NCBI GenBank assembly: GCA_029210625.1
Contig: JARGFU010000022.1
Coordinates: forward strand, 25,051-89,050
Length of the DNA: 64,000 nucleotides
From: Deltaproteobacteria bacterium
GTDB lineage: Bacteria; Myxococcota; Myxococcia; SLRQ01
Reading direction: 5' to 3'
The notes beneath the pieces were generated by a model. That model was not told the origin of the DNA. It worked only from the letters and a program-made list of their open reading frames with translations, and searched no databases. Below, piece after piece: positions 1 to 64,000 of this stretch; the stretch's first letter is position 1; each line of letters starts with the position of its first letter. Both the position numbers and the translations under genes were made by a program.

Positions 1-301
1 TGCCCGAGTTGTCGATGACCCAGAGGATGTCCACCTGGGCGTCGTCCTGGAGGAAGGCGTCGATCTGGGAGGGGCCGCGCAGCTCGGGGGGCAGGAGCTC
101 GGGCCGCAGCAGCTGGACCCGGTCCTGGTCCGCGCCGACGTGGAGGGCGGGCTCGGGCTCGATGGGGCGCACCCGGGCCTTGTAGACCGGCGCGGTGGTG
201 GTCGGCCGGTCGCAGGCGAGGGCGGCCAGGGAGACGACGAACAGCGTCGTCACCGCCAGGGCCTCCCTCCAGGGCCCGCAGTCGTGGAGCTCCCTCCGCA
301 T
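1..301 (-). CDS. vWA-domain (putative lipo)protein, 3' end outside window
   Basis: The frame reads 100 codons from an ATG at 301 and runs off the left edge. It begins with a charged stretch, then a hydrophobic export segment (about residues 14-29) ending in Cys30, which could be lipidated, although the residues before it (A-L-A) are a weak lipobox. After a Pro/Glu-rich spacer the visible end reads VDILWVIDNSG, the start of a von Willebrand A domain with the first part of a MIDAS motif (DxSxS). Exported vWA proteins with this phrase are common in Myxococcota, usually of unknown role. A shorter start at an in-frame GTG (about residue 17) is possible. The fold is inferred from this one motif only. 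Confidence 0.6.
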   Translation of the reverse strand, partial: MRRELHDCGPWREALAVTTLFVVSLAALACDRPTTTAPVYKARVRPIEPEPALHVGADQDRVQLLRPELLPPELRGPSQIDAFLQDDAQVDILWVIDNSG

Positions 302-346
302 CTTCGCCCTTCAGCCTAGCACCTTCGGGCGGGGGGGAGCGGTCCC

Positions 347-784
347 CTAGATGACCCAGGCGAGGCGCAGGCCCAGGAGGGGGCTCCGGTTCAGGACGCC
401 CACCTCCAGGCCGATCTCGAAGGCCTTCTTGCGCAGACCGAAGCCGATGGCCCCGTGGAAGCGCAGCGTGTCGCCCCCGTCGAAGAAGATCCAGGGGCCG
501 ATGAGGCCCTCGAGGTAGACCCGCGAGCGGCCGAACTTCACCCGCAGGTTCAGATCGATGGGCACCCCGAGGCCCACGCCGGGGGCCAGCAGGGCGACGC
601 CGAAGCGGCCGCCGACGGTGAGCTTGCGGGCCACCGGCGTGTCCACCGCCAGGGTCAGCTCGAAGATCCCGGCGGCCTCCTCGACCACCCAGTCCGCCCC
701 CAGGCCCAACCGGACCTCGGCGGCGGCAGGGCGGGCGAGCCCGGCGGCCAGCCCCAGCACCAGCAGCAGGATGGTCTTCTTCAT
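347..784 (-). CDS. Small exported outer-membrane-type protein
   Basis: This 145-residue protein has a clear Sec signal (MKKTILLLVLGLAAGLARPAAA, cut after residue 22). The rest is made of short alternating hydrophobic strands (LGLGADW, LTLAVDT, LNLRVKF, FEIGLEVGVL, LGLRLAWVI) and ends in a hydrophobic/aromatic residue pattern, as in small beta-barrel proteins. I do not recognise a family. The start is fixed by the signal peptide, even though the frame stays open upstream. The ATG lies only 4 bases from the 3' end of the tRNA-Leu on the same strand, so the gene can only be translated from a tRNA precursor or from a transcript using the G-run of the tRNA as ribosome-binding site. Confidence 0.7.
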   Translation of the reverse strand: MKKTILLLVLGLAAGLARPAAAEVRLGLGADWVVEEAAGIFELTLAVDTPVARKLTVGGRFGVALLAPGVGLGVPIDLNLRVKFGRSRVYLEGLIGPWIFFDGGDTLRFHGAIGFGLRKKAFEIGLEVGVLNRSPLLGLRLAWVI

Positions 785-788
785 GGTG

Positions 789-871
789 TGGCCCCCCCCG
801 GACTCGAACCGGGATGCCCATAGGACAGCTGATTTTGAGTCAACCGCGTCTGCCAATTCCGCCAGGGGGCC
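789..871 (-). tRNA. tRNA-Leu (anticodon CAA)
   Basis: On the minus strand the acceptor stem GGCCCCC pairs perfectly with GGGGGCC, followed by discriminator A at 789. The D arm reads GCGGAATTGGCAGACGC. The anticodon arm is GTTGA-CTCAAAA-TCAGC, giving anticodon CAA. A long class II variable arm follows, then a T arm CCCGG-TTCGAGT-CCGGG. The long variable arm and G/A-rich D loop are typical of tRNA-Leu. No CCA end is encoded (next bases are CAC), so CCA must be added enzymatically. It decodes UUG, a rare leucine codon in such a GC-rich genome. Confidence 0.95.
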
Positions 872-908
872 CTTCCCCGCCTCAATCTGGTCAGCAGGGA
901 ACCACCGG

Positions 909-914
909 TATACA
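909..914 (+). promoter_or_regulatory. Possible -10 box (TATACA), near-leaderless start
   Basis: TATACA lies 12 bases before the ATG at 927, in a GC-rich intergenic stretch with no purine-rich ribosome-binding site. If used, the mRNA would have only a few leader bases. No convincing -35 box is visible. Confidence 0.3.
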
Positions 915-926
915 ACGCCGCCGCGC

Positions 927-1664
927 ATGATCAACCTCCTCATTTCGCTCGGTCTCGCCGCTGCCACCACCGTCGGCCTCGGCCTCTACACGGGCTTCGG
1001 CCTCGCCTCCTTCCCGGGGGTGGTCGTCGCCATCGCCTCCTACCTGCTGCTCGCCCGGCGGACGAACAAGCAGCTCGAGGCCCTGATGCCCGAGGTGCAG
1101 AAGGCGCTGGCGGCTCGCAAGCCCGAGGAGGCGATCCGGTTGCTGAAGTCCGCCCGGGAGCTGGGCCGGTGGCAGTTCCTGGTGGCCCCGGTCCTCGACG
1201 CCCAGATCGGGATGATCCACTACACCTACCAGCAGAACTTCGAGGCGGCCCGGCCCTTCCTGGAGCAGGCCTACGTGAAGCAGTGGCAGGCCAAGCTGAT
1301 GCTGGCCGCGCTCCACTTCCAGAAGAAGCGCTGGGAGGAGATGACCGCCGCTTTCGAGGAGGCCACCAAGCACAACAAGAAGGCGGGCCTGACCTGGGCC
1401 GCCTGGGCGTGGTGCGAGGCCCGGCGGGGCAACAAGACCCTGGCCATCGAGATCCTGGGCAAGGGCCTGAAGGCCCAGCCCGAGGACGAGAAGCTCAAGG
1501 CCAACCTCCTCAACCTCCAGAACGGCAAGAAGATGAAGATGAAGGCCTACGCCGAGGAGTGGTGGGCCCTGCTGCTGGAGAAGCCTCCGGTGCAGATGGT
1601 CGGCATGGGCGGCAAGCCCGTGCGCGGCGGCATGCGCCAGAAGCGCGGCGGCCGCCGGCGCTGA
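927..1664 (+). CDS. Membrane-anchored TPR protein
   Basis: This 245-residue protein starts with two hydrophobic segments (about residues 2-19 and 24-42), so it is anchored in the inner membrane. The remainder is helical and reads as tetratricopeptide-like pairs, for example QKALAARKPEEAIRLLKSA, NFEAARPFLEQAY, KRWEEMTAAFEEATKH and NKTLAIEILGKGLKAQPED. The last 20 residues are rich in Gly, Lys and Arg (GGMRQKRGGRRR). TPR proteins are usually assembly or scaffold factors, and no partner is obvious here. The ATG at 927 is chosen because upstream codons in the frame read across the tRNA gene. Its stop directly abuts the stop of the convergent cytochrome gene with no spacer. Confidence 0.75.
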   Translation: MINLLISLGLAAATTVGLGLYTGFGLASFPGVVVAIASYLLLARRTNKQLEALMPEVQKALAARKPEEAIRLLKSARELGRWQFLVAPVLDAQIGMIHYTYQQNFEAARPFLEQAYVKQWQAKLMLAALHFQKKRWEEMTAAFEEATKHNKKAGLTWAAWAWCEARRGNKTLAIEILGKGLKAQPEDEKLKANLLNLQNGKKMKMKAYAEEWWALLLEKPPVQMVGMGGKPVRGGMRQKRGGRRR

Positions 1665-2135
1665 TCAGCGCCCGCGTTCGTGCCGGCGGTGACAGGAGAG
1701 GCAGAGGGCGTCGAACTCGTCCCGCAGGGCGCTCTGCCCCTTCCTCACCCGGTGCGGATCGTGGCAGCTGTGGCAGACCACGGCGTTGCCCTCCCCCAGG
1801 GGCCGGGGTGGCTCCATGATCCGCCGCTGGATGACGCCCACCGGGTGGCTGGCGTGCTCGAAGGTGTGGCAGCGGGTGCAGACCGCGATCGGATCGTCGA
1901 GGAGGGCCTTGTCCCGGATGGGGTGACAGGCCTGGCAGACCGGCTTGCCCTCGTAGGCGTGCGGGTCGATCAGGGCGTCGAGGATCTCGGGGTCGTAGGT
2001 GACGAAGCGCAACCCGCGGTACTGCGATGGGGTGAGCGTGCCGAGGTAGAGCATCACTCCGGCGCCCACCCCCAGCAGCGGCAGGAGCGCCCAGCCCAGC
2101 CACCGGGGCCCTTCGCTGCGAGCTGACCTCCCCAC
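1665..2135 (-). CDS. Membrane-anchored tetraheme c-type cytochrome
   Basis: The protein (156 residues from GTG 2135) has one transmembrane helix near the N terminus (WLGWALLPLLGVGAGVMLYL) and a periplasmic part with four CxxCH heme-attachment motifs (CQACH, CTRCH, CHSCH, CLSCH), plus extra His residues for axial ligation. It resembles doubled-CXXCH / cytochrome c3-like small tetraheme proteins. The GTG start is chosen because it follows the radical SAM stop by 7 bases and has GGAG upstream; a longer frame would run back into that gene. As a membrane-tethered carrier at the end of the cytochrome cluster it is a candidate for moving electrons from the quinone pool to the large exported cytochromes. 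That role is inferred. Confidence 0.8.
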   Translation of the reverse strand: MGRSARSEGPRWLGWALLPLLGVGAGVMLYLGTLTPSQYRGLRFVTYDPEILDALIDPHAYEGKPVCQACHPIRDKALLDDPIAVCTRCHTFEHASHPVGVIQRRIMEPPRPLGEGNAVVCHSCHDPHRVRKGQSALRDEFDALCLSCHRRHERGR

Positions 2136-2142
2136 GCGGCCT

Positions 2143-3657
2143 TCAGCTCCCGCGCCCGTCGGGGAGACCGCCGTGGCCCGGCGCCGCGAGGTGAGCGTTC
2201 TCCCTCTCGAGCCCCTCGAGCATCTTGCGCACCCAGTCGGGCATCTCACCTCGCAGCCGGGCCATGTCGCCGGCCAGGTAGGAGTGGTTCATCAGGATGG
2301 CCGCGACCTTCACCAGGAACTCTCGCTTGAAGGCGGAGAGCTCCCCCAGGCGCACGAACTTGTCGGCGAAGAACTCGTGGGCCGCGCTCTTCAGGGCGCG
2401 GTGCATCTCCTCGAGGGTCATCGCCTCCGGCTTCACCACTGGCTCGACCAGGTTGAAGCGGGCGTAGTCGCGCACCTCGAGGTGGGGCTCGAGCTCCGGC
2501 CAGAGCTGGGTGTAGGGCCAGGGGGTGATCGCCAGGAAGAAGGCCATGTCGGGGCCGAAGTGCTTGGCCAGCTCGACGGTGGTCCGGATGCTCTCGGGCG
2601 TCTCGTCGGGGGTGCCCAGCACGAAGGAGGTCTCCGAGACGATGTCCGCCTGGTTGATCAGCTCGATGGCCCGCCGGCCCTGCTCGACGCTCGTGTCCTT
2701 CTGGTAGAGGTCCAGCGTGTCCTGCCGGGCGGCCTCCACCCCCACGTAGATGTGGGAGATGCCGGCCTCCTTGTAGCGAGGGAGGAGCGCCTCGTCCCGG
2801 AGGATGTCGTCGACCCGGGTCTCGAGGAGCAGCTCGACCCCCACCTCACGCTCGATGAGCAGGTCGAGGATGCGGGCCCAGCGCTCGGGATCCACGGTGG
2901 GGGTCTCGTCGGCGAGCATCGCGATGTTCACGCCGAAGCGGTCCCGCAGCATCTCCAGCTCGGCGACGAAGGCCTCGGCCCGCCGCGGGCGCCAGGAGAG
3001 CTCCCAGAAGAGGCGCTGCGAGCAGAAGGTGCAGGCCTGAGCGCAGCCCCGCGACGAGGAGACCACGGCCAGGGTCGAGCCGGCCTTGGGCCGGTAGGTG
3101 TAGGTGGGCCAGTCGACCAGGTCCCAGGCCGCCGGCAGCGCGTCCAGATCCGAGCTGAGCCGCCGGGTGCCGGTGGTGACGGGGTGACCCCCGTCCCGGT
3201 AGGCGATCCCCTGGACCTTTCGTGGGTGGTCCCCCGCGGCCAGGCAGTCGGCCAGTTCGGCGATCGTCACCTCGCCCTCTCCCCGGACCACGTAGTCGAT
3301 CTCGGCGTGGAGGTTCAGGACCTCCTCCCACATGAAGGAGGCGTGGGTGTTGCCCAGGACGGTGATCAGCCCGGGGCGCGCCTCCTTGGCCCGGCGGCAG
3401 ACCTCGACACAGGCGAGGTAGGAGGCGGTGATCCCCGTGAGGCCGACGAGGTCCGGGCGCTGGCGCTCGATCTCGGCCTGGATGGTCTCGTGGTCGTCGA
3501 AGCGGGCCATCGCGTCGTGGAGGACGACCTCGTGCCCCCGCTCCCGCAGCGCTCCGGCGAGCGTCACGAAGCCCAGGTTCATCCAGACCCCGGCGGACTC
3601 CACCACGCCCGAGTGGTAGGGGGGCGTGATCAACATGATCTTCAGACGCTTGTTCAA
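2143..3657 (-). CDS. B12-binding radical SAM protein (BchE-like class)
   Basis: The 504-residue protein has an N-terminal Rossmann-like B12-binding region (about 1-150; KIMLITPPYH, VVLHDAM, DLVGLTGITA). A radical SAM core follows, with the Cx3Cx2C iron-sulfur motif at Cys205, Cys209 and Cys212 (GCAQACTFC) and later TIM-barrel strands (VGVEAA, SFVLGTPDET). Such enzymes do methylations, cyclisations or ring rearrangements on tetrapyrroles, lipids or peptides, and the substrate cannot be read from sequence. It sits between a giant multiheme lipoprotein and a tetraheme cytochrome in the same direction, so a role in making or modifying a cofactor or polymer for that system is possible. The start is TTG at 3657; ATG 3636 would cut into the first strand. 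Confidence 0.85.
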   Translation of the reverse strand: MNKRLKIMLITPPYHSGVVESAGVWMNLGFVTLAGALRERGHEVVLHDAMARFDDHETIQAEIERQRPDLVGLTGITASYLACVEVCRRAKEARPGLITVLGNTHASFMWEEVLNLHAEIDYVVRGEGEVTIAELADCLAAGDHPRKVQGIAYRDGGHPVTTGTRRLSSDLDALPAAWDLVDWPTYTYRPKAGSTLAVVSSSRGCAQACTFCSQRLFWELSWRPRRAEAFVAELEMLRDRFGVNIAMLADETPTVDPERWARILDLLIEREVGVELLLETRVDDILRDEALLPRYKEAGISHIYVGVEAARQDTLDLYQKDTSVEQGRRAIELINQADIVSETSFVLGTPDETPESIRTTVELAKHFGPDMAFFLAITPWPYTQLWPELEPHLEVRDYARFNLVEPVVKPEAMTLEEMHRALKSAAHEFFADKFVRLGELSAFKREFLVKVAAILMNHSYLAGDMARLRGEMPDWVRKMLEGLERENAHLAAPGHGGLPDGRGS

Positions 3658-3749
3658 TTCACTCGACCCGAAGTGGGTGATGTACCGTCGCCGCCGCCCA
3701 CCGGTCAGGGGAGGAGGTCAAGCTACCACGACTCGCTTGCCGGTTCAGT

Positions 3750-6700
3750 CTAGCCGCAGGAGCCGATCTGGTTGTGGCAGTCGTTCTCGCTCCAGCCGTT
3801 CGTCGGCCCCCAGTTGGCCATGTTCGAGTCGGACTGCATGCCGTAGTTCGAGGTCGGGTACTCGTAGGGCGCGCCGTCCTGATCGGTAGCGATCGGATAG
3901 GGCCGCTTCCAGCCGTGGGGCACCATGCCGTGACAGGCCGCACAGGGGCGGTTGTCGTGGCGTCGGCAGTGGAGGTTGCGGCCGCCGGCCTCCCGGAAGC
4001 CCGACGCGCTTCCGTTCTCGTTGGTACAGTTGGCGCCATAGACCGTCGGGCTGTGGCAGTTGAAGCAGAGGTGGCCGGTGACGTTCCCGGTGCGCCCGGT
4101 GTTCTGGTTCCAGAGGCCCTTGAGCAAGGGAGAGACATCCGAGCCGTGCGCGCCGGCCGGATCCGTCCCGCTGGCGCTCGCGTGGCAGTCGGTGCAGGCC
4201 ATGCCCGAGGCGCCGTCCCAGGGGGCGACATAGGTGCCCAGGCCGGTGGCCTTCGAGGCGCCCCAGACCGCGTGGTAGCGCGGGTTGTTGGGGTTGAAGT
4301 CACGCCCCACGTCCTGACCGGTGTAGCCGGAGCGCGCCGGCGTGTGGCACTTGAAGCAGAGGAAGGCCTGCCGGTCGGTGGCGGCGCCGGTGAGGGTCAC
4401 GGGCTGGTAGTTGGACGGTGAGGTCCACACGCCGCCCACGGTCTGGGGCACCCTGCCCTCGCTGCCGTAGAGGACCGCGCCCGGCAGGGAGCTCTCGAGG
4501 GGGGAGAGCCCGGTGGTGGCCACGTGCACCTCGTGGCAGCTGGTGCACTCCACCTCCCAGCCGGTCTGCTCGCTGTCCACGATCGGGTGGTGGCTGGCCC
4601 GCCCGAAGGGGGTGGTGAGGTTCGTGCTCGCCACGCTGCCGTCGTGGCAGCCGTAGCAGAGGTCCTCCTCCCGGTAGACGAGCATCGTGCCCGCCGCCGA
4701 GCCGTGGCGGTCGTGGCAGCTCTCGCAGTCCAGGCCCGCCACCGAGTGCTGGCAGGGGATGCTCCAGTAGCTGCTCTTGTCCGGGGGCGTCTGGCCCTGG
4801 AAGAAGGTGCCCGCCCCGCCGTCGTGGCAGGTGCGGCAGAGCCCGGAGAGGCCGGTGGCGGCGTAGGTGAAGCCGTCGGTGGGATCCGGATCGACGATGG
4901 CCACGGTGCCCGAGGCGTGGTTGCTCACGTCGTGGCACTCCTGGCAGCTCGCGCGGATGACGAGGTCGTCGCCGGTGCTCGCCGGATCGTGGTCGTGGCT
5001 GGTGTCGAGGGTGATCCCCGGCTCGTCATGGCACTCGTTGCAGCCGATGGTGGTGTCGGTCCAGGTGGCGACGTTGTTCAGCTCGGCGACGTCACCCGGC
5101 AGCGGATCGTGGCAGCCGACCCGGCAGGTCGGGTTGGCGCTGGCGGTGTGCGAGGGCGAAAGGCCGTTGGTCGGCGTCGTGCCTCCCGGGTAGACCGGCG
5201 TCGCCCCGAAGACGACGTCGACGTTCGCCTGCAGCACGGTGCCGCCGCCCTCGTCGTGGGTGGGGCCGCTGCCGTTGTGGCCGTGGCAGGTGGCGCACCC
5301 GAAGCCGAGGGTCGTGAAGTGCAGGTCGTGGGCGCCGCCGCCGCCGGCGTAGTCCTGCGAGCCGGGCAGCGGTGGGTAGGCGTGGCAGCTCTCGCAGAGG
5401 AGATCGACGGTGCCGTCCACGTGGGTCTGGGGGTCGACCGGCGTGGTGCCGGTGAAGGGATGGCAGCCGCTGCAGTCGGTCGGGGCGACGACCGGGTGCG
5501 GCCCCGGCGGCGCGACGCCGTGACAGGTGCCGCAGGCGTCCTGCGTGCCATCGACGGTCGTCCAGGTGGGCGTCGTGTCGCTGCCGCCCCCGAGGGTGGC
5601 GCCGTGGCAGTAGTTGCTGCAGTCGCCGCCGCTGTAGCTGGGCGACGCGCCATCGGCGCTGGCCGTGGCGCCCCAGGTGGTCTCGGCCACTCCGTCACCG
5701 TCGATGTGGCCGGCGTCGGTGTAGGAGGCGGGGACGAGGTGACACTCGGTGCAGGCGATGTCCGCCCGCCAGCTCGTGCCGGTGACGAGGTGGGCCTGGT
5801 GGGCGCCGACCTGCGGATCGTTGGTGGCGCTGTCCCCCGCGGTGTCGACCGGCGGCGCGTCGCTGGTCGGGGAGCCGTGGCAGCTGTTGCAGCTCATCGG
5901 GGAGAGCTGCACGGTTCCGTCGACGTGCTGGGCCGGGGCCGAGAAGGTCTGGCCGGGCGCCGCGTCGGGGTGGCAGCTCTCGCAGTCGGTGCGGGCGACG
6001 TGCGGCGCGGCCGGCGGCGCTCCGTGGCAGGTGCCGCAGGCCGCCTGGGTGCCGTTCACCGTGGTCCAGATCGGGGTGGTGTTGGTGCCTCCGCTCATCA
6101 GGGTCTGGCCGTGGCAGTAGTTGTCGCAGGAGGCGCCGGTCCAGCCGGGGATCGCCCCGTCGGCGGTGGGCACCGCGTCCCAGGTGAGCTCCGCCGGCAG
6201 CGGGGTGTCGAGGTGGCCCGCGTCGGTCCAGGCGGCCGGGACCAGGTGGCAGTCGCTGCAGGGGATGGTCCGGTGCCAGGCGCTGGCCCCCAGGTGGCTC
6301 TGGTGGGCGCCCACGCCGGTCAGGGTGGTCAGGGAGGCTCCGGTGGTGTTCACCGGAGGGGCGTCGTTCGCGGCCGAGCCGTGGCAGGTGTTGCAGAGCA
6401 GGGGCACGAGCTCGACGGTGCCGTTCACGTGCTGCACCGCATTGACGATGGTCTGGCCGGCGCCCGCGTCCGGGTGGCAGGTCTCGCAGTCGCTGCGGCC
6501 CACGTGGGGGAAGGCCGGGGGAAGGCCGTGGCAGGTGCCGCAGGCGTCCTGGCTGCCGTCGACCGTGGTCCAGACCGGCGTGGTGTTGGTACCCCCGCTG
6601 ATCAGGGTCTGGCCGTGGCAGTAGTTGTCGCAAGAGGCGCCGGTCCAGCCCGGGATGGCGCCGTCGGCCTGCGGCAACGCGCCCCAGGAGAGCTCGGCGG

Positions 6701-9700
6701 GCAGGTCGGTGTCCATGTGGCCGGCGTCGGTGTAGGCCGTGGGCACCTGATGGCAGGCGTCGCAGGCGATCGGGGCGCGCCAGGTGCTGCTGCCGAGGTG
6801 GCTCTGGTGCGCACCGACCCCGGTGTCGGAGGTCAGGGTGTCCCCGGCGGTGTCGACCGGGGGCGCGTCGCTGCTCGCCGAGCCGTGGCAGGTGTTGCAG
6901 AGGAGCGGCACCAGCTGCACCGTGCCGTCCACGTGCTGCGCCGGCGTGGAGAAGGTGAGCCCGGCGGCGGCGTCCGGGTGGCAGCTCTGGCAGTCGCCGC
7001 GATCGACGTGGGGGTAGTCCGGGGGCAGGCCGTGGCAGGTGCCGCAGGCGGCCTGCGTGCCGTTCACCGTGGTCCACACGGGGGTCGTGTCCGTGCCGCC
7101 GGTCATCAGGGTCTGGCCGTGGCAGTAGTTGTCGCAGGAGCCCGCGGCCCAGGTGGCCGTGGCGCCATCACCGGTGGGCAGCGCGCCCCAGGTGAGCTCG
7201 GCCGGCAGCGGCGTGTCCATGTGGCCCGGGTCGGTCCAGGCCGAGGGGACGAGGTGGCAGTCGGTGCAGATCACCGGGCGGTGCCAGGTGCTGGAGCCCA
7301 GGTGGCTCTGGTGAGCCCCGACGCCGGTGTCGGTGGTGAGGACGTCACCCGCGGTGTCCACCGGCGGGGCGTCACTCGTCGCCGAGCCATGGCAGGTGTT
7401 GCAGAGGAGCGGCACCAGATCGACGTCGCCGTCTACGTGCTGGGTCGAGTCCGTGATCGTCAGCCCGGGGCCCGCGTCCGGGTGACAGCTCGCGCAGTCG
7501 GGGTTCGTCGGGTGGTTCCCGCCCGGGGGCAGGCCGTGGCAGGTGCCGCAGGCGGCCTGGCTGCCATCGACCGTGGTCCAGTCGGGGGTCGTGTCCGAGC
7601 CGCCCCCGTCGGTGAGGGTCTGGCCGTGGCAGTAGTTGTCGCAGGTGCCGCCGGCGTAGCTCGGCGTCGCGCCATCGGCGCCGGCGGTCGTGCCCCAGGT
7701 GAGCTCGGCCGGCAGATCGGAGTCGATGTGACCGGCGTCGGTGTAGACCGCGGGGACCAGGTGGCACTCCTCGCAGGCGATGTCGGCCCGCCAGGCGCTG
7801 CCCGTGAGGTGGCTCTCGTGGGCGCCCACGCCGGGATCGGTGGTCACGGTCGCGCCACCGGTGTCCACCGGCGGGGCATCGCTGGTGGCGTCGCCGTGGC
7901 AGGTGTTACAGGCCAGCGGCACGAGATCGACGGTGCCATCGACGTGCTGGGCCGGCGCCGAGAAGGTCTGGCCGGGCGCGGCGTCGGGGTGGCAGCTCTC
8001 GCAGTCGCTGCGATCGACGTGCGGGAAGGCCGGGGGCAGGCCGTGGCAGGTGCCACAGGCGGCCTGGCTGCCGTCGACGGTGGTCCAGGCGGGCGTGGTG
8101 TTGGTGCCGCCCGTCAGGAGCGTCTGGCCATGGCAGTAGTTGTCGCAGGAGCCGGCGGCCCAGGTCGCGGTGGCGCCGTCGGCGGTGGGCACCGCGGCCC
8201 AGCTGAGCTCCGCCGGCAGCGGCGTGTCGACGTGGCCCGCGTCGGTCCAGGCCGCGGGGACCAGGTGGCAGTCGGCGCAGGGGATGGTGCGGTGCCAGGT
8301 GCTGGCGCCGAGGTGGCTCTGGTGGGCGCCGACGCTCGAGAGGGTGGTGGCGCTGGCGCCGCTGGTGTCCACCGGCGGCGCGTTGCTGGTCGCCGAGCCG
8401 TGGCAGGTGTTGCAGGCGAGCGGGACGAGCTGCACGGTGCCGTCCACGTGCTGGGCCGGCGCCGAGAAGGTCTGGCCGGGCGCGGCGTCGGGGTGGCAGC
8501 TCTCGCAGTCGCTGCGGGCGACGTGCGGGAAGGCCGGGGGCAGGCCGTGGCAAGTGCCGCAGGCGGCCTGGCTGCCGTCCACGGTGGTCCAGGCGGGCGT
8601 GGTGTTGGTGCCGCCGCCGAGGAGGGTCTGGCCGTGGCAGTAGTTGTCGCAGGAGCCGGCGGCCCAGGTGGCGGTGGCGCCGTCGGCGGTGGGCAAGGCG
8701 GCCCAGGTGAGCTCGGCGGGCAGCGGCGTGTCGATGTGGCCGGGGTCGGTGTACACGCCGGGGAGCAGGTGACAGTCGGTGCAGGGGATGGTGCGGTGCC
8801 AGGTGCTGGCGCCGAGGTGGCTCTGGTGAGCGCCGACACCGGAGAGGGTGGTCGCGCTGCCGTTGGTGGTGTCCACCGGCGGCGCGTTGCTGGTCGCCGA
8901 GCCGTGGCAGGAGTTGCAGGCGAAGCCGATGAGATCGACCGTGCCGTCCACGTGGCTGGCCGGGTCGGTGAAGGTCATGCCCGGGCCGGCGTCGGGGTGA
9001 CAGGCCTCGCAGTCGCTGCGGTTGGCGTGGGGGAAGGGCGGCGGGGTGCCGTGGCAGCTGCCGCAGGCGGCCTGGCTGCCGTCGACGGTGGTCCAGGTGG
9101 GCGTGGTCTCGCTGCCGCCGCCCAGGGTCTCACCGTGGCAGTAGTTGGTGCAGTCGCCGCCGGCGTAGGTGGGGCTCGCGCCGTCGGCGGTGGCCGTGCT
9201 GCCCCAGACGGTCTCGGCGGGCAGGGCCGAGTCGAGGTGGCCGGCGTCGTCGTAGGCCGCCGGGACGAGGTGACACTCCTCGCAGGCGATGGGGGCGTGC
9301 CAGGAGGTGTCGCCATCGACGTGGCTCTGGTGGGCCCCCACGCCCGGGTCGGTGGTGGCGGTGTTGCCGTTGGTGTCCGAGGGCGGGGCGTCGTTGGTCG
9401 CCGAGCCGTGGCAGGAGTTGCAGGAGAGGCTCAGGTCGACCACACCGTCGATGTGGCTGGCCGGCGCGTCGGGGGTGGTGCCGGTGAAGGGGTGACAGCC
9501 CGAGCAGTCGGCGGGGTCGACCGCCGGGTGGGGCCCGGCCGGGGGCAGGCCGTGGCAGGTGCCGCAGGCGGCCTGGCTGCCGTCCACCGTGGTCCAGGCG
9601 GGGGTGGTGTCGCTGCCGCCGGTCAGGAGGGTCTGGCCATGGCAGTAGTTGTCACACGAGCCGGCCGCCCAGGTGGCGGTGGCGCCGTCGGCCGCGGCCA

Positions 9701-12700
9701 GGGCGCCCCAGGTCAGCTCCGCCGGCAGCGGGGTGTCCACGTGGCCGGCGTCGGTCCAGGCCGTGGGGACCTGATGGCAGTCGGCGCAGACCACCTCGCG
9801 ATGCCAGCCGCTGGCGCCCAGGTGGCTCTGGTGGGCGCCCACCCCGGTGTCGCTGGTCACCGTGTCGCCCGCGGCGTCGACCGGCGGGGCGTCGCTCGAG
9901 GCCGAGCCATGGCAGGTGTTGCAGGCCAGGGGCACGAGCTGCACGGTCCCGTCCACGTGCTCGGAGGGCGTCGAGAAGGTCTGGCCGGCCGCGGCGTCGG
10001 GGTGACAGCTCTCGCAGTCGGTGCGCGGGACGTGGGGGTAGGCCGGAGGCAGACCGTGGCAGTTGCCGCAGGCGGCCTGGCTGCCATCGACGGTGGTCCA
10101 GACCGGCGTCGTGTCGGCGCCGCCGGCGATCAGGGTCTGGCCGTGGCAGTAGTTGTCGCAGGAGCCCCCGGAGTAGGTCGGCGTGGCGCCGTCGTTGACC
10201 GGGAGGGTGCCCCAGGTCAGCTCCGCCGGCAGGGGCGTGTCGAGGTGGCCGACGTCGGTCCAGGCCGCCGGGACCTGATGGCAGTCGGAGCAGACCAGCC
10301 TCCGGTGCCAGCTGTTGGTCCCGAGGTGGCTCTGGTGGGCCCCGACGCCCGCGTGGGTGGTGAGCGCGTCGCCGCCCGTGTCGACCGGCGGCGCGTTGCT
10401 GGTCGCGGAGCCGTGGCAGGTGTTACAGGCCAGCGGCACCAGATCGACGATGCCGTCGACGTGCTGCGCCGGAGCCGAGAAGCTCAGGCCGGCGGCGGCG
10501 TCCGGGTGGCAGGTCTCGCAGTCGCTGCGGGCGACATGGGGGAAGGCCGGGGGCAGGCCGTGGCAGGTGCCGCAAGCTGCCTGGCTGCCATCGACGGTCG
10601 TCCAGCTCGGGGTGGTCTCGCTGCCGCCGGCGATCAGGGTCTGGCCGTGGCAGTAGGTGTCGCAGCTGCCGGCCACGAAGGTCGGGACCGAGCCGTCGGC
10701 CAGGGCCACGGCGCCCCAGGTCAGCTCGGCGGGGAGCGGGGTGTCGGTGTGGCCGACGTCCCCGACGGCCGCCGGGACGAGGTGGCAGTCGTCGCAGCCG
10801 ACGGCCCGGTGCCAGGAGGTGTCACCCGCGACGTGGCTCTGGTGGGCCCCGACGCCGGGCGCGCTCGTCGCCAGGTTGCCCAGGGTGTCCTGGGGCGGCG
10901 CGTCGTTGGTCGCCGAGCCGTGGCAGGAGTTGCAGGAGAGGGTCAGCTGGACGAGCCCGTCGATGTGCGTGGCGGGATCGTCGGGGGTGGTGCCGGTGAA
11001 GGGATGGCAGCCCGAGCAGTCGGTGGCGGCGACCGCCGGGTGGGGCCCCGCCGGAGGCAGCCCGTGGCAGGTGCCGCAGGCGGCCTGCGTGCCGTCCACG
11101 GTGGTCCAGTCGGGGGTCGTGTCGCTGCCGCCCGAGAGGAGGGTCTGGCCGTGGCAGTAGTTGTCGCAGGAGCCCCCGATGAAGGTCGGAGCGGCGCCGT
11201 CGGCCAGGGGCAGGCCTCCCCAGGTGAGCTCCGCGGGCAGCGGCGTGTCGACGTGGCCCGGATCCGTCCACTGGAGGGGCACCCGGTGGCAGGCGTCGCA
11301 CTGCACCTCGCGGTGCCAGGAGCTGGTGCCGAGGTGACTCTGGTGAGCGCCCACGCTCGTCAGCGCGGTGCTGGCGTTGCCGGTGGTGTCCACCGGCGGG
11401 GCGTCGCTGGTGGCGCCGCCGTGGCAGGTGTTGCACTGCAGCGGCACGAGGTCGACGACGCCATCGACGTGGCGATCCGGCTCCAGGAAGCTGAACCCCG
11501 CGCCGATGTCCGGGTGGCAGCTCTGGCAGTCGAAGCGCGCGGGATGGGGGTAGGCCGGCGGCAGCCCGTGGCAGGTGCCGCAGCTGGCCTGGCTGCCATC
11601 GACGGTGGTCCAGACGGGGGTCGTCTCACTCCCACCGGGCAGGAGAGTCTGACCGTGGCAGTAGTTGTCACAGGAGCCGGCGGTGAAGGTCGGCGCCGCC
11701 GCGTCGGCCAGGGGCACGGCGCCCCAGGTCAGCTCGGCGGGCAGCGGGGTGTCGATGTGGCCGGGGGAGTCCAGGGCGGCCGGGTAGAGGTGGCAGTCGG
11801 TGCACTTGAGGTCCCGGTGCCAGCCCGATCCGGCGGCCAGGTGGGAGGCGTGGGCGCCCACGCCGCGCAGGGAGGTGTCGACGCCGCCGGTGGTGTCGGC
11901 GGGCGGAGCCGGGCCGGTGGCGGGATCACCATGGCAGCTGGTGCAGCCCAGGGGGCCGAGGTCGACGGTTCCGTCCACGTGGCGCTGGGGCTCGAGGAAG
12001 GTGAGGCCATCGGTGTCGATCGTGGGGTGGCAGCGGGAGCAGTCGGTGTCGACCGGGTGTGGCGCCTGAGGTGGCAGCGCGTGGCAGGTGCCGCAGGCCG
12101 CCTGGCTTCCGTCGACGGTGGTCCACTCCGGGGTGGTGTTGGTGCCGCCGGGGTGGAGGGTGACCCCGTGGCAGTAGACGCCGTCGCAGCGGAGCCGATC
12201 CCAGACCGGGCTGGCCCCATCGGCGAGGGGCACGCCCCCCCAGGTCAGCTCGGCGGGCCTCGGGGTGTCGATGTGGCCGACGTCTCCCACGGCGATCGGG
12301 ACCAGGTGGCAGTCCTCGCAGACCACGTCGCGGTGCCAGTCCGAGCCCTCGACCAGGTGGCTGCGGTGGGCGCCCACCTCGGTCGCGCTCGTCAGGGAGC
12401 CGCCCCGCAGGTCCAGGGGGGGAGCGCCGCTCTCCTCGTCGCCGTGACAGAGGACGGCGCAGCTGAGCTCCGTCACGCCGCCATCGGTGCCGCCGCCATC
12501 GGTGCCGCCGCCATCGGTGCCGCCACCATCGGTGCCGCCACCATCGGTGCCGCCACCATCGGTGCCGCCGCCGTCGGTGCCGCCGCCGTCGGTGCCGCCG
12601 CCGTCGGTGTCGCCGCCGTCGGTGCCGCCACCATCGGTGCCGCCGCCGTCGGTGTTGCCGCCGTCGGTACCGGCGTCGGGTAGGCGGCCCCCGGGGTCGG

Positions 12701-12770
12701 AACACTCGCAACCGGCGAAGGACAGAACCAGACAGACACCGAGAATCAGCTCGCGCGATAGTGCTCGCAA
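3750..12770 (-). CDS. Giant multiheme c-type cytochrome lipoprotein (about 83 heme motifs)
   Basis: From TTG 12770 (SD GGAGGGGA upstream) the product is 3006 residues. It has a 20-residue lipoprotein signal ending LSFAGC and then a Thr-Asp-Gly-Gly linker. Residues about 104-2457 form 14 tandem repeats of about 168 residues. Each carries four CxxCH motifs plus one longer motif, CX4CH in repeat 1 (CDGVYCH) and CX3CH in the others (CDNYCH). The layout matches the Geobacter-type CxxxxCH...CxxCH domain. The tail (about 2457-3006) adds about 13 more motifs and ends in a module shared with the other giant. By my count there are 83 motifs: 67 CxxCH, 15 CX3CH and 1 CX4CH. It should be exported, lipidated and loaded with heme by the CcsA/ResB pair encoded just upstream. 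Function as an electron conduit or store is inferred. A longer TTG start at 12830 lacks a sensible signal. Confidence 0.9.
5400..12465 (-). repeat. Array of 14 tandem about 504-bp coding repeats
   Basis: The central part of the giant cytochrome gene repeats about every 504 bases, 14 times. Landmarks recurring in each unit are [49 protein letters not shown], CxxCHPD and HVDG. Repeats differ at many positions but long DNA stretches are near identical, so assembly of copy number deserves care. Three unit junctions (about 5450, 9480 and 10990) carry a variant ending [12 protein letters not shown], which suggests block duplication or gene conversion. Confidence 0.9.
12478..12672 (-). repeat. 15-bp tandem repeat coding a TDGGG linker (13 copies)
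   Basis: Thirteen copies of a 15-base unit (ccatcggtgccgccg and close variants) encode TDGGG-type pentapeptides directly after the lipoprotein signal of the giant cytochrome. The variation is mostly synonymous (gat/gac). It is a flexible surface spacer and probably a slippage-prone tract. Confidence 0.9.
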
Positions 12771-12864
12771 GAACGCTCCCCTCCGCGCCGCAGGGAGTGC
12801 ACGAACCGAACCAGCGCTCAGCTCCGCCAAGCCCTTGAAATCTGGAACCTTGACCGCCTTCCGA

Positions 12865-12882
12865 GTGGGGCATATGCCCCAC
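12865..12882. promoter_or_regulatory. 18-bp perfect palindrome upstream of giant cytochrome gene
   Basis: GTGGGGCATATGCCCCAC is a perfect 18-base inverted repeat, 95 bases upstream of the TTG start at 12770 and inside the only sizeable gap (188 bases) of the cytochrome cluster. It could be an operator for a dimeric regulator or a transcript hairpin. No clear promoter boxes are visible beside it. Confidence 0.4.
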
Positions 12883-12958
12883 CCTACGCCAGGTTTGCGC
12901 AGGCGATCCGCACGGCCGGATGCGACGAAAGGATTACGTCGATCCGGTCCTCCGGACT

Positions 12959-13783
12959 TCAGTCCACCATGAACTCGGTGTGGACCGTCGCCGCCACCCG
13001 GGAGATGACGAAGAAGGCGAAGACGGAGAGGCCGAGGAGGAAGAGGATAGCCCAGGCGGAGGCCTTGCCCTTCACCCGCCAGGTGATCCGGACGTGGAGG
13101 AAGAGGCCGTAGGCGATCCAGGTCGCCAGGGCCCAGGTCTCGATGGGGTCCCAGTCCCAGTAGCGCCCCCAGGCCTCCTGGGCCCAGAGGGCGCCCGCGG
13201 CGACCATGAAGGTCACGGCGATGAAGCCGAAGGCGACGAGCCGGTAGCCCAGGTCGTCGAGGCCGGCGAGCGCCGCACCGAGCTCGGGATCCTGCGCGCC
13301 GCGGCCGCGGCGTTCACGCACGAGGTACGCGAAGGCCACCGCCGACGCGACCAGGATCGATCCGTAGGCGACCTTGGCGAAGCCGATGTGGATCATCAGC
13401 CAGACGCTCTCGAAGGTGGCCGGCAGAGGCTCGACCTCGGGGCTCGAGAGCACGCCCCAGCCCAGCAGCAGGACCGAGAGGCCGAGCACCGGCCCGGCGG
13501 CCAGGCGCAGCGACTCTCGGCGCCAGAGCAGCGCGACCAGGATCGCCACCCCCACCCAGACGCTGGAGGAGAGCACCTCCAGGACGTTGATGTAGGGGCC
13601 GTGGCCGACCCTCACCCAGCGCAGGACGATGGAGAGGCCGAGGAGCGCGAGGCCCAGCGCGGCGGTCGAGAGCACCACCTGGCCGGGGCGCTTGCCCCCC
13701 CAGATCAGGGCGGCCCAGCCGGCGAGGGAGCCGAGGGCCAGGGCGATGGTCCCTGCCCAGAGCAGACCGATCTCGAGGCTCAC
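12959..13783 (-). CDS. ccsA: Cytochrome c assembly protein CcsA/ResC-like
   Basis: This 274-residue multi-pass membrane protein belongs to the CcmF/CcsA heme-handling family. About eight hydrophobic segments can be seen, and the signature Trp-rich motif [15 protein letters not shown] lies in the C-terminal half with conserved flanking His residues ([18 protein letters not shown]). In System II cytochrome c biogenesis, CcsA with CcsB/ResB moves heme outside and attaches it to CxxCH. The GTG start overlaps the ResB-like stop (GTGA), so the two are translationally coupled. It sits between two giant multiheme genes, which are its likely clients. Length fits the family (about 270-330). Confidence 0.88.
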
Positions 13784-14787
13784 GCCGGGCTCCTTCCCTT
13801 CTTCCTTCCGCGCATCGTCCAGAGGTAGTGCCAGAGGAGGAAGAAGGGCAAGGCTGCGAGCAGGGTCACCACCACCGGCCAGACCGGATCGTAGGGGGCC
13901 GAGAGGCGGGCGTAGGTGGGCAGCGCCTCGAGGCGCAGGGTGCCCAGAGGCAGCTCGAGCGCCTGCCCCACCGCCAGCCGCCAGGGCTCGGTCGCACCGG
14001 GGAGGATCAGCGCGACGCGAGCCTCGGGGGGGGCCTCGAGCCGCCACCGCTCCCCCTCGCCCCGCAGGTCGGGCAGCTCGAGCTCGGCGGAGATGGCGCC
14101 GCTTCCTCCCGGCAGGTTCAGCACCTGCACCTGCTCGAGGGGTTTTCTCCGGTACTCGGGGAAGGTGATCGCCCCCTGGCTGCGAGCGCCCGAGGGCGTG
14201 GTCAGGGAGAAGAGGGCGGCGAAGCCGGCGTTGGGCCAGAGGGAGTAGCGCACCCCGCTCACGCTCACCCCCTGCCCCGGTCGCAGGACGATGGAGCGGA
14301 CCGCCCCACCCTCCTCGTTCACCTGCAGCCGGGCCTCGGCCGCGAGCTGAGTGCCGCTGCGGTGGTACTCGACCTGGTAGCGCTCGAGGCGCACCCCCGC
14401 CTCCTGGAGCCAGCCGGGCGCCAGGGGCCCCCGGCTCCGCACGGTGGCGGCCAGACCCCGCTCTTGCCCCTCGATGAGGAGGAGCTCGCACTCCTGATGG
14501 ACGAGGCGTCCGGCGCCGGCCACGCCGCAGAGTCCGATGAGGGCCAGGTGGAAGCCCAGGAGGCCGGGCTTGCGCAGGAAGCCCTTCCAGCGCCGCGCCA
14601 CCGTGGCCACGAGGTTGAGGGCCAGGGCGAAGAGCAGGGCAACCCTGGGCCACTCGCTCTCGACGAGCTCCTGGGCGCCAAGGACGAGGATGACCATGAG
14701 GACGAGCAGCAGCCCGGCCGTGAGCCGGAGCGAGGCCAGGCCCGCGAGGCCCCGACGCCACCCACGCCCCGCCCGAGCGGCCCTCAT
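13780..14787 (-). CDS. ResB/CcsB-like cytochrome c biogenesis protein
   Basis: The 335-residue protein has three N-terminal hydrophobic helices (LRLTAGLLLVLMVILVLGA, VALLFALALNLVATV, LLGFHLALIGLCGVAGAG), a large periplasmic domain with beta-strands (about 110-300), and a last helix ending in a Lys/Arg-rich tail. This is the topology of ResB/CcsB, the heme-delivery partner of CcsA. It is shorter than usual ResB and the sequence match is weaker than for CcsA. The start is ATG 14787 with GGGGAG 5-6 bases upstream, 10 bases after the stop of the preceding giant gene. The order giant, resB, ccsA, giant implies co-expression with clients. Confidence 0.7.
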   Translation of the reverse strand: MRAARAGRGWRRGLAGLASLRLTAGLLLVLMVILVLGAQELVESEWPRVALLFALALNLVATVARRWKGFLRKPGLLGFHLALIGLCGVAGAGRLVHQECELLLIEGQERGLAATVRSRGPLAPGWLQEAGVRLERYQVEYHRSGTQLAAEARLQVNEEGGAVRSIVLRPGQGVSVSGVRYSLWPNAGFAALFSLTTPSGARSQGAITFPEYRRKPLEQVQVLNLPGGSGAISAELELPDLRGEGERWRLEAPPEARVALILPGATEPWRLAVGQALELPLGTLRLEALPTYARLSAPYDPVWPVVVTLLAALPFFLLWHYLWTMRGRKKGRSPA

Positions 14788-14797
14788 GGGCTCTCCC

Positions 14798-17700
14798 CTA
14801 GCCGCAAGTTCCAATGTCGTTGTGGCAGTCGCTCTCGGACCAGCTGCCACTCGGTCCCCAGTTGGCCATGTTGCTGTCGGTCGCAAATCCGTAGCCGGTG
14901 GTCGGCCTGCGGTAGGGCAGCGGATCGGTGTCGACCACGATCGGGTAGGGCCGCTGCCAGCCGTGGGGGATCATCCCGTGGCACCCCGAGCACGCCACGT
15001 TCCCCCCGTGCCGCCGGCAGTGCAGGTTGTCGCCGCCGGCCACCCGGAAGCCGGTGGCGGTCGAGTTCTGGCTGCAGTTGTTCCCACCGTAGACGCTCGG
15101 ATCGTGGCAGCGGTGACAGAAGTTGTTGGCGGTGGTCCCGCCGGTGTTCTGATCCCAGACCCCCCCCACGAGCATGTAGTTCACCCCCGAACCGTGGGGG
15201 CCCTTGTCGCTCGCCGCATCATCGGTGTTGTGGCAGTCCGAACAGGTGATCTCGGCCCCGGCGGACCAGCCGCCCACGAAGGAGCCCGTGGTCATCGTGC
15301 TGTCCCGGGTGACGGCGTGCATCCGCTGGTTGTTCGGGTTGAAGTCGAGGGCCAGGTTGGTGCGCAGGCCGCCCGAGAGGGTGTCGCCGGGCGCTCCGGT
15401 GCCCCAGGCCCAGTCGGAGTGGCACTTGAAGCAGATCTGCCACTCGGCGGTGACCGGATCGATCACGGAGTAGGCGGTACCCGCCGGCTCGGTCCAGGCC
15501 CCCAGGCCGCTCCAGTCGACGTCGACCCCGCTGACCCCCTGGAGGGGGCTGTCGCCTCCGAGGGTGCGGGTGCCCTGGGAGTGGAGGGTCGCGCCGGCCT
15601 CGTGGACGTCGTGGCAGTCCTGGCAGGCCACGTGCCGGTTCGCCCCGAAGTAGGTGCCGTCGCCGAAGGCGGCCGAGGCCTCGGCGATGCTGTCGTGGAC
15701 CGTGTCCGAGAGGACCGGGTGGGCCCTGGTGTCGGCGAGAGGTGTCTGGATGTCCTTGCCGGCGCCGGTGCCATGGCACTCGAAGCAGAGGAAGCTCGCC
15801 GCCGCGTTGTTGCCGATGGGGCTGCCGTGGAGGAGCGAATCGTAGCGGGAGTAGTGCACCGCCGCGAAGGGCAGGCCGCTCTCGGTGGGCGAGCTGTCGT
15901 CGGGATCGGCGTGGCACTTCGTGCAGTTGCGGCCGAAGCTCGAGCCGTCGTGGAAGTTGTAATAGCCCGTGACGTAGTCGTGGGCGCTGCTGGCGTAGGA
16001 GAGGGCCGAGATGGCCGGGTGCAGCTCACCGCCGATGGTCACCGGGTATTGGTGGCAGGAGGTGCAGCCGCCGCCGGTCGAGAGGGCCCCGTCGAAGTCG
16101 GTGGCCATGGCCGGGTCGGTGGCGGTGCGGCTCGCCGCGGTGCGGGCGTCCTCGTAGAGGTTGTTCTCGTGGGTGGTCAGGACTCCCTCGGTGTGGGGGT
16201 GGTCGTTGTGGCACATGTTGGTGCAGCTGCGCGCCGCAGGCGCGACCGAGTCCAGGGGGTTGGCCCAGGTGGCGTCGGGGCTGGCGGGATCGAAGCTGTC
16301 GTTGACCAGCGTGACGTTCCCGATGGCGTGGCGGCTGACGATGGTCGCCCCGCCCAGGGTCGTGGTGGTCGCGCCGTTCATCCGCACCCAGAGATCGTTG
16401 TGGCAGCCGTTGCACTCGACGCCGCCCTCCGACTCGCCGGCGGCGAAGCCTCCGGAGTGGCCGTGGCAGCTCACGCACTTGGTCGTGTAGTGCCCCGCGG
16501 TGCCCGGGGTGCTGTCCGAGTTCCGGAACTGCGGAGTGCCTCCCACGTTCTGGGTCTGGGTGTGGCAGACCTCGCAGGGGCCGGTGCCGGTGCCCGTGGC
16601 CAGGCCGTAGGGCTCTACCCCGGTCGTCATCAGCCGGAAGTCCACGGCCTTCGCGCCGCTGTTCGGGGTCTGGATGGTCTCGTTGACCAGGTAGATGTTC
16701 CGGCTGCCGTGGGGGTCGTGGCAGGTGCGGCAGGTGAAGGTCGTACCCCAGGTGCCGTAGTCGGTGGAGGTGTTGTCGCTGTTGTGGACCTTGAGGGCGT
16801 GGCAGCCGGTGCAGAGCGAATCGTCGTTGTCCCGCCGCAGGAGGTTCCCGTCGCCGGCGCCGATGGTGATCGGGCCGTCGTAGGTGACGCTGCTGGAGTC
16901 GGCGTAGTGCGGTCCGTGACAGGAGAGGCAGGTGACGTTCCCGGTGGTGTACGAGCCGCCGCCGCTGGCCAGGACGATGTTGTTGGTGATGTTGCCGTCG
17001 GAGTCGACCTCGAAGGTGTCTCCCTTCAAGGGCGCGCTCGAGAGGGCGGTCCCCCAGGTGATCCGGGTCGCGGTGGAGGAGGTGATCTGCCGGTACTGAT
17101 TCACGTTCGCGCCGCTGGTGAAGCGCACGAAGCTTCCCGTCAGGTCGGGCCAGGCCTGGGCCGCGTGGTCCAGGTAGGTCGGCGAGGGGCTGTCGCTGGC
17201 GACCGCCCCCTTGATGTAGGGCAGCTGGACGTCGAAGACGGTGTCGCCGTCGGCGTCGGCGTCGAGGGGCCGGGACCAGAAGTTCTGCGTCCGGCAGGGG
17301 CCGGCGCCGCAAGGATCGCCCAGGACGCACAAGCCGTCCGAGGGGAAGTAGCCGGCGCCGATGTCGCACTCGTCGCAGTTGGGTCCGGTGTAGCCCGTCT
17401 GGCAGGAGCAGACCGGCGCCGGGGTCAGGTCGCAGACCCCGCAGCTCGTGCCGTAGTACTGCCCGACGCAGTCGCAGATGGGCTGCTCGTTCTCGTCGAC
17501 GTAGCAGGTCCCTCCGTTGAGGCAGGTGACCCCGGTGCAGGGGTTCGTGGCGCGGCACTCCCCGTTGCGGGCCTGGTAGCCGCTGGCGCACGCATCGCAG
17601 TTCGGGCCGGCGTAGCCCGCCGGGCACTGGCAGTAGTAGTTGCCCACGGGGGTGCACTGGGAGCAGGTCGCCCCGAACCACTGGCCGGTGCAGTCGCAGA

Positions 17701-20700
17701 CCGCGCTGTCGTTCTGGTCGACGTAGCAGGTGCCCCCGTGCTCGCAGACCACGCCGCTGCAGGGATCGGTGTTCACGCAGACCCCGTTGCGCAGGGTGTA
17801 GCCGGTGTCGCACTGATCGCAGGCGGCCCCGGTGTAGCCGGTGTCGCAGGTGCAGCTGTAGCCGCCGGGCACGTACTGGTTCGGACCCCAGTTCTGGCAG
17901 GTCCCTCCGGTGAAGGCGGCGTCACCTCCGCAGGTGTCGGACTCCGCCGGGACGTAGCCGGTGTTCGTCGTGAACATGATGCCGTCGAAGCCCGGCCGCT
18001 CCTGGCCGCCCTCCCCGTTGTTCACCGAGATCGTGCAGGAGAGGACGTGCCCCCCCCGATCGAGCTGGATGGCGCCGTTGGCGTTCGCGGCCGCCCAGCA
18101 CCAGCGCTCGGTGAAGCCCAGGCCGGTGCAGCCCGTGCCATAGGTGCCGGCGTTCATCCCGTCCTTGGTGAGGCTGAACGCCAGCGTCCCCACGCCCGTG
18201 ACGCCGGTGAGGGTGCAGTCGTAGTCCTCACCGGGCTCGATGCTGTCGTCGCCCGAGACTCGCATCCAGAGCTTGAAGCTGGTGCCGTCGGGGGACTGGG
18301 TGGTGAAGGTCTGGGTGAGGGTGATCGTCTCGGTGCCCTGGCCCTGCTGGGTGTCCAGGCTGCAGTCGGTGCCGATGGCGCCGGCGAGGTTGATCTCGTC
18401 GCCGACGCAGGAGCTCGAGACGCAGGGCTGCCCCGCCCCCTGCGCCGCGTTGTTGGCGCAGACCTGGACCTCGGTGCCGGCGGCCGGGCCACTGCAGTCG
18501 CCGTAGCCACAGCGCTGGGGCGTGCCGGTGCAGGTCAGCGCCGAGCAGGTGGCGCCTCCGCCCCCGCCCCCGGTGAAGCCCGCGGAGCAGGTGCCGCAGT
18601 CGCCTCCGGTGAAGCCCATGGGGCAGTCGCAGTCGATCTCGTCGAGGTTCGGGGTGTCCTGGCAGGCCCCGGACACGCCGTTGCAGGAGCTGGCCAGGCA
18701 GTCCTCGTCCGGGATGCAGACCTTGTCGCTGTCCCGGTGGTGCTCTCCAGCGACGCACTCGACGGTCTCGCAAGCGAGGGGTGAGCAGCCGGTGCAGTCG
18801 AGGCCGAACCACTGGCCGACGCAGTCGCAGACCGGGTTGTCCCCGGCGTCGACGAAGCAGGTGCCGCCGTTCTGGCAGGTCACGCCGCTGCAGGGATCGG
18901 TGTTCACGCAGACGCCGTTGCGCATGATGTAGCCGGCGTCGCACTGATCGCAGGCGGCGCCGGTGTAGCCGGTGTCGCAGGTGCAGGAGGGCGTGCCCGG
19001 GTCGTAGACGTTCGGTCCCCAGTTCTGGCAGGTCCCGGCGGTGAAGGCCGCGTCACCCCCGCAGGTGTTGGTGTCGTTGGGCGTCTTGGCGGTGTCGGTG
19101 GTGAAGAAGATGCCGTCGAAGCCGGCGAACTCGTTGACGTCGCTGCCGGTGATGGTGCAGGAGAGGGTGTGGGAGCCCTGCTGGAGCTGGACCGTCCCGG
19201 CGGCGCTCGGCGCCGCCGCCCAGCACCACTGCTCGGTGAAGTTGATATCGGTGCAGGCGGTCCCGTGGGTGCCGGCGCCGAGGGAGGCCTCGGAGAAGGT
19301 GAAGGAGAGGGTCCCCGAGCCGGTGACCCCGGAGAGCGTGCAGCGGTACTCCTCGGTGCCCCCGTCCCAGCTCGCGTCGGCGGCGATCCGCATCCAGAGG
19401 CGGAAGGCGGTGCCGTCGATCGACTGGGTGGTGAAGGTCTGGGAGAAGGTCAGGGTGTAGGTCCCGACGTCGGAGCAGTCGGTGCCGATGGCGCCCCCCA
19501 CGGTGGTGCCGTCGCTCACGCAGGAGGTCGAGACGCAGGGCTGCCCGGCGCCCTGGTTCGCGTTGTTCGAGCAGGCCTGCTCCTCGATCGCCACCCCGCT
19601 GCCGACGCAGTCACCGAAGCCGCAGCGGTTGCCCGCCGTCACGCAGGCGTCGGCGGTGCAGGCTGCTCCCCCGCCGCCTCCCCCGGAGAAGCCCGTCACG
19701 CAGGTCGTGCAGACCTGGTCCGCGAAGCCGAGGGGGCAGTCACAGTAGTACTCGTCGCCGTTGGGGGTGGCCTGACAGGCGCCGCTCACGTCCCCGCAGG
19801 CGCCGACTCCGCAGGCGGTGTCGGGGACGCAGACCGCATCGACGTCCCGGTGGTGCTCTCCCCCGGGGCAGTCGCTCAGGTTGCAGTCGGCGGTGAGGGT
19901 CGCGCAGGTGCCGGCGCCACAGGCGGCCCCCTGGGCGCTGCAGGTGTCGCCGACGCAGGTCCCGGCGGTGAGGGTGTACCCCGGCGAGCAGCCCGCGCAG
20001 GCCGGATCGGCGAAGCCCACCGGGCAGTCGCAGACGATCTCGTCGCCGCTGGGGTTGGTCTTGCAGGCGCCCAGGACGCTGTTGCAGCTGGTCGGCACAC
20101 AGCTCTCGTCGGCGATGCAGGTGCCGTCGAGATCGGCGTGGTGGTTCGTGGGCAGGCAGGCGCTCGTCGAGCAGCCCGGGGGGTTGGAGATGCCGCAGGT
20201 GCCGAAGCCGCAGGCTGCGGCGTCGACCAGGCAGGCCTCGGCGGCGCAGGGCGTCCCCGAGAAGCCGCTGGCGCAGACCGAACAGCCGCTCCCCGAGGCG
20301 CCCACCGGGCAGGAGCCCGGCAGGGGGACGTTCACCGGGTGGGAGAGCGCGGCGCCGGTCCAGGTGCCGTGGCCGGCATCCTGGAGATCGCGAACCTGGT
20401 GACAGTTCAGGCACATCTGCCCGTAGGCGTTCTCGGAGCGGAGGAAGTGCCTGCCGGCAAAGCCCGCGGTGGCCGGCGCCCGGGCGTCGGCCGGGCGCTT
20501 CGCCTGGAGGTGCTGATCGTGACAGGTCGAGCACATCAGGGTCGCTCCCCCCTCGAGCCGGATTGCCATCTCGGGGTCGGTGGGGAAGTTCGCCGCCAGG
20601 GTCGGATTGTCCACCGCCGCGTCCCAGCGGTGGGAGGTGCCCGCCGTGCCGGGGGTCGCCTGATCCCCCAGCGAGAGGGGGAAGGCGTTGGTGTCGTGGC

Positions 20701-23700
20701 AGGAGAGGCAGAGGTTCACGTTGCCGCTCACGCTGGTCAGGGTGAGCCCCGCTGACTGGTGCCCGACGTGGCAGGCGGCGCAGCCCGAGGGGATCTCGCC
20801 GATGCCGTGAGGGGGATCGGTGGCCGCCGCCGGCCCGGCCAGGCTCCCGGCCAGGAGGAGCGCGAAGAGCCGCACGCCGGCCCGGCGCCGGGGGAGCGCC
20901 AGGAGCGCCAGGACGAGGAGCGCGAGGAGCGGCCCCCCACCCTCCCCGCTCTGCTGGCAGCCGCAGCCGGCCTGGGGATCGACCGGCGGCGTGCCGCCGT
21001 CCGCGCCGCCATCGACGGCCGGGCCCCCGTCGGGCTCGCCGCCACCGTCGGTGGAGCCACCGTCGACGCCACCGTCGGGATCGGTCCCGCCGTCCGGGGT
21101 GAGCCCGGGCACCTCGGTGGCAGAGGGGAAGACCTCGCTGCCGACGAAGATGGGCGGCACCTCCTCGGGCGGCACCTCCAGCTCGACCAGGGCGGAGCGC
21201 CCGAGGTAGCGGCCGTCGTCGGCGGTCAGGCCGAAGCGATAGAGGCCCGGCAGCTCGGGAGCGAAGGTGGCGAGGGTCGAGCTGCGGCCGCCCAGGGCGG
21301 CCCGGGGCCCGTTGACCTGGTACCAGAGGTAGCCGGGACGATCGGCGCCGTTCGCGTCGAAGCTGCGCGTGCCGTCCAGGGTGATCGTGTCACCGATGCG
21401 ACCCTCACCGGCCGAGGCCAGCACGATCGGCACCTGGGCGCCGAGAGGATCGTGGATCGAGCCCGCGAGCTCGACCGCCGGCCCCACCAGCCGTCCGTCG
21501 TCGGCCTGGACCGCGAAGCGGTAGTGACCCACGGCGAGGGGGAAGAAGCGCACCCGCGCCGGATCGAGGCGCTCGAGGAAGACCGTGGCCCCCCCCAGCT
21601 GTTCGAAGAGGCAGGTGATGGCCTGACCGTCGGCGTCGAGGTCGGCCCCGCAGTCCAGGGTGACCGGCTTGAGGAGGTTCCCACCGAAGGTCGGCTCCGG
21701 GCTGATCCGGGGCAGGCTGTCCCCGGGCTCGTCGATCATCACCAGGACCTCCGCCGGGAGACCCTCGCCCGCCGGGTCGAAGGCCCCGAGGCGGAAGCGG
21801 TAGACGCCCGCCTCGGGCGCCGTGAAGGTGGCGACGCCCGGGGTGGGGCGCTGCAGGCTGACCACGGGGCCCTCCAGCTGATCCCAGTTCAGCGCCAGGA
21901 CGTCGCCGTCGGGATCGACGCTGCCGCTTCCGTCGAGGATCACCTCTTCGCCCACGAGGGCGGCGATCCGCTCCGGCGCCACGGCCGTGGGGAGGCGAGC
22001 ACCGGGACCATCGACGCGGAGCGTGGTCCGCCCGGTGGCCGAGAGGCCGTCGGCGTCGGTGACCTCCACCTCGAAGACGTAGGTGCCATTGATCGCTGGG
22101 GTCAGGGTCACCTCGGCGATGCGCGGATCGTTCAGGGCGACGGCGGGGCCGCCCAGCTGGCTCCAGCGGAAGCTCAAGGGGTCGCCGTTCGCGTCGTGGG
22201 AGAAGGCCGCCGAGAGGGTGACCGCCTCGCCGACCATGGCGTCGACGATCGGCCGCAGGTCCGGAGAGGGCGGCAGGTTCATCACCTCGATCTCGGTGAC
22301 GACCTCGGGGAGGGTCGCGCTCGCGTCGGAGACCGTGAGCCCGAAGTGGTAGATGCCCGCTCGCCGCAGCGCCACGTGGTCCTTGCGCTCCTCGAGGAGC
22401 TCCACGGGCTCGGGACCGTCGATCTGTCGCCAGAGCAGCGTGAGGGGCTCGTTGGTGGGATCCCCGAGGCTCGTCGGCTGGAGCCGCAGGTAGCGGGGAG
22501 GCGTCGTCACGACCGGCTCCACGCTCACCCAGGGGAGCTGGTCGCTGGCGTCGTTCGGGTTCCGCCCGGCGTGCAGCTCCTGCCCGTCCGGCACCCCGTC
22601 CCCGTCGCCGTCGGGGTCGAAGGGGTCGGTTCCATTGAAGTACTCGTCCAGGTTGGCGAGGCCGTCGCCGTCGGGATCCGCCCAGGCATCCCGCGCGTCG
22701 TTGGGGTCCGTCCCGTTCAGCACCTCCCAGCCGTCGGGGAGACCGTCGCAGTCGGCGTCCCCGGCGCAGAGGATGGGCTGCACCCCGGTGGGGGGGAGGT
22801 AGGTCACGACCCGGCCGTTGCCGGCATCGGCGATCCAGATCCGGCCCGAGGGACCGACGGCGACGTCCTGGGGCGAGTGGAGCAACCCGCTGACGTGGCC
22901 GTGCCCCCCGATGGTCCCGAGGAAGGTCCCGTCACTGGCGAAGTCGACCAGGACGCTCTGGAAGGCATCGACGATGAGCCGCTCACCGTCGGCCTGCCGC
23001 AGGTTCCCCGCCGGCCGGACCAGCTCGCCCGGGTTGGAGCCCTGGACACCGAAGGTCCCGAGGACGAAGCCCTGGTCGTCGACCTCGAGCAGCACGCTGT
23101 AGCGCGTCTCGGAGAGCCAGACGTGCCCGTTGGTCTGGTCGACACCCGCGGCGATCGGGCGGTAGCCCGAGGGCAGCAGGCGCCTCCAGAGGCGCAGCCC
23201 GCTTGAGGCGTAGCGGGAGACCCGGGGGGGCGTCGACTCGAGGGCGAGGAGATCGCCGCCCGGGAGCCCCACCAGATCCAGGGCGCCGGAGAGCTCTCCC
23301 GCCCCCTGCCCCGCGGCCTGGACCACCCCTCCGCTCGCGTCGAGGCGGTAGAGCCACCCGCCCTCGCTATCGGCGACCCAGACTCCGCCATCGGACGTCG
23401 GCACGAGGCCGGTGGGGACCCCGCGGGCCGCGAGCACGGCGGCCAACGCTCCGCTCTCGGTGTAGCGGACGATCTGGCGGCGGCGGGGATCGGACGCCCA
23501 GACGCCCCCGGTGGGGACGTCGATGATCCGGTTGGGGAAGAAGGTGATCGATCCCGCCGGCACCGGCAGGGAGGCGCCGAAGATCGCGGACGCCACCTCG
23601 ACCTCGACGGTGCGCTCGGAGGTGACCCCCAGCGTGTCGCTCACGACCACCGTGACCTCCTGGGCCCCGAGGACGACCGGCGCGGTCCAGGTGACCCGCT

Positions 23701-24295
23701 CGGGATCGGCGTCGGCCTCTCCGGTGATCGTGCCGGCCGAGGCGCTCCAGACATGGCTCAGAGTGCTGCCCACCGGCGCCGAGGTGATCGCGAGGAGCTC
23801 GCTGGTCTGGCCGGGGCGGATGAGGGTGGGGGCCACCTGGATCTCCGTGACCACCACCGGCTGCACGTCGGCCACGGCCACGCTCCGGGCGAAGACCACG
23901 CTCTGGAGAGGGGTGGGGAGGAAGCCGCCGCTGTCGAAGACCGAGCAGGCGACGGTGACCGCGGGGGTGGCGGCGGCGGGCGCGGTCCAGACCACGGTGG
24001 TGGCGGTGTGGGGGCTGGGGGGGACGAGATCCAGATCGAGGGTGGTGACGCCGCCGGGCAGGGTCCCGGCGCTCACCTCGAAGCGCACCCGGGTGACCTG
24101 ACCGTCCGGATCGTGCGCCCGGCAGGTCAGCTCGATGTCGGCGCCGAGGGGAGCGGGGGCCGTGGAGAGCTGGAGGGCATCCACCAGGGGCCGGTCGTTT
24201 CCGAGGCCACCGGCCCACGCGGTGGGAGCCTGGACCACAGCCGCGCACACCACCACGGCCGCGATCAACGAGCGAGAAATGCAAGATTTTCTCAC
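14798..24295 (-). CDS. Giant exported propeller/PKD/EGF/multiheme protein (possible polyprotein)
   Basis: The 3165-residue frame starts at GTG 24295 (SD GGAGG, 8-base spacing) with a signal peptide cut after AWA. In order it has Ig-like strands, an NHL-type beta-propeller (about 255-505), thrombospondin-3 calcium repeats (about 508-585), PKD-like domains (590-1062) and an Asp/Gly linker. A MYXO-CTERM-like tail follows (Cys1111, Cys1113, hydrophobic, RRR1136-1138). Directly after comes a second signal peptide (Val1141 GTG to Ala1158). Then come four CxxCH motifs (about 1160-1310), a Cys-rich EGF-like block with an internal duplication (about 1320-2335), and 15 more heme motifs (14 CxxCH and one CX3CH, CTNMCH). 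The C terminus matches that of the 3750-12770 protein. It may be one fused protein or be processed into an anchored propeller part and a secreted 19-heme part. It heads the unidirectional cytochrome cluster. Confidence 0.85.
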   Translation of the reverse strand: MRKSCISRSLIAAVVVCAAVVQAPTAWAGGLGNDRPLVDALQLSTAPAPLGADIELTCRAHDPDGQVTRVRFEVSAGTLPGGVTTLDLDLVPPSPHTATTVVWTAPAAATPAVTVACSVFDSGGFLPTPLQSVVFARSVAVADVQPVVVTEIQVAPTLIRPGQTSELLAITSAPVGSTLSHVWSASAGTITGEADADPERVTWTAPVVLGAQEVTVVVSDTLGVTSERTVEVEVASAIFGASLPVPAGSITFFPNRIIDVPTGGVWASDPRRRQIVRYTESGALAAVLAARGVPTGLVPTSDGGVWVADSEGGWLYRLDASGGVVQAAGQGAGELSGALDLVGLPGGDLLALESTPPRVSRYASSGLRLWRRLLPSGYRPIAAGVDQTNGHVWLSETRYSVLLEVDDQGFVLGTFGVQGSNPGELVRPAGNLRQADGERLIVDAFQSVLVDFASDGTFLGTIGGHGHVSGLLHSPQDVAVGPSGRIWIADAGNGRVVTYLPPTGVQPILCAGDADCDGLPDGWEVLNGTDPNDARDAWADPDGDGLANLDEYFNGTDPFDPDGDGDGVPDGQELHAGRNPNDASDQLPWVSVEPVVTTPPRYLRLQPTSLGDPTNEPLTLLWRQIDGPEPVELLEERKDHVALRRAGIYHFGLTVSDASATLPEVVTEIEVMNLPPSPDLRPIVDAMVGEAVTLSAAFSHDANGDPLSFRWSQLGGPAVALNDPRIAEVTLTPAINGTYVFEVEVTDADGLSATGRTTLRVDGPGARLPTAVAPERIAALVGEEVILDGSGSVDPDGDVLALNWDQLEGPVVSLQRPTPGVATFTAPEAGVYRFRLGAFDPAGEGLPAEVLVMIDEPGDSLPRISPEPTFGGNLLKPVTLDCGADLDADGQAITCLFEQLGGATVFLERLDPARVRFFPLAVGHYRFAVQADDGRLVGPAVELAGSIHDPLGAQVPIVLASAGEGRIGDTITLDGTRSFDANGADRPGYLWYQVNGPRAALGGRSSTLATFAPELPGLYRFGLTADDGRYLGRSALVELEVPPEEVPPIFVGSEVFPSATEVPGLTPDGGTDPDGGVDGGSTDGGGEPDGGPAVDGGADGGTPPVDPQAGCGCQQSGEGGGPLLALLVLALLALPRRRAGVRLFALLLAGSLAGPAAATDPPHGIGEIPSGCAACHVGHQSAGLTLTSVSGNVNLCLSCHDTNAFPLSLGDQATPGTAGTSHRWDAAVDNPTLAANFPTDPEMAIRLEGGATLMCSTCHDQHLQAKRPADARAPATAGFAGRHFLRSENAYGQMCLNCHQVRDLQDAGHGTWTGAALSHPVNVPLPGSCPVGASGSGCSVCASGFSGTPCAAEACLVDAAACGFGTCGISNPPGCSTSACLPTNHHADLDGTCIADESCVPTSCNSVLGACKTNPSGDEIVCDCPVGFADPACAGCSPGYTLTAGTCVGDTCSAQGAACGAGTCATLTADCNLSDCPGGEHHRDVDAVCVPDTACGVGACGDVSGACQATPNGDEYYCDCPLGFADQVCTTCVTGFSGGGGGGAACTADACVTAGNRCGFGDCVGSGVAIEEQACSNNANQGAGQPCVSTSCVSDGTTVGGAIGTDCSDVGTYTLTFSQTFTTQSIDGTAFRLWMRIAADASWDGGTEEYRCTLSGVTGSGTLSFTFSEASLGAGTHGTACTDINFTEQWCWAAAPSAAGTVQLQQGSHTLSCTITGSDVNEFAGFDGIFFTTDTAKTPNDTNTCGGDAAFTAGTCQNWGPNVYDPGTPSCTCDTGYTGAACDQCDAGYIMRNGVCVNTDPCSGVTCQNGGTCFVDAGDNPVCDCVGQWFGLDCTGCSPLACETVECVAGEHHRDSDKVCIPDEDCLASSCNGVSGACQDTPNLDEIDCDCPMGFTGGDCGTCSAGFTGGGGGGATCSALTCTGTPQRCGYGDCSGPAAGTEVQVCANNAAQGAGQPCVSSSCVGDEINLAGAIGTDCSLDTQQGQGTETITLTQTFTTQSPDGTSFKLWMRVSGDDSIEPGEDYDCTLTGVTGVGTLAFSLTKDGMNAGTYGTGCTGLGFTERWCWAAANANGAIQLDRGGHVLSCTISVNNGEGGQERPGFDGIMFTTNTGYVPAESDTCGGDAAFTGGTCQNWGPNQYVPGGYSCTCDTGYTGAACDQCDTGYTLRNGVCVNTDPCSGVVCEHGGTCYVDQNDSAVCDCTGQWFGATCSQCTPVGNYYCQCPAGYAGPNCDACASGYQARNGECRATNPCTGVTCLNGGTCYVDENEQPICDCVGQYYGTSCGVCDLTPAPVCSCQTGYTGPNCDECDIGAGYFPSDGLCVLGDPCGAGPCRTQNFWSRPLDADADGDTVFDVQLPYIKGAVASDSPSPTYLDHAAQAWPDLTGSFVRFTSGANVNQYRQITSSTATRITWGTALSSAPLKGDTFEVDSDGNITNNIVLASGGGSYTTGNVTCLSCHGPHYADSSSVTYDGPITIGAGDGNLLRRDNDDSLCTGCHALKVHNSDNTSTDYGTWGTTFTCRTCHDPHGSRNIYLVNETIQTPNSGAKAVDFRLMTTGVEPYGLATGTGTGPCEVCHTQTQNVGGTPQFRNSDSTPGTAGHYTTKCVSCHGHSGGFAAGESEGGVECNGCHNDLWVRMNGATTTTLGGATIVSRHAIGNVTLVNDSFDPASPDATWANPLDSVAPAARSCTNMCHNDHPHTEGVLTTHENNLYEDARTAASRTATDPAMATDFDGALSTGGGCTSCHQYPVTIGGELHPAISALSYASSAHDYVTGYYNFHDGSSFGRNCTKCHADPDDSSPTESGLPFAAVHYSRYDSLLHGSPIGNNAAASFLCFECHGTGAGKDIQTPLADTRAHPVLSDTVHDSIAEASAAFGDGTYFGANRHVACQDCHDVHEAGATLHSQGTRTLGGDSPLQGVSGVDVDWSGLGAWTEPAGTAYSVIDPVTAEWQICFKCHSDWAWGTGAPGDTLSGGLRTNLALDFNPNNQRMHAVTRDSTMTTGSFVGGWSAGAEITCSDCHNTDDAASDKGPHGSGVNYMLVGGVWDQNTGGTTANNFCHRCHDPSVYGGNNCSQNSTATGFRVAGGDNLHCRRHGGNVACSGCHGMIPHGWQRPYPIVVDTDPLPYRRPTTGYGFATDSNMANWGPSGSWSESDCHNDIGTCG
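17280..20330 (-). other. EGF-like Cys-rich block inside multiheme protein
   Basis: This coding segment (about residues 1320-2335 of the frame starting at 24295) contains many EGF-like motifs (CQNGGTC, CDTGYTGAACDQC, CPAGYAGPNC). An approximately 300-residue unit occurs twice, around the phrases CGFGDC / CGYGDC, LWMRI / LWMRV and CQNWGPN. No CxxCH motifs fall inside it. EGF-like domains normally form disulfides, whereas the flanking CxxCH motifs bind heme. Confidence 0.75.
20873..20965 (-). other. In-frame MYXO-CTERM-like tail followed by second signal peptide
   Basis: Residues 1111-1138 read CGC, Gln/Gly spacer, hydrophobic helix, PRRR, as in MYXO-CTERM sorting tails. Two residues later GTG 20875 begins MRLFALLLAGSLAGPAAA, a textbook signal peptide with AAA cleavage site before TDPPHG. 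No stop codon separates them and no ribosome-binding site precedes the internal GTG. The two helices with RRRAGVR between them would form a membrane hairpin with the positive loop inside. Confidence 0.7.
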
Positions 24296-24378
24296 GACAC
24301 ACTCCTCCCCCGCACGCCCGAATCAGTTCAGGAGCCAGGTCGGGAGTAGGCGCCTCGGGCCCGTCGCCTTCTACGCCA

Positions 24379-24460
24379 TAAACCACCAGAAAATCAGTGG
24401 TTTACAACCTCCGTCTCCGGCCCGGACGGGAGCGGTCCGAGCGCCACGGTTTGGCCAAAC
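24379..24460. promoter_or_regulatory. Inverted repeats in leader of giant gene
   Basis: The 227-base gap upstream of GTG 24295 carries TAAACCAC (24379-24386) paired with GTGGTTTA (24397-24404) across a 10-base loop, and a perfect 12-base palindrome GTTTGGCCAAAC (24449-24460) next to a run of eight T on the minus strand. They are candidates for operators of the cytochrome cluster or for a terminator of the preceding deaminase gene. No clear -35/-10 pair was found. Confidence 0.4.
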
Positions 24461-24522
24461 TATCGGAAAAAAAACCTGCAAGATTGGGACCTTAAGAGGC
24501 CCTGCCTGGGTCGCCGGGCGAG

Positions 24523-24978
24523 CTACTCGCCGACCTTGTCGAGGACGATGCCGAGGGCCTCGGCCACCTCGAAGATGCGCTGGTCCCGGTAGAACTCCTG
24601 GAAGACGATCCGCTTGATGCCGGCGTTGGCGATCGTCTTGAAGCAAGGCCAGCAGGGGGAGGCGGTGGTGTAGATCGTCGCCTCGTCGATCATCACGCCG
24701 TTCTTCGCGGCCTGGATGATGGCGTTGGCCTCGGCGTGGATGGTGCGGACGCAGTGGCCGTCCTCCATCATGTGCCCGGCCTCGCTGCAGTGGGGGCGGC
24801 CGCGGATCGAGCCGTTGTAGCCCGTCGAGAGGACCGTCTTGTTCCGCACGATGACCGCGCCCACGTGCTTGCGGTCGCAGGTGGCCCGGGAGGAGACCAC
24901 CCGGGCGATCTCCATGAAGTAGGCGTCCCAGTCCGTCCGGCCGTCCGGCTGAACGGCGCTCGCTTCACTCGTCGACAT
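24523..24978 (-). CDS. dCMP deaminase (ComEB-like)
   Basis: The 151-residue zinc enzyme converts dCMP to dUMP for dTTP synthesis. The catalytic signature is complete: His81-Ala-Glu83 (HAEANAI) and Cys109/Cys112 (SPCWPC) bind zinc, with Glu83 as proton shuttle. The insert with Cys64 and Cys76 is typical of dCMP deaminases rather than cytidine deaminases. Length is normal. ATG 24978 has GGGGAG about 6 bases upstream. It precedes the giant cytochrome gene by 227 bases and follows the PrkA-like gene by 54 bases, all on the minus strand, but no functional link is evident. Confidence 0.92.
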   Translation of the reverse strand: MSTSEASAVQPDGRTDWDAYFMEIARVVSSRATCDRKHVGAVIVRNKTVLSTGYNGSIRGRPHCSEAGHMMEDGHCVRTIHAEANAIIQAAKNGVMIDEATIYTTASPCWPCFKTIANAGIKRIVFQEFYRDQRIFEVAEALGIVLDKVGE

Positions 24979-25032
24979 CAGGCACTCCCCGCTTGGCGTT
25001 TCGTTGGTGAACGCCGCGCGGGTCGCCCCCGA

Positions 25033-27264
25033 TCAGTCCGCGTAGCGCGCTCGCATCAAAGCCAGAACGGCACCGTGCGCGCAATGCTCACAATAGCCGT
25101 GACGCTCGGTGAGCCCGGAGAGCAGGCGCTCGACGTCCTTGCGGGCCTCCGGCTCGAGGGCCGCGCGCCCCTCCTCGTCGAGGTACTGCAGGAAGTGATC
25201 GTGCACCTTCACCAGCTGGCCGCGGCGCGCCGCGTGGTGGTGATCCCGCAGCCGGCGGTAGAGCACCGGGAAGATCTTCGGGTAGTCGAGGGGGCCGTCC
25301 TCCCCCGGGTGCTCCAGGCGGTAGGCGCCCACCCGGCCGATGAGGTCCTTGCGGAAGCGCTCCCGGTCCTCGTCCTTGGCGGCGAAGATCCCCTCGAGCT
25401 CCTGCATCATCCGCTCGTCCGGCGGCTCGTCCTTGCCCGTGACCTTGTTGTGCTGGGTCTCTCCCTTCACCCAGGCCGAGAGGGTCACGATGTAGCGCTC
25501 GAAGGACTCCCGGAACTGCGCCTCGGCCACGAAGCCGAGGGCCTCGCGCACCTCCTCGTCGACCGCGTCCAGCCAGAGCTCCCGCACCTGCTCCAGGAAG
25601 GCCGCGTGGTCGTGGTAGCCACCCCGGGGCTCCATCTGGAGGAAGGCGTAGACGCTCTTGTCCTGGAGGATCTCCTCGATCTGCTCGAGCACCGCGGGCA
25701 CCTCGAGGCAGAGGTGCCCGGGATCCTGCGCCGCGTTCATCAGGGCCCCGCCCACCTCCCGGGGGCTGGGCCCGAAGCGGCCCTCGTAGACCGGCGCCCC
25801 CTCGGACTCGCCGAAGAGGGCGGGCACCAGGGCCGCCAGCATCTTCTGCTCCTCCAGGGAGAGGCGCTCGGGGGGCTCGCCGTGCTCGTAGAGCTCCATC
25901 TTCTCCACCGGCGTCAGGGCGGCCACCAGCGGCCGGACGGCCTCCGGGAAGGCCTCCGGCTCGGGCTGCCAGAGCCGGCCGAGGATGGCCCAGCGCACCG
26001 CGGTCTGCAGGGCGTGGGGGGCGACGTGCTTGCCCGCCGCCGCCTCGGCGACCCGGCGCTCGTAGATCGCCCGCTCGTCCGAGAGCCGGCGCAGGTAGGG
26101 CACCCGCACCAGCTCCATCCTCCCCTTGAAGGAGCCGAAGTCGGGGATCTCCTTGAAGGCGCCCAGGTGGGCCTCGTTGGTGCTGGCGATCAGCACCGCG
26201 TCGAGCTGCAGGACGAGGTGCTCCATCCGCACCTCGCCGGTCTCGCTGGTCCCCAGCAGGTACTTGAAGGCCTCGAGGGGCCGCTTGAGGAGATCGGCGT
26301 ACTCGATGATGCCCCGGTTGCCGCTGACCAGGGGGCCCGCCGCCTCGAGGATGTTCACGGTCTGCAGGGCCGGGGGCAGGGAGGAGGCGCTGCGGTCGAG
26401 GGCCAGCGCCCGCAGGGCGGCGTCCACCGACATCTGGGGCTCGACGGTGACCGCCCCCTCGACGTAGCGGCGCGAGTAGGTGAAGCGCTCCACCTGCACG
26501 TGGGCCATGACCCGGGCGTAGTTGCCCCGGTAGGCGTTCATCAGGGCGTCGAAGATCGTGCGGCACTTGCGGCAGGGGCCGCCGTGGGCGAGGTGCGCCG
26601 AGGGCACGAAGGAGGGGTCGGCCTCGCGGGCCACTGCCAGCAGGCGCTGCCGGTCGGCCACCGGCACCAGCAGCAGGGGGTGGTCCTTCATCTCGCAGCC
26701 GAGGCGGGCGTCGATCTCCCCCGCCTCGAGGTGCGCGAAGCTCACGACGGGGCCGCTGCCGCCGCCGAAGCCACCGAAGCCCACCGGGCCCTTCACGAAC
26801 TCGGTCTTGGGGAAGACCCAGCCGAAGCGGTAGGCCGCGCCCTCCTGGGTGCGGGAGTAGGCCTCGAGGGCGTCCATCATCACCGCCACGATGCTCGACT
26901 TGGCCGAGCCGTTGGGGCCGTGCAGGACGATGAGGCGGTCCACCCTCCCCTGGCGGGCGAAGTTCTCCAGGATCCGCAGCAGGCGCCGGGCCACCGCGTC
27001 CTGCCCCGCCACCGCGCCCCGTCCGTCGGCGAAGGGGGCGTCGAAGAGGCGGTGTCGGCGGAAGGCCCCGGTGGGGACCCGCCGCTCCTCGCTCCCGAAG
27101 TGCTCGAAGGCCCCCAGGAGCATCTGGGGGGCGCTGCGGGCCCAGGCCGCAGGCGACCTCAGGTAGCCCTCGAGGTAGGCGTCGAAGGAGAGCAGGCTGC
27201 GCCCCTCCTCGAAGCGGCGGGTGACCGCCGTGGCGACCTCTTCCAGGAAATGACCGGCGTCCAT
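25033..27264 (-). CDS. prkA: PrkA-type AAA+ serine protein kinase
   Basis: The 743-residue cytoplasmic protein has the PrkA AAA domain with Walker A GPNGSAKSS at 116-124 and the conserved stretches GWVFPKTEF, GNRGIIEYADLLK, LLGTSETGEV, LIASTNEAHLGAF and SFKGRMELVRVPYLRR. The C-terminal part carries the PrkA-specific helical/kinase-like region. PrkA/YeaG proteins are linked to stationary-phase and stress responses and usually sit with YeaH/SpoVR-type partners, which are absent here. It has a Cys pair CRKC (about residue 265) and a second near the C terminus (CEHC), possibly a metal site. It is longer than typical PrkA (about 640). The ATG start has GGAGGG upstream. It is divergent from the Hsp70 gene. 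Confidence 0.88.
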   Translation of the reverse strand: MDAGHFLEEVATAVTRRFEEGRSLLSFDAYLEGYLRSPAAWARSAPQMLLGAFEHFGSEERRVPTGAFRRHRLFDAPFADGRGAVAGQDAVARRLLRILENFARQGRVDRLIVLHGPNGSAKSSIVAVMMDALEAYSRTQEGAAYRFGWVFPKTEFVKGPVGFGGFGGGSGPVVSFAHLEAGEIDARLGCEMKDHPLLLVPVADRQRLLAVAREADPSFVPSAHLAHGGPCRKCRTIFDALMNAYRGNYARVMAHVQVERFTYSRRYVEGAVTVEPQMSVDAALRALALDRSASSLPPALQTVNILEAAGPLVSGNRGIIEYADLLKRPLEAFKYLLGTSETGEVRMEHLVLQLDAVLIASTNEAHLGAFKEIPDFGSFKGRMELVRVPYLRRLSDERAIYERRVAEAAAGKHVAPHALQTAVRWAILGRLWQPEPEAFPEAVRPLVAALTPVEKMELYEHGEPPERLSLEEQKMLAALVPALFGESEGAPVYEGRFGPSPREVGGALMNAAQDPGHLCLEVPAVLEQIEEILQDKSVYAFLQMEPRGGYHDHAAFLEQVRELWLDAVDEEVREALGFVAEAQFRESFERYIVTLSAWVKGETQHNKVTGKDEPPDERMMQELEGIFAAKDEDRERFRKDLIGRVGAYRLEHPGEDGPLDYPKIFPVLYRRLRDHHHAARRGQLVKVHDHFLQYLDEEGRAALEPEARKDVERLLSGLTERHGYCEHCAHGAVLALMRARYAD

Positions 27265-27407
27265 GGGACCCTCCCTCCGTAGACCACTCTAGGCCCAAAT
27301 CGCCCCTGGCAGGCAGCGAAGTGGCCCGGGCGGGCCCGGCTGGCCTCCCGACCGACGCCGCGCGTCAATTGTGGACTCGAAGGCTCCCCCCTCCTCCGAC
27401 CTTTGGT

Positions 27408-27413
27408 TACAAT
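27408..27413 (+). promoter_or_regulatory. Probable -10 box TACAAT, leaderless start
   Basis: TACAAT ends 8 bases before GTG 27422 with no ribosome-binding site between. The same TACAATCCCC sequence precedes the start at 45329. A transcript would begin at or just before the start codon. No -35 box is recognisable. Confidence 0.4.
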
Positions 27414-27421
27414 CCCCAACC

Positions 27422-28942
27422 GTGAGCGTCATCATCGGAATCGACCTGGGGACCACCAACTCCTGCGCGGCCTTCATGGACCCGTCGGGGAAGGTGAAGC
27501 TCATTCCCTACAAGGATGGCACCCACACGATCCCCTCCATCTTCGCGGTGGACGACAAGGGGAACGAGCTGGTGGGGCACGACGCCAAGCGTCAGTGGCA
27601 GCTCAACCCACGCAACACGATCTACGCCTCGAAGCGGTTGATCGGCCGGAACTACAAGTCCGACGTCGTCGACACGATGGCCAACGTCGTGGCGTACGAG
27701 ATGCACGAGGGCACCGAGGAGAACGAGGTGCTCATCCGGGTCGGCGGCCGGGACTTCCACATGTCCGAGATCGCCGCTCGCATCCTGGAGAAGGTGCGGG
27801 GCGTGGCCCAGGACTTCCTCCAGATGCCGGTCACCCAGGCCGTGGTCACCGTCCCGGCCTACTTCACCGACCGGCAGCGGCAGGCGGTGAAGGACGCGGG
27901 CAAGAAGATCGACCTCGAGGTGGTGCGGATCATCAACGAGCCCACCGCCGCGGCCCTCGCCTACGGCGTCGGCAAGCAGATGAACGAGACCGTGCTGGTC
28001 TTCGACCTGGGCGGCGGCACCTTCGACGTCTCGGTGATCGAGATCCGGGACCGGGTCTTCGAGGTGAAGTCCACCGGCGGCGACATCTTCCTGGGCGGCA
28101 TCGACTTCGACAACGCGCTGATCTCCTTCATCCTGGGCGAGTTCCGCTCCGAGCACGACATCGACCTCTCCACCGACCCGGTGGCGATGCAGCGGATCAA
28201 GGACCTGGCCGAGCGCACCAAGATCGATCTCTCCGAGCGCGAGTCGGTGCCCTTCTCGATCCCCTTCGTGACGATGACCCCCCAGGGGCTCCCCCTGAAC
28301 ATCGACGTGACCATCGACCGGGAGCTCTTCCAGGCCCTCACCTCGCCGCTCCTCGAGCGCTGCGTCGCGAAGGTCGACGAGGTCCTCTCCGAGGCGGGCT
28401 TGACCGCCGACCAGATCGACGAGGTCATGCTGGTGGGCGGCCAGTCCCGGATGCCGCTCATCCACCAGCAGCTGACCGAGTACTTCGGCCAGGCGCCCTC
28501 CAAGGCCGTGCACCCGGACGAGGCCGTGGCGATCGGCGCCGCCCTCTACGCCCACAGCCTCGAGGACGACACCGAGCTGCGCATCCAGCTCCTCGACGTC
28601 ATCCCCATGGCCATCGGGCTCGAGCGGGCCGGCGGGAAGTTCCACAAGATCTTCGACCGCAACGCCCCCCTCCCCAACGCCAAGGCCATCACCGCCACCA
28701 CCAGCTTCGACGGCCAGAGCTCCCTGGCGATGCGCATCTACCAGGGCGACGCCGACGAGGCCACGGAGAACGAGCTCCTCGGCGACTTCCTCTTCGAGGG
28801 CATCAAGTCGGCGGCCGCGGGCTCGGCGCGGGTCGAGGTCACCTTCGATCTGAACATCGAGGGCATCCTCACCATGTCGGCCAAGGATCCCGACTCCGGA
28901 CGCGAGATGAAGACCACCGTCCGGGTGAAGGCCAGCAGCTGA
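27422..28942 (+). CDS. Short Hsp70 (DnaK-like) chaperone without lid
   Basis: The 506-residue protein has a full actin-like ATPase domain (GIDLGTTNSCAAF near the N terminus; FDLGGGTFDVSVIEI; VGGQSRMPLI) and a beta-sandwich substrate-binding domain, but ends at VRVKASS, about 100 residues before a normal DnaK. The helical lid and the EEVD-like tail are therefore missing. Such short Hsp70s occur in several copies in Myxococcota and presumably hold clients differently or work with special J proteins, none of which is encoded here. The GTG start at 27422 is the first codon matching family N termini. It ends convergently with clpX. Confidence 0.9.
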   Translation: MSVIIGIDLGTTNSCAAFMDPSGKVKLIPYKDGTHTIPSIFAVDDKGNELVGHDAKRQWQLNPRNTIYASKRLIGRNYKSDVVDTMANVVAYEMHEGTEENEVLIRVGGRDFHMSEIAARILEKVRGVAQDFLQMPVTQAVVTVPAYFTDRQRQAVKDAGKKIDLEVVRIINEPTAAALAYGVGKQMNETVLVFDLGGGTFDVSVIEIRDRVFEVKSTGGDIFLGGIDFDNALISFILGEFRSEHDIDLSTDPVAMQRIKDLAERTKIDLSERESVPFSIPFVTMTPQGLPLNIDVTIDRELFQALTSPLLERCVAKVDEVLSEAGLTADQIDEVMLVGGQSRMPLIHQQLTEYFGQAPSKAVHPDEAVAIGAALYAHSLEDDTELRIQLLDVIPMAIGLERAGGKFHKIFDRNAPLPNAKAITATTSFDGQSSLAMRIYQGDADEATENELLGDFLFEGIKSAAAGSARVEVTFDLNIEGILTMSAKDPDSGREMKTTVRVKASS

Positions 28943-28947
28943 TCCAC

Positions 28948-28966
28948 GGGGGTGCCGCGCACCCCC
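28948..28966. terminator. Hairpin between convergent hsp70 and clpX
   Basis: GGGGGTGC-CGC-GCACCCCC lies in the 30-base gap between the two stop codons and could stop transcription from either side. It has no U-run. Confidence 0.5.
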
Positions 28967-28972
28967 GCCCGA

Positions 28973-30259
28973 TCACCCAGCTTTCTTCTCGAGCGCGAGC
29001 ACCGGCTCCTCGCCGCGCTCGATCACGCCCTTGGTGATCTTCACTTCCTTGACCCCCTCCTGGAAGGGGGTGTCGTACATGATGTCGAGCATGGCGTTCT
29101 CCATGATCGACCGCAGACCGCGGGCGCCGGAGGAGCGCTCGACGGCCTCGCGGGCCACCGCCCGCAGGGCGCCGTCGGTGAAGTGGAGCTTCACGCCCTC
29201 CATCTCGAAGAGCTTCTGGTACTGCTTCACCAGCGCGTTCTTCGGACCGGAGAGGATGGTCACCAGGTCGGACTCGGAGAGCTCGTCCAGGGTCGCGATG
29301 ACCGGCAGCCGGCCGACGAACTCGGGGATCAGGCCGAACTTCACCAGATCCTCGGGCTCGATGGCGGCCAGGAGCTCGCCCACGGTGTTGTCGGCCTTGG
29401 TGGCGATCTTCGCGCCGAAGCCCAGGCCCTTCACGCCGACCCGGCGGCGGATCGTGTCCTCGATGCCGCCGAAGGCGCCGCCGCAGATGAAGAGCACGTC
29501 GCTGGTGTCGACCTGCACGTACTCCTGCTGGTTGTACTTCTTGCCGCCCCGGGGGGTGACGTTGGCGCGGCTGCCCTCGACGATCTTCAGGAGGGCCTGC
29601 TGCACGCCCTCGCCAGAGACGTCCCGGGTCACCGAGGGGGTGTCGCCCTTGCGAGCGATCTTGTCGATCTCGTCGATGTAGACGATGCCGCGAGAGGCCC
29701 GGTCCACGTCGTAGTCGGCGGCGTGGAGGAGGTTCTGGATGATGTTCTCCACGTCCTCGCCCACGTAGCCGGCCTCGGTGAGGCTGGTGGCGTCGGCGAT
29801 CGTGAAGGGCACCTCGAGCATCCGGGCCAGGGACTGGGCCAGCAGGGTCTTGCCGGAGCCCGTGGGGCCCAGGAGCATGATGTTGCTCTTCTGGAGCTCG
29901 ACCGGCTCCTCACCGGCCGGCCGGCTGCCCGCGGTGGCGGTGCCGCTGCGGCGGTTGGTGCGCTTGGAGTGGATCCGCTTGTAGTGGTTGTAGACCGCGA
30001 CCGCGAGGACCTTCTTGGCGCGCTGCTGGCCGACGACGTAGTCGTCGAGGAAGGTCTTGATCTCCTCCGGGGTGGGGAGGTTCATGCTCGAGGCTTCGTC
30101 CTCGCGCTCGGCCTCCTCGGCCACGATGTCGTTGCAGAGCCGGATGCACTCGTCGCAGATGTAGACCGTGGGGCCGGCGATGAGCTTGCGCACCTCGCGC
30201 TGGCCCTTGCCACAGAAGGAGCAGGACAGATTTCCGGGTTGATGATCGCGACGACTCAT
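28973..30259 (-). CDS. clpX: ATP-dependent Clp protease ATP-binding subunit ClpX
   Basis: The 428-residue AAA+ unfoldase feeds proteins to ClpP. It has an N-terminal zinc-binding domain with four Cys (CSFC and CDEC), Walker A GPTGSGKT, Walker [11 protein letters not shown], pore loop GYVG, and an LGF loop of the kind that docks on ClpP. Length is typical. The ATG at 30259 is chosen because it gives the standard MSRRD-type N terminus; the frame stays open far upstream. The usual neighbours clpP and tig are absent, so ClpP must be encoded elsewhere. The upstream 77 bases contain two copies of CGTTTCGAG 47 bases apart that may be regulatory. Confidence 0.95.
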
Positions 30260-30265
30260 GAGGCT

Positions 30266-30321
30266 CGTTTCGAGAGTACCACCATTTTGGGCCCGTACTT
30301 CCTTTTGTACAGCGTTTCGAG
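30266..30321. promoter_or_regulatory. Direct repeats CGTTTCGAG upstream of clpX
   Basis: The 9-mer CGTTTCGAG occurs at 30266-30274 and 30313-30321, bracketing most of the clpX upstream gap. The first copy also forms CTCG-TTT-CGAG. This spacing could hold a regulator dimer pair. It does not fit a sigma-32 consensus well. Confidence 0.3.
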
Positions 30322-30336
30322 GGTCTGTGGGGCGCC

Positions 30337-30984
30337 CTAGGCCGCCCGCTCGGCGGCCAGGGCCTCGAGGTCGGCGGCCAGGGCTCCGGCCCGATCCTTG
30401 AGCTCGGGGGGCACGATGGCCAGGCTCTCGGTCGCCTCGGCCAGCTTGGCGGCCGCCCGGGCCAGCTTCTTGAGCCGCACGTGGACCGGGGGCTCCGGAG
30501 GGGGCGGGGTCGGCCAGCGGGTCTTGAGCATCTTCTGGACCTTGGCCGCGGTGGGCGGGCTGCCCTCGAAGACCTCTCCCCGGAAGGTGGCGTACTCCTG
30601 ATCGCCGATCTGCCCCTTGTCCTCGGCCTCGGTGAGGACCCGCAGGACCTCGAAGTCGGGGAGCTTGGCCCGGGCCTCCGGGCGCTCCCGGGCCTCGGCC
30701 AGGAGGCTGGGCTCCCGCCGCTCCATGAAGCCGTAGGTGGCGGTGAGCTTGTGGGCGGTCGCCTTCTTGATGTGCAGCTCGCGCTCGCAGTAGCGCTCGA
30801 AGTCGTCGAAGCCCCACTCCTTGTAGACGGCGGCGTCCCGCACCTGGGTCAGGAGCTGGCCCAGCTCCACCCAGGCGTGCTTGAAGTCCAGCGCGCTGGC
30901 CAGCACCTGAAATCGCAGGGAGCCGGGCGCCAGCTGGGCCAGGCGCTCCTCGATCGCGATCATCGACTTGGTCTTCTTCGTCAT
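30337..30984 (-). CDS. Conserved hypothetical protein
   Basis: The 215-residue protein has no export signal and is predicted cytoplasmic. The first 150 residues are helical, with a central segment ([20 protein letters not shown], then [20 protein letters not shown]) that looks like a DNA- or protein-binding helical motif. A Pro-rich spacer (PTPPPPEPP) follows, then an Ala/Leu/Glu-rich coiled-coil-like C terminus. I do not recognise a family. ATG 30984 begins MTKKTKSM; upstream codons in the frame are Pro/Arg-rich junk. It is followed by clpX 77 bases later on the same strand. Confidence 0.65.
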
Positions 30985-31047
30985 GGGCCGGATCTCATAC
31001 CCGACCCCCCGGCCCCTTGCCACCCGATCGCCTCCACCGCGGCGCTT

Positions 31048-31230
31048 GCGGGCCCCAGGGACGGGCCCTCCCGGGGGACGCTCACCTCCCGCCGGGCCCG
31101 TGCCGGCTCGCCACACCGCCGCTAGGCCCGGCTCCGGCTCGCTCGGCAGCGGCACCGCCCGGATCGGAGGTGCGCGAGCGGCCGGGCGGTACCGCCGACG
31201 CCCCCGAGAGGGCCCGTCCCTGGGGCCCGC
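31048..31230. repeat. Nested long inverted repeat
   Basis: A perfect 23-base arm at 31048-31070 (GCGGGCCCCAGGG plus ten bases) recurs inverted at 31208-31230. Inside lies a second pair, 31150-31161 and 31183-31194, matching at 11 of 12 bases. The whole could fold into one long stem-loop of about 180 bases on either strand. It may be a structured RNA, a REP/MITE-like element, or a strong terminator. Confidence 0.6.
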
Positions 31231-31405
31231 GCGCCGCTCTCGAGAGACCGCGCGCAGGCCGCGCTATCGGGAGACCGGCCCCCGTTCTTCGATGGTAGCC
31301 CGGGAAACCAGGCTCGCGGAGGGACCACTCGGTGCTGAGAGGCGAGCGTCCCCCGGCCAGGTTGCTCCCCCTCAGCCCGCGAAGGCCGCAACGGAAGCAC
31401 GCGCG

Positions 31406-31449
31406 TTTTCGGGCGAAGCCCGAAAAGGTGCCCGAACCCGAAGGGTTCG
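31406..31449. terminator. Tandem hairpin terminator
   Basis: TTTTCGGGC-GAA-GCCCGAAAA (31406-31426) and CGAACCC-GAA-GGGTTCG (31433-31449) sit directly behind the stop at 31452 (minus strand). The first hairpin is flanked by A and T runs on both sides, so it can work in both directions. Confidence 0.7.
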
Positions 31450-31451
31450 CG

Positions 31452-32429
31452 TCAGCGGATGGTGAAGGACTGGCTGACGGTCGGGCGCTCGCCGTCGAAG
31501 GGCTTGAAGCGCCACTTGGCCATCTCGCGCTGGAAGCACTTCTCCATCGGCGTCCCACGCAGCTGCCGGTTGTCGATCCAGATCTTGCCGACCTTGCCGG
31601 CGTTGGTGACCACGAACTCGAAGGGGATGCTGCCCTTGAAGCCGGTCCGCTGGACCTCCTCCTTGATGCAGGGGAAGAGGGTCGAGGACTGCTTCTTCAG
31701 CACGCTCTGGATGTGGCCCATGTCGTACTGGGGCTTGCCCATCGCCAGCCCGTCGGAGTCGGCCGGCCCGGTCTCTCCGCCGGGGGCCTGGGTCCCGGCC
31801 GCGCCCGCGGAGGCCACGGCGGTGCCCTCGGGCTTCTTCTCGGTGCCGCTGGGCTTCTTGCCGGTGGAGCCGGGCTTCCTCCCGGAGGTGGCCGGCTTCC
31901 TGCCGCTGGTGGAGGTGGCGCCCGGGCGCCGCTCGCCCTCGGGCAGGTCCACGTCGAGGTAGTCCTCCCCGGCCTCGCCGGAGAGGTGGGTGGAGAGGGA
32001 GGCCAGCGCGATCACCGGCGGGCTGACGGTGATGCCGATCTCGGCGAGCTCGGCGGAGCTCTCACCGATCCGCCGGGAGGTCACGTAGTACCAGGCCCCG
32101 CCGGCGACCATGGCCACCAGGATCACCGCCGAGACGGCGATGACGGCCAGCTTCACCCGGCGGGAGCGCCGGCGGGCGGCCTCGTCGCTCTTCTTCTCCC
32201 GCATGACCCGGGAGCGGGCCTGCGCCTTGGCCACGTGGACCCGGAAGAACTCGAACTCCCGCAGGTGCCTCCACTCGCCCTCGTCCTCGTTGGCCACCAT
32301 GGACTCGGGGGTGATCTCACCCGAACCGAGCTTGTCGATGATCGTCGAGGCCGGGACGGGCCCCATCAGGAGGTCCCTGTCCTTGAACAGCCACTGTCCG
32401 CCACTCGTGCCCAGATCCATGCTCGTCAT
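31452..32429 (-). CDS. GYF-TM-AgmX/PglI C-terminal domain protein
   Basis: This 325-residue inner-membrane protein has three parts. Residues about 10-65 form a GYF_2-like domain (WLFKDRDLLMGPV, ITPESMVA). A single transmembrane helix follows at about 92-115 after an Arg-rich stop. The periplasmic part has a Lys/Gly/Pro linker and a TonB-like AgmX/PglI C-terminal domain (about 225-325: LFPCIKEE, IPFEFVVTNAGKV, KWRFKPFDGE). In Myxococcus the related AgmX/GltJ protein couples the inner-membrane motor to envelope complexes, so a force- or signal-transmitting role is plausible but inferred. ATG 32429 and ATG 32420 are both possible starts. Confidence 0.8.
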   Translation of the reverse strand: MTSMDLGTSGGQWLFKDRDLLMGPVPASTIIDKLGSGEITPESMVANEDEGEWRHLREFEFFRVHVAKAQARSRVMREKKSDEAARRRSRRVKLAVIAVSAVILVAMVAGGAWYYVTSRRIGESSAELAEIGITVSPPVIALASLSTHLSGEAGEDYLDVDLPEGERRPGATSTSGRKPATSGRKPGSTGKKPSGTEKKPEGTAVASAGAAGTQAPGGETGPADSDGLAMGKPQYDMGHIQSVLKKQSSTLFPCIKEEVQRTGFKGSIPFEFVVTNAGKVGKIWIDNRQLRGTPMEKCFQREMAKWRFKPFDGERPTVSQSFTIR

Positions 32430-32506
32430 TCGGGGTGCCCATCTTGAAGTTCCGGGCGGCCTCTCTGCCGCCTTGCCCTCGCTTCCCCGATGCGACGCAG
32501 TCTAGC

Positions 32507-33340
32507 ATGAACCCGATGCGATACGCGCTTCGGTTGGCCTACGACGGAGGGGCCTTCGTGGGCTGGCAGCGCCACCCCGGGCAACGCACCGTGCAGGGGG
32601 TGGTGGAGGAGGCCCTCGCCGAGCTGGGCTGCCCCACCACGGTGCAGTGCGCCTCCCGCACCGACGCCGGCGTGCACGCCCTCGGGCAGATCGCCCACTT
32701 CAAGGCCGAGGAGGCCCTGCCCCCCGACCTGGCGCCCCGGCTCGCCGCCCGGCTCCCGGCCGACCTGCGCCTCCACGGCCTGGTGGAGGCCCCGCCCCGC
32801 TTCCACGCCCGCTTCTCGGCGCGGGGGAAGATCTACACCTACCTCGTCTGCCTCCCGGCCGCGCCGGAGCGGATCGAGGCGGACGCCTTCCTCCGGGAGC
32901 GGGTCTGGACCCTCCCCGATCCCCGCTCCTTCCCCGAGCGGCCGGCCGGGGGCGGCCTCGATCTGCCGGCCATGCAGGCCGCGGCCGACGCCCTGCGGGG
33001 CCGGCGGGACTTGAGTGGCCTGGCCACGATTCGCCGGCCGGTGCACGACCGGCGGAAGACCCGCCGCAAGATGGGGGTCCTGCGCTGGCGCTCCCTGCCC
33101 TACCCCGGCGAGGCCGGCGGCGTGCTCCACGCGCTCACGGTGAGCGGCGACGCCTTCCTGAAGCACCAGATCCGCAACCTGGTCGGCCTCCTCGTCGAGG
33201 TCGGCTACGGCCGGATCGCGCCGGCCGAGGTCGCGGGGCTGGTGGCTTCGCGGCGGACCCACCAGGGTCCGCGGGCACCCGGCCGGGGCTTGATGCTCCA
33301 GCGGGTGCGCTACCCGAAGGGACTGGATCCCTTCGGGTAG
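32507..33340 (+). CDS. truA: tRNA pseudouridine(38-40) synthase TruA
   Basis: The 277-residue enzyme isomerises uridines 38, 39 and 40 in tRNA anticodon arms. The family motif with catalytic Asp is SRTDAGVHALGQ near residue 60. LRLAYDGGAFVGWQRHP at the start and KHQIRNLVGLLVEVGYGRI near the end are also diagnostic. Length is normal. The start is ATG 32507 (MNPMRYALRL); ATG 32516 is equally usable. No clear ribosome-binding site precedes either. It is divergent from the GYF/AgmX gene. Its last codons and stop lie in a perfect 13-base inverted repeat. Confidence 0.95.
   Translation: MNPMRYALRLAYDGGAFVGWQRHPGQRTVQGVVEEALAELGCPTTVQCASRTDAGVHALGQIAHFKAEEALPPDLAPRLAARLPADLRLHGLVEAPPRFHARFSARGKIYTYLVCLPAAPERIEADAFLRERVWTLPDPRSFPERPAGGGLDLPAMQAAADALRGRRDLSGLATIRRPVHDRRKTRRKMGVLRWRSLPYPGEAGGVLHALTVSGDAFLKHQIRNLVGLLVEVGYGRIAPAEVAGLVASRRTHQGPRAPGRGLMLQRVRYPKGLDPFG
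33310..33340. terminator. Perfect 13-bp hairpin containing the truA stop codon
   Basis: CTACCCGAAGGGA at 33310-33322 pairs with TCCCTTCGGGTAG at 33328-33340 over a 5-base loop; the TAG is the truA stop. The converging operon ends at 33350, so the hairpin could terminate both. Confidence 0.6.
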
Positions 33341-33349
33341 GCGAGCGGA

Positions 33350-33502
33350 CTAATCCAGCAGGGCGCGACGGACCCGACGCAGCTCGTCGGAGAACTCGCG
33401 GTCGATGAGGGTGGTGACCAGGGCGTCGAGCTCGTCGTAGGCGGTCTCGAGGCGCTTCTGGTCGGCGTCCAGGGGGAGGCTTCCACGGATGGTGGCGTTC
33501 AT
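33350..33502 (-). CDS. Small protein, 50 residues, unknown
   Basis: ATG 33502 begins MNATIRGSLPLD and the protein ends VRRALLD. It is mostly helical and charged, with no export signal. Its ATG follows the stop of the preceding 35-residue gene with no spacer, and both lie behind the ribbon-helix-helix gene, which supports a real three-gene operon. I do not recognise a family. It might be a small antitoxin- or adaptor-like protein, but nothing proves it. Confidence 0.55.
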   Translation of the reverse strand: MNATIRGSLPLDADQKRLETAYDELDALVTTLIDREFSDELRRVRRALLD

Positions 33503-33610
33503 CTAGCGATTCCTCTCATGCTCGACCGCCTCCTTGTAGAAGCGGGCGAAAGGCAGCTCGTTGACGTTCTTCTCGGCGACGATCCGGTACCAGCGAAGCT
33601 CGGTGCTCAT
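33503..33610 (-). CDS. Very small protein, 35 residues, unknown
   Basis: ATG 33610 gives MSTELRWYRIVAEKNV and ends HERNR. It starts 11 bases after the ribbon-helix-helix gene stop and ends exactly where the next ATG begins. The upstream bases GGGACGAAGGATG include AAGG close to the start. Too short for family assignment; support comes from tight packing and codon-like composition. Confidence 0.45.
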   Translation of the reverse strand: MSTELRWYRIVAEKNVNELPFARFYKEAVEHERNR

Positions 33611-33621
33611 CCTTCGTCCCT

Positions 33622-33792
33622 TCAGATCAGGTGGGCGTACTTGCCCAGCAGGTCGGAGATGGCCTCACGGAGGTACTCGCTCTGACGCACGCGGGTGTGG
33701 ACCGAGAGGTCGCGGAGGCGCTCGTAGTCCTCGCGGGGGAGGCGAATCACGAGTCCAGTGAGGCGGCGGGTCTTCGGCGATGCGTCGTACAC
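33622..33792 (-). CDS. Ribbon-helix-helix DNA-binding protein
   Basis: The 56-residue protein starts at GTG 33792 with GGAGG 4 bases upstream. It reads TGLVIRLPREDYERLRDLS (strand and first helix), then VRQSEYLREAISDLLGKY (second helix), the shape of CopG/MetJ/Arc-type ribbon-helix-helix repressors, which bind operators as dimers of dimers. It leads a three-gene operon of very small proteins. A promoter (TTGACC, 16 bases, TACGGT) overlaps an inverted repeat CGGGTAA...TTACCCG, a good candidate for autoregulation. Toxin-antitoxin-like organisation is possible, but no toxin is recognisable. Confidence 0.75.
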   Translation of the reverse strand: MYDASPKTRRLTGLVIRLPREDYERLRDLSVHTRVRQSEYLREAISDLLGKYAHLI

Positions 33793-33830
33793 GGGTCCTC
33801 CGGGGCGGGGGTTGTCCTACATCCACCTCC

Positions 33831-33870
33831 ACCGTAGCAGCGGGTAAGACACGGTCAAAAAAGTTACCCG
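33831..33870 (-). promoter_or_regulatory. Promoter and operator of the ribbon-helix-helix operon
   Basis: On the minus strand TTGACC (33858-33853), a 16-base spacer and TACGGT (33836-33831) form a plausible sigma-70-type promoter. CGGGTAA (33841-33847) and TTACCCG (33864-33870) form an inverted repeat centred near the -35 box, a likely repressor site. Confidence 0.5.
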
Positions 33871-33879
33871 TCTCACCGT

Positions 33880-33927
33880 GGAAAAGCCGTGCACGTCCAC
33901 GTGCACGTTCACGTTCACGGCCTTTCC
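33880..33927. repeat. Hexamer-repeat element with inverted ends, copy 1
   Basis: GGAAAAGCCGTG, four CACGTN hexamers (cacgtc, cacgtg, cacgtt, cacgtt), then CACGGCCTTTCC. The two ends are inverted copies with one mismatch. It abuts the stop codon of the gene at 33928 and may fold as a terminator hairpin. Relatives occur at 45245 and 63184. Confidence 0.6.
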
Positions 33928-34488
33928 CTAGAACCGAAGTTGAAGCGCGGCTCTCGCCTCGGCCCAGCCGAACATCGCGGCGCCGGCGGTGCCCAGCGCG
34001 CCGAGCTCGAGGACCAGCCCGGCGTCGGGCCCGAGCTCGTAGATCATGCCCCCCGCCGCCCGCAGCCCCGCCTGCGGTCCCCCGTGGTAGGCGAGCGCCA
34101 GCTCGATCTCGAGGAAGGTCTTCCAGCGCTCCCGCCCGAAGTAGGTGCGGTAGCCACCGGAGAGCATCACCCCGGGCCAGGCGGCGAGGTAGCTGCCGCG
34201 CAGGCGCAGGCCCACCTCGTCGCCGGAGCCCTCGAGGCCGCGGGCGAGGCGCAGCTCGAGCCCGATCCCGGGGCCGTCCTCGGCCTGGCCCCGCAGCACC
34301 GAGCGCATGGCGTAGAGGAAGACCGGCGCCACCTCGAGGACCGTCCGGCCCGCGTGATCGAGCCCCCGCAGCGGCGGGTCGAGGTAGCGCGCGCTCCCCT
34401 GCCCCGCCGGTGCCGCCGCGGCGCCCAGCGGCACGAGCAGGAGGAGGGCGAGCAGCAGCCCGCCCACCCGCGAGGGAGCTGTCGTCAT
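33928..34488 (-). CDS. Exported outer-membrane beta-barrel-like protein
   Basis: The 186-residue protein begins MTTAPSRVGG and has a strong signal peptide cut after about residue 25 (GAAAA). The mature part alternates short amphipathic strands (LEVAPVFLYAM, GLELRLARGL, GLRLRGSYLAA, FLEIELALAY, AEARAALQLRF) and ends in Phe, as outer-membrane barrels do. No family is recognised. ATG 34488 follows the stop of the large lipoprotein by 10 bases, so the two form an operon. Confidence 0.65.
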   Translation of the reverse strand: MTTAPSRVGGLLLALLLLVPLGAAAAPAGQGSARYLDPPLRGLDHAGRTVLEVAPVFLYAMRSVLRGQAEDGPGIGLELRLARGLEGSGDEVGLRLRGSYLAAWPGVMLSGGYRTYFGRERWKTFLEIELALAYHGGPQAGLRAAGGMIYELGPDAGLVLELGALGTAGAAMFGWAEARAALQLRF

Positions 34489-34498
34489 GGCCCCGGGT

Positions 34499-37015
34499 CT
34501 AGCGGCGCCGGCGAAGCCCGAGGAGCGCCAGGCCCGCGAGGAGGAGCGAGAGCCCGAGCCCCGTGGGCCCGCGGGCGCTCTCGCAGCCACCGGCGGGCTG
34601 CAGGGCCGAGCGCAGCTCGGGGATCGAGCTCTGCCAGACCAGGGTCTTCACGTTGCCGGCCTCGTCCCGCACCCTCGCCTCGAGGCTGCGATCGTCGACG
34701 CCGAGGGTCGTCTCGGCCTCCGGCCCGAAGGAGGTGAAGGCCCCGCCGTCCCGGGCGAAGGCGTACTCCAGCCGCCCGGCCGGGGTGACGTCGTCCCGGG
34801 CCTCGACCCGCACCACGCCGCTCTCGGGCTCGACCAGCAGCCGCGCCGTGGGGGCGGCCCAGTCGATGATCACCTCGGCCGCGGCCGGGGTGGGATCGAG
34901 GGTGTGGTAGTCGTCCAGCGCCCGCGCGCGCACCTCGATGCGGTGCCGCCCGGGCAGCAGCAGCTGCCGGGCCCGCACGGTGATCTGCCGGGCGGTCGAG
35001 AAGGGCGACCAGAAGCCGCCGTCGATCCGGTACTGCCACTCGAGGCCGGGGGAGCCCTTGCGCGCGTCGTGGCCGCTCAGGGCGAGCCGGACCTCGGGCC
35101 GGGGCAGCGGGACGCCGACGACGGGCCGCATGGCCTCCTCGAGGGGCGTGCGCACGTCGAGGACGGTCACGCCCGTCTCGACCACGAAGGGCGCCGGGGT
35201 GGCCGGGTTGAAGAGGAGGTCGGCCAGGATGCCCATGTGCTCGAAGTGACCGGGCTCGCTGGGGCGCGCCACCATGCCGCCGATCTTCTTCACGTCGAGG
35301 CCGAAGCCCTGCAGATCCGGCAGGGCGATGGGGCCGAGGGCGTCGGCCAGCATCGGCTCGATGAGGCCGATGATCGCCGGGATCAGGTCCTCGAGGACGG
35401 CCGGATCCTCGGCGAGGATCTCCGAGTTCATGGCCTGGATGTTGGTGACCAGGCTGCCGAGGTCGCCCAGGATCGGCACCAGCTCGTTCTGGGCGGTGAA
35501 CTCCAGCGCCAGCGGCAGGGCCAGGTCCATCTTCAGGGTGAAGAGGCGGACCATCCGCTCCTCGATCTGCGCGTAGAAGTCGAGGTGCAGGTCGGGGAGG
35601 TTCACCGTCAGCAGGGGCTCGTCGATCACCTTGACGCCGTTCTCGTCGTGCCAGGTGCCCGCCCCGATGTCGACCGTGGGCCGGTCCTTGGGCCGCAGGC
35701 CGATGAACATCGGCGCGTTGCGGCCCTCGGTGAGGCTGTCGAGGCTGGGCAGGAAGGTCTTGAAGAGCCCGGCGGAGATGAGATCGAGGGTGTCGCTGCC
35801 GATGTTCAGGCAGAGGCCGCCGCCCCGGTAGAGGTCGTAGAGGAACTTGTCGAGGAAGCGGTCGGAGACCCCGACCCCCGCGTGGAAGCTGTTGACGCCG
35901 GCGTTGGTGGCCTCGATGGGGAAGTCGATCCGCGGCGGCGGGTCGGTGGCGGGCAGGCTGCTCGCGTCGGGCACGCAGGCGTGGGGCTGGGCGTAGGAGC
36001 CGGTGATCACGCGCAGGTCGAGGGGCGCGCCGTTGACCCGCACGTAGGGGTCGGCCACGGGCTGGGCCTCCTGGCCGGGGGCGACGAAGACGTCGATCGG
36101 GGCCGAGGCGCCGCCGGTGAGGGCGCCGAGGAGCTGGCCGACGTCGAGGTTGCCCACCATGCCCATCGGGGAGCGCACGCAGGAGGAGGTGGTGGGGTTC
36201 ATGCACCAGCCGGTGGAGCCGTCGCAGGTGGCGCCGCCGCCCACGCCCGTCGCGCAGCCCGCGGTGAAGTAGTCGCAGGGCATGCAGGTCATGTCGTCGA
36301 TGGTGCCCTGCACCTGGCCGTTGATCTGGTCCTGCAGCATGCCGTTGGCGAAGCCGGCGATGAGGTCCCGGATGAAGCCCCAGTCGGCCATGTCGCAGAG
36401 CAGACCGCCCTCGACCCGGAAGTCGTTGCACGAGAGGGAGACGTCGAGGTTCTCGAGGTCGAAGGTCGTCACCTTCATCAGGGGGTCGACGCCAAGGACG
36501 ACGTCCGCGCTGATGGGCTTGTTGGTGACCGTGATCGCCAGATCGAAGTTGATCTCGGCGCAGACGAAAAGGTTCTGGCAGATGCCCAGGGGGATGTTCG
36601 GCGCGGTGACGTCGAGGTTGGCCGAGAGGTGGAGGCGATCGGCCGCGACGGTGGAGAGGGCGATGTCGTGGATGTCCGCCGTGATCGGGCAGGGGCTGCC
36701 GCCCTCGCAGATCACCTGCTGGCTGTTGCAGCCGAAGGTCGGGCAGCTCATGTTGCCGCCGGCCGGCATGTCGAAGGCCAGCCCGCCGGCCATGAAGCTC
36801 TCGACGATCGGGGTGAAGTTGGCCTCGACGTAGTTGAGGCCCTCGGGGGTCACCTGCAGGAGCATGCCGTCGTAGATCTTCTCGGCCTCGTCCATGTCGG
36901 TGGCCAGCGGCGTCTCACCGCAGCCGCAGCCGCTCCCTCCACTGGAGGAGCACCCCATCGCGACGAGGACGAGGGCGGAATAGGTGAGGCTCTTCGGCAG
37001 GCGGCGGCGACGCAT
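34499..37015 (-). CDS. Large lipoprotein with MYXO-CTERM-like tail, possibly TULIP-like
   Basis: The 838-residue protein starts at ATG 37015 (SD GGGAGGG) with MRRRRLPKSL and a lipoprotein signal ending VLVAMGC. The N-terminal third (VTPEGLNYVEANFTPIVESF, DIHDIALSTVAADRLHLSAN) has long amphipathic segments reminiscent of BPI/LBP-type lipid-carrier (TULIP) domains, a weak inference. Later there are Ig-like domains (RIEVRARALDDYHT, VEARDDVTPAGRLEY). The C terminus ends Gly-Gly-Cys, spacer, hydrophobic helix, RRRR, a MYXO-CTERM-type sorting tail. Carrying both a lipobox and a sorting tail is odd. Many Cys residues suggest disulfides. It is followed by the barrel-like protein at 33928. Confidence 0.7.
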   Translation of the reverse strand: MRRRRLPKSLTYSALVLVAMGCSSSGGSGCGCGETPLATDMDEAEKIYDGMLLQVTPEGLNYVEANFTPIVESFMAGGLAFDMPAGGNMSCPTFGCNSQQVICEGGSPCPITADIHDIALSTVAADRLHLSANLDVTAPNIPLGICQNLFVCAEINFDLAITVTNKPISADVVLGVDPLMKVTTFDLENLDVSLSCNDFRVEGGLLCDMADWGFIRDLIAGFANGMLQDQINGQVQGTIDDMTCMPCDYFTAGCATGVGGGATCDGSTGWCMNPTTSSCVRSPMGMVGNLDVGQLLGALTGGASAPIDVFVAPGQEAQPVADPYVRVNGAPLDLRVITGSYAQPHACVPDASSLPATDPPPRIDFPIEATNAGVNSFHAGVGVSDRFLDKFLYDLYRGGGLCLNIGSDTLDLISAGLFKTFLPSLDSLTEGRNAPMFIGLRPKDRPTVDIGAGTWHDENGVKVIDEPLLTVNLPDLHLDFYAQIEERMVRLFTLKMDLALPLALEFTAQNELVPILGDLGSLVTNIQAMNSEILAEDPAVLEDLIPAIIGLIEPMLADALGPIALPDLQGFGLDVKKIGGMVARPSEPGHFEHMGILADLLFNPATPAPFVVETGVTVLDVRTPLEEAMRPVVGVPLPRPEVRLALSGHDARKGSPGLEWQYRIDGGFWSPFSTARQITVRARQLLLPGRHRIEVRARALDDYHTLDPTPAAAEVIIDWAAPTARLLVEPESGVVRVEARDDVTPAGRLEYAFARDGGAFTSFGPEAETTLGVDDRSLEARVRDEAGNVKTLVWQSSIPELRSALQPAGGCESARGPTGLGLSLLLAGLALLGLRRRR

Positions 37016-37093
37016 ACGGGTCCCTCCCAAGGTGACCTCTCATTCTACAGAGTGCCTGGAAGACCGGTCAAACAGAGCTTTGCCGGCCCCGGA

Positions 37094-37915
37094 TCAGAGC
37101 AGCTCGTTCAGGGCCCCGAGGCGGTAGCCCTCGAGGTCGAGGGCGACGTAGGGGAAGCCCGCCTCGCGGACCGCCTCCAGGACCTGCGCCCGCACCCCGG
37201 GCTCGAGGAGGCGGGGGATCTCGTCGACCCCGAGCTCGAGCCGGGCCACCGGGTGGTGGTCCCGCACCCGCAGGACCCGGAAGCCCAGCGCCGCCAGGGC
37301 CGCCTCGGCCTTCCCCACCCGGGAGAGGCGCAGCTCGGTCACCTCGGTGCCGTAGGGGATGCGGCTGGCCAGGCAGGCGGCGGCGGGCTTGTCCCAGATC
37401 TCCAGGCCCAGCGCCCGGGCGCCCTCCCGGATCGCCTCCTTGCCCAGGCCCGCCTCGTCGAGGGGCGAGCGGACCCCCTGCTCCCGGGCGGCCTCCCGGC
37501 CGGGCCGGTGATCCCCCCGGTCGTCCCGGTTGAAGCCATCGACGATCGCCGCGAGGCCCAGGCGCCCGGCCTCGCGGTGGGCGATGGAGTAGAGCTCGCT
37601 CTTGCAGTGGAAGCAGCGATCCGCGTCGTTCTTCCGGTAGTCGGGCAGCGCCCCCTCGTGGGAGTCGACCTCCAGGTGGCGCACCCCGAGCGCGGCCGCG
37701 ATCCGGGCGGCGGCCTCGCGCTCTCCCGGCGCCAGGGAGGCCGAGATCGCGGTGAGGGCCACGGCCCGATCGCCGAGGACGGCGTGGGCCTCGGCCAGGA
37801 GGTAGGCCGAGTCGACGCCCCCCGAGAAGCAGACCAGGACGCTCTCGAGGGACTCGAGGATCTGGCGCAGCTCGGAGGACCCGGAGCTGCCGTGCTCTCT
37901 GCTAGCGACGGCCAC
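37094..37915 (-). CDS. larE: ATP-dependent sacrificial sulfur transferase LarE-like
   Basis: The 273-residue PP-loop ATPase has SGGVDS at 31-36 for AMP transfer and the LarE stretch GFNRDDRGDHRPGR. The conserved Cys181 (KPAAACLASRIPYG) corresponds to the cysteine that LarE enzymes sacrifice to sulfurate the nickel-pincer cofactor of lactate racemase. LarB and LarC are not in the window, so other uses of the sulfur transfer are possible. The GTG start overlaps the end of the APS-kinase-like gene by 14 bases, indicating coupling. Confidence 0.85.
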   Translation of the reverse strand: MAVASREHGSSGSSELRQILESLESVLVCFSGGVDSAYLLAEAHAVLGDRAVALTAISASLAPGEREAAARIAAALGVRHLEVDSHEGALPDYRKNDADRCFHCKSELYSIAHREAGRLGLAAIVDGFNRDDRGDHRPGREAAREQGVRSPLDEAGLGKEAIREGARALGLEIWDKPAAACLASRIPYGTEVTELRLSRVGKAEAALAALGFRVLRVRDHHPVARLELGVDEIPRLLEPGVRAQVLEAVREAGFPYVALDLEGYRLGALNELL

Positions 37916-39179
37916 GCTTCTTGGCCACCTTCTTCTTCGTGGTCTTCTTGGTCGGCTGCTTCTTGGCGACCTTCTTCTTCGTCGCCTTCTTGGCGGTCTT
38001 CTTCGAGCCGGCCCGCTGGCCGGCCGTCTTCTTCTTGGTCGCCTTCTTGGCCGTCTTCTTCTTGGCGGGCTTCTTGGCGGCCTTCTTCTTGGCGGCCTGC
38101 TTCTTGGCCTCGGCGGCCTTCTGGGCGGCGGCCTTCTTCTTCGCCGCGGCCTGGCGCGCCTGCTCCCGCTTCTTCGCCTCGGCGAGCTTGCGAGCCTCGA
38201 TCTTCTTGCGGGCAGCCTCCTTCTTGCGGGCGGCGGCCTCCTTGGCCTTCTGGCGCCGGGCAGCCTCGCGCTCGGCCTTCAGGCGGCGCTTCTCGGCCTC
38301 CTTCGCCTTCTTGGCGGCGACCTTCTCCCGGGCCTCGGCCCGCTTGCGCTCGCGCTCCTCGACGACGCGGCGGCGCGCCTCTTCCTTCTGCTGCCGCTCG
38401 GCCTCCTTGCGCTGGAGCTCGGCCTCCTTCTTCTGGCGCTCGGCCTCCTTCTTGGCCTGCTCCTCCTCCTTCTCCCGGCGCTTCTCGTCGATGAGGCGCT
38501 GGCGGGCGTCCTTCTTGGTGAGCTCCTCGCGGCGCTTGGCAACGTCGGTCTTCGCCGCCTTGGCCTCCTTGGCGGCGGCGGCGGCCGTGGCCCGGGCCAG
38601 CTTCTGGGCGGAGGGGCCGTGCCCGAAGAGCGCGACCTTCTGCTCCTGCTTGGTGAGGAAGCCGTTGCGGTGCAGGGCCTGCAGGACGGTCGCCGCGCAG
38701 GCCTCCACCGTCTCGTTGCCGGTGTCGAGGACCACCTCGGCCGCGACCGGCGGCTCGTAGGGCTCGGTGATGCCGGTGAAGTGCGGCAGCTCACCGGCCA
38801 GGGCCTTCTTGTAGAGCCCCTTCACGTCCCGCTTCACCAGCACGTCCACCGGGCAGTCGGTGAAGATCTCCACGAAGTGGCCGATGTCCCGGCGCAGCTC
38901 CTCCCGGACGACCCGGTAGGGGCTCACCGCCGCGGCGATGGTCACCACGTGGTTGCGGGTGAGCAGCTCGCACATCCAGCCCATCCGCCTCACGGCCTCG
39001 TCCCGGTCCTCACGGCTGTGGCCCAGGCCCCGGCCGAAGCGATCCATGAGCTCGTCCTCGTCGACGATCTCCACGGCCCGCCCGGCCGCCTGCAGTCGCG
39101 CCGCCACATAGTGGGCCAGGGTGCTCTTGCCCGAGCCGCTCATTCCCGTGAACCACACCGTCACGCCGTTGTCCGCCAT
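37902..39179 (-). CDS. APS-kinase-like protein with histone-H1-like basic tail
   Basis: The 425-residue protein has two parts. Residues 1-185 form an adenylylsulfate kinase (CysC) fold with Walker A GMSGSGKST, SPYR, FVEIFTDCP, KGLYKKALAGE and FTGITEPYEPP. The usual DGD nucleotide-site segment reads DED. Residues about 185-425 are first a Lys/Glu/Arg coiled coil and then a Lys/Ala repeat (KKAAKK, KKTAKKATKKK) like histone H1 C termini or bacterial H1-like proteins. Such tails bind DNA or polyanions. ATG 39179 has GGAGG 5 bases upstream. It overlaps larE. APS phosphorylation is likely but not certain given the altered motif. Confidence 0.8.
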   Translation of the reverse strand: MADNGVTVWFTGMSGSGKSTLAHYVAARLQAAGRAVEIVDEDELMDRFGRGLGHSREDRDEAVRRMGWMCELLTRNHVVTIAAAVSPYRVVREELRRDIGHFVEIFTDCPVDVLVKRDVKGLYKKALAGELPHFTGITEPYEPPVAAEVVLDTGNETVEACAATVLQALHRNGFLTKQEQKVALFGHGPSAQKLARATAAAAAKEAKAAKTDVAKRREELTKKDARQRLIDEKRREKEEEQAKKEAERQKKEAELQRKEAERQQKEEARRRVVEERERKRAEAREKVAAKKAKEAEKRRLKAEREAARRQKAKEAAARKKEAARKKIEARKLAEAKKREQARQAAAKKKAAAQKAAEAKKQAAKKKAAKKPAKKKTAKKATKKKTAGQRAGSKKTAKKATKKKVAKKQPTKKTTKKKVAKKRGRR

Positions 39180-39274
39180 CGCGTCCTCCACTCTCCTGTG
39201 TGCGCCGCCTCCCCTCGTCCCTCCCTAGTCGGAACTCCCGGTTCGGCGCCTGATTTAGAAGCCGTCTCGACCCT

Positions 39275-39790
39275 TCAGGTCTCCTCCACCTCGTCGAGCG
39301 GCACGGAACCCCGCAGGGGCTCGAGGAGCCCCTGCTCGAAGACCAGCCGGGCGTAGTGGCTGCGCCGCTTCCGGGCGCAGATCACCCGGGAGGGCCCCTC
39401 CTCGCCGAGGAGGGCCTCCAGCTGATCGGTGAAGCTTCCCTCGCGCAGCTCGGTGCGGACCTGCAGGCCCGCCTCCAGGGCGGCGCGGCGGATCTCGCCG
39501 AGCCGCGCCTCGGCCCGGCTGCGGTAGGCCGGCTCGAGCGCCTCGGCGCTGCGCTCGGTGGCGTCGAAGCCCGCCTGCGAGAGCAGGGAGGCCGTCGCCT
39601 GGAGCAGGGCCGGATCCAGGACGAAGAGGGCCAGGAGCTCCCGCCCTCCTCCCCGCGCGACCTGCAGGGCCGCCTCCAGGGTGCGCGGACAGTCCCGGGT
39701 GGTGGTGCAGAGCAGCAGCACGGGGCCCGTCTCGCTTCCGGGCGCCCCCCGGGCGCCTCCGGTGGCGCCGGCCCGCTCGGTGGCGCTCAT
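39275..39790 (-). CDS. USP-like alpha/beta protein
   Basis: The 171-residue cytoplasmic protein begins with a Gly/Ala-rich stretch, then VLLLCTTTRDCPRTLEAALQVA, LLALFVLDPALL, a long helix (YRSRAEARLGEIRRAALEAG), LQVRTELREGSFTDQL and PSRVICARKRRS. This order of strands and helices matches universal stress protein (UspA-fold) domains, although the nucleotide-binding GxxG motif is not obvious. The ATG overlaps the stop of the JAMM protease gene by 4 bases (ATGA). As last gene of the cysteine operon its role there is unknown. Confidence 0.6.
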   Translation of the reverse strand: MSATERAGATGGARGAPGSETGPVLLLCTTTRDCPRTLEAALQVARGGGRELLALFVLDPALLQATASLLSQAGFDATERSAEALEPAYRSRAEARLGEIRRAALEAGLQVRTELREGSFTDQLEALLGEEGPSRVICARKRRSHYARLVFEQGLLEPLRGSVPLDEVEET

Positions 39791-40398
39791 CGATCGCCCC
39801 CCTCGCGCCCGGCGCTCCGATCTCCCGGCCGGTCCTGACCCTCCGGCCGGCGCCCCCCGCGCCCCCGGCGGTTACCCCGCCGGCCACGGCCGTGCCGCTT
39901 GCCCCCCGGGCGACCTCCCGAGCGACCCCCGAGAGGGACGTCCCGGCCCTCGAAGGCCTCTCCATTCCAGTGGAAGGCCTTCGCGGCGTCCACGCCCTCC
40001 TTGCGGGCCGAGAGCACGAGGTACTCGACCCCGGGGTGGAGCGGCTCTCCGTCCCAGAGGGCCCCTCGCTGGTCCTCCTCGGAGAAGTAGCTGCCGACGT
40101 CCACATGGGAGTGCCAGATGCTGATCAGGGGGGTCCCCCCCTCCTCCAGCGCCCGGACCAGGGCCTGCTGACGCCCCGGATCCATCAGATAGGCCGTCGC
40201 GTTGCTGCGGGGATAGGCCTCGGGATCGGCCTCCCGGTAGCGATCGTAGACGTTGTCCATTGCGTGAACACCCACGGCGATCGCCCCTCTGGGGCCAACC
40301 AAACCGGAGATCAGACCACAGGCCTCCTCGGGATAGGCCGCCATGGCCCGGGCCCGGAGCACGTCCAGAATCTCCTTTGGGTACCGCAACTTGGACAT
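39787..40398 (-). CDS. Mec+/JAMM (M67-family) metalloprotease for sulfur-carrier processing
   Basis: The 203-residue protein has a JAB/MPN domain (about 1-150) with the complete zinc motif His96-x-His98-x7-Ser106-x2-Asp109 (WHSHVDVGSYFSEEDQ) and the upstream Glu in YPEEACG. In actinobacteria the homologue Mec+ releases cysteine from the CysO-cysteine adduct. The same family also trims residues after the GG of sulfur carriers. Here it lies with cysM and a CysO-like gene whose product has one residue beyond GG. The last 50 residues are Gly/Arg-rich (RGRRGNRRGRGGRR), possibly an RNA- or polyanion-binding tail. Confidence 0.85.
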   Translation of the reverse strand: MSKLRYPKEILDVLRARAMAAYPEEACGLISGLVGPRGAIAVGVHAMDNVYDRYREADPEAYPRSNATAYLMDPGRQQALVRALEEGGTPLISIWHSHVDVGSYFSEEDQRGALWDGEPLHPGVEYLVLSARKEGVDAAKAFHWNGEAFEGRDVPLGGRSGGRPGGKRHGRGRRGNRRGRGGRRPEGQDRPGDRSAGREGGDR

Positions 40399-40422
40399 CG
40401 GGTGCGACCTCTTACCACACCT

Positions 40423-41382
40423 TTACCAGGTCTGCGATGGGTCCCACACACCGGCCTCGAAATACCGATCGGCCCGATCGGGAAAGAGGGTGACGATGGT
40501 CCCGGGCTCTCCGGCCTCGTGCAGGCGCTGCGCCACCCGCAGGGCGCCGGCCAGCGCCGCCCCTCCCGAGTGCCCGACCGCCAGCCCCTCCTCCCGCAGC
40601 AGCCGCTCGGACTCGTCCCACCCCGCCTCGGTGCCGATCGGCAGGATCTCGTCCACGACCCCCTCTGGCTGCCAGATCGCCGGCCGGATCGAGCTGGCGA
40701 GGTGCTTGAGCCCCTCGAGGCCGTGGAGGCCGTCGTCGGGCTCGACCGCCAGCACCTGCACCGAGGGGGAGAGCGCCTTGAGGCCCCGCCCGGTGCCCAT
40801 CACCGTGCCGGTGGTGCCGATGCCGGCCACGAAGTGGGTCACCGCGCCGCCGGTCTGGGCCCAGATCTCCCGGGCCGTGCCCAGCTCGTGGGCCCGGGGG
40901 TTGGCCGGGTTCGAGTACTGATCGGGGTAGAAGCGGCGATCGGGCTCGGCCCGGACCAGGGCCTGGGCCTTCAGGATGGCGCCGTCCGAGCCCTCGAGGG
41001 GGTCGGAGTAGACGATCTCGGCCCCCAGGGTGCGGGTGAAGGCCTTCCGGCCGTGGGTGACGTTCTCGGGCATCACCAGCACGCACTTCAGGCCGAGGGC
41101 GGCGCAGAGCCAGCTGTAGGCGATGCCGGTGTTGCCGCTGGTGGAGTCGATCACCGTCCCCCCCGGCTTCAGCCTGCCGTCGGCGAGGGCCTCGGTGAGC
41201 ATCTGCCGGGCGGCGCGATCCTTCACCGAGCCCCCCGGGTTGAACCACTCCAGCTTGGCCCAGAGGGTGATCCCCTCGCCGAAGCGGGCGTCGGTCCTCG
41301 CCAGGCGCACCAGGGGCGTCCTCCCCACCGCCTCGACGAGGGAGGGGAGCACCCTGGCTCCGTATCGATGGGGGGTGCGCAT
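40423..41382 (-). CDS. cysM: Cysteine synthase CysM-type (sulfur-carrier dependent)
   Basis: The 319-residue PLP enzyme has the Schiff-base lysine at 54 (GGSVKDR), the substrate loop STSGNTG, and the glycine-rich phosphate loop GIGTTGTVMGTGRG. With a CysO-like carrier and Mec+ protease alongside, it should use O-phosphoserine or O-acetylserine with protein thiocarboxylate to make CysO-cysteine, as known for mycobacterial CysM. Which activated serine it uses cannot be read here. It is 25 bases behind cysO and 24 bases ahead of the protease gene. A second cysteine synthase lies at the head of the operon. Confidence 0.88.
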   Translation of the reverse strand: MRTPHRYGARVLPSLVEAVGRTPLVRLARTDARFGEGITLWAKLEWFNPGGSVKDRAARQMLTEALADGRLKPGGTVIDSTSGNTGIAYSWLCAALGLKCVLVMPENVTHGRKAFTRTLGAEIVYSDPLEGSDGAILKAQALVRAEPDRRFYPDQYSNPANPRAHELGTAREIWAQTGGAVTHFVAGIGTTGTVMGTGRGLKALSPSVQVLAVEPDDGLHGLEGLKHLASSIRPAIWQPEGVVDEILPIGTEAGWDESERLLREEGLAVGHSGGAALAGALRVAQRLHEAGEPGTIVTLFPDRADRYFEAGVWDPSQTW

Positions 41383-41407
41383 CGACCTTGGCCCGGGGGA
41401 GGCGGGC

Positions 41408-41686
41408 CTAGCGGCCGCCCGCGATGGCCGGGACGATCGAGAGCTCGGCCTCTCCCGCGATGGCCGTGTCCAGGCCCTGGAGGAAGCGGACGTCCTCGTC
41501 GCCGAGGTAGACGTTGATGAAGCGGCGCAGCCCGCCCTTGTCGTCGTAGAGCTTCTCGGCGAAGCCGGGGTGGGCGGCCTCGAGGGCGTCGAGGACCTCC
41601 TTGACGGTCTGCCCGTCGACGTCGATGACGTCGGCGCCGGCGGTCAGCTTGCGCAGGGGGGTGGGGATCCGGATCTTCACGCTCAT
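41408..41686 (-). CDS. CysO/MoaD-like sulfur-carrier protein ending GG-R
   Basis: The 92-residue beta-grasp (ubiquitin-like) protein starts MSVKIRIPTPLRKLTAGA and has DVIDVDGQTVKEVLDALE and INVYLGDEDVRFLQGLDT, as in CysO/MoaD proteins. It ends IVPAIAGG followed by a single Arg and the stop. The thiocarboxylate must form on the terminal Gly, so the Arg must be removed first, probably by the Mec+/JAMM protease in the same operon. Its ATG overlaps the TusA-like stop (ATGA). It should be adenylylated by the ThiF/MoeB-like enzyme at 41922. Confidence 0.85.
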   Translation of the reverse strand: MSVKIRIPTPLRKLTAGADVIDVDGQTVKEVLDALEAAHPGFAEKLYDDKGGLRRFINVYLGDEDVRFLQGLDTAIAGEAELSIVPAIAGGR

Positions 41687-41925
41687 CGCTTCTTGGCTCC
41701 TTTACGGATGTGGAGGGTGCAGGGAGCGCCTTCGGAGGTGGACCACTTCTGGAGGAGGATCTCGTGGCCCGCGGCCTCGAGGGCCTGCGGCACGTTCTCC
41801 ATGCCCTCGCCGGGGTCGAGGAGGATCTCGAGGGTGTCGCCCACCGCCAGGGGCTCGAGGGCGAGCTTCGCCTTCAGCAGGTTCATCGGGCAGACCGTCC
41901 CCCGCAGATCGACGTGGGCGTTCAT
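41683..41925 (-). CDS. TusA/SirA-family sulfur-transfer protein
   Basis: The 80-residue protein has the TusA fold, with N-terminal DLRGTVCPMNLLKAKLAL. Cys12 is the persulfide-carrying residue in the CPxxxxK motif. The rest (LEILLDPGEGMENVPQALEAAGH) fits the family. It ends in a basic KGAKKR. TusA-like proteins hand sulfane sulfur between desulfurases and acceptors, and here it probably feeds the CysO-like carrier. It overlaps both neighbours by 4 bases (ATGA). Confidence 0.88.
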   Translation of the reverse strand: MNAHVDLRGTVCPMNLLKAKLALEPLAVGDTLEILLDPGEGMENVPQALEAAGHEILLQKWSTSEGAPCTLHIRKGAKKR

Positions 41926-42698
41926 CGCTCGCCCCCCGCGGCGCAGGCGGGGCAGCCCTCGCGCCTCGGCAGGGAGAGGGTCCGGCCCCGGGCCGCCAGG
42001 CCGTCCCAGACGAAGAGGCGGCCGGCCAGGTGCGGGAGGGCCTCGCCCTCCGGATCCACCAGCCGCTTGATCGCCTCGGTGGCCATCACCGAGCCGATCA
42101 CCCCGCAGACCGCGCCGAGCACGCCGGCCTCCGAGCAGGGCGGGACCTCGCCCGGGGGCGGGGGCGCCTCGAAGAGGCAGCGGTAGCAGCCGCCGTGGCG
42201 GCCGTCGATCAAGGTGACCTGGCCGACGAAGCCCAGCACGCCGCCGTGGACGAGGGGCTTGCCGGCGGCGAGGGCGGCGTCGTTGCAGAGGAAGCGGGTC
42301 TCGAAGTTGTCGGAGCCGTCGACGATCAGATCGTGCTCGGCGAAGAGCACCCGGGCGAGGTCCGCGTCGAGCCGGGCCCGCATCCCCTCCAGGGAGAGCT
42401 CGGGATCGAGCTCGTGCAGCCGCTCGACGCCGCTCTCGACCTTGGGCCTCCCGAGGTCGGCGCTGCCGTGGAGGACCTGGCGGTGGAGGTTGGAGAGCGA
42501 GACCTCGTCGGGATCGAGGAGGGTGAGGTGCCCCACGCCCGCCGCCGCGAGGTAGAGGGCCACCGGAGAGCCGAGGCCGCCGGCGCCGACGCAGAGCACC
42601 CGGGCCGCGCCCAGGCGGGCCTGCCCCGCCCCGCCGATCGCGTCGAGGAGCATCTGGCGGGAGTGGCGCTCGAGGCGCGCGTCGTCGGGGGAGCTCAT
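41922..42698 (-). CDS. ThiF/MoeB-family sulfur-carrier adenylyltransferase
   Basis: The 258-residue E1-like enzyme activates the C terminus of the sulfur carrier with ATP. It shows RHSRQMLL, the Rossmann glycine motif GAGGLGSP, DGSDNFETRFLCND, and two zinc-binding Cys pairs (CYRC and CPAC). It lacks the C-terminal rhodanese domain of MoeZ, so sulfur must come from another donor, for example the TusA-like protein encoded next. ATG 42698 overlaps the cysK stop by 4 bases, and the frame upstream of this ATG is a shadow of cysK. Confidence 0.9.
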   Translation of the reverse strand: MSSPDDARLERHSRQMLLDAIGGAGQARLGAARVLCVGAGGLGSPVALYLAAAGVGHLTLLDPDEVSLSNLHRQVLHGSADLGRPKVESGVERLHELDPELSLEGMRARLDADLARVLFAEHDLIVDGSDNFETRFLCNDAALAAGKPLVHGGVLGFVGQVTLIDGRHGGCYRCLFEAPPPPGEVPPCSEAGVLGAVCGVIGSVMATEAIKRLVDPEGEALPHLAGRLFVWDGLAARGRTLSLPRREGCPACAAGGER

Positions 42699-43684
42699 CG
42701 GGAGACGTCCTCGTCGAAGAAGGTGGCCAGGGAGTGGTAGCGCTCGCCGGTGTCGCAGAGGAAGGTGAGCACCACGGCCTCGGGGGGCAGCGTGGCGGCG
42801 ACCTCGAGGGCCACCACCACGTTCGCCCCCGAGGAGATGCCCACCATCAGGCCCTCCTCCCGGGCGAGGCGGCCGCGCATCTCCCAGGCGGCCCGGTCGC
42901 CGACGGCGCGGACCTCGTCGTGGGCTCCGCGATCGACCACGGCCGGGACGAAGCCGGCGCCGATCCCCTGGATCCGGTGGAGCCCCGGCGCCCCGCCCGA
43001 GAGGACCGCCGAGCCCTCCGGCTCGACCGCCACCAGCCGCACGCCCGGGAAGCGCTCCCGCAGGGGGCCGGCGATCCCGCCGAGGGTGCCGCCGGTGCCC
43101 ACCCCCACCACCACCGCGTCCAGGCGGGCCTCGCCCCCCGCGCGGGCCGCCTCCCCCTCCAGGGCCTCGATGATCTCGGGCGCGGTGTGCTCGCGGTGGG
43201 CCCGCGGGTTGTCGGGGTTCTCGAACTGGGCGGGCATGAAGGCCCCGGGGGTCGCGGCCAGGAGATCCTCGGCGGCGGAGATCGCGCCCTCCATGAACGC
43301 CGCCGGCTCGGTGAGGATCACCTCGGCGCCGAAGGACTCGAGGAGCTGGCGCCGCTCGAGGCTCATGTCGGCGGGCATGGTCAGGACGCAGCGGTAGCCC
43401 CGGGCCGCGCAGACCAGCGCCAGCCCCACGCCGGTGTTGCCGCTGGTGGGCTCGATGACGGTGCCGCCCTCCTTCAGCTCGCCGCGGGCCTCCGCCTGGC
43501 GGATCATCTCCAGGGCGATGCGGTCCTTCACCGAGCCGGCCGGCTCCAGCTGCTCGCACTTGAGCAGGAGCCGGGCGGCGCCGGGGGGCTGCAGGCGCCC
43601 GAGGGCGAGCAGGGGCGTGCCCCCGATGGCCCCGAGGATCGAGTCGATGGCGGGCGGCGCGACCGCCTCTAGCGGGAGGGACAC
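42695..43684 (-). CDS. cysK: Cysteine synthase CysK-type
   Basis: The 329-residue PLP enzyme has Lys53 (AGSVKDR), PTSGNTG, and GVGTGGTLGGIAG. The C-terminal ISSGANVV, LTFLCDTGERYHS is typical of O-acetylserine sulfhydrylase CysK. Start GTG 43684 has GAGGAG 4-5 bases upstream; a GTG 12 bases earlier is an alternative. It directly follows the Rrf2 regulator, an arrangement resembling CymR with CysK in Firmicutes. With CysM in the same operon, two cysteine routes (sulfide and carrier-bound sulfur) may be co-regulated. Confidence 0.92.
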   Translation of the reverse strand: MSLPLEAVAPPAIDSILGAIGGTPLLALGRLQPPGAARLLLKCEQLEPAGSVKDRIALEMIRQAEARGELKEGGTVIEPTSGNTGVGLALVCAARGYRCVLTMPADMSLERRQLLESFGAEVILTEPAAFMEGAISAAEDLLAATPGAFMPAQFENPDNPRAHREHTAPEIIEALEGEAARAGGEARLDAVVVGVGTGGTLGGIAGPLRERFPGVRLVAVEPEGSAVLSGGAPGLHRIQGIGAGFVPAVVDRGAHDEVRAVGDRAAWEMRGRLAREEGLMVGISSGANVVVALEVAATLPPEAVVLTFLCDTGERYHSLATFFDEDVSR

Positions 43685-43697
43685 GGCGCTCCTCACC

Positions 43698-44159
43698 TTA
43701 GATGAAGTACATGAGCTGATCCGCCGGGGTCTCGCGGGAGAGGCCCGCGGCCTCGCCCCGGGCGCAGAGATCCTCGAGGGAGATCCCGTCGAGCACCCCC
43801 TCGACCCGCTCGCCGAGCTCGTCCCAGACCTCGGCCAGGAAGCGCTCCCCTCGATCGCGCTCGCCCTGCTTCGGTGGGCCCGGGGGCGACTCGAAGCGGA
43901 TCGGCCCCTCGGTGGCCCGCACGACGTCCCCCACCCGGATCTCGGCCGCCGGGCGCGCGAGGTAGTAGCCGCCCCGGGGGCCACGGACCGCCGCGAGGAT
44001 CCCGGCCTTCTTGAGGGCCTGGAAGATCTGCTCCAGGTAGCGGGGGGTCACGCCCTGGCGGCGGGCGATGTCCTTGACGTGGGTCGACTCGCCCCGGTTG
44101 TGGTAGGCGATGTCGAAGACACCGCGCAGGCCGTAGCGCGCTCGGGTGGAGAGTTTCAT
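43698..44159 (-). CDS. Rrf2-family regulator (CymR-like, no Fe-S cysteines)
   Basis: The 153-residue winged-helix protein begins MKLSTRARYGLRGVFDIA and has VKDIARRQGVTPRYLEQIFQ (recognition region) and wing GPRGGYYLARP. The three Cys that bind Fe-S in IscR/NsrR are absent (the only Cys is in DLCARGE), which places it with CymR-type, sulfur-responsive Rrf2 proteins. It heads the cysteine operon. Its promoter (TTGACA, 17 bases, TACCTA) overlaps a partly symmetric sequence, so autorepression is likely. CymR senses via a complex with CysK; the gene order here would suit that. Confidence 0.88.
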   Translation of the reverse strand: MKLSTRARYGLRGVFDIAYHNRGESTHVKDIARRQGVTPRYLEQIFQALKKAGILAAVRGPRGGYYLARPAAEIRVGDVVRATEGPIRFESPPGPPKQGERDRGERFLAEVWDELGERVEGVLDGISLEDLCARGEAAGLSRETPADQLMYFI

Positions 44160-44181
44160 CGGTTTTCTCGGGAATGCGTTC

Positions 44182-44228
44182 TTGACCGGTCCTATCGGTT
44201 AGGTAGGGCCCCGTGGCCCGCCTGTCAA
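44182..44228 (-). promoter_or_regulatory. Promoter and putative operator of the cysteine operon
   Basis: On the minus strand TTGACA (44228-44223), 17 bases, TACCTA (44205-44200). The segment 44182-44208 contains GACCGGTC and CCTA...TAGG symmetries overlapping and following the -10 box, as expected for an Rrf2 binding site. Confidence 0.6.
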
Positions 44229-44238
44229 GGCGCCCCCC

Positions 44239-45225
44239 TCACCAGGTGAGGACGAGCTTCCCGAAGATCCCCCCGCCGGCCAGCCGCGCGTGGGCCTCCC
44301 CCACTCGCTCCATGGGCAGGGTGCCGGCCAGGACGGGCCTCAGCCGGCCCTCGGCGAAGCCCGGCAGGGCCTGCGCGGCGAAGGCCTGCACCAGGGCGGC
44401 CTTCTCCTCCCCGGGCCGCGAGCGCAGCACCGTGCCGGTGAGGGTGATCCGGGCGGCCAGGAGGCGGCCCAGATCCAGCTCGGCCCGGGCGCCCCCGAGC
44501 AGCCCCACCAGCAGCCAGCGCCCGCGCGGCGCGAGGCAGCGCTGGGTCTCGGAGAGCTGGGAGGCGCCGACCAGGTCGAGGACCACCTCGGCCCCCCGGC
44601 CCCCGGTCCGCTCCCGGACCCAGGCCGCCAGGCCCTCCCCGGGCGCCCGCCCGGCCGCGAGGCCCAGCGGGCGGGCCGCCTCGATCTTCTCCGGGCTCCG
44701 GGAGGAGGCCAGCACGGTGGCCCCGGCGCGGGAGGCGAGCTGCACCGCGGCGGTGCCCACCCCCGAGCCGAGGGCGTTCAGGTAGAGGGTCTCGCCGGCG
44801 CGCAGCGCCCCCTGGAGGATCAGGGCGTCGAAGGCGGTGAGGAAGGCCTCGGGGATCGCCGCGGCCTCGGCGGCGGGAAGGCCCTCGGGCCAGGGCAGGA
44901 GCTGCCCGGCGGGCACGTTGGCCTCCCGGGCCATCGCGCCCCCGGCGGTCAGGGCCATCACCCGCTCCCCCACCGACCAGCCCTCGACCCCCTCGCCGAG
45001 CGCCACGATCGCCCCGGCCAGCTCCAGGCCCGGCACCTGCGGCGGCACCCCCGGGGGCGCCGGATAGAGACCCATCCGCTGGAGGAGATCCGCGCGGTTC
45101 AACCCCGCCGCGGCGACCTCCACCCGGACCTCGCCGGGCCCCGGCTCGGCGAGCTCGAGGGTGCCCAGGGAGAGCACCTCCGGCCCGCCCGCGCCCTCGA
45201 TGATCACGGCTTCCACCTTGCTCAT
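44239..45225 (-). CDS. NAD(P)H quinone oxidoreductase (PIG3-like zinc-free MDR)
   Basis: The 328-residue medium-chain reductase has the quinone-reductase start [21 protein letters not shown], followed by YPAPPGVPPQVPGLELAG, and the nucleotide-binding motif GSGVGTAAVQLA. It lacks the catalytic-zinc Cys/His of alcohol dehydrogenases. Family members reduce quinones with NADPH. Length is normal. It is 13 bases before the Rrf2 promoter on the same strand but has its own upstream region. Copy 2 of the hexamer-repeat element lies just upstream of its start. Confidence 0.88.
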   Translation of the reverse strand: MSKVEAVIIEGAGGPEVLSLGTLELAEPGPGEVRVEVAAAGLNRADLLQRMGLYPAPPGVPPQVPGLELAGAIVALGEGVEGWSVGERVMALTAGGAMAREANVPAGQLLPWPEGLPAAEAAAIPEAFLTAFDALILQGALRAGETLYLNALGSGVGTAAVQLASRAGATVLASSRSPEKIEAARPLGLAAGRAPGEGLAAWVRERTGGRGAEVVLDLVGASQLSETQRCLAPRGRWLLVGLLGGARAELDLGRLLAARITLTGTVLRSRPGEEKAALVQAFAAQALPGFAEGRLRPVLAGTLPMERVGEAHARLAGGGIFGKLVLTW

Positions 45226-45244
45226 GCCGGGAACCTATCCCGCG

Positions 45245-45280
45245 CACGCGCACGTGCACGAGCACGCGCACGGCTTTTCC
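45245..45280. repeat. Hexamer-repeat element, copy 2 (half element)
   Basis: CACGCG CACGTG CACGAG CACGCG followed by CACGGCTTTTCC, matching the right half of the element at 33880-33927. It sits between divergent genes. Confidence 0.55.
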
Positions 45281-45313
45281 ATGGGGTCCTGGCCTCCGGA
45301 TCCCCCCTCCCCG

Positions 45314-45319
45314 TACAAT
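45314..45319 (+). promoter_or_regulatory. Probable -10 box TACAAT, leaderless start
   Basis: TACAAT ends 9 bases before ATG 45329 and is followed by CCCC as at 27408. No ribosome-binding site or -35 box is visible. Confidence 0.4.
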
Positions 45320-45328
45320 CCCCCGAGC

Positions 45329-46642
45329 ATGGCCGATCCCCTCCCCTCCGCGCCTCCCCCTCCCGGAGCCTCCACTCCGGTCGAGCGGCGGGGCATGGAG
45401 GTCGAGGGCTTCCTCGCCTCCCTGGATCCGACCCGCTCGACCTCCCTCGGCCGGCACAGCTACGTCGAGCTGCGCTTCGTCACCCGGGCGCGCACCCTCT
45501 TCTACGCCCGCCTGGCCTTCCTCACGATCGGCCTGGGCGTGCTCGCCATCCCCGGCTGGTCGGCGGCCTTCGGCATCCGCAGCCTCTGGGCCTTCGCCGT
45601 CTACTTCGGGATGGTCGGCTACTCGGTGGCCAGCTACCTCGTGCTGGACCGTCCCCGGGCGAACCGGGTGGTCACCTTCGTGACCCTCTGCCTCGACCTG
45701 CTGGTGATGGTCTACCTGATCGCGGCCTCGGGCGGCCTGGGCTCCCCCCTGCTGGCCACCGAGCTGATGTTCACGATGCTCTTCGTGATCCTCTTCCCCA
45801 AGCCGCTGGCCATCCTCCCGCCCCTGCTCACCCTCCCCATCGTCGCCCAGATCGACCAGCTGCTCTGGGGCCACAAGGTGGCCGTCCTCGATCTCTTCGT
45901 GCTGCTCTGGTACTCGGCCATCAACTTCATCATCGTCTACGTGATGGTCTACCTGAACGAGCGCGAGCAGGCTCAGCACGAGGAGCTGGTCGTGCTCCAG
46001 GACGGCCTCAAGGAGCTGGCGGTGGTCGAGGAGCGCAACCGCCTGGCCCGGGAGATCCACGACGGCCTCGGCGCCTCCCTCTCCTCCCTGATCATCCAGG
46101 CCGAGTACCTCGAGCAGCTCGGCCGCCAGAACAAGCCCGAGCAGGCGGAGACCCTGGTCCGGGAGATCCAGGAGCTCAAGGGCGTGGCCGAGGAGAGCAT
46201 CGACGAGCTGCGCCGCAACATCTCCATGATGCGGGACGACTTCGAGCTGCTCTCGGCCATCGAGGACTACTGCCGGACCTGGGAGGCGCGCTCGAAGCTG
46301 CCGGTGCACTTCGACCACCTCGGGCGCCCACCCGAGCTGCCCTCCGAGGTCTCGCTGACGATGTTCCGCATCCTGCAGGAGTGCCTCACCAACGCCACCC
46401 GCCACGCCGAGGCCCGGAAGGTGGACGTGCGCCTCGCCTGGGTCGCGCCGCGGGTGAAGCTGGAGATCGTCGACGACGGCAAGGGCTTCGTGGCCGACCC
46501 CTCGCTCAAGGGCCACTACGGGCTCCTGAACATGCGGGAGCGGGCGAAGAAGGTGGGCGGCGGCCTCGAGATCGAGAGCGCCGAGGGTGAGGGCACGAAG
46601 GTGCGCTTCGAGGTCGAGCTCGGCAAGGCGGCCCGGGCCTGA
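45329..46642 (+). CDS. NarL-type sensor histidine kinase
   Basis: The 437-residue inner-membrane kinase has about six hydrophobic segments (about 58-205) and no large periplasmic domain. A coiled linker follows and then a HisKA_3 dimerisation domain with the phospho-accepting His in LAREIHDGLGASLSSL. The HATPase region shows LTNATRHAEA, DDGKGF and GLLNMRERA. The ligand is probably membrane- or cytoplasm-derived. It pairs with the LuxR-type regulator starting 12 bases after its stop. An N-terminal extension beyond ATG 45329 would be read through the hexamer element and is rejected. Confidence 0.92.
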   Translation: MADPLPSAPPPPGASTPVERRGMEVEGFLASLDPTRSTSLGRHSYVELRFVTRARTLFYARLAFLTIGLGVLAIPGWSAAFGIRSLWAFAVYFGMVGYSVASYLVLDRPRANRVVTFVTLCLDLLVMVYLIAASGGLGSPLLATELMFTMLFVILFPKPLAILPPLLTLPIVAQIDQLLWGHKVAVLDLFVLLWYSAINFIIVYVMVYLNEREQAQHEELVVLQDGLKELAVVEERNRLAREIHDGLGASLSSLIIQAEYLEQLGRQNKPEQAETLVREIQELKGVAEESIDELRRNISMMRDDFELLSAIEDYCRTWEARSKLPVHFDHLGRPPELPSEVSLTMFRILQECLTNATRHAEARKVDVRLAWVAPRVKLEIVDDGKGFVADPSLKGHYGLLNMRERAKKVGGGLEIESAEGEGTKVRFEVELGKAARA

Positions 46643-46654
46643 AGGAGAGGACCG

Positions 46655-47338
46655 ATGAACGTGATCCGCGTGATGGTGGTGGAAGACCAGCCGAAGATCT
46701 TGCGCAACCAGCTCAAGCTCCTCTCTACCTTCGAGGAGATCGAGGTCGTCGGCACGGCCCCCTCCGGTGAGAACGCCCTGGAGCAACTCGAGGAGCTCTC
46801 CCCCGACGTCATCCTCCTCGACCTCGGGCTGCCCGGCATCGACGGGATCGGCGTCACCCAGGAGGTGAAGGCCCGCAAGCCCGAGATCGAGATCCTCATC
46901 TTCACGATCTTCGACGAGGAGGATCGGGTCCTCGAGGCCATCAAGGCGGGCGCCTCCGGCTACCTCCTGAAGGGCACCGAGGCCGAGCGGATCGTCGACG
47001 CCATCAAGGAGGTGCGCGGCGGCGGCTCGGTGATCCAGCCCTCCCTCGCCCGCCGCCTCCTGCGCCACTTCCAGGTCACCCCCGACGACTCGACGGTGGG
47101 CGGCAGCGCCGACGCCCCCGAGGAGGGCGAGGGGCCGGCCGTCACCCTCACCGCCCGCGAGGTCGAGATCCTCCAGCTGATCTCCAAGGGCCTCTCCAAC
47201 TCGGAAGCCGCCGAGGTCCTCTCCCTCTCCAAGGCCACGGTGCGGACCCACCTGGAGCACATCTACGAGAAGCTGGACGTGACCAACCGGGTCGAGGCGG
47301 TCACCGAGGGCATCCGCAAGGGTATCATCGAGGTCTGA
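46655..47338 (+). CDS. NarL/FixJ-type response regulator
   Basis: The 227-residue protein has a receiver domain (phospho-accepting Asp56 in DVILLDLGLPG, acidic VVEDQ start, Lys in YLLKG) and a C-terminal LuxR-type helix-turn-helix (LTAREVEILQLISKGLSNSE, SKATVRTHLEHIYEKL). An unusually long acidic linker (about 133-158) joins them. It has a good ribosome-binding site (GGAGAGG). Target genes unknown; the lipoprotein protease directly after it is the first candidate. Confidence 0.94.
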   Translation: MNVIRVMVVEDQPKILRNQLKLLSTFEEIEVVGTAPSGENALEQLEELSPDVILLDLGLPGIDGIGVTQEVKARKPEIEILIFTIFDEEDRVLEAIKAGASGYLLKGTEAERIVDAIKEVRGGGSVIQPSLARRLLRHFQVTPDDSTVGGSADAPEEGEGPAVTLTAREVEILQLISKGLSNSEAAEVLSLSKATVRTHLEHIYEKLDVTNRVEAVTEGIRKGIIEV

Positions 47339-48288
47339 TGCCCCTCCTCCCGTCCCGGCGCGCCGCCCTCCTCGCGTCCCTGCTCCTGCTGCCCCTCCTC
47401 GCAGGCGGCTGCGCGACCCTCGGCGTGCGCGGCAGCGCGCCCGCCCCCGCCTTCCTCTACCGCTCGGCCCTGAACACCCCGGGAGGCCGCTTCGAGATCT
47501 GGTACGACGCCCAGGACGAGGCCGTCGTGAGCGTGGTGCGCACCGCGCTGCAGCGGGCGGCGGAGCGGGTGGGCCGGTGGGGCACCCTCCAGCGCCCGGT
47601 GGTGGTGCGCCTCTACCCCACCCACGAGTCCCTCGAGGCCGCGGTGCACCGCTTCGGCTACGACTGGCTGCGAGCCTGGGCGCGCTACGACGAGATCTTC
47701 CTCCAGTCGCCCCGCACCTTCTCGGTCTTCGAGCGGGGCGAGGCCAACCTCGCCGAGCTGCTCACCCACGAGCTCACCCACTGCCTGATGTACCAGCTCG
47801 CCGCCGAGGAGAGCCGCTGGCGCAAGGTCGACCGGCAGATCCCGATCTGGTTCCGGGAGGGCATGGCCAGCTGGACCGCCGATCAGGGGCGCCGGCGCGT
47901 GAGCGAGGGCCGGCTCACCACCTGGCTGCGCTCCGAGCACCACAACCCGCTGGCCGAGGCCGCCTCCCTCTACCGGGACGAGGCGGCCTGGATCTACGGC
48001 GCCTCCCACTGGGCCTTCACCTTCCTGGTGGAGCGCTACGGCACCGGGCGGGTCCTGAAGCTGATGGACGCGCTGCGCGAGGGCGCGGGCTTCGGCCGCG
48101 GCTTCGAGAGCGTGATGGGCCTCTCGGAGGCCGTCTTCTCCGAGGAGGTGCTGCGCTACTTCCTCTGGGAGGGCTGGCAGGACCGCGAGCACCCCACCGC
48201 CCGGCAGACCTTCGAGGGGGGCACGTCGTCGCCGGCCCCGGAGGCCGCCGTGAGCGAGGAGCCGCACCCGGCGACCCCCGCCAGCTAG
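47338..48288 (+). CDS. Lipoprotein gluzincin peptidase (MA-like)
   Basis: The 316-residue protein has a lipoprotein signal ending LAGGC25. Its zinc peptidase core shows His144-Glu145-xx-His148 (THELTHCLMYQ) with the third ligand Glu174 in WFREGMASW, the gluzincin pattern. Similar envelope peptidase-MA-like proteins are found in Myxococcota. The C-terminal 30 residues are Pro/Glu-rich. The ATG overlaps the regulator stop by one base (TGATG), so it is part of the two-component operon and may be its output. Convergent with the TldD-like gene, leaving 3 bases between stops. Confidence 0.8.
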   Translation: MPLLPSRRAALLASLLLLPLLAGGCATLGVRGSAPAPAFLYRSALNTPGGRFEIWYDAQDEAVVSVVRTALQRAAERVGRWGTLQRPVVVRLYPTHESLEAAVHRFGYDWLRAWARYDEIFLQSPRTFSVFERGEANLAELLTHELTHCLMYQLAAEESRWRKVDRQIPIWFREGMASWTADQGRRRVSEGRLTTWLRSEHHNPLAEAASLYRDEAAWIYGASHWAFTFLVERYGTGRVLKLMDALREGAGFGRGFESVMGLSEAVFSEEVLRYFLWEGWQDREHPTARQTFEGGTSSPAPEAAVSEEPHPATPAS

Positions 48289-48291
48289 CGG

Positions 48292-50064
48292 CTACTTCGC
48301 CGGGGTCTCCTTCGCCCAGGGGGGCGAGAGGACGGGCGAGCGCTCGGCGTCCTTGCGCTGCCGCTGCAGCTCGACCTCGGTGATCAGGCTCGCGGGCGCG
48401 ACCGTCGAGACCGGGACGTAGCCCGACTCGGCGCCGCAGAAGCCGTTGAAGACGCCGCTCTCCTTGCTCACCGCGGCGATCTTGTTGATCACGGTGAGCG
48501 GGGTGCCGACGAGCTCGACGCCCCGGACCAGCTCCTTCTTGCCGGTGGCGACGTCGATGCGCCACAGCAGGGTCGGCCTGCCCCGGAAGGCCTGGTAGCC
48601 GTAGCCGCTGGTGTTGGTGTCACCGCCGCTGATGTCGGTGACCACCAGGGCGTAGGGCTTGCCCTGGCGCTTCGCCTCGGCGACGAGCTGCTCCTCCAGC
48701 GCCGCCCGGCCGACGACCCGCCCGGCGGGCGCCGACGCCACCGGCTGCACCACCAGGTTGGCCATGCGGGCGATGGGATCGTTGTGGCCCTGGGTGCGGC
48801 CGTGCCCGTTGCTCTTCGGATCGGCGCCCTTCACCGGCGCCCGGGAGGTGAGGTAGCCGCGCAGCACCCCCGCCTCGACCAGCGAGGCCCGCTGGCCCGG
48901 GACCCCCTCGTCGTCGTAGCGGTAGTAGCCGTTGAGCTGCTGCGCCTCCCAGCGCTGGAGCGTCGGGTCGTCGTAGACGTCGATGAAGGCCGGGATCACC
49001 TCGCGCCCGAGCTGCCCCTGGAAGGTCTGCCCCTCGTCCTCGTCGTCCTGCCGCTCGCCCTCGAGGCGGTGACCGATGGCCTCGTGGAAGAGCACGCCGG
49101 TGGCGTCGGGCTCGAGGAGGGCCGGGCCGGTGTAGGGATCCATCACCGGGGCCTCGCGCAGGGCCAGCAGCTCCTCCATCAGCCGGTCGACCTCTCCGTC
49201 GAGGGCCTTGCCGGCCGGCAGCCCCTCTCCCCCCCGGGCGTAGAAGCTGCGCTCGTGACGCAGGAGCATGCCGTCCTCGGCCCGGGTGACCGCCGAGAGG
49301 TGCAGGCCGTAGAGCAGCTCCTCCTGGATGAGGCGGGTGCCCTCCGAGGTGACCATCGAGCGGCTCTGGCGCGAGCCGCTGACCCGGATGAGGTTGTCGA
49401 AGATCTCGGGGGCGCTGCGGAAGCGCTGGCTGGCGCGCTTGAGCTCCGCCTTCCACCGCTTCCCGTCGAAGGAGAAGGCGAGGGGCGGATCGATGGCCTC
49501 GCTCGGCGCCTCCTTCGAGAAGGAGGGGGCCCGCTCCTCCTCCGGCTCGTAGACCTGGTCCCCCCGCTTGGAGAGGAAGTCGGCCAGGGCGCGCTTGTAC
49601 TGCTGGTCCGTGGCCAGCCAGAGGCTGCCCTTCAGGGCCGCGAGATCACCGTCGAGGGGCGCGTCGAGGCGGGCGCTGTAGGTGGCGCGATCCGGCGGCC
49701 CGAAGAAGCCGACCTCCTTGGCGCCGCTGTTGTCGAGCTCGTGGCTGCCCACCCGCACCTCGACGTAGATCGAGCGATCGTGGCGGTCATTGTCCACGAC
49801 GATGGCGCCGTAGCGCGCCTGCAGCTCGGCGCTCTGGAGGTCCCGCATCGTGTAGGCCACGAAGTAGGGCGGCGCGTTGTCGGCGATCTTCAGCCGGGCG
49901 GTGGAGCGCCCGAGCTCGTCCGCCATCGCGTCGAGCTCGAGAACGCGCGGGTCCCCCTTCGCGGCGGGGGCCGCCCCGGCGTCCTTCTTCACCCCCGCGA
50001 GGCAGCCGGTGACGAGGAGGGAGACGACGACGAGGAGGGAGCGGCCGGAAAGGTCGATCTTCAT
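48292..50064 (-). CDS. TldD/PmbA-family metalloprotease, lipoprotein form
   Basis: The 590-residue protein has the TldD metal motif His327-Glu328-xxx-His332 (FHEAIGHRLEGE) and family segments VVVQPVASAPAG-like and TNTSGYGYQAFRGRP. Classical TldD/TldE work as a cytoplasmic pair that trims peptides. This one starts MKIDLSGRSLLVVVSLLVTGC, a lipoprotein signal with lipobox Cys21, so it should act in the periplasm or outer membrane. No TldE partner is encoded nearby. It is longer than TldD (about 480) because of an extra N-terminal part (about 35-190). Its ATG overlaps the receiver gene stop (ATGA). Confidence 0.85.
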   Translation of the reverse strand: MKIDLSGRSLLVVVSLLVTGCLAGVKKDAGAAPAAKGDPRVLELDAMADELGRSTARLKIADNAPPYFVAYTMRDLQSAELQARYGAIVVDNDRHDRSIYVEVRVGSHELDNSGAKEVGFFGPPDRATYSARLDAPLDGDLAALKGSLWLATDQQYKRALADFLSKRGDQVYEPEEERAPSFSKEAPSEAIDPPLAFSFDGKRWKAELKRASQRFRSAPEIFDNLIRVSGSRQSRSMVTSEGTRLIQEELLYGLHLSAVTRAEDGMLLRHERSFYARGGEGLPAGKALDGEVDRLMEELLALREAPVMDPYTGPALLEPDATGVLFHEAIGHRLEGERQDDEDEGQTFQGQLGREVIPAFIDVYDDPTLQRWEAQQLNGYYRYDDEGVPGQRASLVEAGVLRGYLTSRAPVKGADPKSNGHGRTQGHNDPIARMANLVVQPVASAPAGRVVGRAALEEQLVAEAKRQGKPYALVVTDISGGDTNTSGYGYQAFRGRPTLLWRIDVATGKKELVRGVELVGTPLTVINKIAAVSKESGVFNGFCGAESGYVPVSTVAPASLITEVELQRQRKDAERSPVLSPPWAKETPAK

Positions 50065-50438
50065 GGTTCTCCGAGGACGGCCCGGACCTGCGCCAGGAGC
50101 GCTCGCCGGAGGAAGGGTTTGGCCATGTAGGCGTCGGCGCCCGCCTCGAAGCCCCGGTCCTGGTGGGCGGCGTCAACGTAGGCGGCCGTGAGCATGATCA
50201 CCGGGAGGTTGCCGGTCTCCCCGCCGTCCTTCAGGCGGCGGCAGACCTCGAAGCCGTCCATCTCCGGCAGGTGCAGATCGAGGATCACCAGGTCGAAGCT
50301 CTCGCCCGCGGCGCGGGTGAGGGCCTCCTCCCCGCTGCGCACGCCCACGATCTCGAAGCCCTCGGGCCCGAGGTAGCGCTCGAGCACCTTGAGCATGAAG
50401 GGATCGTCGTCCACGCAGAGGACCCGTCGTACGCTCAT
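50061..50438 (-). CDS. Single-domain response regulator
   Basis: The 125-residue receiver has CVDDD at the start, phospho-accepting Asp54 (DLVILDLHLPEMDG), and the conserved Lys in MAKPF. It has no output domain, so it acts by protein contact or as a phosphate relay. It overlaps the glycosyltransferase upstream and the TldD-like gene downstream by 4 bases each, making a three-gene coupled operon without a kinase. Confidence 0.92.
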   Translation of the reverse strand: MSVRRVLCVDDDPFMLKVLERYLGPEGFEIVGVRSGEEALTRAAGESFDLVILDLHLPEMDGFEVCRRLKDGGETGNLPVIMLTAAYVDAAHQDRGFEAGADAYMAKPFLRRALLAQVRAVLGEP

Positions 50439-51445
50439 CGCTTCGTCCCCCGTCGGACCCCCGCGAGGCCCTCTTCGGCCGCCTGGCCCAGCTCGCCGTA
50501 GGTCTCCGGTGGCTCCACCCGCTCGATCAGATAGGTCGGGCGACCCAAGCTCCGCTCGTGCAGCCGCCCGACGTACTCTCCCAGCAGGCCGAGGCCGAGC
50601 AGCTGCAGCCCGGCGAGGGCCGTGAGCCAGGCCGTGGTCGCCTCGCCGGCGAGGAGGCCGATCCCCAGGGCGACCCCGAGGACCCCCAGGCCCAGCAGCG
50701 CCACCAGGCGCAGGGGCAGGAAGGTCAGGCTGGTCAGGCCATCCAGGGCCAGCGCGGTCATCTTGCGCAGGGAGTACTTCGTCGCCCCGGCGACCCGCGG
50801 CTCCCGGTCGTAGGGCACGGCGCAGTGCTGGAAGCCCGCCCAGGCGACCTCGCCCCGCAGGAAGGCCCGGGGTCCGCCCACCCGCAGGAGCAGCCGCACC
50901 ACCTCCCGGTCGAGGAGCACGAAGTCCCCCACGTCCTGCTCGAGGCCGGTGCCCGCCAGCAGGGTGACCAGGCGGCGGAAGAGCGCGGCCGAGCGCCGCT
51001 TGAACCAGGTGTCCGGGCGGCGGGTGCGCCGCACCCCGTGGACCACCGAGAAGCCCTCCCGCCAGCGCTCGACCATCTCCGGCACGATCTCCGGCGGGTC
51101 CTGCAGGTCGGCGTCGAGGATCACCACCGCGTCCCCCCGCGCCCGCTCGAGCCCGGCCAGGAGGGCGGCCTGCTGGCCGAAGCGGCGCAGGAGGCGCACC
51201 AGCACCAGGCGGGGGTCCCGGCCCCGGAGGGCCTGCATCACCGCCCAGGTGTCGTCCTCGCTGCCGTCGTCCACCAGGACCACCTCGATCCGCGCCGGGC
51301 CCTCCTCCTCCAGCCGATCGAGGATCGGCGAGAGGCGGGCCCAGAGGGCGGGCAGGGCCGCGGCCTCCTCGTTGGCGGGGATCACGACCGAGATCCTCGC
51401 TCGCGTCCCCTGCCCCTCCCGGGCCGATCGTCGTCCAGCGCTCAT
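50435..51445 (-). CDS. Polyprenyl-phosphate glycosyltransferase, GT2 (DPM1/ArnC-like)
   Basis: The 336-residue protein has a GT-A fold domain with SVVIPANEEA, VDDGSEDDT, RRFGQQAALLAG and the metal motif DADLQDPP, all typical of dolichyl/undecaprenyl-phosphate sugar transferases. Two C-terminal transmembrane helices follow (about 245-305). It would charge undecaprenyl phosphate with a sugar at the inner membrane. The sugar is not predictable. ATG 51445 gives MSAGRRSARE; upstream residues in the frame do not look coding. Confidence 0.9.
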   Translation of the reverse strand: MSAGRRSAREGQGTRARISVVIPANEEAAALPALWARLSPILDRLEEEGPARIEVVLVDDGSEDDTWAVMQALRGRDPRLVLVRLLRRFGQQAALLAGLERARGDAVVILDADLQDPPEIVPEMVERWREGFSVVHGVRRTRRPDTWFKRRSAALFRRLVTLLAGTGLEQDVGDFVLLDREVVRLLLRVGGPRAFLRGEVAWAGFQHCAVPYDREPRVAGATKYSLRKMTALALDGLTSLTFLPLRLVALLGLGVLGVALGIGLLAGEATTAWLTALAGLQLLGLGLLGEYVGRLHERSLGRPTYLIERVEPPETYGELGQAAEEGLAGVRRGTKR

Positions 51446-51654
51446 GGTCCGAGAGGAGAGGCTAGACGCCCAGGGGGTGGCCTCACAAGCCCGGAGGGAG
51501 GGTTCCCGAACGCGACGCAGCGCGTCTTTCTTCGAGATCCGGGCCGGTGCTACTGCCATGGGCACGTTCGGTCGAACGAATTCAGGGGGGAGGAACCGCC
51601 ACAGGGCGTGGCGCTTTCGACCACCGCAACCACCATGGATTGGAGAACTTCTCG

Positions 51655-52140
51655 ATGAAGAAGATGATCTTCGTTGCCCTCGCCGCCTTCGCCTTCATTC
51701 CGACCTCGGCCTTCGCCGCCAACTACGGCATGGCCGGCTGCGGTCTCGGCTCCATCGTCTTCGGCAGCGACCCGGGCTTCATGCAGGTCTTCGCCGCCAC
51801 CACCAACGGCACCTTCGCCAGCCAGACTTTCGGCATCACCACCGGCACCTCCAACTGCACCGACGGCGGCGCCGTCGTCCGCGGCCAGGAGCAGAAGGCC
51901 TTCGTGGAGGCCAACTACGCCCAGCTCTCCCGCGACACCGCCCGCGGCGAGGGTGAGTACCTGGCCGCCTTCTCCACCCTCCTGGGCTGCAAGGTCGAGA
52001 AGCAGAACGAGGTCTTCGTCCGCTCGCAGGCCTCCCACGACCAGATCTTCCAGAGCGAGGCCAACCCGGATCAGGTGATCCAGGGCTTCAAGGCCGCCCT
52101 CTCGGCGGACGAGAAGCTCGCCGCCTCCTGCAAGCTCTAG
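51655..52140 (+). CDS. Exported DUF3015-type protein
   Basis: The 161-residue protein has a signal peptide (MKKMIFVALAAFAFIPTSAFA) cut before ANYGMAGCGLGSIVFGSDPG, which with SQTFGITTGTSNC is the hallmark of DUF3015 proteins. Four Cys are likely to form disulfides. The function of the family is unknown. GGAG lies 9 bases before ATG 51655. It stands alone and is followed by two strong hairpins. Confidence 0.8.
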   Translation: MKKMIFVALAAFAFIPTSAFAANYGMAGCGLGSIVFGSDPGFMQVFAATTNGTFASQTFGITTGTSNCTDGGAVVRGQEQKAFVEANYAQLSRDTARGEGEYLAAFSTLLGCKVEKQNEVFVRSQASHDQIFQSEANPDQVIQGFKAALSADEKLAASCKL

Positions 52141-52156
52141 AAGCTGCACCACTCCT

Positions 52157-52228
52157 CCCCTCTCCCCTCGCGGGGAGAGGGGTCGGATCGAGGGGCCTGG
52201 CGAGAGTCGCCGGGCCCTTTGCTTTTTT
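52157..52228 (+). terminator. Double terminator after DUF3015 gene
   Basis: CCCCTCTCCCC-TCGC-GGGGAGAGGGG (52157-52182) is followed by GGCCTGGCGA-GAG-TCGCCGGGCC (52194-52216) and the U-rich tail CTTTGCTTTTTT, a classical intrinsic terminator. Confidence 0.85.
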
Positions 52229-52256
52229 CACCCCTTTCCTCTTTAGCTTCACCCCG

Positions 52257-54209
52257 ATGCGCCCCGCCCTCGTCGCCCTCCTCCTGGCCGCCCTCGCCTC
52301 GCCGGCGGCCGCCGCGCCCACCCTCGACGCCCTCGTCGAGCGGGCCGGGAAGGAGGAGCTGCACCTCCTGCGCGGCTGGCAGCGCCTCGGCCACTGGCGC
52401 CCGACCCGGAGCGGCGGCTTCGTCTCCGACGTCGACGGCCCGGACTTCTTCCTCGCGAAGGGGGGCGCGCGCGATCCGGCGGCCGAGCTCTCGGCCACCC
52501 TGCGGGCCCTCTTCGAGGCCGGCCCGCCCGAGGACCTCACCCCCGAGGCCAGGAAGGGCTGGCGCCACCCCCAGTGCCGCTTCCCCGCCCGCCTGGCCTT
52601 CCTCTCCGGGCTCCTCCCCCTGGCGGAGGCGGGCCTGCCTCGCGTGCGCTGCCCCACCCTGGAGACCTGGGTCGAGACCCTCGATCCGGGCGGCGCGACC
52701 CTGGTCTTCGCCGCCTCCTACCTCAACAGCCCCGCCTCGATGTACGGCCACACCTTCCTGCGCGTGGACCGCGCGGACGGGGGCCCCGAGCTCCTCTCCT
52801 ACGCGGTCTCCTACGCAGCGGTGCCCTGGACCGAGTTCCCTCCCCTCTACGCCATCCTCGGGCTGACCGGCGGCTTCCCCGGCCGCTTCACCTCCTCGCC
52901 CTACTACCTGCAGGTGCAGACCTACTCCGAGGTCGAGTTCCGCGACATCTGGGAGTACGAGCTCTCGCTGACGCCGCGCCAGGTGCGGCAGCTGGTGCTC
53001 CACGCCTGGGAGCTCGGGCAGACCTTCATCGACTACTGGTTCCTCGACGAGAACTGCTCCTTCCACCTCCTGGCCCTCATCGAGGCGGCGGTGCCCGAGG
53101 TGCGGCTCACCGATCGCTTCAACCTCTACACCGTGCCCATCGACACGGCGCGGGCCCTGCTCGAGCAAGCCGGCCTGGTACGGGCGATCCGCCGCCGCCC
53201 CTCCCACGTCGCCCGGATGCAGGCCCGCCGCGAGCAGCTCGGCGACGACGAGTGGCGCCTGGTCGAGGCGATCGTCCGCGAGGGCCTCGCCTCCCGGCGG
53301 GAGGCGCTCTCGGCGCTGCCCGAGGCCCGCCAGGCCCTCGTCCTCGACTCGGCCCACGACCTCTTCGTCTACCGGCGCGGCCTCCACGATCGCTTCGGTG
53401 AGCGGGCCGACACCCCGAAGCGAAGGGCCGAGCGGGCCGAGGTCGACGCCCTGGTCCTCGCCCGGGCGAAGCTCCGCCTGCCCACTCCGGAGACGCCGCT
53501 CCCGCCCCCGGTGCGGCCCGACCACGGCCACGACTCGGCCCGGCTGGCCGGCGACGTCGGCCTCGACGGCGGTGGCCCCTTCCTCCGCGCCATGGTGCGG
53601 CCCGCCTACCACGACCCCACGGACCCGCAGGAGGGCTTCGACGCCGACACCGCCCTGGAGTTCTTCGCGACCCGGGCGGAGCTGCGGCCTCACCTCGCGC
53701 CGGATCCCGACGCCCTCCTCCTCTCGATGGATCTGATCCGCATCTCCTCGCTGACGCCGGTCGGCCGCTGGATCCGCCAGCCCTCCTGGCGCATCCGCTG
53801 GTCCGGGGGGATCCCCCTCGACCGCCCCTGCCGGGAGTGGCGCTGCGCGGAGGTGCGCCTCGACGGCGGACCCGGCGTCGCCTGGCGGCCCTTCGGCGAC
53901 GCCCGCTACACCCTGGCCGCCTACGCCGACCTCGACCTCGCCCTCACCCCCGGCCTCCCCGCCTGGGGGCGCCTGGGCGCCCGCGTGGAGGGGGCCGCCT
54001 TCATGAGCCCCACCCGCGCCTGGCGCTCGGTGGTCCGCCTCTCCTACCGCCACGATCTGGTCGGCGGTGACGACCCCACCCGCCGCGGCGCGATCCGCAC
54101 GACCCTCGAGCAGGCGCTCCGCATCAGCGAGCACCACACCCTGCGCCTCGCCCTCGAGCTCGACGACGAGCGGGTGAGCGCCCGGATCGGCTTCGCCCAG
54201 TACTTCTGA
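52257..54209 (+). CDS. DUF4105 / Lnb-like exported protein
   Basis: The 650-residue protein starts with a signal peptide (MRPALVALLLAALASPAAAA). The middle holds the DUF4105 core: NSPASMYGHTFLRVD, YAVSYAA, GLTGGFPG, IWEYELSLT and WFLDENCSFHLL. The core's conserved His and Cys recall the N-terminal domain of Lnb, a lipoprotein N-acylating enzyme, so a cysteine-based acyl-transfer role is possible. The C-terminal 250 residues are strand-rich and end in QYF, likely an outer-membrane barrel. The start follows TTTAGC with no ribosome-binding site. Confidence 0.8.
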   Translation: MRPALVALLLAALASPAAAAPTLDALVERAGKEELHLLRGWQRLGHWRPTRSGGFVSDVDGPDFFLAKGGARDPAAELSATLRALFEAGPPEDLTPEARKGWRHPQCRFPARLAFLSGLLPLAEAGLPRVRCPTLETWVETLDPGGATLVFAASYLNSPASMYGHTFLRVDRADGGPELLSYAVSYAAVPWTEFPPLYAILGLTGGFPGRFTSSPYYLQVQTYSEVEFRDIWEYELSLTPRQVRQLVLHAWELGQTFIDYWFLDENCSFHLLALIEAAVPEVRLTDRFNLYTVPIDTARALLEQAGLVRAIRRRPSHVARMQARREQLGDDEWRLVEAIVREGLASRREALSALPEARQALVLDSAHDLFVYRRGLHDRFGERADTPKRRAERAEVDALVLARAKLRLPTPETPLPPPVRPDHGHDSARLAGDVGLDGGGPFLRAMVRPAYHDPTDPQEGFDADTALEFFATRAELRPHLAPDPDALLLSMDLIRISSLTPVGRWIRQPSWRIRWSGGIPLDRPCREWRCAEVRLDGGPGVAWRPFGDARYTLAAYADLDLALTPGLPAWGRLGARVEGAAFMSPTRAWRSVVRLSYRHDLVGGDDPTRRGAIRTTLEQALRISEHHTLRLALELDDERVSARIGFAQYF

Positions 54210-54223
54210 CGCGGCGGCGCGAT

Positions 54224-55102
54224 TCAGGCGACCCGCTGGGAGGCGCCGGCGCTGACCCGCAGCTTGGGCTCCCGGTGGAAGTTCACCAGCTTCAGGCCGG
54301 CGGCCTCGACGGCCTCGGCGGCCTCCTTGCTGCAGAGGAATTCGAGCTCCTCCTCGCGCTTCTGGAGGTAGTCGTCGCAGAAGATCAGCTCGGCATCGAC
54401 CTCACCCGGGTGCACCATCCACTCGGTGAGGCCGGCGGGGAGGTCGGCGAGGCGCCCGACGGCGTCCTCGAGGTCCCCCCGCGAGCGGAAGCCGGCGCCC
54501 AGGAAGCAGTCGGCGGTCTGCAGGCCGCGATCGGCCAGGCGCCCGTAGTGCAGGCGGCCGAAGCCGATGAAGCCCAGCTCCCGCGCCGACGCGATGCCCG
54601 CCGGCGCCGCGCGACCGCCCAGACCCGCCGGGCAGCGCACGGTGCGGACGCCCCGCTGCTCCGCCGCCGCGGCGACGGCGTCGAAGAGCAGGGGAAGCAG
54701 GTGGATGTGGCGGTGGCCGTCGACGTGGCTCGGCTGGATGCCGGCCCGCTCGAGGCGCTCGAACTGGGCGTCGATCTCCCGCCGCAGCTCGCTGCGGACG
54801 ATGCGGCCCGAGAGGAGGCGCAGGGAGAAGGCCCGGTAGCCGTGGAAGCGGCCGCGGTCGTCGACCAGGCTCCGGACCTGGTCGGCCGGTGAGACCGGCG
54901 AGCCGTCGGTGAGGTTCAGGTGCAGGCCGACGCTCATCCCCGGCCGCGCGTGAGCGATCTTCACGGCCTCCTCGAAGCCGGTGAGGTTCGCGAGGAGCGA
55001 GGCGGAGGTGACCAGACCCTCGTCGTAGGCGCGAGCGATCCCCCGGGACACTCCGGCGGTCATGCCGAAGTCATCTGCATTCACGACGAGCTGGCGATTC
55101 AT
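54224..55102 (-). CDS. ChbG/HpnK (YdjC)-family carbohydrate deacetylase
   Basis: The 292-residue protein has the family signature NADDFGMT at residues 8-15, GLHLNLTDG, and HVDGHRHIHLLP, whose Asp and His residues bind a divalent metal. Members remove N-acetyl groups from sugars such as diacetylchitobiose or hopanoid-linked glucosamine. The start ATG 55102 (MNRQLVVNADDFG) is clear from family N termini. It is a single gene, convergent with the DUF4105 gene 14 bases away. Confidence 0.9.
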   Translation of the reverse strand: MNRQLVVNADDFGMTAGVSRGIARAYDEGLVTSASLLANLTGFEEAVKIAHARPGMSVGLHLNLTDGSPVSPADQVRSLVDDRGRFHGYRAFSLRLLSGRIVRSELRREIDAQFERLERAGIQPSHVDGHRHIHLLPLLFDAVAAAAEQRGVRTVRCPAGLGGRAAPAGIASARELGFIGFGRLHYGRLADRGLQTADCFLGAGFRSRGDLEDAVGRLADLPAGLTEWMVHPGEVDAELIFCDDYLQKREEELEFLCSKEAAEAVEAAGLKLVNFHREPKLRVSAGASQRVA

Positions 55103-55184
55103 GCGGGTCGCCTGCTGCACCGCCCGTGCCACGCCCCCGGCGGGGGCCCCGATTCGAGGAAAAGCGCTGGCCCCGGGCGGGCTT

Positions 55185-55285
55185 GCAGTGGTCTGACCCA
55201 ATTCGGCGGGTGCGTAGCCGGCGACGCACCCGATCCGCTGGCGTGTAGGCGACTACTCACCTGGGATCAGGGGTCTGACCACTGC
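55185..55285. ncRNA. Structured element upstream of ffh (RNA or paired operators)
   Basis: Fifteen-base arms at 55185-55199 (GCAGTGGTCTGACCC) and 55271-55285 pair at 14 of 15 positions. Inside lies a perfect hairpin GGGTGCGT-AGCCGGCG-ACGCACCC (55208-55231). It could be a roughly 100-base RNA or a leader. Each arm also resembles a GntR-type operator (TGGTCTGACC), so paired protein sites are an alternative. Confidence 0.35.
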
Positions 55286-55343
55286 CCGGAGTTGCGCCAG
55301 GTGGTCGACTCCACCGGGGATCTTTGATTTAGGGTCGCTTCCG

Positions 55344-56999
55344 ATGCTCGAGACCGTCTCCAGAGGATTCCGCGCCGCCAAGCACCGCCTGTCGGGCAAG
55401 GCGGAGATCACCGACCAGAGCATCAGCGAGGCCGTCCGGGACATCCGGGTGGCGCTCCTCGAGGCCGACGTCGATCTGAAGGTCGCCAAGGCCTTCGTCG
55501 CCCGGGTGAAGGAGAAGGCCCTCGGAGAGGTCGTCCAGGTCAAGACGAAGGGGAAGAAGGGGGCGATGCAAGTCTCCCCCGGCGACCACTTCATCAAGAT
55601 CTGCCACGACGAGCTCGAGGCCCTGATGGGCCCGGTGGAGCCGGGCCTGGCCTTCGCCTCCAAGGGCCCCACCAAGGTGATGATGGTGGGCCTCCAGGGC
55701 TCGGGCAAGACGACCACCGCCGCGAAGCTCGCCCGCCGCCTCAAGGAGGAGGGCAAGAGCGTGCTGCTGGTGGCCGCCGACATCTACCGCCCCGCGGCGG
55801 TCGATCAGCTGCAGCAGCTCGGCGCGCGCCTCTCGATCCCGGTCCACCACACCCCGGACACGGCCCCCCCGGTCCTCTGCGAGCAGGCCCTCGAGCTGGC
55901 GAAGAAGCAGAAGACCGACGTGGTCATCTTCGACACCGCCGGTCGGCTGGCCATCGACGAGCCGATGATGGCCGAGCTGGAGGCGGTGAAGTCCCGGACC
56001 CGGCCCGAGAACATCCTGCTCGTCTGCGACGCGATGATCGGCCAGGACGCCGTGCGGACGGCGGCCACCTTCGACGAGCGCCTCGACCTCACCGGCTTCG
56101 TGATGACCAAGCTCGACGGCGACGCCCGTGGTGGCGCCGCGCTGTCGATCAAGGATGTCACCGGCAAGCCGATCAAGTACCTCGGCCTCGGCGAGGGCCT
56201 CGACAAGCTCGAGGACTTCCGCCCCGAGGGCCTCGCGTCCCGCATCCTGGGCTTCGGCGACATCGTCGGCCTGATGCAGGACTTCGAGACCCACGTCGAC
56301 GAGGAGGAGGCCGAGCGCGACGCCGGGAAGATCCTCTCGGGGAACTTCGACCTCGACGACTTCGTCAAGCAGATCCAGACCCTGCAGAAGATGGGCTCGC
56401 TCTCGGACCTGCTCGAGAAGTTCCCTCTCTTCGGGCAGCTCCCGGAGGGCTTCTCCATCGATGACCGGGAGCTCCTCCGGGTCAAGGCGATGGTCGGCTC
56501 GATGACCCGCAAGGAGCGCGCCCACCCCGAGATCATCGACACCTCACGCATCAAGCGGGTGGCGAAGGGCTCGGGCACCAAGGAGGCCGACGTGAAGGGC
56601 CTCCTCGACCGCTTCAAGGGGATGCGGGACATCTTCAAGAAGCTCGGCCCCGACGGCAGCCTCGGGCTCCTCGGCAACCTGCCGGGCCTCAAGAACCTCG
56701 CCATGCTCAAGCAGCTCAAGGGCCAGGAGGCGGAGCTCGCCGGCCTCTTCGGCGGCCCCGGCGGCCCGGGCGGCTCGCCCTTCGGCCTCCCGCAGCTCGG
56801 CGGCCCGATGGCCATGGGCCCGGACGGCCCGGTGCCGACCGGCCCCATGACCCAGGCCGAGATCGACCGCGCCCGCCGCTACGGCTGGCAGGAGCAGGGC
56901 GTCCCCAAGTCGATGAGCAAGTCCGAGCGCAACAAGCGCGACAAGAAGCGCAAGGACGCGAAGAAGGCCCGCAAGCAGGCCCGGAAGCGCAAGCGCTAG
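55344..56999 (+). CDS. ffh: Signal recognition particle protein Ffh with extended tail
   Basis: The 551-residue GTPase has the N domain (1-90), G domain with GLQGSGKTTTAAKLA, DTAGR and TKLDGDARGG, and the M domain (DFVKQIQTLQKMGSL onwards, GSMTRKERAHPEII, RIKRVAKGSG). It binds 4.5S RNA and signal sequences and hands ribosomes to FtsY. It is about 100 residues longer than usual, with a Gly/Pro/Met-rich segment and then a very basic end (KSERNKRDKKRKDAKKARK). ATG 55344 matches family N termini. No 4.5S RNA gene is visible. Confidence 0.95.
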   Translation: MLETVSRGFRAAKHRLSGKAEITDQSISEAVRDIRVALLEADVDLKVAKAFVARVKEKALGEVVQVKTKGKKGAMQVSPGDHFIKICHDELEALMGPVEPGLAFASKGPTKVMMVGLQGSGKTTTAAKLARRLKEEGKSVLLVAADIYRPAAVDQLQQLGARLSIPVHHTPDTAPPVLCEQALELAKKQKTDVVIFDTAGRLAIDEPMMAELEAVKSRTRPENILLVCDAMIGQDAVRTAATFDERLDLTGFVMTKLDGDARGGAALSIKDVTGKPIKYLGLGEGLDKLEDFRPEGLASRILGFGDIVGLMQDFETHVDEEEAERDAGKILSGNFDLDDFVKQIQTLQKMGSLSDLLEKFPLFGQLPEGFSIDDRELLRVKAMVGSMTRKERAHPEIIDTSRIKRVAKGSGTKEADVKGLLDRFKGMRDIFKKLGPDGSLGLLGNLPGLKNLAMLKQLKGQEAELAGLFGGPGGPGGSPFGLPQLGGPMAMGPDGPVPTGPMTQAEIDRARRYGWQEQGVPKSMSKSERNKRDKKRKDAKKARKQARKRKR

Positions 57000-57046
57000 T
57001 GAATCGAGGCGCAGCCCGAGCGTCCCTCAGTCGAGAAAGGACGATG

Positions 57047-58213
57047 ATGAACCACCGCACCCTCCCTCGCTGGCTCCCCGCGTGCCTCGCCACCGGCCTG
57101 CTCGCCCTGGCGCAACCGGTCCTCGCCCAGGACGGCGCCTTCGTCCCCTCCGAGTACGAGGAGGGCATCGAGGCCGCCCACCAGGCCGGTGACGGCGAGC
57201 ACGTCCTGACCGTGCAGAAGATCACCAGCCAGATCGAGAACCTGAACACCGGCAAGATCACGGTCGCCAGCGTGACCCAGCTGCTCGACTGCAAGACCGG
57301 GAAGCTGGTCACCCAGAGCCGCTGCGACCCCTGCGAGTACAACGTCGCCGAGTGGCCGAAGCGCCCCCTCGACACCTGGTTCGTCGAGCGCTCCTGGGCC
57401 GGCGGCTCCCACGTGGCCCGCGAGCAGGCCCGCATGCAGATGGAGCACTTCACCCGCTACTTCAAGCTCGCGCCCGCCGACGGCGTCGAGCACCAGGGCT
57501 TCACCTACGCCTTCTGGTCCTTCGACGGCCGGCGCGGCACGCCGCTGGTGAGGAAGCAGCCCAAGGAGATCAAGGTCGCCAAGGAGATCGTCGAGACCGC
57601 GAAGCCCGAGTACGGCCCGGTGCAGAAGATCGAGATCTTCGAGGGGCCGAACAAGCCGGACGAGATCGACTACCCGACCGACGGCGGCTCCCTGCGCTTC
57701 AAGGCCGTGGCCTACGCCGCCCGGACCGGGCAGAGCGAGCTGGAGCCGGTGGAGAGCTTCTCGGCCCTCTGGTCGGCCTCCTGCGCCACCCTCTCGAGCA
57801 CCTCCGCCAAGGAGATCATCTTCACCCTCAAGGAGGACAACGAGCGCTGCAAGCTCCACCTCTACGAGGGCCGGACCGGCGCCGAGGACTCCGTCACGGT
57901 GATCCGCCGTCAGACGAAGCCCAAGGTGCGGGTGGCGATCACCTACGAGGGCGGCAAGGAGGCCGACGGCATCGCCCTGACCGGCAACATCAAGCGGGTC
58001 CAGCTCGCCGCGCAGGCCTTCGATCCCGCCGGCGCGCCCCTCCCCGGCTTCGAGCCCGAGTGGGGCATCGAGTGCGGCAAGGTCGAGTGGCTGGACGAGG
58101 GCAGCAAGCGCCGCCTCAAGCTCCACCTCGACGATGACGTGAAGCGCTGCGAGGTGCGCGCCCGGGATCCCGAGAGCGGCGCCGAGGATGTCTTCCTGAT
58201 CGAGGTCAGGTGA
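57047..58213 (+). CDS. Exported protein of unknown function
   Basis: The 388-residue protein has a signal peptide cut after PVLAQ (about residue 28) and AAGG 6 bases before ATG 57047 (ATG 57044 is also possible). The mature part begins with a helical region (DGEHVLTVQKITSQIENLN), has a CDPCEY motif, and continues with repeated beta-rich segments (SLRFKAVAYAARTG, KRVQLAAQAFDPAGAPL, RLKLHLDDDVKRCEVRA), suggesting Ig-like domains with disulfides. I recognise no family. It follows ffh by 47 bases but is functionally unrelated as far as I can see. Confidence 0.65.
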   Translation: MNHRTLPRWLPACLATGLLALAQPVLAQDGAFVPSEYEEGIEAAHQAGDGEHVLTVQKITSQIENLNTGKITVASVTQLLDCKTGKLVTQSRCDPCEYNVAEWPKRPLDTWFVERSWAGGSHVAREQARMQMEHFTRYFKLAPADGVEHQGFTYAFWSFDGRRGTPLVRKQPKEIKVAKEIVETAKPEYGPVQKIEIFEGPNKPDEIDYPTDGGSLRFKAVAYAARTGQSELEPVESFSALWSASCATLSSTSAKEIIFTLKEDNERCKLHLYEGRTGAEDSVTVIRRQTKPKVRVAITYEGGKEADGIALTGNIKRVQLAAQAFDPAGAPLPGFEPEWGIECGKVEWLDEGSKRRLKLHLDDDVKRCEVRARDPESGAEDVFLIEVR

Positions 58214-58372
58214 GCCGCGCACTCCGCGCCGCGCTCTCCTCGACACAAGCCCCGAGAACCCCCACCCGAGTCTCGGCAGCCATCAGCTGACAGCTGCGCC
58301 CACGCGCACTCGACCGGAGCGCCGGCCGACACCGACGCTCCCCAGGCCGCGGCAGCAATGCGGCCCCCGGAC

Positions 58373-59719
58373 CTACAGGACGATCAGATCGTCCTCGCCC
58401 AGCTCCTCGGCCTCGGCGCTCATCGCCGCCGAGGTGCGGTCCACGCGATCGGCCGAGAGGCTCTGCAGGTAGGTCCGCACGTCGGCGTGGTCGGAGATCA
58501 GCTCGGCGAAGTCGTCGCCGGGGAGCATGACGACCGCGCACTTGCGCAGGGCCGTCACCGTGGCGGTGGCCGGCACGTCCCGGATGAGGCCGATCTCGCC
58601 GAGCACCTCGCCCTCCCGCAGGTTGGCCAGGGTGACCGGCGGGCCGCCGGCGGCGTCCTTCTTCGTCACCTGCACCTCGCCGGTGAGGATCACGAAGAGG
58701 CCCTCCGTCTCCTGACCCTCGTGGATCAGGGGCTGGCCGCGCTCGTAGACCCGCGACTGGAAGCGCCGCAGCAGGTCCTCCTTCGCCGCCTTGTCGAAGG
58801 GGGCGAAGATCGGCGAGGTGTTCAGCAGGTTCGAGAGCAGGCGCCGGCGGCAGAAGCCGACCAGCTGCGCGGGCACCCCGGGGTGCTTGCGGGCGACTTC
58901 CTCGAGGTCCTGCTTCGAGAGGACGAAGATCTCCGAGGGGCGGTCCGAGACCACCGAGGCGGTCCGGGGGGCGTCGGTGAGCAGCGCCATCTCGCCCACC
59001 AGGGTGCCGCCGGGCAGGTCGGCCAGGTGGATGGTCTTGCCGCTCTCTTCGTCGAAGCGCTCGACGCGGGCGCCGCCGGCGCAGATCACGATCACCGAGT
59101 CGCCGGGCTTGCCCTGCTCGATCAGGATCTCTCCCGAGCCGACGTTCTCCAGCTTGATCCGGCCGACCAGGTCGATGAAGGCCTGGCGGTCCAGCTCGGC
59201 GAAGAGGGGCAGCGGCGGCCTGCCGCGCCCGCTGGGATCTTCCTTGTGATCCTCGGGGCGGGCGAGGACCTCCATCGCCTTGTCGACCAGCTCCTCACCG
59301 TCGAGGCCGGTCAGGGCGTCCCAGAGCTCACCGTCCTCGCCGAGGGCGTCGGGGGGCAGCGGCGGCGGCACCGAGAAGCGGCCCACCTCGGCCACGGCCT
59401 TCGCGTGGATGCGCCCGAGGGTGTCGAGGATCCGCTGCTCGCTCGGGTTGATCCGCATCGCCTCCTTGCAGGCGGCGATGGCCGAGAGCAGGTAGCTCTT
59501 CTTCAGCAGGCCCTCCGCCGCGGCGTGGTAGGCGGTGATCGCCCGCTCCACCTCTCCGAGGCGGAGCAGACAGCGCGCTGCCCGGAAGCGGCCCTGGTGG
59601 TCACCCGGTGCCAGGCGGACGAGCTCCGCGTAGTGGGCGAGGGCTCGCTCCCAGTCCTCCTCGTGAAAGTACTGCTCACCTCGGCGTCGAAGTGCAGATA
59701 CCGCAACGGCCGTATCCAT
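58373..59719 (-). CDS. TPR protein with two cyclic-nucleotide-binding domains
   Basis: The 448-residue cytoplasmic protein has N-terminal TPRs (about 5-110: YFHEEDWERALAHYAELVRL, SYLLSAIAACKEAMRINP) and two CNB folds (about 170-300 and 305-430). Each has a strand-rich barrel and a phosphate-binding-cassette-like loop (GTLVGEMALLTDAPRTAS; GEVLGEIGLIRDVPATAT). The first keeps the GE...R-T/S pattern; the second has A in place of R before TAT, so cAMP/cGMP binding there is doubtful. No DNA-binding domain follows. It lies 70 bases behind the FHA-TPR gene and is probably co-transcribed. Confidence 0.88.
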   Translation of the reverse strand: MDTAVAVSALRRRGEQYFHEEDWERALAHYAELVRLAPGDHQGRFRAARCLLRLGEVERAITAYHAAAEGLLKKSYLLSAIAACKEAMRINPSEQRILDTLGRIHAKAVAEVGRFSVPPPLPPDALGEDGELWDALTGLDGEELVDKAMEVLARPEDHKEDPSGRGRPPLPLFAELDRQAFIDLVGRIKLENVGSGEILIEQGKPGDSVIVICAGGARVERFDEESGKTIHLADLPGGTLVGEMALLTDAPRTASVVSDRPSEIFVLSKQDLEEVARKHPGVPAQLVGFCRRRLLSNLLNTSPIFAPFDKAAKEDLLRRFQSRVYERGQPLIHEGQETEGLFVILTGEVQVTKKDAAGGPPVTLANLREGEVLGEIGLIRDVPATATVTALRKCAVVMLPGDDFAELISDHADVRTYLQSLSADRVDRTSAAMSAEAEELGEDDLIVL

Positions 59720-59789
59720 GGCCTTCTCTTCCCTCCTGCCCGCTGGCCGGACCCCCGGGGATCGGGGGTCCGCCTCCTCCCGGGCGACG

Positions 59790-61763
59790 TCAGTTCGCCA
59801 GTGACTCGAGCTGCTGCTTGGCCTTGATGTGGTACTCGTAGTCGCTCGGTGTCATCGAGACGACCTGATTGAACTTTCGAACGGCCGCACCCCGGTTCAG
59901 GGTCTTCTGGGTGTAGCCCTCGAGGTAGAGCTCCTTGCCCTTGTTCTTCAGATCCCGCAGGCCGTCCTTGGCGTAGCTCTGGCCCGGGTTGATCCGGAGC
60001 GCCTTCGCCCACGCGCTGTAGGCCTCGCCGTAGCGATCGGCGTTGAAGGCCACGCGCCCCTGCAGGTAGAGCATGTCGGAGAGCTGCTTCTGGACCTCGT
60101 TGTAGACCTTGCCGTCCTCGTTGATCACCTTGGCCTTGGAGAGCGCGGTGTTCAGGGACTTCACGGCCTCGTCGGCCTTGCGGGCCTTCACCGCGGCCAT
60201 GCCCTTGTCGTAGGCCGGCTTGAAGGCCTTGAGGGCGGCGGCCTTCTTCGCGGCGGCGCTGCGGACCTTGGGGTTGGCGCTGCTGCTCGACAGCCCCTCG
60301 AACTTCGACAGGGCCGAGTTGAACTCCTTCTTGTCGAAGGCGGCCTCGCCCGGCGCCAGCTCGGCCCGGTAGGCCGCATGGGCCCGGCCGGCCGCCGCGG
60401 CCGCCGCGGCCTTCTCGGCCGCCCGCCGCTGGGCCTCGGTCATCCGCGCGTTGGCCAGGTTCTCGGACTCGCGGGCCTGGACCTTGTCCATGCCGGCGAT
60501 GGCCCCGGAGTGACCCGGCAGGACCCCCAGGGCCCGGTCGAAGGCCATCCGGGCGTCGGCCAGCGCGCCCTCGAGGAGGCGCTGCTCGCCCTCCTCGACG
60601 AACTTGTCGGCCTCGACCTGCTTGACCTGGTTGAGGCCCCGCTCGGCCTCCGCGTACTTGAGGCTCTCGCTCGGCACCCGGGCGAAGGCGCCGGCGGCGC
60701 CGCCGAAGTCACCGTCCCGCAGGAGGCGGTTGCCCTCGGCCAGGGCCTTGGTGGCGGCCATCTCGCGGTTGGTCGCGTCGATGTACTTCTTGGCCTGCAC
60801 GTGCCGGGGATCGGCCGCGAGCACCTGCTCGAACTTCGCGAGGGCCTCGGGGTACTTGTCGACCTTGAAGAGGTCGAGCCCGGCCCGGAACTCCTTCTGG
60901 ATCTGCAGCTTCTGGCTCGGCTCCGCTCCGGCGGGCCCGGCCACGTCCTTCTTGCCGGCCATCTTCAGGCCGACCCCGACCACCACGATGGCGGCGATGC
61001 CCGCCACGAGGAGGAGCTTCTTCTTCTGGTTGCCGCCCTCCGCCTTGCGCCGGGCGCGCCGGGAGGCGACCACCGAGGGCATCGGGCCGGCGGCGGCGGA
61101 GCCCGCCGGGGCCATGGGGGCGCCCGCGCGGCCGGAGACGGGGCTCACCGCCGGGGCGAGGGCCGTGGCGATCGGCCCCTGCTCGTCGAAGCGCAGGACG
61201 TGGTCGCCGATCTCGACCTCGTCCCCGTGCACGAGGCGGGTCTCGGTGATCGGGCGGCCGTTCACCATCGTGCCGTTGCCGCTGCCCAGATCCCGCAGGA
61301 GGACGCCGTTGTTGTCGGCGACCAGCTCGCAGTGCTTCCGGGAGACCTGGATGTCCAGGAGGCAGACGTCGGCCTCCTTGCTGCGCCCCATGGTCTGCGA
61401 GCCGTCGCGCAGCTCGATGACCTTCCCCTGCTCCTTGCCGGCGATGATCGTCAGCTTTCCCCGCAGGGTCTTCTGGGGCGCGGTGGGCGCCGCCGTGATC
61501 ATGGTGCGCTCGGCGTCTCCGCCCATCGGCCCGCCCCCGATCGAGGGGGCCGTGTGCTCCGCCCCCGGCGGCACGAGGTCGGCCACGCTGGCGACCATGG
61601 TCTTGTCGGAGCCACCACCGGCGAGGGCGCTGGGATCACCGAGGGCCACGCCGCCGCCGCCTCCCCCGAGCTCGTCCGCCGAGATCTCCTCGATCTCGTC
61701 GTCGTAGCTCCCGGGGATGCCCGGATCCGTACCTTCGTCGGCCCATTGAGAGTGTTTGCCCAT
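59790..61763 (-). CDS. FHA-domain, transmembrane, TPR protein
   Basis: The 657-residue protein has an acidic/Gly-rich N terminus, then an FHA domain (about 105-200) with the phosphothreonine-binding GRS, SRKH and GSGNGTMVNG motifs. A basic stretch (RRARRK) precedes a single transmembrane helix (LLLVAGIAAIVVVGVGLKMA, about 272-291). The outer half is TPR-like and Ala/Lys-rich (LFKVDKYPEALAKFEQVLAADP, ADRYGEAYSAWAKALRINPGQ). Such proteins link Ser/Thr kinase signalling to envelope complexes. Start ATG 61763. A good promoter lies upstream at 61815-61844. Followed by the CNB-TPR gene. Confidence 0.88.
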   Translation of the reverse strand: MGKHSQWADEGTDPGIPGSYDDEIEEISADELGGGGGGVALGDPSALAGGGSDKTMVASVADLVPPGAEHTAPSIGGGPMGGDAERTMITAAPTAPQKTLRGKLTIIAGKEQGKVIELRDGSQTMGRSKEADVCLLDIQVSRKHCELVADNNGVLLRDLGSGNGTMVNGRPITETRLVHGDEVEIGDHVLRFDEQGPIATALAPAVSPVSGRAGAPMAPAGSAAAGPMPSVVASRRARRKAEGGNQKKKLLLVAGIAAIVVVGVGLKMAGKKDVAGPAGAEPSQKLQIQKEFRAGLDLFKVDKYPEALAKFEQVLAADPRHVQAKKYIDATNREMAATKALAEGNRLLRDGDFGGAAGAFARVPSESLKYAEAERGLNQVKQVEADKFVEEGEQRLLEGALADARMAFDRALGVLPGHSGAIAGMDKVQARESENLANARMTEAQRRAAEKAAAAAAAGRAHAAYRAELAPGEAAFDKKEFNSALSKFEGLSSSSANPKVRSAAAKKAAALKAFKPAYDKGMAAVKARKADEAVKSLNTALSKAKVINEDGKVYNEVQKQLSDMLYLQGRVAFNADRYGEAYSAWAKALRINPGQSYAKDGLRDLKNKGKELYLEGYTQKTLNRGAAVRKFNQVVSMTPSDYEYHIKAKQQLESLAN

Positions 61764-61814
61764 CTTGCTTCCCGGCCTCCAGAAGCCCGTAAGTCGTGAA
61801 AAAACGCTGCTTTC

Positions 61815-61844
61815 AGGGTAGGGGCTCGCGACGAGCCCTGTCAA
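61815..61844 (-). promoter_or_regulatory. Promoter of FHA-TPR gene with palindromic spacer
   Basis: On the minus strand TTGACA (61844-61839), an 18-base spacer and TACCCT (61820-61815). The spacer contains GGGCTCG-TCG-CGAGCCC, a perfect inverted repeat, a likely regulator site between the boxes. Confidence 0.6.
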
Positions 61845-61874
61845 GCGGGCAACCTGCCGGAACACTTATGCTTC

Positions 61875-61904
61875 TTGACCATCACGGTGCCCGGGCCCTA
61901 CCTT
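61875..61904 (+). promoter_or_regulatory. Possible promoter of secreted-protein gene
   Basis: TTGACC (61875-61880), 18 bases, TACCTT (61899-61904), resembling the other promoters of this window. It would give a leader of about 130 bases. Confidence 0.35.
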
Positions 61905-62037
61905 GAAGGCGCCTGAACAATGAATGCATCCGATCCACGGCTCGTCCGGCACTTCGGATCCGCGGCAAGGATGTACTGACCGACCTCGATCACCCTTGGA
62001 GGGGCGCGAGGTCACCAATCGAGGAGAGGGGTACGCG

Positions 62038-63108
62038 ATGAATTCGAAGTTCTTCGTTACGGCCATGATGACGGCCCTCGTCGCCCTGGTGGGCATGGGG
62101 TCCGACTGCGAGGTCCCTGACAACGGCGACGGCGGCACCAACACCGATGGCGGCGGCGGCACCGACGGCGGCGGCAACGACGGCGGCGGCGGCGACTGCG
62201 TGACCGCCGGCACCTGCAACCCGAACAAGTACGCCGACAGCGACATGGGCGTGTACGACACCGGCAACTACGGTCTGCTGCTGCTCGACACCAACGGCGA
62301 CACCGTGCCGGACACCCCGGCGATCGCCAACGGCGACATCTCCCGGGTCAACGCCTACGCGATGGACCAGGCGATCGAGTACTGGCTGCTCTCCGAGGTC
62401 GACAGCAACGGCTTCCTGGTCGACACCTTCGCGGGCGTGAACACCTTCCTCAACCGAGTGTACGTGATCCTCGACAGCACCGGCGCCAAGTCCGGCCGCT
62501 CGGTCATCACCGAGGCCCCCGACGGCACCTACAGCCCCCTCTTCCAGATCTTCTACGTCCACACCCCGGCGGGCTACACGGCCGACACCATGAAGTCCGA
62601 GGCCTCGATCACCAACGCCGCGGCCGACCCCGAGACCGGCGTGTGGGTCCAGGGCACCAACCAGGTGTGGGTCATCCAGATCGTCGACTCCAGCGTGGGC
62701 CTCGCCGGCGCCACCGGCGCGAACGATCCCGAGCTGCGGCCGGCCTGGCTGGGCGGCTTCACCGTCTACGGTTACGCCATCCCCGGCGGCAACTCCGACG
62801 GCACCATGCCGACCGCCAACGACTCGACCGACCCGGACAACGTCCCGCCGGATCCCTACCTCTCGGATCTCTGGACCTTCAAGCAGCAGTCCCAGCCGCT
62901 CTGCGCCGGCCGGAACGTCTACCTCGACGTCTACGGCGGCCTGGGCTACTCGCCGGTCCCCGTCCTGCACCCCTACCTGGTGCCGAACGGGACCTGCGCC
63001 CAGATCCCGACCAACGACGCCGACGTCGTCCAGGCGATCCTCGACGGCACCTACACCGAGAACCCCAACCGGGGTGACATCGTGGTGGTGACGCCGCAGT
63101 CTCCCTGA
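62038..63108 (+). CDS. Exported protein with Asp/Gly-rich linker
   Basis: The 356-residue protein has a signal peptide (MNSKFFVTAMMTALVALVGM), then DCEVPDNG and a TDGGG/NDGGGG linker (about 27-52). A folded domain follows that includes a calcium-loop-like DTNGDTVPD and many aromatic strands (VYDTGNYGLLLLD, NRVYVILDSTG, PLFQIFYVHTPAGY, WLGGFTVYGYAIPGG). Cys24 might be lipidated, but GSD-C is not a good lipobox. The ribosome-binding site is GAGGAGAGGGG. I do not recognise a family. It ends with a strong terminator. Confidence 0.7.
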   Translation: MNSKFFVTAMMTALVALVGMGSDCEVPDNGDGGTNTDGGGGTDGGGNDGGGGDCVTAGTCNPNKYADSDMGVYDTGNYGLLLLDTNGDTVPDTPAIANGDISRVNAYAMDQAIEYWLLSEVDSNGFLVDTFAGVNTFLNRVYVILDSTGAKSGRSVITEAPDGTYSPLFQIFYVHTPAGYTADTMKSEASITNAAADPETGVWVQGTNQVWVIQIVDSSVGLAGATGANDPELRPAWLGGFTVYGYAIPGGNSDGTMPTANDSTDPDNVPPDPYLSDLWTFKQQSQPLCAGRNVYLDVYGGLGYSPVPVLHPYLVPNGTCAQIPTNDADVVQAILDGTYTENPNRGDIVVVTPQSP

Positions 63109-63134
63109 CCGAAGGCGGCGTTAGCCGAAGAATC

Positions 63135-63173
63135 GAACCCCCGTCTCGCTTGGCGAGGCGGGGGTTCTTTCTT
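63135..63173 (+). terminator. Intrinsic terminator after 62038-63108 gene
   Basis: GAACCCCCGTCTCGC (63135-63149), 3-base loop, GCGAGGCGGGGGTTC (63153-63167), with one G-U pair, followed by TTTCTT. Confidence 0.85.
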
Positions 63174-63183
63174 GGTTCACTCC

Positions 63184-63310
63184 CGTCCCCGTCCCCGTCC
63201 CCGTCCACGTGCACGTCCACGTGCACGGCCTCTCCACGGAACCATGGCCCTTACCCGGCGGGACCCGGGAGAAGCCGTGGACGTAGACGTGGACGTGTAC
63301 GTGGACGATG
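63184..63310. repeat. Hexamer-repeat element, copy 3 (outward pair)
   Basis: CCCCGT and CCACGT/GCACGT hexamers lead into CACGGCCTCTCC (63225-63236). After 31 bases, GGAGAAGCCGTG (63268-63279) leads into GGACGT/AGACGT/GTACGT-type hexamers. The two core motifs are inverted relative to each other, facing the opposite way from copy 1. Confidence 0.55.
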
Positions 63311-63368
63311 AAAGAGAAAGGGCGCCGCCGGGATGACCCGGGGCGCCCTCTCGCGGTGAACGTGCTCG

Positions 63369-64000
63369 CTAGTAGCTGAACGGGAAGTCGAACGCCGACA
63401 TCGGCGGCCCACCGTAGCGGGGGAACTTCATCCCGCCGATGACGCCCTTCATGCAGGTACAGAAGGTGGGGGCGCCCTTGGACTTGCAGGTGACGCTGGC
63501 CGGCCGGCCGTCGGGGCGGATGCGCCAGTTCATCACGAAGCGGCCGGAGGCGCCGGGCTCGGCGGCCCGCTGCTTGTCGGCGCAGCCCTTGAGGGCCGAC
63601 TTGCTCTGGGCCACGACCTTGAGGATGTCGCTCTGGTCCAGGGCCTTCTTCAGGTCCGGCTTGGAGCCGGGCGCCGGCGGGATGTAGCCGCGGGAGGGGT
63701 TGGTCGCGCCGCCGCTCTCGGGCTTCTTGCCCGAGGGACCCCCGAAGAGATCGCCGAAGTCGTCGTCGCCGAGGAGATCGTCGCCCCCGCTCCGCTTGGG
63801 CGGATCGGGCTTGGGCGGATCGGGCTCGGGATCGGGGGTCCGGCTGGTGGTGCGCTTGGGTGTGCGATCCCGCTTGGGCGTACGGTCCCGCTTGGGGGCG
63901 CTGGCCGCGGGCGCGGCGGCGACGGTCTCGGCCGCTGCGGGAGCGGCGGCGGCCGGAGCGGCGGCCTCGGGGGCAGCCGCGGCCGGGGCGGCGGCCACCG
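63369..64000 (-). CDS. AgmX/PglI C-terminal domain protein, 5' end outside window
   Basis: The frame continues past the right edge, and 210 residues are visible. The N-terminal visible part is an Ala/Pro-rich periplasmic spacer, followed by Lys/Arg/Thr repeats (KRDRTPKRDRTPKR), PDPEPDPPKPDPPKR, an acidic GDDLLGDDDFGDLF and a C-terminal domain (about 105-210). In that domain ALKGCADKQ, GRFVMNWRIRPDGRPASVTC and IGGMKFPRYGGPP match the TonB-like AgmX/PglI C-terminal fold also seen in the gene at 31452. Expected role is a periplasm-spanning coupling protein. The missing N terminus probably has a transmembrane helix. Confidence 0.75.
   Translation of the reverse strand, partial: VAAAPAAAAPEAAAPAAAAPAAAETVAAAPAASAPKRDRTPKRDRTPKRTTSRTPDPEPDPPKPDPPKRSGGDDLLGDDDFGDLFGGPSGKKPESGGATNPSRGYIPPAPGSKPDLKKALDQSDILKVVAQSKSALKGCADKQRAAEPGASGRFVMNWRIRPDGRPASVTCKSKGAPTFCTCMKGVIGGMKFPRYGGPPMSAFDFPFSY

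Follow-up and report, generated by a model that had tools for sequence, protein, structure and literature searches.

The window, by which we mean the whole stretch of 64,000 nucleotides that was analysed, carries on its minus strand a single open frame of 3165 aa (14798-24295, GTG start) in which a signal peptide, an NHL propeller, PKD domains, a MYXO-CTERM tail, a second, predicted signal peptide and a multiheme cytochrome follow one another. All features of the window given below lie on this strand. The frame opens with a signal-peptide-like stretch (residues 1-28, 24212-24295) that ends in TAWA, the cleavage site being predicted from a reading of the sequence. It is followed by an NHL-type beta-propeller (Pfam NHL; approximately residues 253-503, 22787-23539), whose lower limit is set by a weak Vgb_lyase match and of which residues 407-503 matched chain E of the TRIM71 NHL structure in the PDB (2.5e-18). 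A Bacterial TSP3 repeat (residues 517-534, 22694-22747) leads to the PKD region (approximately residues 596-1045, 21161-22510), where Pfam K319L-like_PKD matched in four stretches (1.3e-39) and a PDB match to KIAA0319L covered residues 596-855. An acidic linker rich in Asp, Gly and Pro, delimited by reading the sequence, lies ahead of the tail (approximately residues 1070-1110, 20966-21088).

The cytochrome half contains four CxxCH heme motifs close to its start (residues 1172-1299, 20399-20782) and 14 more towards its end (residues 2456-3106, 14978-16930). The count is thus 18, not the 19 hemes given in a preliminary description of this locus. Between the two heme blocks lies a Cys-rich, EGF-like region (approximately residues 1300-2440, 16976-20398), defined by the heme positions and by Pfam EGF, whose score is over the cut-off when summed on the whole protein, no single stretch passing by itself. 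This region comprises about 1140 residues which, by eye, are arranged in near-duplicate units. With the cytochrome half as query, the PDB search returned zero matches, and a search of the genome contigs gave seven loci that matched only its heme-rich C-terminal part and were uninformative for the junction.

Directly downstream of the fused gene is a ResB-like cytochrome c biogenesis gene (13780-14886; Pfam ResB, 4.6e-7). A further frame contains a cytochrome c assembly protein of the CcsA/ResC type (12959-14761; Pfam Cytochrom_C_asm, 2.5e-28). The frame of the next cytochrome gene (3750-12830) has 3026 aa, 67 CxxCH motifs and 10 stretches matching Cytochrome_C7; the gene is oriented like the fused one, with the ResB and cytochrome assembly genes between them. 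That one unit, next to cytochrome assembly genes, combines a propeller of the surface type with a multiheme cytochrome hints at extracellular electron transfer.

The junction between the two halves

The internal MYXO-CTERM tail occupies residues 1109-1138 (20882-20971; TIGR03901 and TIGR03382) and consists of GCGC, a hydrophobic helix and RRR, with CGC beginning at residue 1111 and the three arginines at 1136-1138. An in-frame GTG at residue 1141 opens a second, internal signal-peptide-like stretch (residues 1141-1158, 20822-20875) with a predicted cleavage at AAA^TDPPH; residues V1141 to T1159 read (V)RLFALLLAGSLAGPAAA^TDPPHG. Both elements had been proposed in the preliminary description, and both hold up: scanned alone, the N-terminal half passed the curated cut-offs of TIGR03901 (20.9 bits, cut-off 20) and TIGR03382 (16.5 bits, cut-off 15.85), and the stretch behind the GTG is signal-peptide-like by a rule of our own making, which was used for all signal-peptide calls here in place of SignalP. 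When the whole 3165-aa protein was scanned, TIGR03901 gave 18.3 bits, below the cut-off, and in the whole-genome scan the tail reached 26.7 bits. The MYXO-CTERM signature is complete in the tail, with its Cys, hydrophobic helix (best 15-residue hydropathy 2.51) and Arg-rich end. It does not lie at the extreme C-terminus, where MYXO-CTERM belongs, as 2027 residues come after it.

We refer to the tail helix, the Arg loop and the second hydrophobic stretch together as a hairpin. With residues 1-30 set aside, the 12 top-ranking 15-residue segments of the protein by hydrophobicity all start between residues 1117 and 1144, and correspond to the two hairpin helices. AlphaFold output for the junction (four rows) had a mean pLDDT of 38.5, which is too low to use. 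Third-position GC is 0.95 across 60 codons counted from the GC motif. The other two frames had been described as giving no nearby stop that a one-base error would simply explain. They do have stops: relative to the GTG, these lie at -353/+136 nt in one and at -517/+1133 nt in the other. The window sequence alone could therefore not exclude an insertion or deletion at the junction, but its relatives do.

Fused and separate forms of the family

With the junction (residues 1060-1330) as query, a protein search gave at least 15 matches, the window protein itself among them; among the matches listed, eight of the other 14 have their fusion point at this position (P0002-P0006, P0009, P0011 and P0013). 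P0005 is partial and has NHL repeats and no PKD domain. P0008, P0010 and P0012 are stand-alone cytochromes, each having a signal peptide of its own and a comparable mature start, and P0007, P0014 and P0015 are more distant matches. A further search from P0003 gave at least seven matches, of which P0017 (fused), P0016 (stand-alone) and P0018 (more distant) were new. With G107 and G192, found in whole genomes, and the nine fused proteins among the protein matches, the family has at least 12 fused members including that of the window; the counts from these two protein searches, as from the hairpin profile search below, are lower bounds. The junction sequence of G165 equals that of P0009 and was left out of the fused count. 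Also outside the counts are G129 (L034), which has the tail on a contig that ends eight residues past the Arg run; G089 and G084, where the matches run off the contigs; L017, L018 and L022, which match only in the PKD part and carry a MYXO-CTERM-like tail at the stop; and L040, L041 and L026, which match only in the PKD part.

By eye, all 12 fused members share the GC, the hydrophobic helix, the Arg cluster, the second hydrophobic stretch, small residues at -3/-1 and the cytochrome start. The hairpin proposed for the window gene is thus real and conserved, and, as described below, repeated in other proteins. When eight other fused members were scanned whole, TIGR03901 appeared only in P0017 (17.7 bits, below the cut-off).

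The preliminary description had suggested looking for the halves as separate genes elsewhere, and they are found as such. In 15 adjacent gene pairs from 10 genomes, the stop of the propeller/PKD gene and the start of the cytochrome gene are separated by -4 to +5 nt (for the pair L009 on the assumption of a GTG start). One of these pairs is in the window's own genome (G000:C39). The cytochrome genes of all the unfused pairs carry their own signal peptide, and a MYXO-CTERM tail was found on none of the 15 unfused propeller/PKD halves. The N-half match L038 came out with two internal stops, and the unfused, tail-less G093 (L051) was placed in the tree and kept outside the 15 pairs.

The tree was built from the cytochrome start domain with 32 rows (12 fused, 16 unfused and 4 single), after L035_U_34 was dropped as the same gene as L042. 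The fused label changes six times on it, the starred branches forcing at least three of these changes, and the sister of the window protein is the fused P0002 (98/90). A single ancient fusion, that is, one fused clade, was rejected by the tree (p-AU 9.3e-12). The fused state of the propeller-cytochrome family has arisen repeatedly.

Hairpins in other proteins

In the window genome, 35 MYXO-CTERM tails score over the cut-off, 30 of them terminal (stop within 13 residues) and five internal, and a signal-peptide-like stretch lies behind each of the five internal ones. An ordinary tail at a protein end is found in the window itself at 34502-34594 (24.0 bits, with the stop at once). The four other fused proteins join CARDB/Ig domains to a second CARDB/Ig protein (L095), a protein without domain assignment to one without a Pfam match that we take to be TolB-like, a matrixin to a protein without domain assignment, and FG-GAP/Ig domains to a second presumably TolB-like protein that is cut by the contig end. 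L095 (G000:C27:12000-26000, frame 5545-10365) has one tail in mid-chain and a MYXO-CTERM-like tail at its end, the latter judged by eye and absent from the list of 35. Seven relatives, chosen by kinship, were also scanned, and 60 tails were found in six of them, 57 terminal and three internal. A signal-peptide-like stretch comes after each of the three internal tails, two of which are orthologous; the remaining one, at 19.8, falls slightly short of the cut-off. Pooled over seven genomes, all eight internal tails (two of them orthologues) lead into a signal-peptide-like stretch, against 473 of 7200 random positions (6.6%).

A hairpin profile was built from eight hairpins as seeds, and had at least 46 matches in at least 35 of 195 genomes of the phylum. 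Inspection of these matches gave at least 33 hairpins in at least 24 genomes, the remaining 13 matches being ordinary terminal tails; eight of the hairpins are the seeds, and at least 25, in at least 20 genomes, are new. The lowest counted hairpin scored 24.9 bits, against 14.4 bits for the best of the composition-matched reversed frames of the fetched loci. In Geobacter's phylum, a control that is unmatched in GC and is without a positive control of its own, the profile found a hairpin in none of 193 genomes. A chance hydrophobic stretch behind the tail was rejected on account of the 6.6% null against eight of eight, the reversed frames and the control genomes.

The 36 hairpins (at least 33 from the profile and three from relatives) fell into 14 C-half clusters (BLASTP, E 1e-6, 50 residues). 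For the N halves, 32 sequences gave 19 clusters, which is an upper bound because the loci cut N halves. Pfam searches of 10 new hairpin proteins revealed OmpA-type and TPR partners. One C-half cluster stands behind different surface proteins in L096, L098, L112, L115, L117, L130, L131 and L134. By our own reading this eight-member cluster is TolB-like, several members having an LLGC-type motif, and it forms a second repeatedly fused family.

In a further family, the genes of G132, G134 and G095 are fused, the G132 copy (L105) consisting by Pfam of Kelch/Ig domains, the hairpin and OmpA. In G151 a stop codon follows a nearly identical tail, and the same barrel sequence starts downstream in a different frame, behind a signal-peptide-like stretch of its own. 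Either half can thus form a genuine protein end in a sister gene. A check of the three unfused orthologues of this family (L121, L139 and L140) for a downstream partner found it in L121; L140 lies at the end of its contig, and L139 fell outside the check. No such pair of fused and terminal tails was found in the window's family, because its unfused first halves carry no tail.

Ten of the 28 hairpin tails from other genomes were scanned alone and four passed a curated MYXO-CTERM cut-off, two of them that of TIGR03901. L045, L047 and L103 scored below the MYXO-CTERM cut-offs, and L046, L109 and L113 gave no match to TIGR03901 or TIGR03382.

Proposed processing of the fused protein

The MYXO-CTERM of TraA has been shown to be cut by MrtX in a Cys-dependent manner, also in E. 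coli, as reported in PMC11980579. The window genome encodes a myxosortase (G000:C46) that scores 186.1 bits for MrtX (cut-off 180) and 115.6 bits for Mrt_core (cut-off 100), and it also encodes a type II secretin. From its set of MYXO-CTERM tails and from MrtX we assign the genome to the Myxococcota. Mrt_core is over the cut-off in 20 of the 24 hairpin genomes. It was below the cut-off in G117, G049 and G001 (the best match of G001 being at a contig end), and no Mrt_core match was found in G192, a genome that is 96% complete and has a fused member. It is possible that the hairpins of G192 (L047) and G117 (L113) are cut by another protease, or not cleaved.

The conserved and repeated hairpin, together with MrtX and the type II secretin, makes a polyprotein with two cuts the best reading of the window gene. 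We put at roughly 0.7 the probability that this one gene gives rise to two exported proteins made in one chain, with the hairpin cut by myxosortase and by signal peptidase, as judged from sequence. The first signal peptide would start export of the propeller/PKD half, until the MYXO-CTERM helix halts transfer, the Arg loop remaining on the cytoplasmic side. The second hydrophobic stretch would then re-insert as a signal peptide and export the cytochrome, which signal peptidase would cut at AAA^TDPPH and so free to receive its hemes. On the first half, the sorting Cys would acquire a lipid and MrtX would make its cut there, and this half may be released to the surface via type II secretion. The advantage could be that a surface protein and its partner are made at a fixed 1:1 ratio.

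The missing or low Mrt_core matches and the tails below cut-off make an uncut two-helix anchor the main rival. Here the fusion would be real and the chain uncut or cut on one side, with the hairpin keeping both domains at the inner membrane, on its outer side. It is favoured by G192, where a fused member occurs without an Mrt_core match, and by the three further hairpin genomes below the cut-off. The six of ten hairpin tails that miss both MYXO-CTERM cut-offs when scanned alone, and the whole-protein scans in which only P0017 showed TIGR03901, also favour it. In addition, tails occur in this family only when the halves are fused (12 of 12, against none of 15 unfused), as a purely topological role predicts; the lack of a tail on the unfused first halves means that the tail of the fused forms might only turn the chain. 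However, a membrane anchor by itself requires neither a sorting Cys nor small residues at -3/-1. The Cys is kept in all 12 fused members, the -3/-1 residues sit at a mature N terminus that the stand-alone cytochromes share, and the second half of L095 itself ends in a MYXO-CTERM-like tail. On these grounds we regard the uncut anchor as unlikely.

Two proteins might instead arise by an internal translation start at the GTG of the Arg loop, with read-through from upstream as a by-product. Unfused pairs do overlap or abut like coupled genes, and 24 of the 33 hairpins, that of the window included, have an in-frame start codon near the Arg loop, but the other nine have none. A start with a ribosome-site match was found in two of the 33 hairpins, in neither case an ATG, as opposed to nine of the 15 unfused cytochrome starts, and no stop ends the first reading; such a start is therefore very improbable. 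A sequencing or assembly error, by which adjacent genes were joined through a lost stop or an indel, is scarcely credible. Relatives do carry the halves as neighbouring genes, and a stop lies 136 nt past the GTG in another frame, but the same junction is present in 11 other fused proteins, including P0002, the nearest kin of the window protein, the same design recurs in four other proteins of the window genome, and the third-position GC given above also speaks against an error.

Relation to known systems

The preliminary description was aware of no described bacterial polyprotein of this design. The view that there is nothing of the kind is not supported. FbcH of Bradyrhizobium (Thony-Meyer, James and Hennecke 1991) is reportedly one gene for a cytochrome b/c1 polyprotein that gives two proteins, in which a signal sequence within the chain, located behind a membrane helix, releases a c-type cytochrome that is exported. 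A sequence pattern that may correspond to it, a membrane helix followed by a predicted internal signal sequence and a c-type cytochrome, is seen in the window gene by our own signal-peptide rule. FbcH differs in that its first product is reportedly an integral membrane protein and is not known to have a sorting tail; one of the two cuts would apply.

A more recent precedent is MXAN_5598 of Myxococcus xanthus, described by Guo, Haft and Wall 2025 (PMC11980579) as an atypical protein with an internal MYXO-CTERM, probably through gene fusion; its N-terminal part is proposed there to be processed and surface anchored. The authors compare it to TraA/TraB, which are encoded by overlapping ORFs, and refer to sorting tags that function within a protein. 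Compared by description, the window gene, with an internal MYXO-CTERM and a second domain predicted to be exported in one frame, fits the MXAN_5598 type, as does L105 with its order of Kelch/Ig, MYXO-CTERM and OmpA. MXAN_5598 is a single case, and the passages that describe it do not mention a second signal peptide; here there are 36 hairpins with 14 C-half clusters, a multiheme cytochrome as partner in the window, and a signal-like stretch behind eight of eight internal tails that had been collected irrespective of what follows them. MXAN_5598 and FbcH mean that internal tails and exported polyproteins are already in print.

TraA/TraB of Myxococcus xanthus, a MYXO-CTERM surface protein and an OmpA-type partner whose ORFs reportedly overlap by 4 bases, represent the unfused state of the design; they differ from it in being two genes with a stop between them. 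The tripartite tag of the archaeosortase substrate HVO_0405 is, according to a review (PMC9263693), processed though not C-terminal. That system differs in being archaeal, with an unrelated enzyme, ArtA, and a PGF motif. HVO_0405 is not known to have a second export signal. In the titles and opening parts of abstracts of the literature on myxosortase, MYXO-CTERM and bacterial polyproteins, no description of a MYXO-CTERM/signal-peptide hairpin was found. Within that literature, what appears to be new is the regular coupling of the tail to a second signal peptide, its repeated origin and the range of partners.

Bacterial exported proteins are usually viewed as having one signal peptide and giving one product. 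We lean towards the view that in Myxococcota the hairpin of MYXO-CTERM and signal peptide is a general punctuation of exported polyproteins, by which unrelated pairs have repeatedly been fused, are made at 1:1 and are split by two membrane proteases, the partners being multiheme cytochromes, OmpA-type barrels, TolB-like and TPR proteins and second surface adhesins. A recurrent hairpin at which one exported protein stops and another begins would break the rule of one signal and one product, and would be a cellular counterpart of the polyproteins of enveloped viruses that are cut by signal peptidase. It would offer a ready route to two surface or envelope proteins at a fixed ratio, and the gene counts, annotation and proteomics of the phylum would change. 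In L123 and L128 the second signal peptides look lipoprotein-like by eye (LAST-C and SLTA-C), and signal peptidase II may therefore be supplied through the hairpin as well.
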